Below are positions 1-64,000 of a stretch of DNA of 64,000 bases, in pieces. The stretch lies in the NCBI GenBank assembly GCA_949358305.1, contig OX442316.1:744001-808000 (forward strand), read 5' to 3'. A model generated the notes under the pieces. The model was not told the DNA's origin and searched no databases. It saw only the letters and a list, made by a program, of their open reading frames with translations. The DNA is from Strigamia acuminata (lineage: Eukaryota > Arthropoda > Chilopoda > Geophilomorpha > Linotaeniidae). The position numbers were made by a program, and so were the translations under genes. Position 1 is the stretch's first letter. Every line of letters starts with the position of its first letter.

Positions 1-955
1 TTTGGTCTCTAAAATTAAATTTCGGATGAAGACAATTCTTTTTTTACCAAATATTAGATCTCAATTCATAGTGTCAAATAAAACAATTTACATCTCTTTT
101 TACTCCCTTTTAGATTAATGTACATACAAAAGAAAAATCTTAATCTGTTTCAAATACAATATTTCTCATATTGGTCATATTACTTCATAAATTATACAAT
201 CATAATTTCCAACTTAACTTACTATTCAAGAAAAACTTACAAAACTTAAATTCAAAACTCAAATAAGAATGAAAATTAAACACTAATTAAACAATTCAAA
301 TTGGTTCGAATTATAATTAACCAAATTATTTCATCCATTTTTACCATAAACCTTCAGAAATAAAATACAACATTTAAATTTCACAATAAATTCTCATAAA
401 ATAATTTAACTCTTTTCAAAAAATAAATTTGTTTTTGGTTTTCATTATTTTCTTTAAAAATTTGAATTCTCTTCTAAAACATCAACTCTCTAAATCCTAG
501 AACATTTACAAAATTTTTGTGTTTGAAAATTTATTTACAATTCACATAATCAGTTTTATTCAAATTACGATAAACTTCACTAAATTCGCATTAATTACTT
601 CGCCTCGCAACCTCGGATTTTCATGTCATCAAATTTAACATTATTAAGAATTTTAATCTTACTGAAACCAATTTTTATCTGCTAATACTATGTAAAATAA
701 CATTTCTAACATATTTTCCTATTCATTAAAATTAATCCAAAGTCTAAGAAAATTATCAGCACGAATGAACGAAGATCGCGATTTGTTTCGTTTTGCAAAG
801 TTCGGTATTTTATACACTTTTAACCTAATATTTCAACTCAAAATCATACTAAAACACTTAAAATATGTTCACAAACCTCAAAAAACACAATTCAATTCAC
901 GACACAACAAATAAATATCAAAATTTAAGCTTTGGTTCACGCAAAAAGCTCGCAT
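1..955 (-). other. AT-rich spacer downstream of GypA-minus pol
   Basis: No gene is visible. It corresponds in position to the 928-bp spacer between pol and the Ulp1-like ORF in GypA-plus. It shares with that spacer a short conserved block (gcgatcttcgttcat on the minus strand, near 762-776). By analogy an ORF3 would begin at or just beyond the left edge, so its presence in this copy cannot be judged. Confidence 0.6.
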
Positions 956-3900
956 TCACCTCGGCGAAAATGTGGAGTAGCAATGGCGGTAGGATTTTCT
1001 CGCCTTCGGTCTGAGCTTGCGCGAACGATAGTCGTCGCTTTGTGTATCCGCGCCATCTAGTGGCGGGTTTTTAAGTTGTTTTTCAGTGTTTTCAAGTTCT
1101 GTTTGCGGTTCAAATAATGATTTGAGAGAAATTTGGTCACTATCATCGATATAACGTTCTTTTGCTTTGATTTGCTTTGTTTTTGTTGGCTTATCCAGAA
1201 TTTCAACTGCAATTTCTCCTTTTTTACTGATGTTTTTCACTTTTTCAGCAAATTTCACTTTCTTTTCTGGCATCTCTTTCAAAGCTTCGTCTATGTCTTC
1301 TTCAATTCTTGCTTTATACGGTTTCAACCTTTCTACGTTAACAATATCACTTTTCTTTCGTGTGGAATTAATAATTTCATAGTCATTTGGAGCTGTTCGT
1401 CGCACAATCTCGTAGGGGCCGGAAAATTGAGGTAAAAGCTTCTCTGACAGGCCAACTTTTCTATTTATGGTCTTCAAATAAACCAATTCACCTGGTTCAA
1501 ATTCTTTGTTGACTCTATCTTTGTCGAATCTTTTCTTACTTTTCTCTGACTGCTTTTGAAGTCGTTCATTTGCAATTTTCCTAGCCTGTTGCATGAATTT
1601 TGATGTGCGTAACGTGAACTCTTTTTGGGGCAGATTTAGGTTAACATCTATTGTCAAATCCACATCATATCCTCGAAGAAGATAGTGCGGTGTGTAACCT
1701 GTTGTTTCATGAACTCCCGTGTTGTAGGAAAACAGGACAAATGGCAGGAACTCATCCCAATCGGTGTGATCATCATTAACATAACTTTGCAACATTTTTG
1801 CGAATGTCGCATTAAATCTTTCTGTTAATCCATTGGTCCTTGGGTGGTATCCTGACGTTGTTTTATGCAAACTTTTGAATAAATTAGATACTTCTTCAAT
1901 CATTTGGTTCCTGTATTCCGTTCCACGGTCGCTTAAAATTTCTCTTGGGCTGCCTTCCTTAAGAATCACTTCATAAACCAAAGTCTTTGCTGCTTCTAGA
2001 GCTGTTCCTACTGGTGCAGCTCTTGCAATCACAGATCTTGACAAATAATCAGTCACAACGAAAACGTGTTTATTTCCTAGTTTTGACAATGGGAAAGGTC
2101 CAAGTGTGTCCATTCCAATCCGCTCGAATGGTTTTGAGACGGTTGACCACGGTTGCATTAGTCCTTTAGCTGGAGTTGTCATCGATTTTGCTTTTGCGCA
2201 GTTTTGGCAGGACAAGACGTATTTTCTAACGTCGGTGTAAATTCTTGTCCAAAAGAATCTTGTTCTTATTCGTTTCCATGTTTTTGCCAAACCTAAGTGA
2301 GCTCCTAGTAATCCGTCGTGCATTTCATGCAATACATCCTTCTGGAGTTGTTTCGGAACTACTAGCAATAATCCTTCTGTATTTAGGGAACTTGAAGAGT
2401 TTTTCTTCCTAAATAACGTTTTCTCGTGGAGCACGTACTGCTTAAGCGGTCGTCTCCTCTTCTTTGGAAGTTGCTCTAGGTTTTCAACTGCTGTAATTAG
2501 GTCCAGTAGTTTGGGATCCATCCTCTGTTGTGCAGGGAGGTCCAAATTTTCCAAGAAAAGCGAAGGTAATTTTTCTATTTCTTCTTCACTCATCTGGTCT
2601 GGTATCCTACTTAGTGCATCGGCGTCTGTGTGCTTTTTGCCGCTTTTATACACTATATCGAAATCAAAGTCTACTAATTGCAATGCCCATCTGGCTAAAC
2701 GTCCATTGGGGTTTCGGACTGACTTCAGCCATTGGAGGGGTTGGTGGTCGGTTATTATTTGGAATTTCTGTCCGTACAAGTAAGGTCTGAATTTCTGTAC
2801 TGCAAACATTATAGCGAGACACTCTCTTTCAGTGGCGGTGTAGTTTTGTTCCGCTGTGCTCATCAGTTTGCTTGCATACGCTACAACTCGCTCCTGGTTG
2901 TTGATCTTTTGCTTCAGAATGGCTCCCATTCCATACGCACTTGCGTCGGTTGATACTATGAATGGCTGTGCAAAGTCTGGATGCGCCAACACCGGTACTG
3001 TTATTAATGCATTTCGGAGTGTGATGAACGCTGTATCGTGGGGTGGTCTTCAGTCAAACTTCTCGTCCTTTTTAGTGAGATTCACCAGAGGTTTAGAAAT
3101 GTCTGCAAATCCCTTGATGAATTTTCGGTAATAAGAGCAGAGTCCTAAAAAACCACGTAGTTGTTTAACGTTCACAGGAAGTGGAAACTTCGCGACTGCT
3201 TCCAGGTTCCTGGGATCTGGTGAAACTCCATCAGCATCAACCACATGTCCTAAGTATCGAATGGTGTCGGTGGCAAACGTACATTTACTCAGCCTAACTT
3301 TCAGGTTTGCCATTCTGAGCTTTTCAAAAACTGCGTCCACATCCACGAGGTGCTGTTCGAATGTCTTCGAGAATATTATTAAATCATCGAGGTACGCTAT
3401 GCATACCTTTCCCAAGAGGTTCCCAAGCACTTTATTCATCAATTTTTGAAAGGCGGCTGGGCTGTTACATAATCCCATTCCGAGGACATTAAACTCATAA
3501 TGTCCGCTTGACGTCGTGAACGCTGTCTTTTCACGATCTTGTTCGTCTATTTCGACTTGGTGGTATCCCTGAATGAGATCCATCATCGAAAAATACTTCG
3601 CACCCGCTAGTTGATCTAGGGTGTCGTCGATACGTGGTAAGGGATAAACCATTTTCTTCGTTACTGCGTTTAAACGTCTCCAATCAACGCAAAATCTCCA
3701 TCTGCCGTCTCTTTTCTTAATGAGTAGTACTGGTGCACTCCATGGGCTCTCGGATTCTCTAATTACTCCTTGTTCAAGTAACTTCTTTGTTTCAGCCTCC
3801 TCGATTTCTTTTTCCTTAATGGATCGTCTATAAGGTTGCAAGTGGATTGGAGGAGAGTCTCCTGTATCAATACGATGTTTTATTGCCTGTGCTCTGCCTA

Positions 3901-4774
3901 AGTCACTGTCAGATGTTGCAAATCTATCCGAATTCTTCTCTAGCAGCTGTCGCATCAATTCCTGTTGAGTTGGTGTCATATTCTCATTTGCCATGGCCTT
4001 GCTAAAGTCAAATTGATCAGCTCTTTTTTCATCTAACAAGCCAGACTCAATCACGTAAAATGCTTTTGCAACTGCTGAGTTTTTTCCTAAATAGATTGTC
4101 TTTTTAGTTGGATTCGCAACACGCAGAACTCCTTCACCTTTTCTGAATTTAGTCAATGTCTTGCAACAAATCACGCCAAATCGATCAATTACTCCACTTA
4201 ATGGTTCTACAAACAATTCATCATCAACTTTCTTTGCTATTTTTATTGGTACTACACATTCATGTAAAGCTGGTATCGTTATTGGTTTTAAAACACGTGC
4301 AATATAGTTTTGTTCAGTGTAATTCTTGGACATTGGGAATACTTCTTGTTGTTTATCTTTTGGCCCTACAAAGATCTTCTGTTGGTCATAGTCGAGCTGG
4401 CACCTTGCAGATCTCAAAAAATTATCTCCTAGCAGTAAATGGTTGCCAAATCCGCTGACAATCAGCACTTCAATAGTATGTTGTTGTTGTCCAACATCAA
4501 TGGTAATCCTGGTTTTTCCTACTGGGGTTATCAATGAACCATCTACAACTCTAAGTCGAACATGTGGACATGGTTGGTATTTGAGCTGCAGAGTTCTTAC
4601 CAAATCTTCATTAATGATGTTGCGATAACCTCCGGAATCCAAGACACCAGTGACTTCCAAACCATTCACTACTACTGGAATCTGCAAAAGTTCATCTGTG
4701 GCGTTCAGCTCAATGATTTCTAATTTTCTCTTTTTGAATTTCTTCTTGTTTTTCCGTCTTTGTGGCCATTCTAG
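956..4774 (-). pseudogene. pol: GypA-minus pol polyprotein with a single in-frame nonsense codon
   Basis: Polyprotein of a Ty3/gypsy element: protease, reverse transcriptase, RNase H and integrase. Visible motifs in order are protease LDSGG, RT block FCVDWRR, catalytic YLDD (YLDDLIIFS), RNase H STDAS, integrase HHCC finger (CQNCAKAK at its end), the D-D35-E set with SDRGTEY and TERFNAT, and a GPY/F module (SGPYEI). The frame is entered by -1 slippage at the GGGAAAC beside the gag stop. The reading frame is continuous except for one TGA at 3050-3052, just after KKDEKFD, where the sister copy has a Trp codon. The frame stays open on both sides, so this is a point nonsense mutation between RT and RNase H, not an indel. 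The protein closely parallels the intact pol at 8258-12061. Confidence 0.9.
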
Positions 4775-6195
4775 TTTCCCGATTGATTAGCTGGTCCACC
4801 ACGTGGGGCTCCTCGTTGACCTCGGCCTCCTTGGTAATTTTCAATGAAATTTTTACCTTTATAGTTTGGATTTCGTGGGTGACCTTGGTTATTTGGATTC
4901 CCCTGTCTTTGACCTTGTTGTTGTTGTTGCGGTGGATTCCATTGCTGTTGTGGCTGTTGTTGTTGTTGGAATCCTTGGCCAGAATTATTCCACTGATTGT
5001 TCCAATTGCCTCTGTTTTGACCTTTATTATTGTTCCATCCTCTACCTTGGTTCCAATTGCTATTGTTATTCCACCATCCACGTTGTTGTCCAGGTCGCCC
5101 TCTAAAGTTTCCTCTATTATAGAACTGGGCCTGGTTTGGATGTGGCGTATACCATTGATTTTGGTAGAAGACTGGAGTGACCTCTGCATATTGAACGTCC
5201 CCAAACTGCTGCTGTTGTCTTAGCACTTTGACCTCTGCTAACAACTCGTCTTTTGTTTTATTGACGTCGCTCGGTTCTACCAAGCAACTCGGTGTCACCT
5301 CACCTGTTGTATCAACAGCTTTTTGCAGTAGGGTTAGTAAAACTTCTGCAGGATCCTCATTGAATGCGTGGGCTTCCAACAATCCAAGTTGTGATGTTAA
5401 TTGGTCCAACGTCTTTGGGTAATTGGCTACTAATTTATCTCTGATCACCTTCTTCAGTCCTTGAAACACGTGAAATATCTTTTGATCTTCCGTGAACGAC
5501 GGTCTTGCATAAGAGCATTCCTTTAATATTTTCTGCATGTGTTCCAAAGCTGTTCCGTCCTTGTGCTGCATTGCTTGTAATTTCGCCAAAATTGCTGTTA
5601 TTTGTCGTCGAAATTTTGTTTTCAACGCATCTTTCCATTCAGTCCAAGTTCTAGTCGGATGTAATGGAAGTTGGTCTAAATACCACGATGATGCAGAATG
5701 TTTCAGCACAATTGACAGATGTTTAATTCTTTCAGTATCATCGGCAATCGTATCTTCGTATCCAATTAACCATGTGTCGATATTTCCAGTGGCTGGATCA
5801 AAATCAACTGGATTTCTTCTATTAACCACTAAATTTTGTAATACTGTTTGTATTGCCAACATTTCTGGCGATGGCGAAGCATTAGCCATCTTAATTGGAG
5901 ATTGTTCTTTATTAATACACAAATATGAAAGTTCTAAATTTGGTTGCTCCTCAACGTCTTGGAAAATGTCCTTCTCGTCTGCGTCGTCTAGATCACTCTG
6001 TTCCCGTATCAATAGTTCTCCTAATTGCTCCACCTCGTGTGGAAACAATTCAGCTTGAAGATCAGCACTAACAACTCGTATACGGTGCTGTTGCGGGGTT
6101 TCACCTTCCCTTTTTTGAGTTTTAAGTTCCTCTTTGGGTTTTGGCTTCCTCTTTCGCTCAGTCACCTTGACGCTCAATGCTGTCTCTTCTTCCAA
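4771..6195 (-). CDS. gag: GypA-minus Gag, zinc-knuckle-free with a Q/N/G-rich tail
   Basis: Structural Gag protein, recognised by position between leader and pol and by a capsid-like helical core (around SSWYLDQLPLH and LQAMQHKDGTALEHMQ). The last 120 or so residues are extremely rich in N, Q, G, W and RG dipeptides, with poly-Q runs. No CCHC knuckle is present, so nucleic-acid binding presumably rests on the RGG-like tail. The open frame runs up to a stop at 6277-6279, but the first ATG is only at 5887-5889. The upstream 102 charged residues look coding, so an original ATG may have been lost or translation may start elsewhere. The frame ends at TAG 4771-4773, directly after the GGGAAAC heptamer. 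Confidence 0.8.
   Translation of the reverse strand: MEEETALSVKVTERKRKPKPKEELKTQKREGETPQQHRIRVVSADLQAELFPHEVEQLGELLIREQSDLDDADEKDIFQDVEEQPNLELSYLCINKEQSPIKMANASPSPEMLAIQTVLQNLVVNRRNPVDFDPATGNIDTWLIGYEDTIADDTERIKHLSIVLKHSASSWYLDQLPLHPTRTWTEWKDALKTKFRRQITAILAKLQAMQHKDGTALEHMQKILKECSYARPSFTEDQKIFHVFQGLKKVIRDKLVANYPKTLDQLTSQLGLLEAHAFNEDPAEVLLTLLQKAVDTTGEVTPSCLVEPSDVNKTKDELLAEVKVLRQQQQFGDVQYAEVTPVFYQNQWYTPHPNQAQFYNRGNFRGRPGQQRGWWNNNSNWNQGRGWNNNKGQNRGNWNNQWNNSGQGFQQQQQPQQQWNPPQQQQQGQRQGNPNNQGHPRNPNYKGKNFIENYQGGRGQRGAPRGGPANQSGN
4774..4780 (-). promoter_or_regulatory. -1 ribosomal frameshift heptamer GGGAAAC (GypA-minus gag/pol)
   Basis: On the minus strand the gag codons read tcG GGA AAC TAG, a canonical X XXY YYZ slippery site immediately before the gag stop. 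Slipping one base back opens the pol frame. The same heptamer and context are conserved in GypA-plus at 8252-8258. No pseudoknot was tested. Confidence 0.8.
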
Positions 6196-6276
6196 CTCCT
6201 CTTCTTTCTTAACACCTGAGAGCAGGTAATCCGTTACGTATTTTGAAAACGCGTAACGTCTAGAGTCCGCAATGAT

Positions 6277-7241
6277 TTATTAAACGTAGAGAAGACACAA
6301 TCCTTTGGGTCGAAGCAATTCCTTTTTATTAATAAACACCTTTCACAAAACAAACACTTTCACTTTCTGAAATAAATTCAATAATTAAACAATTCAATTT
6401 TCACGGTCATTTATAAAAAACACTAAATAACTATCAGTAAACATTCAACAAAATATCCTGAAAAACAATCAATTATCAAACAATCCACTTCAAAACAATT
6501 CAATTTTCATTGTCATTATCTTTATATAATTCAATTTCAAAATTGTCAAAATTTTCATCAGTAAATATTCAAGAAAACTCTCTATTAGTAATTCTTTACA
6601 AAATCCCCCGAAAAAGAAACAAATTCACTAATAAATCTGAACAATATATCTTATTAATATTCAATTCCATCAAAACACTTTATCAATGAACAATTTACAA
6701 AATATTCTGAAATTCAAAACTATTCATTAGCAAATTCAGGTAATTTCTCTCTATTAATTCTCAATTTTATCAAAAACACCATGAATAAATTCTTTATCAA
6801 ATAAACAATTTCATCATAAACAATTCACAAATTCAAATTTCATTCAATCATTAAATCAAACAACACCAACTGTAAAGTCATCCAATTAAATATTCAATTG
6901 CTTTATTTAGCTTTTCTACTTTTAACTTCATTAACTCTAATTGACTCTATTTACAATGAGTCACTCTTATTTTTCCTATCATTTCTTACAGTGAGTCATG
7001 CATATTCAAATTAGGTTGGGCTCTTTCTAAATTTTATAAGATTTTCAATCAATTTTAAAGCTAATTTTCACCAATTTTAACTCTAATTTTGCCAATTTTT
7101 GAGTTTTTCAACTCTAGATTTTGATTTCTTAATGCTAATTTGCAAATTTTTAATGAATTTTCACAAATTTTGACTATTTTTTTATTAAATTTTTCAAATT
7201 TGGGTTTTTCTATTTTAATTTTGGGGCTGTATTTGGGGAAA
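6277..7241 (-). other. GypA-minus 5' leader
   Basis: AT-rich untranslated leader of nearly 1 kb between the primer-binding site and the gag open frame, rich in caatt/aattc tracts. No gene or RNA structure is recognised in it. Confidence 0.6.
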
Positions 7242-7256
7242 CCGCAATCTCCACCA
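7242..7256 (-). promoter_or_regulatory. GypA-minus primer-binding site
   Basis: Three bases inside the 5' LTR the minus strand reads TGGTGGAGATTGCGG. It starts with the TGG expected to pair with a tRNA CCA end. The tRNA species is not recognised. Confidence 0.6.
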
Positions 7257-7259
7257 CTT

Positions 7260-7837
7260 TGTTATGTGGGATTTAGGCCCACTTGAGGCTACCCACACAA
7301 CTGGGATATGATAGGAAATAAAGAGTCATTTTAATTAGGTTTAAATTCAATCTAGTTTTTATTTAACCAGACAGCAAAGCTGTTTGATTATTCTTTCAAA
7401 TGGATGAGTTTACTCTGTTTACATTGGCACAATTCTTAAACTCAAATAATGAACTACATAAATTATATAAATTATATAAACTCTAATTATAAATCATAAG
7501 TGACACTCTGAATTGAGATGCAATCTGAAACTATTAAATAGTGATTAAATTAATAACAATTTCTGCAGCCAGCCAAGAACAGGCTGACATTGGATAGGAG
7601 GGATTTGAGTTCACTCTCAAGTGAGAGCCGGAAGAGAACTGTCAAACTTGGGCGGATTCACTTCACAGGAAAGCTCCTGTTACCCCCTTTAACTAATTGA
7701 TAAGTCCAGTGACGAGGCAATGATGTAATCGATTGCCAACGCCATCTATGGACGAAATTTAGCAACTTTTATCCGAATTATAGCCGAATTACGCGATACG
7801 GGTCGTCCGTTGATCGGGACGGCCTGTACGCGTAGCA
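7260..7837 (-). repeat. 5' LTR of GypA-minus
   Basis: 578 bp on the minus strand, starting TGCTACGCGTAC and ending CCCACATAACA. It is diverged from, but clearly related to, the GypA-plus 3' LTR: shared termini, a shared gttgctaaatttcg block and a following agatggcgt motif. The outer flank is ATAT and the inner flank is the primer-binding site. The 3' partner LTR is outside the window. Confidence 0.85.
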
Positions 7838-8261
7838 ATATGCAGAGGTTACTCCAGTCTTCTACCAAAACCAATGGTATACGCCACATCCAAACCAGGC
7901 GCAGTTCTCCAATAGAGGAAACTTTAGGGGACGACCTGGACAACAACGTGGATGGTGGAATAACAACAGTAATTGGAACCAAGGTAGAGGATGGAACAAT
8001 AGAGGTCAAAACAGAGGTAATTGGAATGATCAGTGGAATAATTCAGGTCAAGGATTCCAACAACAATACCCACAACAGCAATGGAATCCGCCACAACAGC
8101 AAGGGAACCCACCACAAGGTCAAAGACAACAGGGGAATCCGAATAACCAAGGTCATCCTAAAAATCCAAATTATAAAGGTAAAAATTTTATTGAAAATTA
8201 CCAAGGCCGAGGAAATCGAGGAGCCCCACGTGGTGGACCACCTAATGCATCGGGAAACTAG
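7838..8261 (+). pseudogene. gag: 3' fragment of GypA-plus gag
   Basis: Encodes the C-terminal Q/N/G/RG-rich tail of Gag (YAEVTPVFYQNQWYTPH onward), in register with the corresponding part of GypA-minus gag. The N-terminal half is missing because GypA-minus inserted at the ATAT in the codons preceding AEVTPV. The fragment ends with AAC TAG at 8256-8261, right after the slippery heptamer. The rest of the gene should resume on the far side of GypA-minus, outside the window. Confidence 0.85.
8252..8258 (+). promoter_or_regulatory. -1 ribosomal frameshift heptamer GGGAAAC (GypA-plus gag/pol)
   Basis: The gag frame reads tcG GGA AAC TAG. The pol frame is closed at 8243-8245 and open from 8246, so the overlap with gag is only about 16 bases and contains this perfect slippery heptamer. 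Conservation in both copies supports function. Confidence 0.85.
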
Positions 8262-11200
8262 AATGGCCACAAAGACGAAATAACAAAAAGAAGAGAAGAA
8301 GAAAAAGGAAGTTAGAAATTATTGAGTTGAACGCCACAGATGAACTTTTGCAAATTCCAGTAGTGGTGAATGGTATGGAGATAACAGGTGTCTTGGATTC
8401 TGGAGGTTATCGTAATATTATTAATGAAGATTTAGTAAGAACATTGCAGCTCAAATATCAACCATGTCCATACATTCGACTTAGAGTTGTAGATGGTTCA
8501 ATAATAATCCCGGAAGGAAAAACCAAGATCACTATTGACGTTGGACAACAGCAACACACCATTGAAGTGCTGATCGTCAACGGATTTGGCCACCATTTAC
8601 TGCTGGGACATAGCTTTCTGACATCTGCGAGGTGTAAACTTGATTATGACCACCAGAAGATCTTTGTAGGCCCAAAAGATGAACAACAAGAAGTTTTCCC
8701 AATGTCAAAAAATCATACCGATCAAAATTACATAGCTCGAGTTTTGAAACCTATTACTATACCAGCTTTACATGAATGTATAGTACCAATAAAAATTGCA
8801 AAGAAAGTAGACGATGAATTATTTATTGAACCACTTAGTGGAGTAGTAGATCGATTTGGAGTGATTTGCTGTAAAACATTGACCAAATTCAGAAAAGGTG
8901 AAGGAGTTCTGCGAGTTGCAAATCCGACTAAAAAAACAATTTATTTAGGACGTAATTCAGCAATTGCAAAAGCTTTTTATGTAATTGAGTCTGGCGTGCT
9001 TGATGAAAAAAGAGATGATCATTTTGACTTTAGCACGTCTATGGCAAATGACAATATGACGCCATCACAACAAGAGCTGATGCTACAATTGTTGAAGAAA
9101 AATTCAGATAGATTTGCGAAGACTGATAATGATTTAGGCAGAGCTCACACGATTAGGCATCGAATAGATACTGGAGATTCTCCTCCAATCCATTTACAAC
9201 CTTATAGACGATCGATTAAGGAAAAAGAAATCGAGGATGCTGAAACAAAAAAGTTACTTGAGCAAGGAGTCATTAGAGAATCCGAGAGCCCATGGAGTGC
9301 ACCAGTACTGCTCATCAAGAAGAGAGATGGCAAATGGAGATTTTGTGTAGATTGGAGACGTTTGAATGCAGTGACAAAGAAAATGGTGTATCCCTTACCA
9401 CGTATAGATGACACCCTAGATCAGCTAGCGGGTGCAAAGTATTTTTCAATGATGGATCTTATTCAGGGATATCACCAAGTTGAAATAGATGAACAAGATC
9501 GTGAGAAAACAGCGTTCACTACTTCAAGCGGACACTATGAGTTTAATGTCCTTGGAATGGGATTATGTAACAGTCCAGCAGCCTTTCAAAAATTGATGAA
9601 TAAGGTACTTGGTAACCTCCTGGGAAAAGTATGTATAGCATATCTTGACGATTTGATAGTGTTTTCAAAGACTTTCGACCAGCACCTCGTCGATTTGGAG
9701 GCAGTTTTCGAAAAACTAAGAGCAGCGAATCTCAAAGTCAAACTGAGTAAATGTACGTTTGCAACACACACCATACGATACCTCGGACATGTGGTTGATG
9801 CAGAAGGTATTTCACCGGATCCCAGGAACCTGGATTCTGTGGCCAAGTTTCCAATTCCTGTGAACGTTAAACAACTACGTGGTTTCTTAGGATTATGCTC
9901 GTATTACCGGAAATTTATTAAAGGTTTTGCGGACATTTCCAAACCTCTGGTGAATTTAACCAAAAAGGATGAAAAGTTTGATTGGGGACCTCCCCATGAG
10001 AAAGCATTCCACACGCTTCGAACAGCATTAATAACAGTGCCGGTGTTAGCGCATCCAGATTTTACTCAGCCTTTCATGATTTCATGCGATGCAAGTGCCT
10101 ATGGATTAGGAGCTATTTTGAAGCAAAAAGTCAACAATCAAGAGCGTGCCATCGCTTATGCAAGTCGTATGATGAGCACAGCAGAAATGAATTACACTGC
10201 AACTGAAAGGGAAATGTTAGCAATCATTTTTGCTATTGAAAAGTTTAGACCGTACTTATATGGACAGAAATTCCAAATTATTACCGACCATTCTGCCCTC
10301 CAATGGCTGAAAGGAGTCCGAAATCCAAATGGACGTCTAGCCAGGTGGGCGCTGCAACTAGCTGAGTATGATTTTGAAATATTTCATAAAAGTGGCAAGA
10401 AGCACACAGATGCTGATGCCCTGAGTAGGATCCAGGAAGAGTTAAGTGAAGAAGAAATCAAAAAATTGCCTTCGCTTCTCTTAGAAAATTTGGACCTCCC
10501 TGCTGAGCAGAGGAAGGATCCTAAACTTCTGGACCTCATAACAGCGCTAGAAAACCAAGAGCAACTTCCAAGAAAAAGAAGACGACCGCTAAAGCAGTTC
10601 GTTCTTCAAAACAAAACGTTGTTCAGGAAGAAAAAATTAAATAGTTCCCTGAACATGGAAGATTTGTTACTAGTAGTTCCAAAACAACTTCAAACAGATG
10701 TATTATACGAAATGCACGATGGATTACTAGGAGCTCATTTAGGTTTGGCAAAAACGTGGAAAAGAATAAGAACACGATTCTTTTGGACAAGAATTTATAG
10801 GGACGTTAGAAATTACGTCTTGTCCTGCCAAAGTTGCGCGAAAGCAAAAACGATGACTACACCAGCGAAGGGACTAATGCAGCCATGGTCAACAGTTTCA
10901 AAGCCTTTTGAGCGAATTGGAATAGATACGCTTGGACCATTTCCATTATCACGTCTTGGAAATAAACATGTTTTTGTTGTGACTGATTATCTTTCGAGAA
11001 ATGCAATAGCTAGACCAGCAGCAGCAGCTACAGCTTTAGAAGCAGCGAGAACGTTGTTATATGAAGTAATTCTGAAAGAAGGCAGTCCAAGAGAGATATT
11101 AAGTGACCGTGGAACGGAATACAGGAACAAAATGGTTGAGGAAGTCTCAAATATGTTTAAAAGTTTGCATAAAACTACGTCAGGATACCATCCAAGAACA

Positions 11201-12061
11201 AACGGATTAACTGAGAGATTTAATGCGACATTCGCAAAAATGTTGCAAAGTTACGTTAATGAAGAACATACTGACTGGGACGAATTTCTTCCATTTCTCC
11301 TGTTTTCATATAACACGGCCGTTCATGAAACAACAGGTTATACACCACATTATCTTTTACGAGGATATGATGTGGATTTGACAGTAGATGTAAATCTTGA
11401 CTTGCCACAGAAAGAATTTACTTTAAGGACAGCGAAGTTCATTCGAGCAGCCAGGAAAATTGCAAATGAGAGGCTTGAAAAACAATCAGCAAAAAGCAAG
11501 AAAAGGTTTGATGAAGATAGAGTCAACAAAGAGTTTGAACCAGGTGAATTGGTATATTTGAAAACCATCAACAGAAAAGTTGGCTTATCAGAGAAGCTTT
11601 TACCGCAATTTTCCGGCCCATATGAAATTGTGCGAAGAACTGCACCGAATGATTATGAAATAATCAATTCAACAAGAAAGAAAAGTGATATAGTGAATGT
11701 AGAAAGACTAAAACCGTATAAAGAACGAGTTGAACCAGAAATAGACGAAGTTTTGAAAGAATTACCAGAAAAGAAAGTGAAATTTGCTGATAAAGTAAAG
11801 AAAATCAGTAAAAAAGGACAAAGTGTAGAAGAAAACATTAAAAAACCAGTCGAAATGACGAAAATCAAACCGAGAGAACGTTACATAGACGATACAGAAC
11901 AAATCTCATTAAAATCGCTATTTGAACCACAGCCTTTGATAGGAACTAATGAAAATCAACTTAAAAATCCGCCACAAGATGGCGCAAATACACAAAAAGA
12001 CGATTTCCGGTCGCGCAGACTCAGACCGCAGAAACGAAAAGACTATCGCCATTGCTACTGA
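8258..12061 (+). CDS. pol: GypA-plus pol polyprotein (protease, RT, RNase H, integrase), intact
   Basis: Complete Ty3/gypsy Pol, about 1268 codons from the frameshift point; there is no ATG near the start, consistent with Gag-Pol fusion by -1 slippage. Domains by genomic position: protease GVLDSGG near 8395, RT FCVDWRR near 9340 and YLDDLIVFS near 9640, RNase H SCDAS near 10085, integrase HHCC finger 10710-10850, catalytic D near 10925, SDRGTEY near 11103 and TERFNAT near 11210 (spacing fits D-D35-E), GPY/F module SGPYEI near 11617. No stops or frameshifts, so the enzymes look functional. It acts in cytoplasmic reverse transcription and nuclear integration. Expression in this copy is doubtful because gag is interrupted. 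Confidence 0.95.
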   Translation, partial: LEWPQRRNNKKKRRRKRKLEIIELNATDELLQIPVVVNGMEITGVLDSGGYRNIINEDLVRTLQLKYQPCPYIRLRVVDGSIIIPEGKTKITIDVGQQQHTIEVLIVNGFGHHLLLGHSFLTSARCKLDYDHQKIFVGPKDEQQEVFPMSKNHTDQNYIARVLKPITIPALHECIVPIKIAKKVDDELFIEPLSGVVDRFGVICCKTLTKFRKGEGVLRVANPTKKTIYLGRNSAIAKAFYVIESGVLDEKRDDHFDFSTSMANDNMTPSQQELMLQLLKKNSDRFAKTDNDLGRAHTIRHRIDTGDSPPIHLQPYRRSIKEKEIEDAETKKLLEQGVIRESESPWSAPVLLIKKRDGKWRFCVDWRRLNAVTKKMVYPLPRIDDTLDQLAGAKYFSMMDLIQGYHQVEIDEQDREKTAFTTSSGHYEFNVLGMGLCNSPAAFQKLMNKVLGNLLGKVCIAYLDDLIVFSKTFDQHLVDLEAVFEKLRAANLKVKLSKCTFATHTIRYLGHVVDAEGISPDPRNLDSVAKFPIPVNVKQLRGFLGLCSYYRKFIKGFADISKPLVNLTKKDEKFDWGPPHEKAFHTLRTALITVPVLAHPDFTQPFMISCDASAYGLGAILKQKVNNQERAIAYASRMMSTAEMNYTATEREMLAIIFAIEKFRPYLYGQKFQIITDHSALQWLKGVRNPNGRLARWALQLAEYDFEIFHKSGKKHTDADALSRIQEELSEEEIKKLPSLLLENLDLPAEQRKDPKLLDLITALENQEQLPRKRRRPLKQFVLQNKTLFRKKKLNSSLNMEDLLLVVPKQLQTDVLYEMHDGLLGAHLGLAKTWKRIRTRFFWTRIYRDVRNYVLSCQSCAKAKTMTTPAKGLMQPWSTVSKPFERIGIDTLGPFPLSRLGNKHVFVVTDYLSRNAIARPAAAATALEAARTLLYEVILKEGSPREILSDRGTEYRNKMVEEVSNMFKSLHKTTSGYHPRTNGLTERFNATFAKMLQSYVNEEHTDWDEFLPFLLFSYNTAVHETTGYTPHYLLRGYDVDLTVDVNLDLPQKEFTLRTAKFIRAARKIANERLEKQSAKSKKRFDEDRVNKEFEPGELVYLKTINRKVGLSEKLLPQFSGPYEIVRRTAPNDYEIINSTRKKSDIVNVERLKPYKERVEPEIDEVLKELPEKKVKFADKVKKISKKGQSVEENIKKPVEMTKIKPRERYIDDTEQISLKSLFEPQPLIGTNENQLKNPPQDGANTQKDDFRSRRLRPQKRKDYRHCY

Positions 12062-12989
12062 TTCTTGCTACGGTGAACACGAACTCATAGTGTGACCCGG
12101 AAACAAAATCTTTTTATTGTCTATTTATTTATATTTTGTGTATAAAATTGTGTGTCAAAAGGTTTGTACGAATGATATTGATAATTTTAAGTGATTTTAG
12201 AGATGAATTTTGAAGTTTTAAACGTTTCTTGAGCGATTTTCGTAAAGTGAAACTAATCGCCATGTTCGTTCATTCGTGTTAGAATTTTAATTAGGTGAAA
12301 ATGTTTTAAACTAAAATTTTAAATAATTAGGAGTAAAATTTAATGACACATTAGTGTGAAATAAAATGATTTTAAAGCATAAATAAGAAGGAATGAAAGT
12401 GCGAATGGCGGGGACGCGAAAGGACCCAACGCGATCTTCGTTCATCTGCATTGAATTTTAATTAGGCTTAATAATTTAGGTAAAGTTTTAAAATTATAAA
12501 ATGCTGAATTTAATAGCATAGTAGAGTAAATTAAAAATAAATTTCAAAGAGAAAATTTGGAAAATTTAGTTCTAACAACACGAATGATTCGGGACGCGAT
12601 TGGGAAATTCATTGCGAATTTTGTTAAAATTGAAAAAGTTTGATGAATGTAAATATTTTTTCGATAGAAATTTGATTGAATTTTGATAAGAATAATTTAT
12701 TGTAAATAAGTAAAATGGAATAAGTTGATGATTGTTTTTGAAAATATTAATGATTTTTTTTTTAAAGAAAACTTGAAAAAATGAAAGAAAAATTTAATTA
12801 ATTTGAAATTCTTTTAGGAATTGTTAGAAGTTTGAAGTTTATTATGGAATATTTATTTATAATAGGAATAATTTTATTTATTAGGCATAATATAGTTGAT
12901 ATTATTTAATCTCATTTTGTTTTGTTTTATTTTCTTCATAAGTAGGTTGGAATCGTGTAGTGCTTAGTGACAGTGCGAAGGACCGTCAA
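12062..12989 (+). other. GypA-plus pol-ORF3 spacer with degenerate repeats of about 175 bp and a possible splice acceptor
   Basis: No ORF. A block resembling cgttcattcgtg followed by gaattttaattagg appears near 12264 and 12439, and a weaker copy sits near 12610, giving a period of roughly 170-175 bp. The distal end has a pyrimidine-rich run ending in AG (12917-12945) shortly before the ORF3 ATG. That is where a 3' splice site would make a subgenomic ORF3 mRNA, as for env in errantiviruses. The splice site is inference. Confidence 0.5.
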
Positions 12990-14432
12990 ATGGAAAATAT
13001 GGCGAGCAAATTCGACAGGATGGACATCCATTCGAGCTCAGATGAGAGCGACGAGTTCGAAATACCAGAATACGAACCAACCGAACCAATTGAAGTTGAG
13101 CCGATTGAACCAACTGAAGAGTCAACGGACTTAAACGACGTAATGCCTGATCAAGCGGAAGTAGAGATCGACCCGATGGCCATGTGGAATTGGTACGATA
13201 GAAGTATAGACTTGAACAATCCAACAGCGGGTACCAGTAAAACGATTAAATTGGAAGACATAGTCCAGTTCGAGCGCCCATTTACCAACAGACGTAAGAA
13301 AGGTCATAGCCAGCCACCAATGATGCTAGATCCAAACGACCCGAAGTACATCAAAAAGAAAAACCGTCAGGACCGACGTAAGCGAAATAGAACCTTGCGT
13401 CGTAAAACTGAAGGTATCGAGAAAAAGAAATTAACACCAAGGGGTTTGAAAATTATTCGAGAGCAGTCTCAGCGAGCGGTGAGGAGAAATTTCCGTCGTT
13501 TGCTGGAGATTAACGTTGAACGGAGAAATCTAGCGGCGGCGGTTATTCCTCTTCAACCGAAGGGCGCGGAAGGACGACCGATCTTTCAAGCTTATAAGCA
13601 GGAGGCGCAGGTATTGATCCTGGAAGAAGCGAAGATCCGTAACAAAGTGGATCGCGCAAAGGAATTAGGGAAGCGAACAGCGCTCTACGACCCACGGATC
13701 AACCTACCGTTACCACCAGCCGACTATGAAGTCAAGATCTCTGCAGAAAAAGCGATGGAAGCCCTGGAGAAATGGCCGGAATATTTTCAACATCACCCGG
13801 ATGAGCAAATGTACGTGTCGGAAGTGCGACCACATATTGCGGTCGGCCCTAGAGAAATGATTTCTTTAGGAGCATTGATGCCAGGCCGCATATCTTGGGT
13901 TCACGACACGGTGGTCGATTATTATTTGGGTATGTTGATGAAGCGATATCCGATAGTTTATGCGTTTCCAGTGGCAACCGTGGCAAAACTAATGAAAGGC
14001 GAGGATAAACCCAATACATGGCGTTGGCTCCGCGACCAGGTCGACCAACCGAAAAAACAGCACAAGATTTGGTTCTTCCCCATACCGGCGGAGGAACACT
14101 GGATCATATACGTGTTCGATATGGAGCGTTCTCCGCCGTGTGTGGGGTTCTACGACTCGTCGGGAAAGCCACACGTGGATCATTTCACGTGGTGGTGTAA
14201 TATTAAACTCAATTTAATAGGTTCTGGATACGAAATACCGAGTTACGAGCCATGGGAACCACCAAAAGCAGCCCAGCTTGATGGGGACAGCTGCGGGCCC
14301 ATGATTTTACATTTTGCTCGTAGATACGTTGAGTGCCGAGACCTGATGAAACTAGCGGAGGGCTCGGAATTGCGAGTTCGAATCCTGTACGAGATCCAGC
14401 AAGGAAAATTCGAACCTTTTGAAGAAATCTAA
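12990..14432 (+). CDS. Ulp1/SENP-like (C48) cysteine protease ORF3 of GypA-plus
   Basis: 480-residue protein starting at ATG 12990, between pol and the polypurine tract. The N-terminus is acidic (EYEPTEPIEVEPIEPTEE), followed by a strongly basic region (KKKNRQDRRKRNRTLRRK) resembling a nuclear-localisation or nucleic-acid-binding segment. The C-terminal 170 residues match the Ulp1/SENP fold by motif: WVHDTVVDYYLGML (cf. W-L-x-D-x-x-x-N/D-x-Y), HW at residue 370, D389 in FYDSSG, and QLDGDSCG giving Q429 and nucleophile C435 at the Q-x5-C spacing. The full His-Asp-Gln-Cys set is present. Family knowledge: these enzymes cleave SUMO/Ub-like proteins after Gly-Gly or, in viral relatives (adenain-like), process viral proteins. 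No signal peptide or transmembrane segment is seen, so it is not an envelope. Its role in the element is unknown. Confidence 0.85.
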   Translation: MENMASKFDRMDIHSSSDESDEFEIPEYEPTEPIEVEPIEPTEESTDLNDVMPDQAEVEIDPMAMWNWYDRSIDLNNPTAGTSKTIKLEDIVQFERPFTNRRKKGHSQPPMMLDPNDPKYIKKKNRQDRRKRNRTLRRKTEGIEKKKLTPRGLKIIREQSQRAVRRNFRRLLEINVERRNLAAAVIPLQPKGAEGRPIFQAYKQEAQVLILEEAKIRNKVDRAKELGKRTALYDPRINLPLPPADYEVKISAEKAMEALEKWPEYFQHHPDEQMYVSEVRPHIAVGPREMISLGALMPGRISWVHDTVVDYYLGMLMKRYPIVYAFPVATVAKLMKGEDKPNTWRWLRDQVDQPKKQHKIWFFPIPAEEHWIIYVFDMERSPPCVGFYDSSGKPHVDHFTWWCNIKLNLIGSGYEIPSYEPWEPPKAAQLDGDSCGPMILHFARRYVECRDLMKLAEGSELRVRILYEIQQGKFEPFEEI

Positions 14433-14732
14433 AGTTTATTTTTTATTTTGAGTTATTTGAGTTTTGTACTTTTCATTTCATTTCAGAAAAAAAACATGTA
14501 AAATAAAACATAGAAATACAAAAGACCTGTATAAATTAAACTAAAAGGGAGTACATGTAAAAATTGTGAAATTTTCTTTTGATTTTGAGAAATAATTGTA
14601 AAACAGCTGAGTGATAACTTGTATAAAAAGCAAAGAGCAACCGAACATTCCTTAAGAATGTCCGACTATAAAAGAGACCTGTCTGGACCGAAATTTGTAA
14701 TTTGGGGTCCAAATCACAGCAAAAAAGGGAGT
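14433..14732 (+). other. GypA-plus 3' untranslated region with polypurine tract
   Basis: Non-coding AT-rich stretch after ORF3. It ends in a purine run (caaaaaagggagt, 14720-14732) directly against the TG of the 3' LTR, the expected plus-strand primer site. Confidence 0.75.
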
Positions 14733-15300
14733 TGTCACGTGTACGAACCGTGTCGATTAATGCGCGATTCGTAACACGTAATTTGATCCATTATTGGTTT
14801 AATGTTGCTAAATTTCGGCAACAGATGGCGTGGCGATTGGAAACCGTCATCGTCGTCTGTTAGACCGATCAATTCGATTAAGGGTAGAATAGGAGATTTC
14901 CTATGAACTGACCCACTCTAAGACAGCTCACTTAATCTTATGTTGCTTTTCAGAGAACATCAATTTAACTTACTAGCCTAATGTCGCCCGATAAACAAAG
15001 GGTACGGCTGACGGCTATCTTCTGATATTATGATTTATGCAATTTATCACCCAGTTGTAAAGTGTTATTTAGTTGTACTGAATTAATATAATGTAAATGC
15101 CATTTCATTCAAAGTTGTTGATGATGATTTATTCGAGTTGTAAAGTGCACCAGTAATGAAGGTCGAACAGACTTTGTCTGTCCGATCTAATAAAGATTAG
15201 ATTTGAATTTAAAACATAAACAACGCCTCATTCATTCCCCTCACTCATTCAACAACAGTCACGTGGACCTCGGTCAGAAAGGGCCAGAATCCACGTAACA
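14733..15300 (+). repeat. 3' LTR of GypA-plus
   Basis: 568 bp from TGTCACGTGTAC to CCACGTAACA, preceded by the polypurine tract and followed by ATAT (15301-15304). It contains an AATAAA-type signal near 15189 and the motif cagatggcg near 14824, also present in the GypA-minus LTR. It is related to, but diverged from, the GypA-minus LTR and the solo LTR at 59006-59498. Confidence 0.9.
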
Positions 15301-15331
15301 ATATTGTGAGTGTCCAGCAGGGTAAGTGTAT

Positions 15332-15380
<49 letters not shown>

Positions 15381-17372
15381 CTTATTAATTTTTTTTCTGC
15401 CCATTAGACTTTCTGGAAACTGCCATCATGTTGGGGCACTACTGGAAGTGTATGCCAGGTTCTTATCTGAGAACCTGGTGGAAATTCCTAATGAAAGCTG
15501 CACAGATAAACTGTGTAATTGGAACAAACCCAGCAATAAAACAGCAAGTGTTGGGGTTCCCATTACAAGTTTGCCCCTAACACGTAACAATATGGTAAAG
15601 TACAGAAATTGTATATTTTTGAAACATTATTTGAAATAAATTTATTTACATTTTTTTTACAGGGCGTTTTATCACAACAAAAGGTTCTAAGACCAATCCC
15701 ATCTGCCTACGACCCGAGATTGGTATCCAATCGCTGTGTCAACCAAGTTGCCCTGCAAGAACTTTTTAAAAGCTTTGAAAAGTCGGTACCAAACTGTCCA
15801 TTTGTAAAGGACTTTTGTGAAAATCAATCAGATTATGGTAAACAAATTAAGGATTGTCCTATTGGTCCCATTCCTATGGGAAAAGTACCAAGTTTTGGGG
15901 ATTGATAATTCAGTTTTTAATGCAAATAATTTCCTTTTTTTGAAAAATTCAAATTTTTAAAAAGAAAAATTGAATTTTTGTGTAAAAATATTGAATTTTT
16001 GTGTAAAAAAATTGAATTTTTGTGTAAAAAAAATTGAATTTTTGTGTAAAAAAATTGAATTTTTGTGTAAAAAAATTGAATTTTAGCAATATAAATTTCA
16101 AATTTTGTAAAGAAAAATTGAATTTTGGTTAAAAAAAAATCAATTTTAGTACCATAAAATTTAATTTTGGTACGAAAAAAATTTGTATTAATTTATTTTC
16201 TAATTGTTCCCATTCCCGTCCTATCCAGCCCCAAAATAATTGTTTTTTCTCGTCCCTGCATCACATCTTAGCAACTAATCTGTATATATTATTCACAGAC
16301 AATTTGGAAACAACCAATACCAACAATCAAGAGCTGGCGCTAGTAGATGAAGGCAATAGTGAAAACGAGTTGAATAGCGTACAAACAAATGATTTATTGG
16401 ATGGTAAGCAAAATTAAATTATTAAATTTCAACTTTAAACAATGTTTGTGTTTTTCAGGACCCACTCCTCTGAGACCAGTTACAGGTAATACAGTGACTA
16501 ACATAATTTCGGAATCATTTCAGCTTGAGATCAGCAAACTGATCATTGACAAATACCCTATTTTGTCTGATGATGAAGTTATGCAAATCGAAAAAGAGAC
16601 CCGGGGACAATCTGATAATCAGGAGTGGTACAAGCATCGTTGCAACAGATTGACTGCTTCCTTTTATGGAAAAATTTCCAAGTGTGCCCGTAGCTGTGAG
16701 AGTATTTTGAAGTCAATACTCTACAAGCCCCCACCAAAAAACATGCCAGCTTTATTATACGGTAGAACAATGGAACCAGTTGCAGTAGCCAGGTATATCG
16801 ACTACCACAAATTAAAAGGTAGCCAAGTGGAAATTTCCGAATGTGGCTTGTTTATACATCCTGACAAGCCATATTTGGCTGCATCACCTGACCGATTAGT
16901 CACTGATCACAGTTCCATACACAAATTTGGTACTGTGGAAATAAAATGTCCATTCACTAAAAAATCACTAACTGTTGTAGAAGCATGTCAAAATAAATTA
17001 TTTTATTGTGAGATGAAAGACAATCAGTTACATTTGAAAAGAAATGATGACTATTATTACCAGGTAAATATAACAGAATATTTATTGCAATTAAATTGTT
17101 ACAGTGTTTCATTATTTCAGGTACAAGGGCAATTGGCAGCAACCAAAAGACAGTGGTGCGACTTTGTGGTTTACACAACTGTAGACATTATGGTGGAGAG
17201 GATAATGTTTGATCCTGACTTTTGGGCAAAAACACAACCAAAACTCCTACATTTCTTAAAGTATGCTTTAATGCCAGAACTGGTATTAAAAAGAATAAAG
17301 CAAAGGGGTAAATTATATGATGAACAGTTTTTTTCATATGCAAAGTTAAAAGCATCATGTAAAAAACTGTAA
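15301..17372 (+). CDS. SWIM-YqaJ nuclease gene of the ISL2EU element, spliced, 5' exons missing
   Basis: Second protein of ISL2EU elements. Exons consistent in phase: ...-15321, 15408-15594, 15661-15837, 16299-16403, 16459-17063, 17121-17372, with GT-AG introns. The first visible exon encodes YCECPAG and the next continues GLSGNCHHVGALL; together they form a SWIM zinc finger (CxC...CxH). The later exons carry a YqaJ-type PD-(D/E)xK nuclease: SPDRLV, VEIKCPF and YQVQGQLA. The last motif is correct only after removal of the 57-nt intron 17064-17120, which is in frame and otherwise inserts 19 residues. GypA-plus inserted immediately upstream of the CxC codons, so the gene is disrupted. The stop at 17370 overlaps an AATAAA. 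Donor 15838 was chosen because it alone matches the phase of the next exon. Confidence 0.8.
15333..15381. repeat. (TTTA)n microsatellite
   Basis: About a dozen ttta units in the first visible intron of the YqaJ gene (15322-15407). Confidence 0.9.
15958..16086. repeat. Short tandem repeat, unit about 20 bp (ttgaatttttgtgtaaaaa)
   Basis: Six near-identical units with A-run length variation, decaying into related ttgaatttt fragments up to about 16170. It fills most of the long intron 15838-16298 of the YqaJ gene. Spacing and homopolymer-rich units mark a minisatellite, not a CRISPR. Confidence 0.9.
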
Positions 17373-17392
17373 TAAAAAATTGTTTACTTCCT

Positions 17393-17661
17393 ATGACTAT
17401 TATCACCAGGTAAATATAACAATATTTATTGCAGTTAAGTTGTTACTTTCATTATTTCAGGTACAATGACAATTGCTAGCAACCAAAATACAGTGGTGTG
17501 ACTTTGTTGTTTACACAACTGTAGACATTAAGGTGGAGAGGATAATGTTTGATCCTGACTTTTGGGCAAAAACACAACCAAAACTCCTACATTTTTTAAA
17601 GTATGCTTCAATGCCAGAACTGGCCTTAAAAATTAAAAATGCAGTATGTATAAAACTGTAA
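17393..17661 (+). pseudogene. Tandem duplicate of the last intron and exon of the YqaJ gene
   Basis: Repeats 17052-17372 with about 10 percent change: same gactattat.accag|gtaaatataac donor, same tttcag acceptor, then DIKVERIMFDPDFWAKTQPK and a degenerated C-terminus (ELALKIKNAVCIKL). The start of the exon copy is frameshifted (gtacaatgacaattgctagc), so it cannot replace the real exon. It lies between the two convergent genes. Confidence 0.85.
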
Positions 17662-17672
17662 TAAAAACTTGT

Positions 17673-19573
17673 TTACTTTCTTAATGGTGGTTTGAAATTT
17701 GTCAAATATGAACAAACACTCACCACCTGATTTGCTGTATCAATTGAGCTCAGTTGCTGTACTGTTGTTAATATTTTATAAGTTTTAATTCGCCTGATTG
17801 CACGCTCAACTTCAATTCGTTCAGTCGCAATCTGTCTCGTCATGGCAACGTCATCCTCCGGAATTTGCCCTGTCACTTTTTTCATGAATTTAGGGGGTAT
17901 GTTTAACTTAACACCTGCAGGTAAAATATCAGCAATTTCGAAGCCCTTGTCAGCCATGACATTATGTCCAGGGCTTAATAGCTTTAAGAATCCAGATTCA
18001 GCCACTATTTTTCTATCTGAACTGCTACCGCCAAATAAGGGTGAAATGTACACAACACTGCCATTAGGTGTTATTGCTACCAAAAACTTGTACGTATTCC
18101 CATGTTTATAGTTAGAAAAAGTCTCTCGTTGAACAGAGAGTCGTGAAGGTGTTTGAATTTTTATCTCTGAACAATCAATAATAAGAGTAGTGTCGGCATA
18201 ATTTTTAAAATATTCTGGACATTTTGACTTGATAAAAGCAGGATGCTGAATAGGGAAAATCTCAACGAATTCATGGTGGAGAAAAGTTACCCAAGTCGTG
18301 AAAATTCTGTTAACAGTTGTAATGCTAATACCAAAACAACGAGCTAAATCGAGTACTGGTAAAGCTAATTTCAATCGCATAAGGGTAAGAAAGAACATTT
18401 CTTTAGTACTTAAGTTAAATGACACACGTGATTTTGCCTTTTTATCTCTTACTCGTGTATGCTTACCCTGCCAATAAAACAAATTTTCAGCCTTCTCAGA
18501 GAAGTATTTAAACAATGCTTCAAATGCATCTGCATTAGGTACACCGGTGTAAAAATTAACAAGTACTTTGCTACTTTTTATATTATCAAAAGTTAAAATA
18601 CGAGCAGATAATTTCTTGCTGCTATTTTGTAAATTAAAGACAGCATTTTGAAGCTCTTTAACTTTATGCTCAAGACTTTGCTGGTCAACAATAATTTTAT
18701 CCTTCTCAACTTCGAGTCTCTCGGCACGCAGCTTTTGCTTTTCAGTTTCATCCTTTTGGAGTCTGAGTTCCTCTCTTAATTTATCCAGCTCAGATATTTC
18801 AGCTTCCATGTATTCCTCATGTTGGAGCTCAAGTAAAGTAGCTGCTACTTCGATGTCACCCTCTTTATTGACCTGTGATGTTATTTTCTAAAATAATCAA
18901 ACATTAATATTTTTATATAATTTCCAGGAAAGTATTTTGGAGACATTAATGAGTATTCAGCAATTTGAAATGTTTTCATAGAGTATAATACTCCACAATT
19001 TTATATTTTCATAAATATTTTAAATATGTATTTTGAACCAAAGTATTTTGACCAACTGTAATATTTGATACAGGAATAATAAAAATATACATACGTTATG
19101 TGTGGATTCTTTTGAAGGTTTTCGGAAACGCTGCCTCCTTAACCTTTCTTCCGCCCGTTGATCTCGGGCACAGACAGCTATTTGCTGAAAAAAAAATCAC
19201 GAGTCAAACTTTCTCACAATAATAAACTAAAACACAATTAAAATAATGCAAACTTACAACTTCTACCCACTTTTTGTGCAGATATCCATTGAAAACGACT
19301 TGGAAAGGCTTCAGACTTCAAATATTTTCGCTTAGAATGCAATAATGGGCGGAAATCACATTCATAAAAATGGTCAGAGCAGACCTTCGTTCCATTCGTG
19401 ATTTTAAACTTTTTACCAACATCTCGTCTGATTTTCGCAATCCATTTCTTTCGAAGACCTTCATTTTTAGGCATAGAATGCCAGGTCACTTCTTTTGGAG
19501 AGTTTTGCGCCGTGTTATAGCAACAAGGAACGCAACAGTTGAAATGAGAGCTACGCTTCTCTTCCGCAGCCAT
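17673..19573 (-). CDS. THAP-HTH-DDE transposase of the ISL2EU element (three exons)
   Basis: Transposase predicted to bind the element ends and catalyse cut-and-paste transposition. Phase-consistent exons on the minus strand are 19573-19258, 19177-19095 and 18887-17673, giving 537 residues. Exon 1 is a THAP zinc finger: CCVPCC, W44, VCSDHF (C65, H68) and an AVPTIF-like AFPSRF. Next comes a charged coiled coil (KLREELRLQKDETEKQKLRA), then an HTH_Tnp_4-like segment (LPVLDLARCFGISITTVNRIF) and a DDE_Tnp_4 domain with D371 (IIDCSEI), D446 (MADKGF) and E494 (VERAIRRIK). Acceptor 19178, inside cagcaaatag|CTG, was chosen because it alone keeps frame with the gtaagt donor. No stop or frameshift was found, so the enzyme could be functional even though the element is split. 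Confidence 0.85.
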
Positions 19574-22500
19574 GTTTGTTATCCTAATTTGGAAATTTAC
19601 GGCGCCGCCACCAGATGTCGCGCGCGCTAAGCGAAAACCGTGTATTGGTGTGGTCTGAGGAACAATGTTTTGTTCTGAAGTTGTTGTTGGGTAATAATTA
19701 TCCTCATCAACCTCTGTGACAGGCCATTTCACTGCAGTATAGTCGGGTATGAATCGTTTCAATTCGACTATGTTTACTGGTCCAATTGTTTGTAAAGTAA
19801 TTGGCTTGGCAATCACGTAAACATTCGGGCTTTTTACTTCAGTGATGACAAATGGACCTTTGTATCTGTCCTCGAGTGAAGCTGTGTAACCTTTTGCAGC
19901 ATTCGAAAGAGCGTGGGTTTTTCTCAAAACCAGATCATCTTTTTTGAATGTGTCATTGCTACGATGTCGGTCATAATATCCTTTCTGTTTTTGTTGTGCA
20001 AGCAATTTATTACGAATTGCTGCCTGCATTAAAACTTTGGATCTTGCAACCAACATTCTTTGGGCATCCTGAGGTTGGTTTGGGTCAAATGGGGCGTCAT
20101 AAGAGATGTCCCTATTGTCCCACCAAGGCCTCAATTCCCTTAGAAAAGTAAGCATTGCTGGTGTGAAACCAGTTGTTACTGAGGGTGCGGTGCGCAAGGC
20201 AAAATTTATGTCGCCAATGCACCGATCCCACTGATCGTGTTCAGAGGTGAATATTTGAAGCATAATCTTGATGTTTCTATTTATTCTCTCTGTCAAGTTT
20301 GTTTGGGGGTGATATGGGGTTGTTTTCAGGATTGTTATTCCTGCATCCCTACACAACGCCTCATAAACATCGGAAACAAATTGGGGTCCGTTGTCGCTTA
20401 CGATAAAACGAGGGCACCCATGTGTTTCGAAAAAGTGTTTAAGAATGGGTACGACGTATGCAATTTTTGCACTGCGCAAAGGGACAATCTCAACCCAATT
20501 CGTTGCGTAATCGACAATGACAAAGAGCCACCTATTTCTGTTTTTAGTACGGACCTTGGGGCCAATAAAATCAATGCCAATTCTTTCAAATCTACCAATT
20601 TGGGGTGAGGTGGGAATCATCAAACCCTTTGGTTTTCTTTGAATAGGTTTGCACTTTTGACAGCGTTCGCAGCTAATTACATGAGTTCTAGCTTGCTGTC
20701 GCATGCCGAACCAAAAATATGCTCGTTTGAGTCTTTCAAAAGTGACATCAACTCCTCCATGGCCTGCTGTTGGGTGATCGTGTACCAACCGTAGGCAGTG
20801 AGTTTGGAGTGATTTTGGTACAAGTATTTTAAGACCAGCACCATCCTCTATTTCTGTCAGGAAAAAATCTGATTTATAGGATGAATTGATCATTAGTACC
20901 CCATTTTTATTTATTGCTAAATCTGACTTTACTGACAGAAAGTGTTGTGGGACTTGTTTCCAGATTTCATTATCCTCGAGGTTGTCGATTTCCAACCATT
21001 CAATGATTTTTGATAATTCTGGGTCCAATCTCTGCTCTGCTGCCATTCTGGTTGCGGAGATTGCTTGAATCCGTGCATCCAAAATAAACAGTGCTGTTTC
21101 TTGTGGTGGATTGTTTTCTTCTTCGGGATATTTTCTTGCTGTCGTATAATCGTCATCAAGATTTATCCTGGAAAGAGCATCCGCCACAGTATTATCAGTT
21201 CCTTTTCTGTATTTTATTACAAAATCTTCCTGCTGTAACTTCATTGCCCATCTAGCTAAGCGGCCTGCCGGGTCTTCTAAAGACATCAGCCATTTCAGAG
21301 CTTGGTGGTCAGTTTCTAGAGTGTAAGTGGAGTATTCTACATAAGGTTTAAATTTATAAACCGCCCAGATAACTCCTAAACATTCTAGTTCAGTAGCTCC
21401 GTAATTTGCTTCTGCACCTTGTAGAGTGCGGCTTGCATATGCTACTGGCCTGATTTTATCTTCATCGTCAGCCTGCATGAGGACTGCGCCGAGTCCGCCC
21501 GAACTTGCATCGGTGTGAATGATGAAAGGTCGGTCAAAATCGGGCAAAGGCAGCGTGATCCCATGCGCGAGCTGACGTTTAAGAGTTGCAAAAGCTACTA
21601 TACATTTTTCTGACCAATTCCACTGCACGTCTTTTTTAAGGAGCACGTAGAATGGCTTTGAAGTAATGTTGCATTCGTGGATTAATGGCTGATAGAATCC
21701 AACCATTCCTAAAAAACGTTGTAGTTGTTTAACATTTTTGGGTGCCGGATATGCTACAATAGCCTCCACTTTTGAGCCATTTGGACTGTAACCTTGGTTT
21801 GAAATTGTGAAACCCAGGAAATCCAATGTCTCTGAGCATAGAAAAGACTTATCAGGGCTTGCTGTTAGATTGTTCTTCCTCAAGCGCTTAAAGATATCTT
21901 CTAAGTGGATTAAATGTTCCTCAAAGGTATTACTAAAGATAATTATATCATCTAAGTATGCCATGGCCCATTTATGCTTTGAAATTCCCAGCACTTCATC
22001 CATCATTCTCTGAAAAGCACTAGGTGCATTACAGAGTCCGAAGGGCATTCTTGTAAATTGGAACGTCCCGTCTGGAGTTGCAAATGCTGTTTTTGGACGG
22101 TCAGAGGGTTTCAGCTTTATTTGATAATACCCCTTGGTCAAGTCCAGTGTTGAAAAGAAACATTTTCCTCCTAGGCAGGCTAAAATCATGGTAATGGATG
22201 GCATATGGTAGACATCCTTAACCGTTATCTTATTCAGCCACCTGAAGTCTATGCAAAGTCGATACGTGCCTTCTTTTTTCTTTACTATCACGGGTGGATT
22301 TTTGTAGCTGCTTTCGCATCTTTCTGCCCACCCAGATTTTAATAAAACAGTGACAAGATCTCGCAATAACTCCGCTTTTGCAGGGTTTATTGGTCTATCT
22401 TTGCATTTAAATGCTGGCGCATCACCTGTTGGAATCGCATGTTCCAAGGTTGGATGACAACCTGCTTCATCACTAAAAACTTTGTTGTATTTACTAATTA

Positions 22501-23188
22501 AAGTTTTCAACCTTGTTTTTTGATGTTGTGGGAGTTTGCAATTTACAAGAAGTTTTTCTTCAAGAGACTGCCCTGATGGTTTTGCGTGGAAACCTATCAA
22601 TTTCTCCCATTCGCCTACTATGGATTCTGCCATTTCAAAGTTTGTGGTATTATCGTCGAAAGTATAGAGGGTGTCTTTAAAATCGATGTGATACCAAACT
22701 TTTCTATGAACACTTATTTCAATTTTGTTTGCACCAATCCAAGTACAACCTAATAGTATAAAACAAGAGGCTGTTGGTAGGATCGGAAACTTAATTGCTT
22801 TTTCTCCAGTAGGCCACTTCATGATTAATGTAATTTGGCCAATTGGGACTGTTACCCTGTCACCAGTCATGACTTCGCGACGTTCAGTACATGGCTCAAT
22901 CATTTTAGTTAGGCCTAATTTCTTAACCATTCCACCACTAATGTAGGGTGCCGAAGCGCCGCAATCTAGTAGTGCCGTAGTTTTTATACCGTTTAACTCC
23001 ACTTTCATGTAAGGGAGTTTACTGGATTTACTCTTCATGGCTACTGCAATGGTGTCTTTTATTATAGGACTATTTAATGCAGCAAAAGGGTGTTCGCTGT
23101 ATGATTGTATTTCATTAAATATATCATCCAGTGCATCCTCTTCCAATTGAGTTAAAATCGAGGCTCGGCCACCGCAGTCCTCAACCAT
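19238..23188 (-). CDS. pol: GypB pol polyprotein, reading in frame into the transposon THAP exon
   Basis: 1316-residue ORF from ATG 23188, which overlaps the gag TAA by one base. Motifs: protease ALLDCGAS (DCG rather than DSG/DTG), RT RLCIDFRW and YLDDIIIFS, RNase H HTDASSGG, integrase HHCC finger (H..H then CERCQKCK), catalytic D in GIDFIGP, SDNGPQF and TERINR, then GPY/F YKGPFVI. The gypsy part ends around HGFRLARA. The remaining residues are a 5'-UTR readthrough plus the complete THAP finger of the downstream transposase (MAAEEKRSS onward) and intron sequence. The fusion has no stop at the junction. Whether it is translated is unknown; gypsy Pol alone is about 1190 residues here. Confidence 0.85.
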   Translation of the reverse strand: MVEDCGGRASILTQLEEDALDDIFNEIQSYSEHPFAALNSPIIKDTIAVAMKSKSSKLPYMKVELNGIKTTALLDCGASAPYISGGMVKKLGLTKMIEPCTERREVMTGDRVTVPIGQITLIMKWPTGEKAIKFPILPTASCFILLGCTWIGANKIEISVHRKVWYHIDFKDTLYTFDDNTTNFEMAESIVGEWEKLIGFHAKPSGQSLEEKLLVNCKLPQHQKTRLKTLISKYNKVFSDEAGCHPTLEHAIPTGDAPAFKCKDRPINPAKAELLRDLVTVLLKSGWAERCESSYKNPPVIVKKKEGTYRLCIDFRWLNKITVKDVYHMPSITMILACLGGKCFFSTLDLTKGYYQIKLKPSDRPKTAFATPDGTFQFTRMPFGLCNAPSAFQRMMDEVLGISKHKWAMAYLDDIIIFSNTFEEHLIHLEDIFKRLRKNNLTASPDKSFLCSETLDFLGFTISNQGYSPNGSKVEAIVAYPAPKNVKQLQRFLGMVGFYQPLIHECNITSKPFYVLLKKDVQWNWSEKCIVAFATLKRQLAHGITLPLPDFDRPFIIHTDASSGGLGAVLMQADDEDKIRPVAYASRTLQGAEANYGATELECLGVIWAVYKFKPYVEYSTYTLETDHQALKWLMSLEDPAGRLARWAMKLQQEDFVIKYRKGTDNTVADALSRINLDDDYTTARKYPEEENNPPQETALFILDARIQAISATRMAAEQRLDPELSKIIEWLEIDNLEDNEIWKQVPQHFLSVKSDLAINKNGVLMINSSYKSDFFLTEIEDGAGLKILVPKSLQTHCLRLVHDHPTAGHGGVDVTFERLKRAYFWFGMRQQARTHVISCERCQKCKPIQRKPKGLMIPTSPQIGRFERIGIDFIGPKVRTKNRNRWLFVIVDYATNWVEIVPLRSAKIAYVVPILKHFFETHGCPRFIVSDNGPQFVSDVYEALCRDAGITILKTTPYHPQTNLTERINRNIKIMLQIFTSEHDQWDRCIGDINFALRTAPSVTTGFTPAMLTFLRELRPWWDNRDISYDAPFDPNQPQDAQRMLVARSKVLMQAAIRNKLLAQQKQKGYYDRHRSNDTFKKDDLVLRKTHALSNAAKGYTASLEDRYKGPFVITEVKSPNVYVIAKPITLQTIGPVNIVELKRFIPDYTAVKWPVTEVDEDNYYPTTTSEQNIVPQTTPIHGFRLARATSGGGAVNFQIRITNMAAEEKRSSHFNCCVPCCYNTAQNSPKEVTWHSMPKNEGLRKKWIAKIRRDVGKKFKITNGTKVCSDHFYECDFRPLLHSKRKYLKSEAFPSRFQWISAQKVGRSCKFALF

Positions 23189-23190
23189 TA
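23186..23190 (-). promoter_or_regulatory. TAATG stop-start overlap between GypB gag and pol
   Basis: Minus-strand pentanucleotide TAATG: gag ends TAA and pol starts with the ATG that reuses its last A. It suggests coupled termination-reinitiation instead of frameshifting. Confidence 0.75.
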
Positions 23191-24756
23191 GTTCGTGGTT
23201 GATGACTGCGTTGACTCGTTTCCCTCATCTGGTTCGTCACTGCACATTGCTTGGAATCGTTCGTTAACAGATTCTAATTCAGCGACTAATGCAGCCTGAT
23301 GTGCCTGCAAAGTTTGCTTGCTCTTTTCTCGTAGTGGGCAGTCTCTTTTAAAATGTTGCCCTCCACAGATAAAGCAGCCGCCTGATTTAGGTGCTGTTGC
23401 GTAGTCTGACAAGATATTACTTGCAGTAGTTCCTGTTTTTGTCAGTGCTTTAGCTGGTTGCGGTTTTTCAAACGCCTTCCTGCTAGCATATGGATGCAGT
23501 GGTTCTTTAGTTGATGCAACCGTGGTTGGTACTAAACTTTGAACCGTTGGTGATGGTGTTTTTTGTTGATTTGACAACAATTTACCAAGTCTTTCTGCTT
23601 CCCTGGCAGTGTTCTCTGTAACTGAGCAGGCCCATTTCAGGTTTGCCCATGTGTGATCGTACACAATTGCAACCTTAATGCACCGCCTTGTCTCTTCTGT
23701 CATTGCAAGGAGTGCTTTCATCGTTTTTTCCTCATCTGCCATCGGGACATGAAGTTGAACAAAAAGCTCTTCCATTGCATTCACGAGTTGCACTGGTGAC
23801 ATGCCTTCTGACTGTTTGATTTTGTCAATCTCAGTCATTAGTTGCGAGTCACAAGGTGCAAAGCGTTTTATAAACTTCATTTCGAAGTCGTTCCATCCTG
23901 TAAAGGACATACTTTGCGTTAACCAAGCGTGTGCTTCCCCTTTCATGAAAGCATTCATGTGGTTAATTGCAATATAGTTCAAGTGCTCTTCTACAAAGCT
24001 GAGACTTTGTCTTAGGCCAATGAGAAAAACTCTGGCCTTAGACCGATCTCCAGTGTAGGGGTCCATACGAATTTGCATAACCGTTCGTGCAAAAGCTTGC
24101 TTGTCAAACGGTTTCACAGTATTCGGAGTCGCTGTTGATGTTGTGGGTGGAGTTGAGTTTGGAGCTTGACTTCCACCACTAACACCAGACGTTTGAGGGA
24201 CTGGCATTGTCCATAGGATATTATGTCCGCCTGAGGATGATGGTGTACCTGCAGTTGATGGTTGCCAACTGGGTGCTGGTGACCAAGTTCTGGGTTGGTT
24301 ATAAGCATTTTGTGATTGTTGCCAATTATAATGCTGAGAACCGGGTGGTGGGTATCCATGATTTAATTGCGGCAAGCCATTTATTTGCTGCAAGGGAGGG
24401 GTCTGTTGCTGTGGCAGCCACTGATTCCCCCCCTGTTGCAATGTACCATTTTGGGCCTGCTGTTGATTGTTAGCTATTAACTGCGCTTGTGCAGTCTGTA
24501 GCTGTTGGTCAACTGCAGCCTTTTCCGTCGCTATTCGCGTAAGTGCTGCGGCTAGTTCTGCCGGGGTCGTAATGGTGTCGGGGTTTACTTGTAAAATAGC
24601 CGCAATTCCATCGACCGTTGCTTGATCCATTCTTACTGCTGGTGTTGCAATATTAGGGTCGGAAACAGATAAATTCTCTTGGTTGAGTGGTTGGGGTTCG
24701 TTCTGATCACTAGCTTGGTTTATTTCGGGATATTGTTTATTCCTGGTATGAACCAT
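23188..24756 (-). CDS. gag: GypB Gag with one CCHC-type knuckle
   Basis: 522 residues from ATG 24756. The N-terminal half is P/Q/N/S-rich low complexity (QQQTPPLQQINGLPQ). The centre is a retrotransposon-gag-like helical domain (RVFLIGLRQSLSF, HAWLTQSMSFTGWNDFEMKF). Near the end is a single zinc knuckle CFICGGQHFKRDC with spacing C-x2-C-x3-H-x4-C, one residue shorter than the usual C-x2-C-x4-H-x4-C. The TAA stop at 23190-23188 shares its last A with the pol ATG. Confidence 0.85.
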   Translation of the reverse strand: MVHTRNKQYPEINQASDQNEPQPLNQENLSVSDPNIATPAVRMDQATVDGIAAILQVNPDTITTPAELAAALTRIATEKAAVDQQLQTAQAQLIANNQQQAQNGTLQQGGNQWLPQQQTPPLQQINGLPQLNHGYPPPGSQHYNWQQSQNAYNQPRTWSPAPSWQPSTAGTPSSSGGHNILWTMPVPQTSGVSGGSQAPNSTPPTTSTATPNTVKPFDKQAFARTVMQIRMDPYTGDRSKARVFLIGLRQSLSFVEEHLNYIAINHMNAFMKGEAHAWLTQSMSFTGWNDFEMKFIKRFAPCDSQLMTEIDKIKQSEGMSPVQLVNAMEELFVQLHVPMADEEKTMKALLAMTEETRRCIKVAIVYDHTWANLKWACSVTENTAREAERLGKLLSNQQKTPSPTVQSLVPTTVASTKEPLHPYASRKAFEKPQPAKALTKTGTTASNILSDYATAPKSGGCFICGGQHFKRDCPLREKSKQTLQAHQAALVAELESVNERFQAMCSDEPDEGNESTQSSTTN

Positions 24757-24990
24757 GTAGTTGTCGAGAAGAGACTGAGTGAACTGAGCCAGAGCTGAGA
24801 CTTATATTTCCCGTCTGCCGATTGTTCTCTCAACAACCAATCATAGCCGAGTAGAATTTGCCATGTGACTTCCTGTTCTATTGTTCGAGGATTATGACAT
24901 CACACTTGTCATCGCTGATTTCTTAGGAATTTTTTAGGGATAATGTATAAATTTCCGGAAATCTGTTAATCCGTTGATAGCCAAAGAATG
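24757..24990 (-). promoter_or_regulatory. Probable GypB promoter/5' LTR end
   Basis: On the minus strand this stretch holds a TGATGTCA element (AP-1/CRE-like, near 24895), a gattggtt (inverted CCAAT, near 24840), a TATA-like aaatataag near 24808, then tcagttcactcag (initiator-like) and, about 40 bases on, the gag ATG. LTR ends cannot be proved because the partner LTR is outside the window. Confidence 0.45.
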
Positions 24991-25430
24991 AATTCTGATT
25001 TTTTAAATTTTTTTCAAATAAAGTATAAACATTTTATTTTATTCAGTTTTCCAGATTTTTTAATAAAAAATAACTTAAACCTAATTAAAACATGTGTTTT
25101 GTTGTCTTTATTCGAAAAATGGTTCATTTTTTGCTTTGAAATATGTTTTTTGGTGGCCAAAATTCGATTTTTAGTGATTTTTTTCCACTTGGTCCGAGCG
25201 GCCACTTTAAACAATTTCTTGGTCAAAATGTTTCGTAAGTCGGTTTTTTGGATTTCTAAATGGGTTTTGCGGCATTTTGCCACTTCATTTCAATCTAAAA
25301 ACAGTGTTTTTGATCTTCTTTTCCAGAAAACGGTCGTTTCTTGCGGTAAATTTGTTACGTGCGGCGATGAACCGCGCGGTCAAAATTCGGCCGAAACGTT
25401 CATTTCTTTCCAAAAAAAAGTCAATCTACG

Positions 25431-25464
<34 letters not shown>

Positions 25465-26470
25465 CGTTTGTGGGTAGCAACCACAATATTTATTTTGACA
25501 TTTCATATTTTCGCGAAAATGATTGTTTTTTGCGGCAATTTCTCTCGTACGGGCGATAAACCACGCATTCGAAAAATTGTGAAAAACGTCAATTTCCGCC
25601 TGAAACACGTATAGAATTATTAAATTTTATTCGGGAAAATTTGTGGTGCCTTTTACCACTTTATCCTAACTCAAACTTATTTTTAGGCACGATCGTTGTT
25701 TTCGCGGCGATTATTTTGGTTTGCGTGCCGTCAACCACGCTTTCAAAAATTGGCGAAAACCTCCGTTTTATTTGACAAAAATTGTGCCAAATCGGTTTTT
25801 ATTTGAATCCGGAGTGGTTTGTGATGTTAAATCACATCAATCCCTTCTTTAATCGTGCTTTTCTTACTTTTCCGCATTAAAACGATCGTTTCTTGATTCA
25901 AATTTTCGGCCATTTTCGCGGAAAACCACGTGGTCGAAATCCGTCAAGAATTGTCATTTTTGGTGCAAAAAGGTTTTTTGAACTCATTTTACCGGTGATT
26001 CCATTCGTTTTTTAGTTTTAAACAAGCCGAATCGTCGAAAAAGTGTTCGTTTCCTTCATTTGTCTTGCCGGGAAGTCGATTGTCTCGTATCGGCGGTGCT
26101 TTTGCGCGTGTTGCTTGTTGCGACCGTGCGGCTTCGCCGAAGAAAACTTGTCATTGTTCCGGGTAAGAAATGGATTTTTGTTCGATTTTTCAGGTTTTGG
26201 AATGATTTGTGGTGATTCTCCACTCATTGCGAACCAAATTCATCGATTTAACGTTGTTTTTCGCCAAAAAAGGTTGATTTTTGCAGCAAAATTTGGGAAA
26301 ATTTCGGAAAAAACTCAATTTTTCTGGTAAATATCCTTCGTCGAAAGATTTCTATGATTGTAACAACTTATTTTTAAATAAAAACATGTCGTTTCGTTAT
26401 AAAACGTTTGGTTTGTGTTCGATTTCTCAAACACTTTGGATTTTTTGCTTTTTTGTCAAAAATATTGATT
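24990..26470. repeat. Degenerate tandem repeat, period about 175-190 bp, with a 29-base T run
   Basis: A block of the type gataaaccacgc..tcgaaa..gaaaac..caattt recurs at about 25190, 25365, 25553, 25728 and 25918, with weaker copies near 26125 and 26290. Each is preceded by cgatcgt/ggtcgttt..ttgcgg. Unit identity is low, so this is an old satellite-like array. A T homopolymer occupies 25433-25461. No gene is supported here; the 208-residue plus-strand ORF is low complexity. Confidence 0.55.
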
Positions 26471-26501
26471 ATCTAGAAGACCTGTCATTGCCGAAATAAA
26501 C

Positions 26502-26917
26502 TGTAAAGCCGAGTTAAAGCTGGTGCGGGACACCGCATTTCGCGTCCGCCATTTGTTTATTCTTAAACATGAAGAAGGACTCGAAAAGCACCTGTTTCGA
26601 GGCTACAAAGCTTGAAATAGAATGAATCATTGTTAACAGGCAAAGATTCATTCTTTACATAACAAAAGTAAAGTAAACTGGCATAAACTATCAATAATGC
26701 AAACAAAAGCTATGAGAAACTAAAGGATAAGCGCTCATATTCGAGCAGACGACATATGGGCATGTCATTGCTATATTGCGGCACTTAGCACAGAAATGAG
26801 AGTTTAAAAGTCAATATCAACCAATGTAACACGGATACAGAATTGCAATGACACACACGTTGCATTTAACCGGAAACATGCAACTGAGAAGATCAAACAG
26901 TTGGGCATTTCCTAACA
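26502..26917 (-). repeat. 3' LTR of Cop2
   Basis: Minus-strand LTR starting TGTTAGGAAATGCCC next to the polypurine tract AAAGGGGGATT (26918-26928) and ending near ...GGCTTTACA. The left end is placed by TG...CA and by homology to the Cop4 LTR, whose U5 shares aataaa followed by atggcggacgc. The TSD on this side would be taaac; its partner is outside the window. Confidence 0.65.
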
Positions 26918-26934
26918 AATCCCCCTTTGCGCAA

Positions 26935-27061
26935 CTATTTGACTACGACAAAAATATGCTCACAGAGCTGACACAATCTAGGGCGCGGCAACCACTTCGT
27001 CATCAAATCGGCGAGGTTTAATTCGCCAGGTACATGCTTGATGTTAAACACCCCTCTTTCA
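26935..27061 (-). CDS. pol: Cop2 pol, C-terminal piece
   Basis: Encodes the end of copia RNase H (ERGVFNIKHVPGELNLAD, then the TKWLPRP motif) and stops at TAG 26937-26935. It joins the segment at 34068-35840 in frame (DWFE/RGVFNIKH) if Cop1 and one TTTCA copy are removed. Residues upstream in this local open frame come from the Cop1 LTR and are not part of the protein. Confidence 0.9.
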
Positions 27062-27584
27062 TGTGGAAAATAAATGATGGTGTAAGTCCAAAACAGCATA
27101 TTTGGCTTTGCCAAAAATCCGCACAGGCGGTGGCCATGTTTAATCATGGTTTTCAACTCAAGAGTGCATACAGAACAAATCATTTATGAGTTACATAGAA
27201 TCATTGATCAGGTGACTTATGATCACATAAATGTTGAACATAGAACAAATCATGTAAAATGCAAACAATACGGAAATACATTTGGCATGGCATTTATAAT
27301 CTTACAAATGCCAGATAATATACATAAACTTAACGCATATAAATACACAAATGTATTTAACAACAATGTCACTTAAATGCACGTACAGTATTCCTGCGTA
27401 TTATACAAATTCGCAACTCAGGGCAGGTAATACAAATACACTGAACAATTAAAGGCACGTTGTACTAATGGCGCGATAAACCATAAACTCGCGCCAGATA
27501 TCATCGCGCAATTAACACGCTTGGTAAGGTGAACATACTCGGACATGCAACTTATTTGCCTACAAAAGAAACTTATTTCCAACA
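27062..27584 (-). repeat. 3' LTR of Cop1
   Basis: 523 bp TGTGGAAAAT...TTCCAACA in plus-strand text, bounded by TSD TTTCA at 27057-27061. The adjacent minus-strand purine run aagagggggta (27585-27595) is the polypurine tract, fixing orientation. Confidence 0.95.
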
Positions 27585-27606
27585 TACCCCCTCTTAGCAA
27601 ACAAGC

Positions 27607-30600
27607 TTACATGTCGAAAATGTTGTCGCATAATTGTGTAAGCCTCGGGCTTGCTAACCACTTCGTCAGTAAGTCAGCTGTATTAAGCTTGCCCATTACG
27701 TGTTTGATATCAAACACTTTCGCCTCGTAAAGATCGCGCAGAAAATGAAAGCGCACCTCGATGTGCTTGTTTGACTTATTCTCTACGCGATTCTTACTAT
27801 ATTGAATGGCGGCAGTGCTGTCCGCCATTACGCACGGTCTTAGATCGCCAAAATAGTCGCGCATAATGGGCATAGCGAAAAAACGTCGGAGCCAAACTAG
27901 TTCTCGTACACCATCAACGATGGCAACAAACTCTGACTCCATAACTGACAAAGTTGTCATTTTCTGTTTGCGGCATGACCAAGAAATTGGAATGCCGCCT
28001 AAAAACACGATGTGGCCCCCGAAACTCTTCCGCTGTTCAACATCAGTTGCGTAAGACGCATCTGTAAAGACTGATAAGAATGCACTTTTGCATCTGGACA
28101 AATTGATGCCATAGTGCTCTGTTGTCTTCAAGTACCTGAGTACTTGCATAAGCATGTTCACATGCCTTTGGGAATGGGCCTCGTTGTACTGTGAAAGTAC
28201 AATTGTGGAGAACAGAATGTCTGGTCTTGTTCTCGATGCCAGAAATAACAAACTACCAATCAGTGATCGGTACGGGAATTTAACCTCAGGTATTTCATCT
28301 TTCTTAACTCCAACAATCTCAGTTCCCACTGCTCCCGGCAAACGAACACGATTGGAACCATCAACTCCGAATTGCTTGCAAAGCTTTTGAATATAGTTCT
28401 GTTGATGGATAACAATCTTGCCGTTCGACCTGTCAAATTGGATTCCCAAAAGTAGGGTGACCGGTCCAAGGTTTACCAGTTCGAAATACTTAGCAATACA
28501 AGAAAGTACGTCAGTTTCAATAAACTCATTTCGAGAAAATACAACGATATCGTCCACGTATACTATTAAAACCACATCCCGGTCCATTGTGTAAACACAA
28601 TTGAAACCAGGAACCGGTCGGAACCCTATTTCCAAAAGCTTTTCATGTAGCTTTTCAAACCACATTCTTCCCGACTGGTGAAGCCCATATAATGCCTTCA
28701 GCAGTCGCCAACACTTTCCAGCGTTCTCAGCTGTTTGGAAACCCTTTGGGATGGACATTAGTTGGGGCTCGTCCAAATCTCCGTAGAGATAGGCCGCTTT
28801 GATGTCGATATGTACGTCCCGCCAACCCATGAGGATCACGAGCATACAAAAGAATACAAGGACTAACACAAAATTTACAACGGGGGAGAAAACCTCGTTG
28901 TAATCAATCCCAGGACGCTGTTTGAAGCCCTGGGCCACGAGCCTAGCTCGGTGACGTTGAATTGTCCCTGTATCGTCCCTTTTGAGCTTGTATATCCACT
29001 TGCTCCCTAACAGAGGTTGGTTGGCTTGACAATCGACTTCTTCATAAACTTTTCTCTCTTGAAAAATGTCAACCTCCTCTTGCATTGCGCTTTTCCAATC
29101 CTCTTTGTATTGACTCTGTATGGCCTCTTCATAGGTGTTTGGTTCTAATGCGCAAAACATTGCAAAGGGATTGGAAACTTCTTGGTCGAGGGACTTGCCC
29201 GTGAAGTCAAAAAGTTCCGGATCATACTCGTGTCCGGTGTTCTCACACCAGCGCAATGCTTCTACTCGGCTTCTGATACGTGTTTTATCGGGTGCGATGT
29301 AGTGAGCATATTTCACACCGGCATCCCTGCCTGTCAAGCGCACGTATCCTTTCACTTGCCATAAACTCATGTCTAGTTTCAATAAAGGTACCCCTCCCGC
29401 AGCAACTTGTTGTTGACCCCCTCTTACATTAGGAGAAGCCAACAGTGCTTCTTGAAACAACTCTTCGTCCTCATATTCATCTACATAATCGAATCTAGGC
29501 TCAAATTCAATCAGCTTTGGCTTAAGTTGGGGTCCCTTCAAAGGTTTTGGGGTATCTGGTAGTGGTGGCGCCACTATTGGTAAAACCAAATTATCCGGTA
29601 TCAGATTAAATATCTCATTATGTGGGCTTATGGGCCGTTTGGCTGGGATTTCCTCTTGAGGTACTGGGGGACCCGTGGTTAGAATCTCTTCATCGGAATC
29701 ATCTCCCATTAGGTCAGGGACTAAATCCTCATTATTACTCATGTGTGGAATAGGAGCCCCATTGGTACTCTTCTCATACCAAAACTGTTCCTCATTGATA
29801 GTCACGTGTTTTGACGAATGTACACTATTGCGAATGGGGTCCCAAACTCTATAACCCTGAGTTTCTGTACTGTAACCCACTAGGGCCCCACACCAAGACC
29901 TCTCCTCTAGCTTGCTCTTTCTTTGTTGGCTAGGGATGTGCACGTAGCACTTTGACCCGATACAGCGCAGATGTCGAACAGATACCTTCTTATTATGTAA
30001 TACATTATATGGTGATTTATTGCCCAATTTAGGATGCGGCAGGAGATTCTTAAGGTAGACAATCGTGACCACCATTTCCCCCCATAATCGTTTAGGGAAG
30101 TCACTTTCAAACATCATTGCACGTGCCCCCTCTAAAATTGTCCGGTTTGCACGCTCGGCAATGGAGTTCATCTCGGGGGTGTACGCATTAGTGCGCTCGC
30201 ACTTTATCCCCTCCTGACCCGCGTAATCATCCCAGGCCCTGGAGACAAATTCACCCCCATTGTCGGTTCTAATTGTCTTAACCTTCCTCGAGGTTCGCCT
30301 CTCAATCTCACGTTGCCACGTCTTGAAAACATCCAGAACATCACTTTTCTTCTTAAGAATTCTAATCCACATATAGCGCGAAAAATCATCTATAATTATT
30401 AAATAAAAAGTGCCCCCTCCAAGGGATCTGGTTTTAGATGCGCCCCAAACGTCCATATGGACTAGTTCTAAGATGTCTTTTGTGGCAATAACTCCAATAG
30501 GGGGAAAAGAGGCCCTAGTCTTCTTAGCGCGCATACATGCGTCGCATTGGTTCAATTTCCCATCTGTCAATTTAACACCAAAAATGTCTGTGGACTTCTG

Positions 30601-32289
30601 CATTTCCAAAATGCCCGCTGTATGAAAATGACCCATCCGGCCATGCCAGTAAGAGATATCTAATGCTTTCTCCTGCTGGAGTGCATTCCCCGTTGTGTTT
30701 GCTTGCAAAAGCCCCAAGTCGTTAGTGGAATTCGCGACCGTGTCGGTACCCGCTGCCCCTTTCGCTTGCGGCGGTGCTTTAAGCACCTCACTATACGCTG
30801 GCTTCGCACTATCACTCGCTTGCTGCGTTTCGCTCACACTCGCTGGAGAAATTAGTGCACTCTGGTTAACAACATTAGCATTTTCAACAATATTAAGTGT
30901 GTTAGTCAATTGATCACCCACAGCAACTGCATTCGAGGGCGTCGAAACTGCAGTTGTGTTTACAGTAAGAGCCGGTATCTGACATGAACTTTTATACATT
31001 CTATCTGATTGCCGCCACGCAGTCAGTACTGGCTCGGTGATCTTCTCTTTAAACACGACCAATTTCCCATTTGCAACACGGGTGATGAAACCAGCTTCGT
31101 CTGTTCGCCCCAACGAGATTAAATTTTTACAAAAATTTGGCGCATAGAAAACGTTGCGCAATACAAATGGGTGGCCATCAGCCTTAGTAGCTGATTCCAG
31201 TCTAATACTGCCTACACCCTCAATCTTGGAGGATCCTTCTCCAAGGCGAACAGTATAATTGGTAAGCGGTTTGAAATCGATAAACCCGTGTTTACAAAAT
31301 GTAAAGTGGTCGGTCGCGGCGGTATCTATGTACCACGACATGTCTTTGTGGCCCGAAGAAACAAATGAGGCAACTGGCATCGAAGATTGTCCGACAGTTT
31401 GATGAAGCGACGTGTAAAAGTTCACCAATTCTTCAGATGCGCTGAGATTAGCCTTCTTGCCACGTGATCGACCGCGTCCACGACCACGGCCGCGCGACTG
31501 TGCGACATTCGAGCTCACTTTCTGCATCGGTGCAGAGCCTTGTTGCTTCGGGGTGGGACAATCTCGCGAGAAATGGCCCCTCCCGCCACAATTAAAACAA
31601 ATAAGTCCTTTTCCTTGTTGTTGTGGCTGTCCACTAGCAAAAGCTCCTGTCGACGGCACTGCAGAACTATCAGAAGATCCCGCGTGGGTGCGGTTGTACT
31701 CCGCTAAAAGCCTTTCACGCACTTTTGCCGTCGTGAAATCGGCTTTGTCCCAGTGGTATATTTGTTGCTTGAGTCCTTCCCATTCTGGACCCAAGAAATC
31801 CAAATATTGAAATGCAATAAATTTGTCTTCCAAAACAATTTCAACGTCTTTAAGTTCTGCCGCCTTTCTATCTACACGTGCCGTAAACACGACCCTTTCC
31901 TCATCGGGTGCCAATTTCATTTGTAGAAATTCTCTCCTAAGCCTTGCTTGTCTAGCCATGGTCGTGGGTTGGTAGGCTTCCTTCAATGCGTCCCATGCCT
32001 TTTTAGAAGTCGCATGAGCAACAGCAACAACCTTTTGCGCTTCTGCGCAAGCTAAACAAATCGAGGAACGTGCTTTATGTTCACGTGTCTTAAAGTCACG
32101 TATCTCGCGTGGTGTGGCCGCAGCCGTTAACGCTGGCTCATCGCCCACCACGTGATTCCACGTGCCTTGCTGCTCTAGAATTAGCTGCATGTTGGTTGCC
32201 CACGATTCATAATTCGTCCCATCAAGTTTACGTATATTAGGGGCGAATGGCTTTGAAAAGTCCTCAAATTTCCAATCGCCGGCTGCCAT
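27607..32289 (-). CDS. gag-pol: Cop1 gag-pol polyprotein
   Basis: Single ORF of about 1560 residues from ATG 32289 (MAAGDWKFEDF). Gag domain with UBN2-like motif (NYESWATNMQLIL) and knuckle CFNCGGRGHFSRDCP. Protease site WYIDTAATDH, with Ala where the DTG/DSG glycine is expected. Integrase: HGRMGH...CDACMRAK finger, D in HMDVWG, IRTDNGGEF, E in SIAERANRT. RT: KWIYKLKRDDTG, IDIKAAYLYGDL, YVDDIVVFS. RNase H: FTDASYATD and STAAIQYSKN, ending NTADLLTKWL. Copia order (integrase before RT) is clear. All catalytic residues of integrase and RT are present. Confidence 0.95.
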   Translation of the reverse strand: MAAGDWKFEDFSKPFAPNIRKLDGTNYESWATNMQLILEQQGTWNHVVGDEPALTAAATPREIRDFKTREHKARSSICLACAEAQKVVAVAHATSKKAWDALKEAYQPTTMARQARLRREFLQMKLAPDEERVVFTARVDRKAAELKDVEIVLEDKFIAFQYLDFLGPEWEGLKQQIYHWDKADFTTAKVRERLLAEYNRTHAGSSDSSAVPSTGAFASGQPQQQGKGLICFNCGGRGHFSRDCPTPKQQGSAPMQKVSSNVAQSRGRGRGRGRSRGKKANLSASEELVNFYTSLHQTVGQSSMPVASFVSSGHKDMSWYIDTAATDHFTFCKHGFIDFKPLTNYTVRLGEGSSKIEGVGSIRLESATKADGHPFVLRNVFYAPNFCKNLISLGRTDEAGFITRVANGKLVVFKEKITEPVLTAWRQSDRMYKSSCQIPALTVNTTAVSTPSNAVAVGDQLTNTLNIVENANVVNQSALISPASVSETQQASDSAKPAYSEVLKAPPQAKGAAGTDTVANSTNDLGLLQANTTGNALQQEKALDISYWHGRMGHFHTAGILEMQKSTDIFGVKLTDGKLNQCDACMRAKKTRASFPPIGVIATKDILELVHMDVWGASKTRSLGGGTFYLIIIDDFSRYMWIRILKKKSDVLDVFKTWQREIERRTSRKVKTIRTDNGGEFVSRAWDDYAGQEGIKCERTNAYTPEMNSIAERANRTILEGARAMMFESDFPKRLWGEMVVTIVYLKNLLPHPKLGNKSPYNVLHNKKVSVRHLRCIGSKCYVHIPSQQRKSKLEERSWCGALVGYSTETQGYRVWDPIRNSVHSSKHVTINEEQFWYEKSTNGAPIPHMSNNEDLVPDLMGDDSDEEILTTGPPVPQEEIPAKRPISPHNEIFNLIPDNLVLPIVAPPLPDTPKPLKGPQLKPKLIEFEPRFDYVDEYEDEELFQEALLASPNVRGGQQQVAAGGVPLLKLDMSLWQVKGYVRLTGRDAGVKYAHYIAPDKTRIRSRVEALRWCENTGHEYDPELFDFTGKSLDQEVSNPFAMFCALEPNTYEEAIQSQYKEDWKSAMQEEVDIFQERKVYEEVDCQANQPLLGSKWIYKLKRDDTGTIQRHRARLVAQGFKQRPGIDYNEVFSPVVNFVLVLVFFCMLVILMGWRDVHIDIKAAYLYGDLDEPQLMSIPKGFQTAENAGKCWRLLKALYGLHQSGRMWFEKLHEKLLEIGFRPVPGFNCVYTMDRDVVLIVYVDDIVVFSRNEFIETDVLSCIAKYFELVNLGPVTLLLGIQFDRSNGKIVIHQQNYIQKLCKQFGVDGSNRVRLPGAVGTEIVGVKKDEIPEVKFPYRSLIGSLLFLASRTRPDILFSTIVLSQYNEAHSQRHVNMLMQVLRYLKTTEHYGINLSRCKSAFLSVFTDASYATDVEQRKSFGGHIVFLGGIPISWSCRKQKMTTLSVMESEFVAIVDGVRELVWLRRFFAMPIMRDYFGDLRPCVMADSTAAIQYSKNRVENKSNKHIEVRFHFLRDLYEAKVFDIKHVMGKLNTADLLTKWLASPRLTQLCDNIFDM

Positions 32290-33525
32290 GATCAAATTTC
32301 AAAATAATACCGTAGCACAATTCACTTTGCACAAACACTTTCACAAAAATAATCTGAAGACACAGTAAATTCCCCCAAAAATTAGGCGAAATATCACAAT
32401 CCACCCTAGGACAAATCTCACTAAGTGAGATGCAAAACTCTACACAGTATCCCCCGAGTTCCGACCGGACTCCTAGGACCGCGGGACACTCGGTGGCCAG
32501 GGAAAGCCTGTGCAGAAATAGGATGGCACTAGTCGACTGACTAGAGGGTGCCAAACACACTAAAGGGCCCAAACAAAACCTTAAATAACTAATGACAAGT
32601 AATTTCGAACCCCTAAATGCACTTAAATCGATGTGAAGTTGGCAAAGTTGAGATGATTCGTGTATTTGCGGGACTGTGCGTCGCAAAACGATCCCCAAGC
32701 TGGCAGCTGGTCGCTCCCTCGTAGCACGATAGTACGCCGGGGTACAGGCTCGTGTGTGTGCGGAATTTCCTTCCTCGCACACAATCGCGATCGTTCGCGA
32801 CTTCGCAATTGCCGTTGTGCAAATTGCGGCTTTTCCAGTGGATGATATGAACGTTTCACGTTCGTAAATGCTCCTGGGAGTGTCCACGGAGCTTCCAAGC
32901 ACGTTGTCGAAACGTGTGCGCGAAGAAACGTACGTCGTACGTCGTTGAATCGCCGCTAAATTGCCGACGATCTCCGTGCGCTTGAAATGACGAAAATCTG
33001 GTCGAATTCCGTTGAAAACCAGCGCGAAAACGATCCAAACAATAAATATGTTCATTAAATAAAGTAATCCTCACCGCTGAATGTCCAAATCAATCCAAAA
33101 ACCACGATAAATGTGTGTTGATACTGCGCAAACACTTATAAGACGGGCGCCGCCATTTTGGATTTTGGAAAAGACGGTCTCGGTGAAAATGCACAGTCCA
33201 GCATGGTTTAACAGTTTCCAACTGTTAAATAATCAAAAAGAATGTTAATATATATTATATTCACCGCTGTCGGCAAAAACGCTGTGGTTCCAGCGTCGAA
33301 AAACGCTTGAAACCCGTCCAAAAACGAGTAATTCCGTCGTTGCCGCCCCGAACTTGGCTTCGCTGCTAAACGACGCACTTCAGACGTTCGTCGATGCCTG
33401 GTTTCTGTCTCTACGGTCCGCCCGGGTCGTGCGCGATGTCCGTGGTTGCCGAAAATATGCGTTCCTGGTCAGAATTTCGCGCTGAGTTCGAATTTGGCCA
33501 CGAAACTCACGCTGGACTTACAGAG
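32290..33525 (-). other. Cop1 5' leader
   Basis: 1.24-kb non-coding leader between primer site and gag ATG. It contains a YY1-like CAAAATGGCGGC on the minus strand at 33149-33160. Overlapping ORFs (for example 263 codons at 32264-33055) are arginine-rich and have no recognisable domain, so they are not called. Confidence 0.6.
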
Positions 33526-33543
33526 AACCACCCTCTGCTACCA
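33526..33543 (-). promoter_or_regulatory. Cop1 primer-binding site for initiator Met-tRNA
   Basis: One base inside the 5' LTR the minus strand reads TGGTAGCAGAGGGTGGTT. This matches the complement of the metazoan initiator tRNA-Met 3' end at 17 of 18 positions. Confidence 0.9.
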
Positions 33544-33544
33544 A

Positions 33545-34067
33545 TGTGGAAAATAAATGATGGTGTAAGTCCAAAACAGCATATTTGGCTTTGCCAAAAA
33601 TCCGCACAGGCGGTGGCCATGTTTAATCATGGTTTTCAACTCAAGAGTGCATACAGAACAAATCATTTATGAGTTACATAGAATCATTGATCAGGTGACT
33701 TATGATCACATAAATGTTGAACATAGAACAAATCATGTAAAATGCAAACAATACGGAAATACATTTGGCATGGCATTTATAATCTTACAAATGCCAGATA
33801 ATATACATAAACTTAACGCATATAAATACACAAATGTATTTAACAACAATGTCACTTAAATGCACGTACAGTATTCCTGCGTATTATACAAATTCGCAAC
33901 TCAGGGCAGGTAATACAAATACACTGAACAATTAAAGGCACGTTGTACTAATGGCGCGATAAACCATAAACTCGCGCCAGATATCATCGCGCAATTAACA
34001 CGCTTGGTAAGGTGAACATACTCGGACATGCAACTTATTTGCCTACAAAAGAAACTTATTTCCAACA
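33545..34067 (-). repeat. 5' LTR of Cop1
   Basis: 523 bp, the same as 27062-27584 by eye, followed by TSD TTTCA at 34068-34072. Confidence 0.95.
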
Positions 34068-35840
34068 TTTCAAACCAATCACGGAGAAAGTGCAATTTAA
34101 CATCTATATGTTTATTTGCACGATTTTCGATTTTGTTCTTCGCGTAGTTGATTGCTGGCATACTATCGGCGTAAACACAAGGAACGCTTCTTCCAAAACA
34201 CAAGATGATATCGGCATCGTACAAACGTTCTAGCCATATCACCTCTCTCACGCCATCGACAACTGCGAGAAACTCGCTTTCCATAATACTCAGTGAAGTC
34301 ATGGATTGTTTTCGACAATTCCATGAAATCGGAACCCCTCCTAAATAAACTATGTGACCACCAAAGCTTCTCCTACTGTCTTGGTCCAAAGCAAAGGACG
34401 CGTCGGTGTAAACCGTTAAATTGTTGTTTTTACAATTAGCTAAGTTGATAACATAATCGGGGGTATTCGCCAGATATCTTAACACTTGTATTAGCATTTT
34501 AACATGCCTGTTAGAGTGGGTCTCGTTGTATTGAGACAATACAATAACGCTGAAGAGGATATCTGGACGCGTTCTATTCGCGATAAATAGTAAACTCCCT
34601 ACTAGGGACCTGTATGGGAACGTCGAGTTTATTTGTTCGCCCGGTTGTACCTTCTGTATCATGGTACCGACCGTGACTGGGATTTTAATTTTATGGCACG
34701 GATCAATGTCGTATTTCTCGACTAATTTCGCAATATAACTCTTTTGATGTACTAAAATGTCCCCATTTTTCCTTTCAAAATGAATCCCTAATAAAAGAGT
34801 CACCGGTCCAAGGTTGACAATTTCAAAGCTCTCTTGAATCCACTCGATGATACATTGTTCAACGAAAGCATCACGACTAAACAAAACAATGTCGTCCACG
34901 TAAAACAAAAGGACGGCATCTGAGCCGTAATTATATACGCAATTCAACCCTAAGACTGGAGTGAATCCTATTTCCAATAATCGTTCGTGGAGCTTGAAAT
35001 ACCACATCCTTCCGGACTGGTGAAGTCCGTACAAGGATTTGACCAGCCGCCAACATTTCTGTTGGTTCTCCTTGGTCCGGAAGCCTTTTGGGATATTGAT
35101 GTATTGTGGCACATCAAGGTCTCCGTATAAGTACGCAGACTTGATGTCGAGATGTGTATCTCGCCAGCCTTGCAGAACTACAAGAGAACAAAAGAATATC
35201 AGTACGAGAACAAAGTTGACCACTGGTGAAAATATCTCAGTGAAGTCAACTCCTTCTTTCTGCCCAAAACCTTGCGCAACCAAACGTGCTCTCCAACGCT
35301 TAATTGCCCCAGTATGGTCACGTTTGATTTTATAAATCCATTTTGTTCCCAGTAAATTCGTCCCTTCGGTTTTATCAACTTCTTCGTAAACTTTTCTGTC
35401 ATTAAAGATATTAATTTCATCATCCATGGCATCCTGCCAGTCAGATTTGTTGGGATTGGACATAGCCTCTTCAAATGTGTCCGGTTCAACGGATGCATGA
35501 CCGGCGAACCCAATGGTCTCATTTGTTGCTTTGAAATCGAAACAACCCCCATCGTACTGATAGTCTTCTTCTTTGCACCATCGTACAACATCAATCCGAC
35601 TGCGGATTCTATCGCCAAGTGGTGTTATGTAGATCACATCTACCTGCCCAGCAGTTTCACCACTTTGCCTAACGGTTTCTCTCCGTTGCCATTGTGTCAT
35701 ATCCAAAATTTTTAATTCCTCAGGAGCAGCTGCACGCTGTTTCACTGTGTCCCCCTTTAACTTAGCACCTCGTGGTGGGTTCCTTCTAACCGGTGGAGGT
35801 GAAGTTTCCATTTCTTCCTCCTGAACTCCACCAGCCGCCT
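34068..35840 (-). CDS. pol: Cop2 pol, RT and RNase H segment
   Basis: Copia reverse transcriptase and most of RNase H: TKWIYKIKRDHTG, LDIKSAYLYGDL, YGLHQSGRMWY, YVDDIVLFS, then YTDASFALD and ESEFLAVVDG, breaking off at HFLRDWFE where Cop1 inserted. The start is not a true N-terminus: it continues from the integrase segment at 49047 across LX1 in frame (ENAQA/AGGVQEEE). The local ORF overruns into the Cop1 LTR on the C-terminal side. Confidence 0.92.
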
Positions 35841-36581
35841 TGTTGCGAGCAGATTCGCAACATGGGTTTTTTTGCTATCGCAATAGCGGATTTGCTTGAA
35901 TTGATCAATTATTTAAGTTTGTGTTTAGTTAATAGCGCAGCTAAAGTTTTGTCTGAATGTTAAGTGAGATTTGTGAAGTTTGTGACGTGGGAGTGGTAGT
36001 TGTACATTAATTCCGCTTAATTTTGTACTTCTTGACCGGCACTTTAGAGCTTTCTCTGCTAAGATTCACCTAAAGTGTCGTTTGCTGTTAGTTTTAAGTT
36101 TGTTTTTACTTTGAAATGCGTGTTTAACGGTTTACTGTATTTTCTGTATGCATTCTTGCTCATTTCTATGCTTTTAGTAGTTGTTATACTTTACAAGTTG
36201 GCACTAGAGGGCTGAATTCTCTGTGCAATTGTTGTAAACCGTTGCTACGATCGGTGATCTAATTGTTGTGCGTTGCACAACAACACTTGCTAGCTAGGGT
36301 TAAGTTATGTAGTTTTTTTCTCCCTTTTTCTTTCTGTGTACTTTTGATAGATATTAACTTTAGAATAAATTCAGTGTTCATGTGCTTTAGCACATCAGTC
36401 TTGGATTCAATGTGTGCTCATTGCTGCGCCTGTTCAGGGCAGCAATTTCGTTTATTTGCCATAAGTTTCAAGAGTGAATTCAATTACGGCAATTCACTAC
36501 AAGATCAGGTGAGAGAAGTTATTCTTCATCTTTTCTTCCTCGTTTCTTGCAGACTGCCACGGTCCAGGGCTGCCGGAAACA
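35841..36581 (+). repeat. 5' LTR of LX1
   Basis: TGTTGCGA...CCGGAAACA. It opens with an inverted repeat TGTTGCGA-gcagat-TCGCAACA and then gctatcgcaatagc. AATAAA near 36363. A 44-nt GT...AG segment (36509-36552) lies near its 3' end. Confidence 0.92.
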
Positions 36582-39293
36582 TTTTGGTACCGTTGACTCA
36601 GGATTTTCGAACGAATTTCCTTCCGCTCGTGGCTGCGAAAATGGCGGACATCGCCGCCATTTGTCCAAGCGAACTTGCCGAATGCAGAGCCAACTGCATT
36701 GGAGGTTTTTTGAGCTGTGTGACGTCAGCCACACAGAAGGCTATCACACAGGACGAGGATCGCCACACGAGAAGGCGAGTTCCGTGCTTGCGGCTCATCG
36801 GCGTCGTCAACACAGCACGTGGTTTGGCGTCGTTGATCAAGTCAGTCGCCATTGGTATGATCGTCACCAGCAGCCGCAGCAAGATCGTCGGTCGAGAGAG
36901 TTTCGTCAAAGTTTTCCAGGTTTTCGTGTGTCGAGCTCGTTGCATAGAACGAAGCCGTGTTCACACAGACGTGCGCCATCCCACAAGCGGTTCAGTCAAG
37001 TTTCCAGTCGAGTCTTTTCTTCTTCAACAGAGCGAGTTCTCTCAGTCGTACCGGACGGTCCAGCGGAGAGTTTCGTGCCGTCAGCGCACAGAACGAGCGT
37101 CACCGAGTTTGGAAGATCAAGTCTTCCAGCGTCGGCCTGTTAAACACAACGCAATGTACTAGTCGTCCAGAATCGTCAAGAAAGAACATTTTCGTGTTGA
37201 TTTTCTCGCCTTTATTGTTAATTTTAAGGTTTTTGGGGAAGATTGTGGTTGTTTTGGGGGTTTTTGGGGCATTAGTTAGGTTTCTTGCTCGTGCATACGC
37301 TATTATGCAAGTGTATTTTAGTTTTCTAGAATATTTGCGCCTTGTTTGGAGTCCGCAACGACCAGCAAGGTCCCTTTAAGCTCGAAACTTCTGTTTTTTT
37401 GCCCTCCTCGTTTACGGTTATGTTGCTATTGTCCTCAGTTCCTTGTTTAAGTGCCAAAGAATGGCTTATGCGAATTTATTGGCTTTCTGTGTCTGGATTT
37501 AATAAGGGAGTCCAATTTTCTGATTGCATTTATGCCTGTGCTTGTTAATAGCTTTATTCTTTGCTTGCTCACGTTTTTGGTGAGAATTTTCGGTTTAGTA
37601 TGTGAGAAGTGTGGCTATTTGTTTACAAGTTTTCCTTGCCAACCCCCTTTTTAAACGAGTTTGCCAATTTATCACGTTATTAGCTCTTTGGACTTGAGTT
37701 CTTTGATCTCCCGAGGTTTTTCCCTTTTTCGTGTAGTCTTTTTAAGAAATTTTTAGGCTTAATGACAGGAGTGTCGTCACTTTTGCAGATTTTTAGTGGT
37801 GTTGGCCAGTTAATCATCAGCTCGGGGTCGATTAACTCCCGCTTTTAGCTTTCTGCCCTACGCTACAGTTAAATTACTAGCTATTGTGGGCCAACCAGTT
37901 CCCTCTTCTCGTCCTTCCCGCCTATCAGAGCGGCGGTCAGGGGGGTCCTTGAGTGATCTAGCTGCTTCTCGTCATGTGAGCATGCTCTTGTGTTTGGAAT
38001 GTGGACGACCTCTGGTCTTCACGTTTTGTGTCCAATGTCTTTCGTGTGCCGCACGAGTTTCCTCGTGAGCTCTGGTGTCGGTCATCTCTCTGCTTCGGGA
38101 GAGGGCACACCCGTTTGTATTCGTGTGTTTGTAGAACGTTTCTTGTTTTTAGAACGAGATTCGTTCTTTTGCTGCTCATGTCTAGCTGAGCGAGCGCTGG
38201 CACGTGAGGTCAGTCGGTTCTTATCTGTCCGTCAAATTTCTGTTCGGTTAGATTGTTATACGACTTGTTTGCAAGTGGGTTTGGATTTAGTAAGGCGTGT
38301 GACTTCTGTCGGTGCTGGAAGTTTAGAGCAGCCGATCCGCACCGCCCACTGGGCAAGTCCAGTTTCTGTTGTTGACCGCTGCACCCAGTGTCCACCGCTG
38401 GTGATGTACGTTCTGCATTTTCGCTCTCTCTTCGTGGAAACGTCCGTAGCGTTTCATGAGTCTTCATTAGTGACTAGTCTCGCCTTTTATCGTTTAAAAA
38501 AGGGAGTTTAGTTAGTCTAGTTCTTTGGGGCAACCTTAGAATTTGGACATTTTAGCTTATTCGTTTAGGAAATAGCTTGCTTGCTATTTTATGGTTGTGG
38601 CTAGCTGGCGTGGCGGTAGGGTATAGGTACTTGTTTTGGATGGTCGTTCTTGCTGTGCACAGCAAGGACTGCCATTCGATGTGTTTCAGAGGGCAGGTTT
38701 GCACTGCCATACTCTGTTAGATGTCGTGTCCGAGACAAAGTCCCTGCGCCTCTTGGCGGCCCCTATTTCTACGTTGGCTTCCCGCGACTGAGTAGTTGTT
38801 GTTAGTCTTTCATCCCTAGCTCTGCAGTGAGGCAGACATGCACTAGGCAGGGAGCCCACTCTAGGATGGGTCGAAGGACGTGTGTGTGCGGCCTTCTTGG
38901 CGCCGGCACTCGGCAACACGTTTTAGTCATTGGACAACACGTGCTTTCAGTAGAGTGGCGATTTCCGGAAGTCGGCTTGCTGATCGACGATGTGGTCAAT
39001 GGGTATGTGAGCGAGTCAATTGTCGACTTGCAGTTGCTTACCGGTTCCAGGAATGCGGTTGGCAACTGGCAAGTCCTTGTGCTCATGTCTATGTGTGACG
39101 CCCCTCGCAATCAGGGACGTCAAGCAACCCTCCCTCTTCTCTCGTTTCTCGGTTCAATCATATTGGTTCCGACTCGGGGTGGGCCAAGCGTTCATACGGT
39201 AGCCTCCTTATTGGAGCATGGGGTTTCAGCTAGATCTAGTTTTTATTTCCCCTTCGGTTAAAGAAGTTTCAGTCTTCGTGGTAGTCTGTTCAC
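36582..39293 (+). other. LX1 internal region, left part
   Basis: Begins ttttggtaccgttgactcag, where TGGTACCGTTGACTC (36585-36599) is a candidate primer-binding site also present in LX2. About 50 bases on is a perfect 9-bp inverted repeat AAATGGCGG/CCGCCATTT (36639-36662). ORFs up to 299 codons overlap the LTR edge but differ in length and sequence from those of LX2 and show no domain. I find no gene. Confidence 0.6.
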
Positions 39294-39831
39294 TGTAGGC
39301 AGAGAATGCGCAAAATATCGGTGTAAACCGATTGAAAGCGTGAATTGGCGCTGTGCGACCCGCACAGACGTTAACGATACGACGCGTATCGTTTCGGAAA
39401 TGCGCGCGGCCTAATGCCGCTTATATGCGCTAGCAAGAAGCACTAAAGGTGCTTTAAATCAAACACAATGAGTAAAACAATAAAAACGGTTTAATTAAAT
39501 AGTAATACATTACAAATAGGTATCCAAACAGGTGGGAAAGCAGCTAAGTCATACACGGCTGTGTATGACGCCATCTTGGATGAAAAAAAGCAATGGGTAG
39601 TGGCACCTAGTGCCGGGAATTTACATTAAGTTTGAACAAATCATTTGATAATAGGACAAATCCTAGCATAAAGTGATAAAAGTATGGAATTACATACGGG
39701 ACAGCGCAAAACGAATGGTAACATCGAAATCAATTAAATAATAACAAAGATGCGCTGTATACCTAAACACAAAGGGAAAACTAGGAAATAACGAATATAT
39801 TCATCGATACAAATTGGTCTTTTGACCAACA
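39294..39831 (-). repeat. 3' LTR of Cop3
   Basis: TGTAGGCAGAGAATG...GACCAACA in plus-strand text, preceded by TSD TTCAC. The adjacent minus-strand purine run gaagaggggatt (39832-39843) is the polypurine tract. Contains a YY1-like CCAAGATGGCG on the minus strand (39569-39579). Confidence 0.95.
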
Positions 39832-40041
39832 AATCCCCTCTTCGATGGAAATATTTATCAGGGGACAAGATGAACGTAGACTGGAATTACAGTTGATAAT
39901 CGTCGAGAAAAAAAAGATGATAAAGTCGAACCATCGGGCCGGGTACTGTCGTGGTTATCACTTAACTAAGCTCGGTATTCCCACAGAAACCCGATGATCC
40001 TCGAAGTCGGGTGAAAAGAAACTAGGAATGTCACGATAAGT

Positions 40042-43000
40042 TTATGCTCGGAAGATCTTCGAAATCAATGATCGTAAACGTTCCGAAGATAGCCACTTTG
40101 TGAATATGTCGGCGGTATTAGCTTCGCCGGCTACCTTTCGAAGATCGAAGACTCCCGCAGTAAACCACTCCCTGAGCCAGTGAAACTTCACGCGAATATG
40201 CTTCGTCTTCGCGTTCTCGATATCATTAGATGTGAATTGAATCGAGGCCAGGGCGTCCGAATACACGATAGGTCGGGATAGACGATTGAGAATCGGGAAT
40301 TCGGTGTACACGCTGTCGAGCCAGAAAATCTCCTTCACGCACTCAACCAGGGCGATAAATTCAGCTTCCATGGTTGAGCACGCTACGGTCGACTGTTTGC
40401 GACAGGACCAGCCAATAGGGACATTTCCAACGTATACGATGTATCCTCCGAAGCTCAATGATGTCTCCGGATCGCTTGCCCACGACGCGTCGGTAAATGC
40501 AGATAGTTGACTAGAAGAGCAACCGGATAACTCGATGCAAAGCTCCGCAGTGTTTGCCACGTACTGCAGAACCTGTAACAGGGCGCGGATGTGGGTTCGA
40601 TTATAGCACGTGTTGTACTGTGCCAAAGCGATGACGGAATAGAGTATGTCGGGACGAGTTCTCGATGCCAAAAACAGAAGTGAACCGATTAGAGATCGGT
40701 ATGGAAAATCTTCCAAGTTTTCGGTCGATCCTCTAACGAGTGTCGTTCCCGGTGTCACTGGTGTCTTGACGAGATTATTGGTCGACGCCCCGAATTTCTT
40801 AACCAGTTTGGCGATATAAGCACGTTGCGTTATGAACGTGCGTCCGGCGTCGCGGATAAACTCGACGCCTAATAACTTCGTGATCGGTCCGAGGTTGACT
40901 ATATCGAATTTCGAAGAGATGAGACGGATTAGCTGTTTGAAAACGCTGTCGGACGCGTAAAACACGACGATGTCGTCCACGTAGACCAGCATAACAGCTG
41001 TATTCCCGAACACGTAAACACAATTACATGCTGGCAGTCTTCGAAATCCGAGGGCCCGAAGTGTCTCGTCAAGTTTCTCGAACCATTGTCTCCCGGATTG
41101 GTGGAGGCCGTAAAGCGATTTGAGAAGAAGCCACACGTTATTTGGATCAGTGCATGTGGCACCTGCAGGGATTCTCATGTATACGTTATGCTTTAATTCC
41201 CCGTACAGGTACGCACCTTTCACGTCGAGGTGGGCGTCCTGCCAACCACGCAATACGACGAGAAGACAGAAAAACAGACGGATCAATATGAAGTTCACGA
41301 CTGGGCTAAACACCTCATCAAAATCGACTCCGAGGGTTTGATAAAAACCTTGTGCTACTAAGCGTGCTCGGTATCGGGTGACGGTTCCGGCTGCATCGGT
41401 TTTGAGTTTAAAAATCCACTTGCAGCCAAGAATAGTGGTGTCGGGTGGTCGGGGAACTTCTTTATAGATTTCTCGCTCTTTGAACATATCGAGTTCCTCT
41501 CCGATTGCTTCACGCCATTTCGGAGCGTCGTTGAACTTGGGAATTTCGGCGAATGAAGCCGGCTCGGTTCGGCACAGATGAGCCGCATGACGAACGCCCG
41601 GAAGAGTTGGCAATTTGTGTTCGAGATTACCGAAGAAAAACAGTCCGGGGTCGTAATCAATATTGTTCAACATACAATACTCCTCGATGTCGTGATAAGA
41701 TCTTAGACGGATCTTCGGAGTTGGAAAATAATAGACATCAATTAAGATCTTCCCGGGTTTTTGATCCTTTCTCAGGTGTTCCTCGCGTACCCATTCACGG
41801 CACTCGCCATCTCCACCGACGAATCGCCACTTATGAGTAGTGTGGCGCGCAGTCGCTGGTGAATTGGGATCGGGGTCGAAAATTTGCAACCCTTGCGCAG
41901 CCTGATCATCAACACGTTGCTGACGACGCGTCGTAATAAATCTCGGCGTCGGTACCGGTGTTTCACGGGGAAGAGAAGGCGCTGCCGATCGCTGAGGTGA
42001 TGGCGGAGCGGATGTACGAGGAGTTGTCGGAGGCGATGGTCGTGCCGATTGTTCCGCTGACGCATCAACGTGTTCGGATGTTTCCGGATAAATTGACAAT
42101 TCGTCCATCTCTCGGATGTCGTGGTCGGTGTCGCGTTCTTCTTCGTACGAAATGTGATGGGATTGACGAAGAGACGCAGAACCTGGAGGTAATGTCGCAC
42201 ATAAATCCAGCAATGCCCGTTCCGGAGTTGTCGGTGGTGGTATGTGGATGTGCGGAAAAGCCAGAGGCGTGTGCATCGAAGCGGATGCCGTCGACACACG
42301 TTCGGAATCGTTCGCAGAATGTTCTGACGCCTCGGAATCAGATCCTTTCGGCCACTGATGGTAATGTAGGTTATCATCAAATGTAACGGTTTGCTGTCCG
42401 GGACCAGTAAACGATTGTTGCGGCTGCTGCGTCGAAATTTTGATGGATTTCCGATACGACTGCCGCTCATCGATCTTAACGTGAATAGATTCGTAGACTT
42501 GGTTGTCAGTTGGGTTCCAAATTCTGTATCCACGGGTCCCTGAAGCGTAGCCGACTAAATATCCCTCCCAGGCCCGCGGATCCAGCTTCTTGCGTCCTGG
42601 TGCGGTGTAGTGCACCCAGCACTTGGAACCGACTTTTCGTAGATGTCGTAACGAAAGGGCTCTCTGTCGCCAAAGGATATACGGAACTTGATTGTTAAGT
42701 CGAGAATGAGGGCTCCGATTCTTGATGTAGGCAAACGTGACCGCTAGCTCGGCCCAGAGCGCCTCCGGCAACTTAGTCTCGGATAAGACTGCACGAAAGT
42801 TGTCGGCCATTGTCCGGTTTATGCGCTCGGCCGTGCCGTTCATCTGTGGTGACGACGGATTTGTCCGTTGACCTTGGATGCCCTTGGCTTGTAGATATCG
42901 GAGAAACTCGTTTGACATAAACTCTCCGCCTCGATCAGTCCGAATCGCTTTTATTTGCGTGTCCTGGATTCTCTCAACTCGAGCAACGAAGTCCTTAAAG

Positions 43001-45045
43001 GTTGCGAAAACCTGCGATTTCTGGGCTAGCGGTATAATCCAGCAATAGCGTGTTGCGTCGTCGATGACGGTAAGGACAAAACGTGCTCCTCCAAACGATG
43101 GAACTGGGGCTGGCCCCCAAATATCCATGTGGAGAAGGTCCAAAGGCTTCGTAGTCGAGGGATTAGGATCAGGCTTATGAGAAGCTTTTGTCGATTTGGC
43201 TATTCTGCAGTCGTTGCAGGCCAATTCCCTGCTCACTTCCCCTGGTGACATTCCGTAAACTTGGTCGTTTGCGGCCAATAGCTTCATTCCATTCGTATGA
43301 AGGTGGCCAAGACGGCTATGCCATAAGCCGGTGGCGTCCTTGACGGAGGCTGGATTGGCGATGACCTTCTTTTTAGGTTGAGACGGGTTGCCAAGGGGAG
43401 GAAAGGAATTTGCATTTGGAATTGCAATAGGAGTTGCCGTTGGGATTGACTGTAGGGCATTCGCATAGGAAGGAAGGGTGGTCAAATCGTTGTGGATTTG
43501 AGTAGGGATAGGAGGAGGAATCGGATTGGTTGGAATGGGAGCTTGTTGGACGGGAATTTGCTTCACGGGTTCAACTAGCGGCATTTCAATCCGAAAATCC
43601 GTAATTTCTCGTTGCTGTCCTTTTCCCTTTTTCGGTTTGGGAATTTTAATGAAATCCTCTTCCGTAGTCACGTACATTTGCGGCGGTAGCGTTGGAGTCG
43701 GTTGTACAGTGGGAGAAACCGTTGTCGCAAATGTCGGATTTGTACACAAACCGTCCACATAATAAAGACCTCCTCTCTCCTTTGCACGAATAAGAGGGCT
43801 GCGAATGTCCGATTCGTAAACATGTATCTCACTATTGAAAATGTGGATATGATGTCGCGCCTTGTCTATCTTCGAAACCGAAATCAAGTTTGCCTCGAAA
43901 TTCGGCGCGTAAAGGACGTTTGTTAAATTCACGGTGCACCGGGTCTTATCGATCGCCATTAGCAAACGAACCGTTCCTTTTCCCGTCACTTGGGACTTTC
44001 CCTGTCCCAACTCGATGTCGAATGGAATGACATCGGTGAACTCGGTGAAACCGGCACGCACGTGAGATACGTGATCTGTAGCGCCGCAATCCAGAATCCA
44101 CTCATTGGATTGCATAAAATGAGCGACTGGACGTTGGATAACCTGCGGCGCATTGACAAAATATGTCCCCTCTCGGTGTGGATGCGAGCTTTCTCGGGGA
44201 CGCGCGTTGTTGGCCTTCGCAGCAGCGTTCTTGTTGCGCCGGCGACTCTTGCTCCGAGAATTACGTTGGAGTGAAACCGTAGGTTGTCCCTGTTGTTGAC
44301 GGGGTGGACGTGGACATCGGTTCGCGTAATGTCCGAGCTGGTCGCAATTAAAACACTTCACTGTCGAGATATCACGAGGTCCGGATTTATTTCGGGGTCG
44401 GAATTGTCCCTTCATAGACGTGTGAGCTGATGATTGGCTCGTTCCGAGCAACCCGATGGATTTGAGCCGCATGTGCTCGGAAATCAGCTGCTCGGCGACA
44501 TCCTTCGGCGTGAATTGGGGATCCGGCCAGTGGTATATGGCAAATGTTGCCTGAGCATATTCAGGCGGCAGACACTTCAAATACTGGTATGCGTGGTGAA
44601 CCGGGCTAATAATCTCGTTGACATCGCTTAGTTGCCGCACGTAATTGTCGACGCGGGCAATGAAGTCCGGCATATCTTCGCCAGGTTGGAGTTGGAGGCT
44701 GAGAAACTCCCAGCGCATCGCCGCTTGACGGGCTCTAGAGCTGGGTGCGTAGGTTTTCGCCAACTTGTCCCACGCCTCCTTTGGCGTGTTACAGGTTTCC
44801 AAAACTGTACGCTTGGCGGGGCTCACATGGATGTATATGTGGCCTAGGGCCTTGTCCTTCTTCACCATAAAGCGATCAAGTTCTTTTGGCGTCAGGGTGG
44901 CAATGTGCTCTGCCTCCTTATCCTCCGTTACGTGACGCCAAAGCCCTTCCGATTTTAAGAGAAACTGCATCGACAATCGCCATTGTTCATAATTGTCGAC
45001 ACCGAGAACCGGAATTAAACTGTTCGAGTTGGCCGCTTTCTGCAT
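40042..45045 (-). CDS. gag-pol: Cop3 gag-pol polyprotein
   Basis: 1667 residues from ATG 45045 (MQKAANSNSL). Gag with NYEQWRLSMQFLL and knuckle CFNCDQLGHYANRCP. Protease site WILDCGATDH (DCG). Integrase: HSRLGHLH...CNDCRIAKS, HMDIWGP, IRTDRGGEF and GTAERINRT. A long P/S/T-rich linker around codons 920-1080 separates integrase from RT. RT: KWIFKLKTDAAG, LDVKGAYLYGEL, YVDDIVVFY. RNase H: FTDASWASD, EAEFIALVEC, ending NTADIFTKWL. No stop or frameshift. It is clearly more diverged from Cop1, Cop2 and Cop4 than these are from each other. Confidence 0.95.
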   Translation of the reverse strand: MQKAANSNSLIPVLGVDNYEQWRLSMQFLLKSEGLWRHVTEDKEAEHIATLTPKELDRFMVKKDKALGHIYIHVSPAKRTVLETCNTPKEAWDKLAKTYAPSSRARQAAMRWEFLSLQLQPGEDMPDFIARVDNYVRQLSDVNEIISPVHHAYQYLKCLPPEYAQATFAIYHWPDPQFTPKDVAEQLISEHMRLKSIGLLGTSQSSAHTSMKGQFRPRNKSGPRDISTVKCFNCDQLGHYANRCPRPPRQQQGQPTVSLQRNSRSKSRRRNKNAAAKANNARPRESSHPHREGTYFVNAPQVIQRPVAHFMQSNEWILDCGATDHVSHVRAGFTEFTDVIPFDIELGQGKSQVTGKGTVRLLMAIDKTRCTVNLTNVLYAPNFEANLISVSKIDKARHHIHIFNSEIHVYESDIRSPLIRAKERGGLYYVDGLCTNPTFATTVSPTVQPTPTLPPQMYVTTEEDFIKIPKPKKGKGQQREITDFRIEMPLVEPVKQIPVQQAPIPTNPIPPPIPTQIHNDLTTLPSYANALQSIPTATPIAIPNANSFPPLGNPSQPKKKVIANPASVKDATGLWHSRLGHLHTNGMKLLAANDQVYGMSPGEVSRELACNDCRIAKSTKASHKPDPNPSTTKPLDLLHMDIWGPAPVPSFGGARFVLTVIDDATRYCWIIPLAQKSQVFATFKDFVARVERIQDTQIKAIRTDRGGEFMSNEFLRYLQAKGIQGQRTNPSSPQMNGTAERINRTMADNFRAVLSETKLPEALWAELAVTFAYIKNRSPHSRLNNQVPYILWRQRALSLRHLRKVGSKCWVHYTAPGRKKLDPRAWEGYLVGYASGTRGYRIWNPTDNQVYESIHVKIDERQSYRKSIKISTQQPQQSFTGPGQQTVTFDDNLHYHQWPKGSDSEASEHSANDSERVSTASASMHTPLAFPHIHIPPPTTPERALLDLCATLPPGSASLRQSHHISYEEERDTDHDIREMDELSIYPETSEHVDASAEQSARPSPPTTPRTSAPPSPQRSAAPSLPRETPVPTPRFITTRRQQRVDDQAAQGLQIFDPDPNSPATARHTTHKWRFVGGDGECREWVREEHLRKDQKPGKILIDVYYFPTPKIRLRSYHDIEEYCMLNNIDYDPGLFFFGNLEHKLPTLPGVRHAAHLCRTEPASFAEIPKFNDAPKWREAIGEELDMFKEREIYKEVPRPPDTTILGCKWIFKLKTDAAGTVTRYRARLVAQGFYQTLGVDFDEVFSPVVNFILIRLFFCLLVVLRGWQDAHLDVKGAYLYGELKHNVYMRIPAGATCTDPNNVWLLLKSLYGLHQSGRQWFEKLDETLRALGFRRLPACNCVYVFGNTAVMLVYVDDIVVFYASDSVFKQLIRLISSKFDIVNLGPITKLLGVEFIRDAGRTFITQRAYIAKLVKKFGASTNNLVKTPVTPGTTLVRGSTENLEDFPYRSLIGSLLFLASRTRPDILYSVIALAQYNTCYNRTHIRALLQVLQYVANTAELCIELSGCSSSQLSAFTDASWASDPETSLSFGGYIVYVGNVPIGWSCRKQSTVACSTMEAEFIALVECVKEIFWLDSVYTEFPILNRLSRPIVYSDALASIQFTSNDIENAKTKHIRVKFHWLREWFTAGVFDLRKVAGEANTADIFTKWLSSERLRSLISKIFRA

Positions 45046-45935
45046 CGTAGATCGATTCGCGAAGAGCGTAACACAACGCGAAAATCACACTGACTCAGAG
45101 AGAGGCGCTGAAATGTCGCACAAGATTGGAGCACTTTTCACAATTTTCACAATTCGGAGCACTTCACTGCACGGTTCCCTCGGTGTTCGAGGCGAAAAAC
45201 CACAAATTGGGCAATTCCTTCTGAAGGAATCAAATAACCTCCGGTTGCCAGTCTGAGAGGGTCCGATCGGCTTCCTGGAGCCGCGGGAAACCTCACTTGT
45301 ACCACGACAAGCACAACCGGAGAATACGTGTAAGCTTGACCGGACTCGATCCAAGGGCAAACACGATTCTAAAGGAACCCCCAAAAGCCTTAATAATATC
45401 TTAAAATTAACAATAGTATTTCGACAGAAGGAGAAATAGGTGAATCGATCGCGGTTGCGATCCTCGTGCAAATGAAGGCACGGCGCAGTTTTCTCGAAAA
45501 ACTGGAAAAAGCGCAAATTCGGATTGAAAAATCCGAATTTTTTCTCGATAAATCGAGGCTCTTCGTCCGGAAAATAATAGATCGACGATACTGTGCATAC
45601 GCCGGGGTATACACAGCGGAATTCGATCCGTTTCTCGTTGAAAAACGTCGCTTCGACGTTGGCGAAGCGAAAATCGACGTGAAATCTGCAAAAAGAAAGA
45701 ATTTCTCTCGAAATTCGCGAATCCCGCGGAATTTCGGAGAAAATTAGACAAATAATGGTGTGATTGACGACCCTGGTCGTCTGTGAACGTCGATAAAACG
45801 TCGGCGTCGCAGGCGAGACGAAAATCGAGACAAAATGGCCGCCGAAAATCTGAAAATAAAAATATCGGCGCAAATTCGCGAATTTCGCGAAAAAACGTCG
45901 ATAAATTAGGCGAATGGAGTGGTTGTTTAACCAAC
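45046..45935 (-). other. Cop3 5' leader
   Basis: 890-bp non-coding leader. Contains caaaatggccgcc at 45831-45843 (GCCAT core). The 313-codon ORF over this region and the LTR is F/R-rich without a domain and is not called. Confidence 0.6.
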
Positions 45936-45953
45936 AACCATCCTCTGCTACCA
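45936..45953 (-). promoter_or_regulatory. Cop3 primer-binding site for initiator Met-tRNA, perfect
   Basis: Minus strand TGGTAGCAGAGGATGGTT, 18 of 18 complementary to the metazoan initiator tRNA-Met 3' end, one base from the 5' LTR. Confidence 0.93.
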
Positions 45954-45954
45954 A

Positions 45955-46492
45955 TGTAGGCAGAGAATGCGCAAAATATCGGTGTAAACCGATTGAAAGC
46001 GTGAATTGGCGCTGTGCGACCCGCACAGACGTTAACGATACGACGCGTATCGTTTCGGAAATGCGCGCGGCCTAATGCCGCTTATATGCGCTAGCAAGAA
46101 GCACTAAAGGTGCTTTAAATCAAACACAATGAGTAAAACAATAAAAACGGTTTAATTAAATAGTAATACATTACAAATAGGTATCCAAACAGGTGGGAAA
46201 GCAGCTAAGTCATACACGGCTGTGTATGACGCCATCTTGGATGAAAAAAAGCAATGGGTAGTGGCACCTAGTGCCGGGAATTTACATTAAGTTTGAACAA
46301 ATCATTTGATAATAGGACAAATCCTAGCATAAAGTGATAAAAGTATGGAATTACATACGGGACAGCGCAAAACGAATGGTAACATCGAAATCAATTAAAT
46401 AATAACAAAGATGCGCTGTATACCTAAACACAAAGGGAAAACTAGGAAATAACGAATATATTCATCGATACAAATTGGTCTTTTGACCAACA
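45955..46492 (-). repeat. 5' LTR of Cop3
   Basis: 538 bp, the same as 39294-39831 by eye, followed by TSD TTCAC at 46493-46497. Confidence 0.95.
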
Positions 46493-48305
46493 TTCACAAC
46501 AGGCTACACGGTGGCCCGAGTGCGGACGCGCTGTCCATCGGGTACCTCTTTGTTCAAGGCGCATTCGTAAAGCGCAGCTCGGTTGAAAGAAAGCCACCGG
46601 TTTTAATTTCTTTTCAACGACGTGATTAGTTTTCGTGCAGGAAGTGTAGCTTCGCTTCATTTGGTTGCAGTTGCACTGCTTCCAACGTTTTTCAGTATCG
46701 TATGACACCTGTTGATCTTCAAAAAGAAGCAGGTCCCTTTCCTTTCTTTTCTCGTGGGGAGGAAATGGATTGATTATTTGGGTACGGACTTATTCCCTCT
46801 TCGAAAAAAAAGCAGAAAGTTTAGTGTTTTGGAATTCTTGCTGGTTTTCACAGTTCCAGTTTGTTAGTTTCCCTTGTGAGGCCATACTTGGCCAATAGCT
46901 TTAGTGATAATATTGACGTTTTTGCCGGTATTTATTTGCACGAAACGTGCTCGTTTTTTTTAGATAATTGAATCGTTTTTCTCTTATTAGTTAGATAAAG
47001 TTGTGGTCGATGGGTCAGCGTGCGCGTGTTTCATTGTCACTGTGAACAAGAGGTCGCAGTTGGCTTGCACAGTCATCTGACTAAGTCTTTCCTTTTTTCT
47101 TTATTCTCTGCTCTTAGCGGTTTCGTGGGTTCATGTCAAGTCAGGGTGCGGTCAACGCCTTTGCGTGGCAGTTGCTGCGAATGGTTCGCATTGCCTGAGC
47201 TTCATGCCTTCTCGTTCTCTTTTTCCTCCTTCTGGCGTGATCATGTTAGCTAGGTGGTCATGGCTTTGGGTAAGTTGTTAGTTAGTCACTCTTTGCGAAA
47301 GAGTGGTGCCTAGGTCTTGACGGCATTTTCTAGTTCTTCGTACGAATGCTGGGTAGTTGGTCAGACGATAGGTCTGGGTCAACGCATTCATTCCCTTAGT
47401 TTGCATTTTTCTTGTTTTCTATAAAAGGTTCGTCTTTAGTAGTTTAATAAGTTTAAGTTCGCAGCTCGTGTTTTAGTGCGGATGGAGGTTTCCGTGGTAC
47501 GCTGTCACTTGAGCGCTGGCTCGAGGACAACGAGGCGGTGAAGCCTGCCGTGTCTCAAGTCCGTTTTCTTTTGCGTTCCAAGTTTTCTTTCTAGTCTTCA
47601 TGTATGTCATGTTCCTTGCGAGGCCATGCTCGGTCAAGAGTTTTTGTGACAGTTTTTCCTTTTTTCGACGACGTTTAGTTCTCGATACTGAGGCTTTGAA
47701 CCTCGGTGTGTGGTCCGGCAAGTGTTATTGACCAGCACCCCTTCCTCTTTGACGAGGATTCTCGTTTTCCTGCTTCTAATTTCCATTAGTTTAAGCGTCT
47801 GTCTACGGGTTGACAGACTGAGCTTTCTGACAAGCTCTCGCAAAGTTCTCACGTCATTTTGGTTAGAAAACTCGTTCAGTCGGATTTTCTAAAGGTTTTC
47901 TGCGTGTGCGCCACGTGTTTATTGGCGACGCCGTAGCCCCTTGGTGTCTGGACTAGGTCATCATGGCACGGCCCTTCTCTTTCTTCTCTCGCGTTCTAAG
48001 TTTCTTTTAGTCTTTACTGGTAGTTGATAAGGAAGTGCGCCGCAACGCAACTTCTCTTTTCTTTAGTCTCTCCGGTGTTTTATGGGTCACGATCCGATTT
48101 CGACGCCCTTGGTTCTGGGACGCTTTTAGAGGTCCAGTATGTTTAGGTTACAGCTTTTTGCCTTCGCATCTATGGTTTTGCCTTCGCGACTTTCACAAAG
48201 TCGAGCTTGGCTTCGGTACTTTTTCTTTCCGTGCTCTTGGTTTTGATGAGGAATTCCTTCAACGGTTTTCTGCCTTGCCTTCCCTTCTTCTTTGGCCGGC
48301 AACGC
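46493..48305 (+). other. LX1 internal region, right part
   Basis: 1.8 kb without recognisable coding sequence, T/C-rich on the plus strand (tttcttttctc, ccttcccttcttctttgg). The base run before the right LTR (ttggccggcaacgc) is not a classic polypurine tract, which is unusual for an LTR element. Confidence 0.55.
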
Positions 48306-49046
48306 TGTTGCGAGCAGATTCGCAACATGGGTTTTTTTGCTATCGCAATAGCGGATTTGCTTGAATTGATCAATTATTTAAGTTTGTGTTTAGTTAATAG
48401 CGCAGCTAAAGTTTTGTCTGAATGTTAAGTGAGATTTGTGAAGTTTGTGACGTGGGAGTGGTAGTTGTACATTAATTCCGCTTAATTTTGTACTTCTTGA
48501 CCGGCACTTTAGAGCTTTCTCTGCTAAGATTCACCTAAAGTGTCGTTTGCTGTTAGTTTTAAGTTTGTTTTTACTTTGAAATGCGTGTTTAACGGTTTAC
48601 TGTATTTTCTGTATGCATTCTTGCTCATTTCTATGCTTTTAGTAGTTGTTATACTTTACAAGTTGGCACTAGAGGGCTGAATTCTCTGTGCAATTGTTGT
48701 AAACCGTTGCTACGATCGGTGATCTAATTGTTGTGCGTTGCACAACAACACTTGCTAGCTAGGGTTAAGTTATGTAGTTTTTTTCTCCCTTTTTCTTTCT
48801 GTGTACTTTTGATAGATATTAACTTTAGAATAAATTCAGTGTTCATGTGCTTTAGCACATCAGTCTTGGATTCAATGTGTGCTCATTGCTGCGCCTGTTC
48901 AGGGCAGCAATTTCGTTTATTTGCCATAAGTTTCAAGAGTGAATTCAATTACGGCAATTCACTACAAGATCAGGTGAGAGAAGTTATTCTTCATCTTTTC
49001 TTCCTCGTTTCTTGCAGACTGCCACGGTCCAGGGCTGCCGGAAACA
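48306..49046 (+). repeat. 3' LTR of LX1
   Basis: 741 bp, the same as 35841-36581 by eye, followed by TSD GCCT and Cop2 coding sequence. Confidence 0.93.
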
Positions 49047-51261
49047 GCCTGCGCGTTTTCTTCCACAACTTCAGGCTCAGCAGCCTGTTCAACTAATTGG
49101 GGATTCGGAATCGCACGTTTAGGGGACTGAAATAACTGCTGTATAGCAGGGGGCACCTGTTGCTGTTGTACAGCAGGAAGAATCTCATCATCTGAATCTT
49201 CATCCCATGATGCCGCTACAAAATCTGGCTCACGTGGAATGGAATTTGATTGCACCGATTCATGCCAAAAAACATTTTCATTAATCTTCACATGCTTTGA
49301 AGCAATCACTTGGTTGGATTTGGGGTCCCAAACTCGATACCCCCGCGTCTTAATCGCGTAACCGACTAGGGCCCCAGGCCATGCCCTTTCTTCCAACTTG
49401 CTTCTCCTTGTTTGCGAAGAGATGTGCACGAAAACTTTGGAACCGATACATCTTAAATGTCTCAACGACATTTTCTTGTTATAAAACAAGTTATAAGGGG
49501 TTTTCCCACTTAAGCTTGCATGTGGGAATCTATTTTTAAGATAGACAACTGTCACGGCCAATTCTGCCCACAAACCCTTTGGAAAATTGTTTTCGAAGAG
49601 CATGGCTCTAATTCCCCCAACAATTGTTCTGTTTGCTCTTTCGGCCACAGAATTCATTTCTGGGGAGTAGGGGTTTGTTGTGATGCACTTCAACCCAATA
49701 GAAGCCGCATAGTTATCCCACTTTTTCGACACAAACTCCCCGCCGTTGTCTGTCTTGATGCATTTGACCTTTTTCCCGGTGCTGCGCTCAACTTGTGTTT
49801 GCCATCGTTTGAAACGCTCAAATACATCCCCCTTGTTTTTAATAATTTCCACCCACATGAAACGTGAATAGTCGTCCACAATTATCAGGTAATAACTGGC
49901 CCCACCCAAAGATTTAAAAGGCTGAGGGCCCCACAGATCCATGTGGATTACTTCTAATATTCCCTTCGTAGAAATTTCAGGGATTGGGGAAAAGGTTGCC
50001 CTAGTGCTCTTTGCCTTCGAACACGCGTCGCAAGGCGAAAGTTCTTTGTCGGAGAGTTTAACTCCGAAAATATCCGGTGAAATTTCCATTTTTGCAATCC
50101 CACTTGCGTTAAAATGGCCCATTCTGGAGTGCCAAATGTCCATTGGCTGTGGTTTCACTTTGATCTTTTCGATTTTTCCCCCATTCGAATTATTTTGCCC
50201 GTTAGTATCATTTAAATCGCTTTTCTTAAGATTTGACGCATTTACTAGCGCATTTACGCTCACTTGCTGCTTCGCTGCAGTCTGCACTGCGCCACTCAAT
50301 GTGTTTAGTAATGCTGCCTTAAAATCTACTGTTTTTAGTAAAGGATTAATGACACTTTCACTTTTTACAACATTTTTGACCGAATTTCCACCCACCGCTG
50401 CACTCTGTTGCGCAGAAGGTGCAGTTGTGTTCACAATATTGGCCTCTATTTTGCAGTTAACTTTATACATCCGATCATTTGTTCTTTCTGTAACAATAAA
50501 AGGCTCATCAATTCGGTCTTTAAACATGGTCAACTTTCCATTTTTGATAAAAGTTGTGAAACCAGCTTCATCTGTCCGGCCCAGCGATAAGAGATTCTTC
50601 TTAAAATTTGGCGCAAAATAAACATTTTGCAGTGTGATATGCCTACATCTGCCAGAATAACAAGATGTGATCAACACGTTTCCAATGCCCTCAATTTTAG
50701 ATTTCCCTTCCCCTTGCTGGACACTATAGCCGGACAGTGGCTTGAAGGTCACGAACCAACTTCTGTTAAATGAAAAGTGATCTGTCGCACCGGTATCTAT
50801 GTACCAGTGCGGATCAAAGTCGCAATGCGACATTAAAGACAATGGTGGTGACAAGGTGATTTCCTCTTCAGTTTGATGAACTGCCGCCGAGAACATTGTC
50901 AATGGTTCATCAAAAATGTCAACTTGTCCCAAATTGGCCTTTTTGGTCTTTCCACCACGGCCACGTCCTCGTGCAGTGCCTTTTGCGAGCTGTGCAGAGG
51001 TGCCACCTCGTTGGCTTTGCATATTCGCTTGTTGTTTGGGCGGTGACGGGCACTCTCTCGCAAAGTGACCAGTGCCGCCACAGGAAAAACAAGTTCGAGG
51101 TGTAAATGGCTGATTTCCGCCTTTGCCGCGTTGGAAACGCCCTTTTCCAAAGAATGCGCCTGCATTATCGATGGAATCCTGTGTACGTATGCCATAGGAG
51201 TCTGAAGCTTCAAATAAACGATTATACTCTCCTAATAATCGCTCTTTCACTTTTGCAGTGG
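49047..51261 (-). CDS. gag-pol: Cop2 gag C-terminus, protease and integrase segment
   Basis: Reading on the minus strand from 51261: end of Gag (TTAKVKERLLGEYN), knuckle CFSCGGTGHFARECP, protease WYIDTGATDHFSF, integrase HSRMGHFN...CDACSKAKS, HMDLWGP, IKTDNGGEF and SVAERANRT, then linker to ENAQA where LX1 inserted. All catalytic residues are present and no stop is seen. The apparent first residues of the local open frame (MINQSKSAIAIAK) are LX2 LTR sequence. It closely parallels Cop4 codons 200-900. Confidence 0.93.
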
Positions 51262-52021
51262 TGTTGCGAGCACGCGCAACATGGATTTTTGCTATCGCAA
51301 TAGCGGATTTGCTTTGATTAATCATTAATTTAAGTTTGTGTTTAGTTAATAGTGCAGCTTAAGTTTTGGCTAAAGGTTAAATGAATTTCGTGTAGTTTGT
51401 GACGTGGGAGTTATGTTTTACCTGATTTAAGCTGTCTTTTTTAAGGTAATCTTGTATCTTTTCTTTGATTCTTTGGAGTTTTACTGCTTGGACTCGTCCA
51501 AAGAGTCGCTGCTGTTAGTTCCTAAGTTAGTTCGTTTATTTGAAACACTTTGTCTTAATGTATTACGGTTTTGTGCCTTTTGTAATGATTTTATACTTGA
51601 AACTGTGTATTTTCTTGTATACGCTTTATCATTTTGTCACTAGAGGGACAATTCGCCTCTTGCGAGTGATTGTTGCCACTCGTTGCTCTAATTGTTGTAG
51701 GTTGCGCAGCAACTACACTGTGACTGTTATGTAGATTTCTAGGGTTAAGATATGTAATTTTCTCCTCTCTTTTTCTGTGTATTTTGATAGATGTTAACTT
51801 TACAATAAATTCGGTTTGTTCATGTGTTATTTAACACATTAGTGGTGAGTTCTTCCAGACACTTGTTAGGCCACTTTGCAGGGATTTCAAGCAGGATTTT
51901 TTCTGCAATGCATCATCTCTTTTGGAGCTCATCACAAGTTTTAGTAAGTAGGTTTATTTGTTATAACCATTTTCGATTGTCTTCTAGAGTGCCACACGGC
52001 CACAAAGCATTGCTAGAAACA
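51262..52021 (+). repeat. 5' LTR of LX2
   Basis: 760 bp TGTTGCGAGCACGCGCAACA...AGAAACA. The terminal inverted repeat is kept (TGTTGCG/CGCAACA) though bases between the arms changed. AATAAA near 51802. The 44-nt GT...AG segment at 51945-51988 matches the position and exact length of that in LX1. Confidence 0.88.
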
Positions 52022-53785
52022 TTTTTGGTACCGTTGACTCAGGATTTTCGAACGAAATTCCTCACACGTGTGTATAGAAAAATGGCCGCCATCGCCGCCA
52101 TTTGTCTGAGCAGGCGGCCTGAAGTCTGCCTGAGTTTTGTGCCGTCCACCACGTCGAGAGCCGGTGTAGCGTGTGTGGTCATCACACGGGACGAGAATCG
52201 CCCAACAGGATGGCGATATTTGTCTCGGGAGCATCCAGTGAGTTGTGTGCGAGTCTGTGGGTCGCCGACGCCGTCCATGCAGTTCGTACCTGGGTGCCGC
52301 CAGTCAAGTTGGCTGTTTTCGAGTTTGCCTTTTCCGGTGGCCACTCCGGGATCGATCGACGATCTCTCGCCAAGTAGAAGGAGGAAGCGCCACTTGTGCA
52401 ACATGATAGGACTGTTCAATGCGCCCACCGGTCGAACAGTTGTGCCTCCGAATCAAGAATGGTTTCGTCTTGTCGTCGGTCGGGTGTTGTCGTGTCACGT
52501 GTCCAGATGGATCCGCCAAGCTGCAGCGCAACTTGCGAGCTTCGGATATTCAAGCGACAGTTACGCCGCCCGTAGTCCAGTTAAACACAACGCAATGTAC
52601 AAGAGTCGGCAATGAAGATTTCGTTTTTTTTTGTCGATTATTTTCTTTATGTCAAATGTTAGATTTAAGGTTTTTGGGGGAAATTGTGAGTGTTTGGGTC
52701 TTAAAGGGCGCTAGCTTTCTAAAATATTTAAGTGTTGGTTTGAGCTCGTGCGTAAGAAGTTACGCGGCTTTCCCTGGTTTTTCTTAGCATGTTCGCGCCT
52801 TGAGGCGACAGTTTATCTTGTCAGGCTGTCCGCAAGGGCCCTTTAAGTTCCCTACTTCAGCTTTTGCCCTCCTCGCTTACGGTTATGTTGTTATCGTCCT
52901 CAGTTCCTTGTTTAAGTGCCAAAGAATGGCTTTTACGAATTTATTGGCTTGCTGTGTCTGGATTTAATAAGGGAGTCCAATTTTCTGATCGCATTTATGC
53001 CTGTGCTTGTTAATAGCTTTATTCTTTGCTTGCTCACGTTTTTGGTGAGAATTTTCGGTTTAGTATGTGAGAAGTGTGGCTATTTGTTTACAAGTTTTCC
53101 TTGCCAACCCCCTTTTTAAACGAGTTTGCCAATTTATCACGTTATTAGCTCTTTGGACTTGAGTTCTTTGATCTCCCGGGGTTTTTCCCTTTTACGTGTA
53201 GTCTTTTTAAGAAATTTTTAGGCTTAATGACAGGAGCGTCGTCACATTCGCAGCTTATTAGTGGTGTTGGTTTTTTAGTCGCCGGTTCGAGGTCGATTAA
53301 CCCCCGTTTTTAGATTTCTTACGCTGTGAATAAATTACTAGCTATTGTGGACCAACCAGTTCCCTCTTCTCGTCCTTCCCGCCTTTCAGAGCGGCGGTCA
53401 GGGGGGTCCTTGAGTGATCTAGCTTCTTCTCGTCATGTGAGCCTGCTCTTGTGTTTGGAATGTGGACGACCTCTGGTCTTTACGTTTTGTGTCCAATGTT
53501 TTTCGTGTGCTGCACGAGTTTCCTCGTGAGCTCTAGTGTCGGTCATCTCTCCGCTTCGGGAGAGGGCACACCCGTTTGTATTCGTGTGTTTGTAGAACGT
53601 TTCTTGTTTTTAGAACGAGATTCGTTCTTTTGCTGCTCGAGTCTAGCAGAGCGAGCGCTGGCCCGCGAGGTCAGTCGGTTCTTACCTGTCCGTCAATCTC
53701 TGTTAGTTTAGGTTGTTATACAACTTGTTTGCAAGTGGGTTTGAGTTTAGGAAGGCGTGTGGCTTCTGTCGGTGCTGGAAGTTTA
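52022..53785 (+). other. LX2 internal region, left part
   Basis: Starts with the same ttttggtaccgttgactcag as LX1 and keeps an AAATGGC/GCCATTT inverted repeat (52080-52103). The longest ORFs lack domains and are not conserved codon by codon with LX1. No gene found. Confidence 0.6.
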
Positions 53786-54279
53786 TGTTGGGTTGCAAAC
53801 CCATTTTGTGGTGCCTAAACATTTGTTTCTGTGTTGCGTGATTTGTTAGTTACACACTTTCTGAATATGTGTAACAAGCATGCTATAATGTAATGTCCCG
53901 ATGTTGTTTTTCAACCGATTCCGATTTTTATCAATGCCTGTTACGTACCGCGGTTGAATACTTTATTCTTTATAGCATGCGCCCACGATATCGTCTGCTC
54001 GAAAGAGTGAGTCTTGTTTTATCATTATCGCTTGTTTATCGATTATAAATGCCGGTGTTTTATTTACCTTTTGAATGTAAAGGACAAATCATTGATAATG
54101 TAACAATGATTTATCCTATGTTGAGATGGAGGGCAAATAGCCTCCAACCGTGTACTGTCTCTTACGATTCTCACGAATAAAAGATGGCGGACGCATTGTC
54201 GGCATCCCGCTCATTTTTAACCCGTTTGGCAGTTATTTCCCATGGATTCTGGCCAGGAAATTCTCCACAAGTCTCTTCA
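53786..54279 (+). repeat. Cop4 LTR, first
   Basis: 494 bp TGTTGGGTTGC...CTCTTCA. It opens with a TGGGTT-GCA-AACCCA hairpin. AATAAA near 54176 is followed at once by AAGATGGCGG (YY1-like). Confidence 0.93.
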
Positions 54280-54281
54280 AG

Positions 54282-54299
54282 TGGTAGCAGAGGGTCAAA
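54282..54299 (+). promoter_or_regulatory. Cop4 primer-binding site for initiator Met-tRNA
   Basis: TGGTAGCAGAGG, 12 bases complementary to the initiator tRNA-Met 3' end, then diverging; two bases from the LTR. The same site recurs at 61405. Confidence 0.85.
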
Positions 54300-55554
54300 A
54301 CGATCCTGTTAGGAAGTTTTGAAGAGTTGCACGACCATTTTTCAACGGTGTGAAGTCGCGAAGGTCGCGCCCGCCCAGTTCGTCGCAAAAACGAATTTTT
54401 CGGTGCGGTAATCGTCGTTGGAACGTGTGCGGAGAACTGTACGGGTACTTTCGAACTATTATTTGTGTCTTTCAACGCGAAAATAAGCGTTGTCAACGTT
54501 TTGGCGTATTACGATCAAACGACGGTCATTCTCGTGCATTACGAGTTGCGGCGAAGCCGAATTGCCGTGTGTGTGCTTCGAGACATCGTAGGATCATTTC
54601 GGGACGGTTGTGTGCTCAAATAAGCAACAACCGAGATACCAAGGACGGTAGGAACAATTGTCGATTTTATTTTTGGCGAAATAAGTCATTTTTTCAAACG
54701 AATCCACGCCCGATGAAATCCAAGATGGCGGCGGCCATCATTCATCGTGTCTGCGCTTGAACACTGACGTTTTCAAGCAGTTTTGGGATATCCAGCGCTG
54801 GAAATTAACAACGTTGGATACCATTACGATCGCGGGAAGGATAACCGACAATCGGCGGAATTTTCGAAGCGTTATTTACGTCGCTACGACGAATTTCGAG
54901 CGACGAGCGAACGTTTATCAAACGAGACGAGTTTGCCGACAATTTCAAGAGGAAACCCTGGTTTTGCACATAGGGTGCACCAGTTGAGAGGGATTCTCCT
55001 CACATTAGCACCCCGGCGTGCGTGTGAGTTACTTCGACGGCGACGAGGTGAAATACCGTCATTTTTCCCTCGTTTTGTGCGACGTGCGCATACGAGAAGG
55101 CACGTCAGCCCATTTCCGTGCTGGATCAACGTTTTGCGACGTGGGATCTCATCACGGAAGCCACCTTCACACCGACAGTGTACATTTATTTATTATTTTG
55201 TCGTGAAACTTTGTATAGTTTTAAGGTTTTTGTTTTTTCCCTTGTTAGAATCGGTGCCACCCTACGTCCAGTCGGGCACGTGGCACTGTATTCTTTGCTG
55301 GGCTTATTCACGGCCACCCAACCATCCCGCGAGCCTAGGTGCTACGATCGGAAGAGTTGGGGAATTGCCAGCAAAGGTTATCCAATCTCACTTATTGAGA
55401 TTCCCCGGGTTGTTGCGTATATTTCGCCTTCACTTTTGGGGGTGACATTTGACCAAGTGTTGTGAATTTCAGTGAAGTGTTTGTGCGGAATAATTTCCGA
55501 AATTGTGATTTCTCCGCGCAATTTTCACCGGAATAGCATTTTTGTGTCTCTGCG
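54300..55554 (+). other. Cop4 5' leader
   Basis: 1.26 kb without a recognisable gene. A perfect YY1-consensus AAGATGGCGGC is at 54722-54732. ORFs of 136 and 220 codons are repeated in the second unit only because the whole unit is duplicated, so this gives no evidence of coding. Confidence 0.6.
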
Positions 55555-58500
55555 ATGGCTTCTAATAGGCATGATGACTATAAAGATGTCAAGAAACTCG
55601 ACGGCACGAACTATGCAACATGGGCGGTGCAGATTCAACTTCTGCTCAAATACAACGGTGTCTGGGGCCACGTGAACGGCACAGAGCCGAAATTGCCGGA
55701 CACAGCGACGGCAAAGGAAAAAAGAGAATTTAATGTCCGGGAAGACAAAGCCATGTCTACGTTGTGCATGAGTTGCGCCGAACCGCAACAGGTTATAGCC
55801 GTTGCCTGCCCCACTGCTGCAAAAGTATGGGAGGCGTTGAAAGCGGCTTACCAGCCGACAACGAGAGCACGTCGGGCTCGTCTTCGCCGCGAATTTCTCA
55901 ATTTGAAACTGCTAGAGAATGAAGAAATGTTGGTTTTCACCGGAAGAGTGGATCGGAAAGTCACAGAATTAAAAGATGTGAAGATTGACGTCTCCGATGA
56001 GTTCCTGGCATTTCAATACTTGGACCTTTTGCCCCCACAATACGAAGCTGTGAAGCAAACTGCATATCACTGGGGCGATGCAGAGTTCACAGCCCAAAAT
56101 GTCAAAGACAGGTTGCTTGGCGAATACAATCGCCTTTATGAGCAAAACAACGAGTTTGGCGTCGTACAAAGTGCAGTAGACAACGCAAATGCATTTTTTG
56201 GGAAAAGCAACTGGAAACCTCGAGGGAAAACTTCGAATTCGGCAGGGTTTCAGCGTGGCACGTGTTTTACTTGTGGCGGAACAGGCCACTTCGCCCGCGA
56301 ATGCCCCTCGCCGCCGAAACAAGGGACAGTTGCCTCTAATGTCAGCTCACCTGCCCAATCGAAACGTGGGGGTGGTCGTGGCAAAGGACGAGGAAAGAGC
56401 CAGCAAAGGGCCAATCTTACCCAAATACACACGTTTGAAGACGAACCGCTTACGTTGTATTCTGCAGTTTTGGACGAGGCCCCGGCACAACCGTTGTCTC
56501 TTGTGTCGCACGGACAATTTGACTCGCAGTGGTACGTGGACACAGGAGCAACGGACCACTTTTCCTTCAACCGGAACTGGTTCTCCGAGTATAAGCCTTT
56601 GTCCAACTTCAGTGTGTTACAAGGAGAAGGCAAATCGAAGATCGAAGGGGTCGGCAACATTATTCTTACCTCACTTTATGGAAACAAACAAAGGAAAATA
56701 ACTTTGGAAAATGTTTATTATGCGCCGAAATTCCGCAAGAATCTAATCTCGCTAGGGCGCACCGACGAAGCGGGGTTGTGCACATTTGTCAAGAATGGGA
56801 AAATGTCGATTTATATGAACAAGATCGAGGAGCCATCGATCACGGCAGTTAGAACAAGCGATAGGCTGTATAAAGTCAGCTGCCGTATCGAGGCTAAGAA
56901 TGTAAACACGGCTGCATTAACTGCGCAACAGAATGCAGCTGCTGTCCTCGACTTGATCAAGTCATCTGTAAAGGATGAAAAATTTGTACAACCGTTACTA
57001 ACCATGCTTAACTATAAGTCCGCTTTACTAAACAGTTCGAGTAAGTCGGATAAGGGAAAATCCGCACCAAATTTGATTGCGCAAGTGAGCGAAACAACTA
57101 AGACAAACGCGCCTACGGCGATTACTTTGACAAAGACGGGAAATGAGGTTCAAATACCTCCTGCGAATTCTCCCCAAGCAAATGCGAATGCGAAAGTTAA
57201 TGGGAATTTGACCAAAGTAACAGTGAAAAACAAAGAGCAGCCTCAGACCATGGACACATGGCACTCGAGAATGGGGCATCTGAATGCTAAGGGCATCTCC
57301 CACTTGGAGAAATTGGAAGATGTGTTCGGGATTAGCATTTCAGACAGAAATTTGTCAACATGCGACGCATGTGCATGTGCGAAGAGCACGAGGGCAAGTT
57401 TTCCCCCTATTATTGCTATCTCTACGAAAGAGATTTTGTCCCTCGTACACATGGACGGGTGGGGCGCGTCACAGGAACCGTCCCTGGGTGGAGCCAATTT
57501 TTACTTCATCCTAGTTGATGACTATTCACGTTATATGTGGATAATTACGATGAAGACCAAGGGGGAAGTTTTGGGCCATTTCAAACGTTGGTTGACGGAA
57601 ATAGAACGAACAACGGGAAAGAAAGTGAAATGTATCAAAACAGACAATGGCGGGGAGTTCATTTCCAGGAATTGGGACGATTATGCGTCGAAAATTGGAT
57701 TGAAGTGCATTCGCACGAACGCATACTCTCCGGAAATGAATTCCGTGGCCGAAAGGGCCAACCGTACCATTGTTAGCGGGGTTAGGGCTTTAATGATCGA
57801 GAACAGTTTCCCCTATCCCCTTTGGGCTGAATTGGCGACGACAGTCGTATACTTGAAAAACAGGTTTCCACATGCGGGGATTGAGGGGAAAACCCCTTAC
57901 ACGGTATTTTTCGACAAGAAATTGTCCCTACGCCATATTAAATGTATTGGATCGAAAACTTTCGTCCACATCCCATCCCAAGTCCGCAAAGGCAAATTAC
58001 AAGGAAGGGCATGGGCGGGAGCTTTGATTGGATATGCAATATCCACAAGGGGCTACAGGATCTGGGATCCCATACGGAATCAAGTGTTTGCGTCTAAACA
58101 TGTCCGCATTTTTGAGGATTCTTTTTGGTATGAAGTGGGCAAGAGATTGCATCATCCACAAAGTGGACATAAGGAACCTGAATATTTTGGGGGTTCTCCT
58201 TCTGAAACCGAAGACGACGATGATGATTCCATTGCCCCTGCCGAAGAAGCTGAAGAAGAGGTTCAGGAAGTGGTTGTTGTCCCACCTCCTGCTCAACCTC
58301 CTGCCCAACCCCCTGCTCCGAAAGCAAAACCTGCATTACCCACAACCCCAAAGCCCGCTTTTAGGCCTGAATTGAGACCACAGGTCAAGCAGGCGACACA
58401 ACTGCCTGCAGTGGAAACTACTGCAGAGGATTTGGTTGGGGACGATGAACGTGGTGGGGATAATCCGATTGAAGAAATTGGGGGGGCGAAGGGGGATGAT

Positions 58501-60890
58501 GGAGAATTTTTCAACGTTTATCCCGAAGACGATGAGGAAGTCGAACTTCCTCCGGGAATACAAGCCCGTCGCGGTTCGGGCAAAAGGGGTAAAGTGAAAG
58601 AAACCCCAGACCCAATGTTGCTGCCACTGGACATGACTAAGTGGAGACGGGTTGCATCAGTCCGTAAAGCCGGGGCAACTGCGGGAAAAGTTGATGTAGT
58701 CTATTTCTCACCCAATGAGGATAAATTGAGAAGTCGAACAGATGTTGCGCGATGGTGCGACGGGGAGGGTTTCGCATATGACCCGAGCTTGTTCGATTTC
58801 AAAACCTCTGACGGTGAAGAGCCCTTACCTTTTGCGGGGTTTTGCGCAGTTGAGCCTGACACCTACGAGGAGGCGATTGGAGGCATCAACAAACCCTATT
58901 GGGAAGGGGCCATGAAGGACGAGATAGATATTTTCGATGAGCGAGAAGTCTATCGCGAAATTGACAAGCCTAAAGACGTACAGCTTTTGGGGACAAAATG
59001 GATATTGTTACGTGGCTAAATGGGGATTGATTTAGTCCTACGTGACATGAATTCAATCAAGAATGACACAGGGTTTTATATGTAAAATGCCTGTTGGCTT
59101 TATTGTTCAAAGTCGGACATTTACTAATGTAAATGTTCGGTCATCAGCTCTTATTACATTTGTTCATTTATTAAACCTAAAACACATAAATGGTTCATTC
59201 AAATCAAATAAGGATGATGCTGTTGTTTATTCAATTCAATTCAGGAAACCTAGTCCTGCCTGACCGTCAACCGGCTGGCAGTAGTAGGTGAAGGTAACAG
59301 TTTGAGACTCAAAAGAGATCTGAGCTCTCTGGCTTAATCAACTCACTAAGTAAACTCCTATTCCCCCTATCAACTAAGTTGAACGGTCTGTGCATCTAAT
59401 TAGGTGCGCAGCGCCGTCTAGTGAGAATTCATTACATTAAATGCCTAAACAGAGCGAGCAGAGCCAGCCGATACACGGTACGGCTCTACCGCGTAACAAT
59501 ATATAAAATGAAGCGCGACCATACTGGAGTCATTAGACGTTATCGAGCTCGTTTAGTGGCCCAGGGATTTAAACAGAAGCCCGGGATTGACTTTACTGAA
59601 GTATTTTCTCCAGTTGTCAACTTCGTCCTCGTAATCGTCTTTTTCTGCACTTTGGTAGTGCTTAAGGGTTGGCGTGACGTGCACATCGATATCAAGGCCG
59701 CCTACCTCTATGGCGACCTCGATACAGTGCAATATTGTGAAGTCCCCAAGGGCTACAGAACATCGAAGAACCGACATAAATGTTGGATGCTGCTGAAGGC
59801 TTTGTATGGTCTGCATCAGAGCGGACGGATGTGGTACCAGGTACTTCACGACCGTCTGCTCCAACTGGGATTTGTACCGATGTTGGGATTAAATTGTGTC
59901 TATTCTCTGGACAACGAGGCCGTAATCGTCTTTTACGTGGACGACATTGTTCTCTTCTCAAGAGACGATTACGTTGAGAAATGCGTTCTAAAATGGATTC
60001 GAAGTTTCTTCGACATTGTCGACTTAGGTCCGGTGACCCTATTGTTGGGTATCGAGTTCGACAGATCGGGGGGGCGAATCCGAATTCACCAGAGAAGGTA
60101 CATAGAGAAGTTGTGTAAAATGTACGGAGTGGATCCGTGTCACCGCGTGAAAGTCCCTGGGACCCCAGGTACGATGATCCAAAAGGTCAAAGTTGGTGAG
60201 CGGGTCAACACCTCATTTCCGTACAGGAACTTGGTCGGAAGTCTTCTGTTTGTTGCGAGCAGGACAAGGCCTGATATCTTATTCTCGGTCATTGCCCTCT
60301 CGCAATATAACGAAACTCATTCTGCGCGTCATGTGGGCATGCTAATGCAAATTTTGCGATATTTGGGAAACACACCCGACTACGCCATTGATTTATCGAA
60401 TTGCAAGAACGATTCACTCACAGTCTACACTGACGCGTCCTTTGCCCTGGACCAAGACAAAAGAAGGAGCTTTGGGGGCCATATAGTATATCTAGGAGGA
60501 GTTCCGATCTCGTGGAACTGCCATAAGCAGACGATGACCTCCCTGTCGATCATGGAGAGTGAATTTCTGGCCGTGGTCGATGGGGTGAAGGATATTATAT
60601 GGCTTCATCGGCTATACGACGCAGACATTATGTTCTGCGTTGATCGAGCAACCCCGTGCGTGTACGCCGACTCTATGCCGGCGATCCAGTACACAAAGAA
60701 TAGAATAGAGAACCGTGCTAATAAACATATAGATGTCAAATTGCATTTCGTACGTGATTGGTTCGAGAAGGGCACGTTCTCTATTAAGCACATCGCAGGG
60801 GTTTTGAACGTGGCAGATGTTTTAACCAAGTGGTTAGCGAAACCAAGGTTAAACACTCTTTGCGAACACATTTTTGTCGTAAATAAATAG
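55555..60890 (+). CDS. gag-pol: Cop4 gag-pol polyprotein, first unit, interrupted by a solo LTR
   Basis: ATG 55555 (MASNRHDDYKD). Gag NYATWAVQIQLLL, knuckle CFTCGGTGHFARECP, protease WYVDTGATDH, integrase HSRMGHLN...CDACACAKS, IKTDNGGEF, SVAERANRT, acidic/proline-rich linker, RT entry LLGTKWI. There a 493-bp solo LTR plus ATAT duplication (59006-59502) breaks the frame. It resumes KMKRDHTGV, IDIKAAYLYGDL, YVDDIVLFS, YTDASFALD, NVADVLTKWL and stops at 60890. Apart from the solo LTR no lesion is seen. With the insertion in place the product would be truncated before the RT active site. Confidence 0.93.
59006..59498 (-). repeat. Solo LTR, GypA-related, inserted in Cop4 RT
   Basis: 493 bp bounded by TGTTACG and CGTAACA with TSD ATAT (59002-59005, 59499-59502). 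On the minus strand it ends AGCCACGTAACA, like the GypA-plus LTR, and shares a block resembling aactagttgataggggga with the GypA-minus LTR. A caataaagcc signal near 59084 fits minus orientation. No internal region remains, implying LTR-LTR recombination. Confidence 0.9.
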
Positions 60891-60897
60891 TTTAGGC

Positions 60898-60908
60898 AAA
60901 GGGGGATT
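60898..60908 (+). promoter_or_regulatory. Cop4 polypurine tract
   Basis: aaagggggatt immediately before the TG of the second LTR; the same tract occurs in Cop2. Confidence 0.85.
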
Positions 60909-61402
60909 TGTTGGGTTGCAAACCCATTTTGTGGTGCCTAAACATTTGTTTCTGTGTTGCGTGATTTGTTAGTTACACACTTTCTGAATATGTGTAACAA
61001 GCATGCTATAATGTAATGTCCCGATGTTGTTTTTCAACCGATTCCGATTTTTATCAATGCCTGTTACGTACCGCGGTTGAATACTTTATTCTTTATAGCA
61101 TGCGCCCACGATATCGTCTGCTCGAAAGAGTGAGTCTTGTTTTATCATTATCGCTTGTTTATCGATTATAAATGCCGGTGTTTTATTTACCTTTTGAATG
61201 TAAAGGACAAATCATTGATAATGTAACAATGATTTATCCTATGTTGAGATGGAGGGCAAATAGCCTCCAACCGTGTACTGTCTCTTACGATTCTCACGAA
61301 TAAAAGATGGCGGACGCATTGTCGGCATCCCGCTCATTTTTAACCCGTTTGGCAGTTATTTCCCATGGATTCTGGCCAGGAAATTCTCCACAAGTCTCTT
61401 CA
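60909..61402 (+). repeat. Cop4 LTR, second (shared between tandem units)
   Basis: 494 bp, matching the first LTR by eye. It serves as 3' LTR of unit one and 5' LTR of unit two: it is preceded by a polypurine tract and followed by a primer-binding site. Confidence 0.93.
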
Positions 61403-61404
61403 AG

Positions 61405-62677
61405 TGGTAGCAGAGGGTCAAAACGATCCTGTTAGGAAGTTTTGAAGAGTTGCACGACCATTTTTCAACGGTGTGAAGTCGCGAAGGTCGCGCCCGCCCA
61501 GTTCGTCGCAAAAACGAATTTTTCGGTGCGGTAATCGTCGTTGGAACGTGTGCGGAGAACTGTACGGGTACTTTCGAACTATTATTTGTGTCTTTCAACG
61601 CGAAAATAAGCGTTGTCAACGTTTTGGCGTATTACGATCAAACGACGGTCATTCTCGTGCATTACGAGTTGCGGCGAAGCCGAATTGCCGTGTGTGTGCT
61701 TCGAGACATCGTAGGATCATTTCGGGACGGTTGTGTGCTCAAATAAGCAACAACCGAGATACCAAGGACGGTAGGAACAATTGTCGATTTTATTTTTGGC
61801 GAAATAAGTCATTTTTTCAAACGAATCCACGCCCGATGAAATCCAAGATGGCGGCGGCCATCATTCATCGTGTCTGCGCTTGAACACTGACGTTTTCAAG
61901 CAGTTTTGGGATATCCAGCGCTGGAAATTAACAACGTTGGATACCATTACGATCGCGGGAAGGATAACCGACAATCGGCGGAATTTTCGAAGCGTTATTT
62001 ACGTCGCTACGACGAATTTCGAGCGACGAGCGAACGTTTATCAAACGAGACGAGTTTGCCGACAATTTCAAGAGGAAACCCTGGTTTTGCACATAGGGTG
62101 CACCAGTTGAGAGGGATTCTCCTCACATTAGCACCCCGGCGTGCGTGTGAGTTACTTCGACGGCGACGAGGTGAAATACCGTCATTTTTCCCTCGTTTTG
62201 TGCGACGTGCGCATACGAGAAGGCACGTCAGCCCATTTCCGTGCTGGATCAACGTTTTGCGACGTGGGATCTCATCACGGAAGCCACCTTCACACCGACA
62301 GTGTACATTTATTTATTATTTTGTCGTGAAACTTTGTATAGTTTTAAGGTTTTTGTTTTTTCCCTTGTTAGAATCGGTGCCACCCTACGTCCAGTCGGGC
62401 ACGTGGCACTGTATTCTTTGCTGGGCTTATTCACGGCCACCCAACCATCCCGCGAGCCTAGGTGCTACGATCGGAAGAGTTGGGGAATTGCCAGCAAAGG
62501 TTATCCAATCTCACTTATTGAGATTCCCCGGGTTGTTGCGTATATTTCGCCTTCACTTTTGGGGGTGACATTTGACCAAGTGTTGTGAATTTCAGTGAAG
62601 TGTTTGTGCGGAATAATTTCCGAAATTGTGATTTCTCCGCGCAATTTTCACCGGAATAGCATTTTTGTGTCTCTGCG
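61405..62677 (+). other. Cop4 unit-two primer site and leader
   Basis: Duplicate of 54282-55554 at an offset of 7123 bp, starting with TGGTAGCAGAGG. No gene. Confidence 0.85.
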
Positions 62678-64000
62678 ATGGCTTCTAATAGGCATGATGA
62701 CTATAAAGATGTCAAGAAACTCGACGGCACGAACTATGCAACATGGGCGGTGCAGATTCAACTTCTGCTCAAATACAACGGTGTCTGGGGCCACGTGAAC
62801 GGCACAGAGCCGAAATTGCCGGACACAGCGACGGCAAAGGAAAAAAGAGAATTTAATGTCCGGGAAGACAAAGCCATGTCTACGTTGTGCATGAGTTGCG
62901 CCGAACCGCAACAGGTTATAGCCGTTGCCTGCCCCACTGCTGCAAAAGTATGGGAGGCGTTGAAAGCGGCTTACCAGCCGACAACGAGAGCACGTCGGGC
63001 TCGTCTTCGCCGCGAATTTCTCAATTTGAAACTGCTAGAGAATGAAGAAATGTTGGTTTTCACCGGAAGAGTGGATCGGAAAGTCACAGAATTAAAAGAT
63101 GTGAAGATTGACGTCTCCGATGAGTTCCTGGCATTTCAATACTTGGACCTTTTGCCCCCACAATACGAAGCTGTGAAGCAAACTGCATATCACTGGGGCG
63201 ATGCAGAGTTCACAGCCCAAAATGTCAAAGACAGGTTGCTTGGCGAATACAATCGCCTTTATGAGCAAAACAACGAGTTTGGCGTCGTACAAAGTGCAGT
63301 AGACAACGCAAATGCATTTTTTGGGAAAAGCAACTGGAAACCTCGAGGGAAAACTTCGAATTCGGCAGGGTTTCAGCGTGGCACGTGTTTTACTTGTGGC
63401 GGAACAGGCCACTTCGCCCGCGAATGCCCCTCGCCGCCGAAACAAGGGACAGTTGCCTCTAATGTCAGCTCACCTGCCCAATCGAAACGTGGGGGTGGTC
63501 GTGGCAAAGGACGAGGAAAGAGCCAGCAAAGGGCCAATCTTACCCAAATACACACGTTTGAAGACGAACCGCTTACGTTGTATTCTGCAGTTTTGGACGA
63601 GGCCCCGGCACAACCGTTGTCTCTTGTGTCGCACGGACAATTTGACTCGCAGTGGTACGTGGACACAGGAGCAACGGACCACTTTTCCTTCAACCGGAAC
63701 TGGTTCTCCGAGTATAAGCCTTTGTCCAACTTCAGTGTGTTACAAGGAGAAGGCAAATCGAAGATCGAAGGGGTCGGCAACATTATTCTTACCTCACTTT
63801 ATGGAAACAAACAAAGGAAAATAACTTTGGAAAATGTTTATTATGCGCCGAAATTCCGCAAGAATCTAATCTCGCTAGGGCGCACCGACGAAGCGGGGTT
63901 GTGCACATTTGTCAAGAATGGGAAAATGTCGATTTATATGAACAAGATCGAGGAGCCATCGATCACGGCAGTTAGAACAAGCGATAGGCTGTATAAAGTC
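62678..64000 (+). CDS. gag-pol: Cop4 gag-pol, second unit, cut by window edge
   Basis: Same start MASNRHDDYKD, Gag, knuckle and protease WYVDTGATDH as the first unit. It runs open to the edge of the window (SDRLYKV). Whether this unit has an uninterrupted RT, unlike unit one with its solo LTR, cannot be seen. Confidence 0.93.
   Translation, partial: MASNRHDDYKDVKKLDGTNYATWAVQIQLLLKYNGVWGHVNGTEPKLPDTATAKEKREFNVREDKAMSTLCMSCAEPQQVIAVACPTAAKVWEALKAAYQPTTRARRARLRREFLNLKLLENEEMLVFTGRVDRKVTELKDVKIDVSDEFLAFQYLDLLPPQYEAVKQTAYHWGDAEFTAQNVKDRLLGEYNRLYEQNNEFGVVQSAVDNANAFFGKSNWKPRGKTSNSAGFQRGTCFTCGGTGHFARECPSPPKQGTVASNVSSPAQSKRGGGRGKGRGKSQQRANLTQIHTFEDEPLTLYSAVLDEAPAQPLSLVSHGQFDSQWYVDTGATDHFSFNRNWFSEYKPLSNFSVLQGEGKSKIEGVGNIILTSLYGNKQRKITLENVYYAPKFRKNLISLGRTDEAGLCTFVKNGKMSIYMNKIEEPSITAVRTSDRLYKV

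What the first reader, a model, noticed from the sequence alone, without database searches (positions are those of the whole stretch)
12990..14432. A Ty3/gypsy retrotransposon carrying a Ulp1/SENP-type cysteine protease as a third ORF
The ORF sits between pol and the polypurine tract, inside one LTR element whose 3' LTR follows. It has the complete H370-D389-Q429-C435 signature with correct local context (HW, FYDSSG, QLDGDSCG), plus a basic, possibly nuclear-targeting N-terminal half. Ulp1-like domains are known in some DNA transposons (plant Kaonashi MULEs) and adenain-like ones in Mavericks. I do not know of one as a standard component of an insect gypsy element. It could deSUMOylate host factors at the integration or silencing step, or process Gag. 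The catalytic residues look under selection.
Basis: partly seen in the sequence, partly recalled or inferred. Interest (0 to 1): 0.9.

Follow-up and report, generated by a model that had tools for sequence, protein, structure and literature searches.

The report
Retrotransposon carrying a SUMO-protease-like gene
A family of genome-copying parasites carries an extra gene for an enzyme that looks able to strip the SUMO tag from proteins; the gene's active site is preserved by selection, yet many related copies lack the gene, much as retroviruses can lose their envelope gene.

Summary

ORF3 is facultative. A sibling with identical LTRs, nested in this copy's gag, lacks it; in one subfamily 21 of 23 top pol copies have no listed ORF3, and the 3 inspected have none. 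One ORF3 replacement is likely.

Best reading: a nuclear, trans-acting deSUMOylase that counters SUMO-dependent silencing; inferred, not shown. Ulp1 genes in other transposons are known; searches showed none in LTR retrotransposons.

The parts
12990..14432 (+). ORF3, 480 aa, SENP/Ulp1-like protein (frame open from 12942)
13725..14414 (+). C48/clan CE catalytic domain, residues 246-475
14097..14099 (+). catalytic His370 codon
14154..14156 (+). catalytic Asp389 codon
14274..14276 (+). oxyanion-hole Gln429 codon (role by analogy with Ulp1, recalled)
14292..14294 (+). catalytic Cys435 codon
13341..13670 (+). conserved basic, helical region (residues 118-227) with NLS-like NRQDRRKRNR
12920..12945 (+). 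polypyrimidine tract and AG (candidate 3' splice site for an ORF3 mRNA)
   Evidence: AG with the highest pyrimidine score of the interval; similar tract at the same place in subfamily B
12062..12919 (+). AT-rich non-coding stretch between pol and ORF3 (GC about 26%)
8327..12061 (+). pol (aspartic protease, RT, RNase H, integrase) of the same element
7838..8260 (+). C-terminal part of gag of the same element (its N-terminal part lies left of the window)
14721..14731 (+). polypurine tract AAAAAAGGGAG
14733..15300 (+). 3' LTR, followed by the ATAT duplication (15301-15304)
7260..7837 (-). 5' LTR of the nested sibling that lacks ORF3; 100% identical to its 3' LTR at G000:C4:743404-743981
977..4708 (-). 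pol of the nested sibling (1 stop, no gaps against this pol)
1..976 (-). pol-to-LTR interval of the nested sibling, without ORF3

Best explanation
ORF3 is a long-established accessory gene of a clade of Ty3/gypsy LTR retrotransposons. It encodes a SENP1/Ulp1-like cysteine peptidase behind an acidic disordered tail and a basic helical, NLS-like region. Shown: homology, fold class (predicted model), intact tetrad, purifying selection, position between pol and the PPT, loss in several copies and sublineages, and one sign of replacement. Inferred: it is made from a spliced mRNA (acceptor at about 12942-12945), enters the nucleus, and removes SUMO from host chromatin or piRNA-pathway proteins, so easing SUMO-dependent silencing of the family. 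Because such an effect works in trans, copies without ORF3 can spread as free riders, which would explain frequent loss beside strong selection in the lineages that keep it. Identity as a C48-type accessory gene: about 0.95. DeSUMOylase activity: about 0.65. Anti-silencing role: about 0.4.
Against: No activity, expression, splicing or localisation data. One sequence alone is under the Pfam cut-off. The substrate could be another Ubl or an element protein. In yeast the effect has the other sign: losing Ulp1 activity or tethering raises Ty1 RNA (PMC8585004, passages). Copies without ORF3 have amplified well, so it is not needed in cis. The host is unidentified, so it is not known that its silencing depends on SUMO. 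Catalytic geometry was not measured in the model; placement rests on sequence alignment.
Confidence: 0.5

Rival explanations
1. ORF3 deSUMOylates the element's own Gag, integrase or RNP (or nuclear-pore factors) to help nuclear entry or integration, rather than host silencing factors.
For: Same enzyme evidence. Ginger1 transposases carry Ulp1 or OTU domains fused to them, and an active role in transposition was proposed there (PMC2836005, passages).
Against: A cis-needed step would not be lost so often; a copy with identical LTRs and no ORF3 sits in the window and 21 of 23 top subfamily-B pols have no listed ORF3, unless it is supplied in trans.
Confidence: 0.25
2. ORF3 is a maturation protease, adenain-like, that cuts Gag or another polyprotein.
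Confidence: 0.1
3. ORF3 serves an infectious or cell-to-cell phase, like env, and is lost when a lineage becomes strictly intracellular.
For: env position, possible spliced expression, absence in amplified copies. The idea of env-less superspreaders is recalled and was seen only in a reference list and a search listing.
Against: No membrane segment by hydropathy in 5 proteins tested; it is an intracellular enzyme fold.
Confidence: 0.1
4. ORF3 is a hitch-hiking gene without a benefit to the element.
For: Dispensable in a number of copies.
Against: Purifying selection and an invariant tetrad over about 33-63% identity.
Confidence: 0.05

Closest known systems
SENP1/SENP2/Ulp1 (peptidase family C48)
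   Same: Fold, H-D-Q-C, SENP1 alignment over the whole catalytic domain
   Different: About 15-21% identity in the structural alignments; carried by a retroelement; own N-terminal half
NeSL and Utopia non-LTR retrotransposons of nematodes with Ulp1-like domain (PMC4640811, passages)
   Same: A retrotransposon that encodes a Ulp1-like cysteine protease
   Different: There it is an N-terminal domain of a LINE protein; here a separate ORF after pol of an LTR element
MULEs with captured Ulp1, Kaonashi/KIU (PMC13317346, passages)
   Same: Transposon with a Ulp1 domain; anti-silencing link through VANC
   Different: DNA transposon; the MULE with C48 and PHD in this same genome (L043) is not matched by the ORF3 profile
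Ginger1 transposons with Ulp1 or OTU (PMC2836005, passages)
   Same: Gypsy-type integrase and Ulp1 in one element
   Different: Cut-and-paste DNA element, domain fused to the transposase
Oomycete Cryptons with C48 (PMC3212892, passages) and Polintons with vUlp1 (PMC11071308, passages)
   Same: Mobile element with a Ulp1-family protease
   Different: Tyrosine-recombinase or DNA-virus-like elements
Bdelloid rotifer LTR elements with enzymatic ORF3 (GDSL esterase, DEDDy exonuclease; PMC5408684, passages)
   Same: Enzyme gene in the env position, family-specific, gained and lost
   Different: Different enzymes; those authors report no significant departure from neutrality in intragenomic evolution, here ORF3 is under purifying selection
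Orchid Ty3/gypsy elements with an m6A demethylase domain (PMC9289625, search listing only)
   Same: Gypsy element with an acquired enzyme domain
   Different: Different enzyme and host

Membership tests
Peptidase C48 (Ulp1/SENP) | Sequence homology over the catalytic domain | tested here: met
   Profile versus PDB SENP1 E 4.5e-11; single sequence 7e-5. Pfam score of one sequence is below its cut-off, 13.3 against 20.7 bits; 11 of 22 members match PF02902 at E<=0.1, best 0.021
Peptidase C48 (Ulp1/SENP) | Catalytic His-Asp-Cys plus Gln in order and spacing | tested here: met
   22 of 22 pol-linked copies; aligned to the SENP1 residues
Peptidase C48 (Ulp1/SENP) | Ulp1/SENP fold | tested here: met
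Peptidase C48 (Ulp1/SENP) | Cleaves SUMO precursor or conjugates | not testable with these tools
   needs an enzyme assay
Ty3/gypsy LTR retrotransposon | Two LTRs, target duplication, PPT | tested here: met
   LTRs 97% identical, ATAT both sides, PPT
Ty3/gypsy LTR retrotransposon | gag and PR-RT-RNaseH-INT order in pol | tested here: met
   Pfam order in pol; gag
Errantivirus-type env | Membrane-anchored glycoprotein in the third ORF | tested here: not met
   highest 19-residue hydropathy 1.43 in 5 proteins, below 1.6; SENP fold
MULE/Kaonashi Ulp1 element | MULE transposase in the same element | tested here: not met
   Pol with RT and integrase in the same element; ORF3 profile has no match in the MULE C48 ORF
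Ginger1 | Ulp1 fused to a gypsy-type transposase | tested here: not met
   pol has RT, ORF3 is a separate ORF
NeSL/Utopia | Non-LTR element with N-terminal Ulp1-like domain | tested here: not met
   LTRs and a separate 3' ORF

The most novel reading that the evidence does not exclude
LTR retrotransposons carry a dedicated, spliced, nuclear deSUMOylase that disarms SUMO-dependent (piRNA/heterochromatin) silencing in trans. The gene behaves like env: selected where kept, exchanged between lineages, and dropped again and again by free-riding sublineages that then spread.
Probability: 0.3. Interest if true: 0.85.

Novelty: new variant of a known kind. Interest (0 to 1): 0.64.

Why it matters
Transposons of several classes carry Ulp1-like proteases, which suggests that the SUMO system is a shared weak point of transposon control, but what these proteases do for the elements is not settled. 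Here the gene is a separate ORF with natural controls in one genome: sister copies with and without it, copies that lost the catalytic His, and lineages 33-99% identical. That makes the question directly testable by enzymology and by comparing expression and small RNAs of siblings with and without ORF3.

Tried and rejected
Recent capture from the host was my first idea, because ORF3 is GC-richer at third positions (0.51) than pol (0.32). Rejected: the same contrast is seen in the 7 of 10 loci checked that have pol (ORF3 0.47-0.54 against pol 0.27-0.40), and ORF3 sits at the same place in pol families only 71-75% alike, so it is old. Loss, not gain, in the nested sibling is favoured because its pol is sister to A+B while outgroup families also have ORF3. 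Very fast evolution of ORF3 as the sole cause of the A/B contrast (pol dS 0.34-0.39, ORF3 synonymous sites saturated) is unlikely because synonymous sites differ too; replacement is the simpler reading, but I mapped no breakpoint.

Searches without result: ORF3 in 5.8 billion proteins (0 at E<=1 of 4765 candidates; its C-terminal part 0 at E<=10 of 40 candidates); viral contigs with ORF3, with pol and with a pol alignment; genome contigs with pol. Genome contigs with the pol alignment gave 7 contigs with distant pols and no ORF3 relative (phmmer none at E<=10; best tblastn E 3.0). Among the 120 listed pol relatives phmmer finds no ORF3 relative at E<=10 (best blastp E 0.97). A single-sequence fold was useless (pLDDT 35). 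Repeats that would mark ORF3 as a nested DNA transposon: only an AT-rich 11-bp inverted match (12923 with 14500) and a 9-bp direct one (12925 with 14441) turned up, which I take as chance, without a test. The ORF3 profile does not match the six other C48 loci fetched, translated in pieces of 35 aa or more (long ORFs); L046 is presumed to be host SENP, seen only as exon pieces.

Print: searches listed no LTR retrotransposon described with a Ulp1/SENP ORF; the library is open-licence PMC only and I saw listings plus passages of the papers named.

Full report
WHAT IS THERE. The window (G000:C4:744001-808000 of a 237.5 Mb genome) holds ORF3 at 12990-14432 between an intact 1244-codon gypsy pol (8327-12061; aspartic protease, RT, RNase H, integrase) and a polypurine tract with the 3' LTR (14733-15300). 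The 5' LTR lies left of the window (L036; 97% identical over 572 bp), and ATAT flanks both ends. The element's gag is split by a second, oppositely oriented member of the clade whose two LTRs are identical over 580 bp, also with an ATAT duplication. A PBS-like TGGTGGAGATTGCGG follows that sibling's 5' LTR after three bases (read; the tRNA was not identified).

IS ORF3 REAL. 496 stop-free codons against at most 158 in 500 shuffles. The genome search found 89 scored matches of 413 candidates, 74 of the 89 rows without an inner stop (counted by eye; rows include fragments). I examined 28 of these loci: the 8 best and 20 chosen to span the identity range. In 22 of the 28, pol lies upstream on the same strand (in L018 and L019 only its 3' end was found). 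In the other six (L022-L027) no pol was detected within about 3.4 kb.

WHAT IT ENCODES. Residues 246-475 form a clan-CE C48 peptidase domain. The 22-sequence profile hits SENP1 at 4.5e-11 with H, D, Q and C aligned. The model from that alignment has mean pLDDT 74, and nearly all residues below 50 lie in the first 82. SUMO proteases head both structure lists. Of 22 members, 11 match PF02902 at E<=0.1 and the best is 0.021, so a Pfam scan would miss this family; the PF02902 scan of the genome lists 29 places, none among the 89. Residues 1-82 are acidic and disordered; 118-227 are long basic helices with NRQDRRKRNR. No membrane segment by hydropathy in 5 proteins.

SELECTION. Within families ORF3 dN/dS is 0.04-0.10 (A: three pairs), 0.10-0.27 (B: five pairs) and 0.03-0.04 (L028 group: two pairs); a split into three parts shows constraint in each part in six pairs (0.00-0.17). 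Between the deeper lineages synonymous sites are saturated and no ratio is given. The tetrad is intact in 22 of 22 pol-linked loci; in copies without detectable pol, His is Ser in L022 and L023 and Arg in L024-L026, and intact in L027. The 22 are not independent: they make five lineages (A, B, L028-L031, L032/L034, L033/L035). L022-L023 have dN/dS 0.88 on few changes, and L024-L026 differ too little to judge.

EXPRESSION. The AG with the best pyrimidine tract in the pol-ORF3 interval ends at 12942 (12945 is among those tied for second), just where AT-rich sequence gives way to ORF3. Of ten loci looked at, subfamily B has a strong tract at the same place (TTCTCTCCTTTTTCCATCAG in L016); in the more distant lineages it is weaker, and it is not evident in L034. 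This is consistent with a spliced mRNA; no RNA was seen.

PRESENCE AND ABSENCE. Of the 37 best pol copies (of 7262 candidates), subfamily A (96-100% to the window) has a listed ORF3 in 11 of 14 and subfamily B (94-95%) in 2 of 23. All three A exceptions were inspected. L038 is a deletion from 12998 to 14403 with GGAAAAT at both ends; L039 keeps only residues 433-480; L037 leaves the element 105 bases after pol and holds 200 N, so it is unresolved. Three of 21 B exceptions were inspected: none has ORF3. L040 and L041 belong together, L040 with a larger gap that reaches into the LTR; L042 is another sublineage. L041 and L042 both lack the stretch from before the acceptor to just after the stop. 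The nested sibling lacks ORF3 as well. Parts of its pol-LTR interval match what follows ORF3 here; of three such anchors one was reached by 0 of 1000 shuffles, one by 2 and one by 9, and its 3' LTR and PPT were then seen directly. The ORF3 list is a lower bound, so 'not listed' is not proof for the 18 uninspected B copies; a search with the B protein did not complete.

HISTORY. pol and ORF3 trees (12 and 11 rows) show the same clades; the sibling without ORF3 is sister to A+B. ORF3 at the same place in the outgroup lineages makes it ancestral and later lost, by parsimony. Between the window copy and B, pol dS is 0.34-0.39 over 783-916 codons in four loci, while ORF3 synonymous sites are saturated (pS 0.85-0.86) and identity is 63%; against the deeper lineages both are saturated, so nothing can be said. 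One ORF3 replacement in A or B is the simplest reading. In the ORF3 tree two long branches meet, so the place of L032 is unsure.

HOW IT PROBABLY WORKS. A SENP1-like enzyme with an NLS-like basic region, no maturation role required of it, and dispensable in cis fits a diffusible factor acting on the host. SUMO conjugation is needed for Piwi-dependent silencing in flies (PMC8733420, PMC7272611; passages), so removing SUMO there would favour the family and also its free riders. Against a simple rule, yeast Ty1 RNA rises when Ulp1 is impaired (PMC8585004, passages). The step from fold to substrate is inference.

WHAT IS KNOWN. Ulp1-like proteases occur in MULEs, Ginger1, Cryptons, Polintons and the NeSL/Utopia LINEs; enzyme ORF3s occur in rotifer LTR elements (passages). 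I found no LTR retrotransposon with a C48 ORF in the searches. This genome also has a MULE with transposase, C48 and PHD (L043; six equal-scoring places), which the ORF3 profile does not match. Hence: a new variant of a known kind.

Noticed in passing
window 55555-59016 (+), 33904-35811 (-), 27610-32295 (-): Copia elements with a Pfam methyl-CpG-binding domain (PF01429) in pol, lying upstream of the reverse transcriptase domain in the latter two (E 8e-10, 5e-11 and 3e-4), the last just under Pfam's cut-off. A possible chromatin-targeting module.
   Followed up: partly
window 53786-56877 and 60909-64000: 3092 bp repeated at 100% identity 7123 bp apart, reaching from upstream of a copia gag-pol ORF into it: a tandem element, a recent recombination product or an assembly artefact.
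   Followed up: no
window 16389-19300: YqaJ nuclease ORF (+) beside a DDE_Tnp_4 transposase ORF (-), like the ISL2EU arrangement (recalled); a gypsy pol ORF (19241-23188, -) reads on into a THAP domain that may be that transposon's first exon.
   Followed up: partly
L022, L023, L024-L026: ORF3 relatives without detectable pol keep long open frames although the catalytic His is Ser or Arg: pseudo-enzymes, dead relics or non-autonomous derivatives.
   Followed up: partly
G000:C1 47.99-48.10 Mb: Cluster of ORF3 fragments, three of them with identical scores about 31 kb apart, suggesting a tandem array.
   Followed up: no
L043 (G000:C1:47588300-47592300): MULE transposase with C48 and PHD in one ORF; six places in the genome with equal score and frame length. 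Two further long C48 ORFs, L044 and L045, showed no other Pfam domain at E<=0.01.
   Followed up: partly
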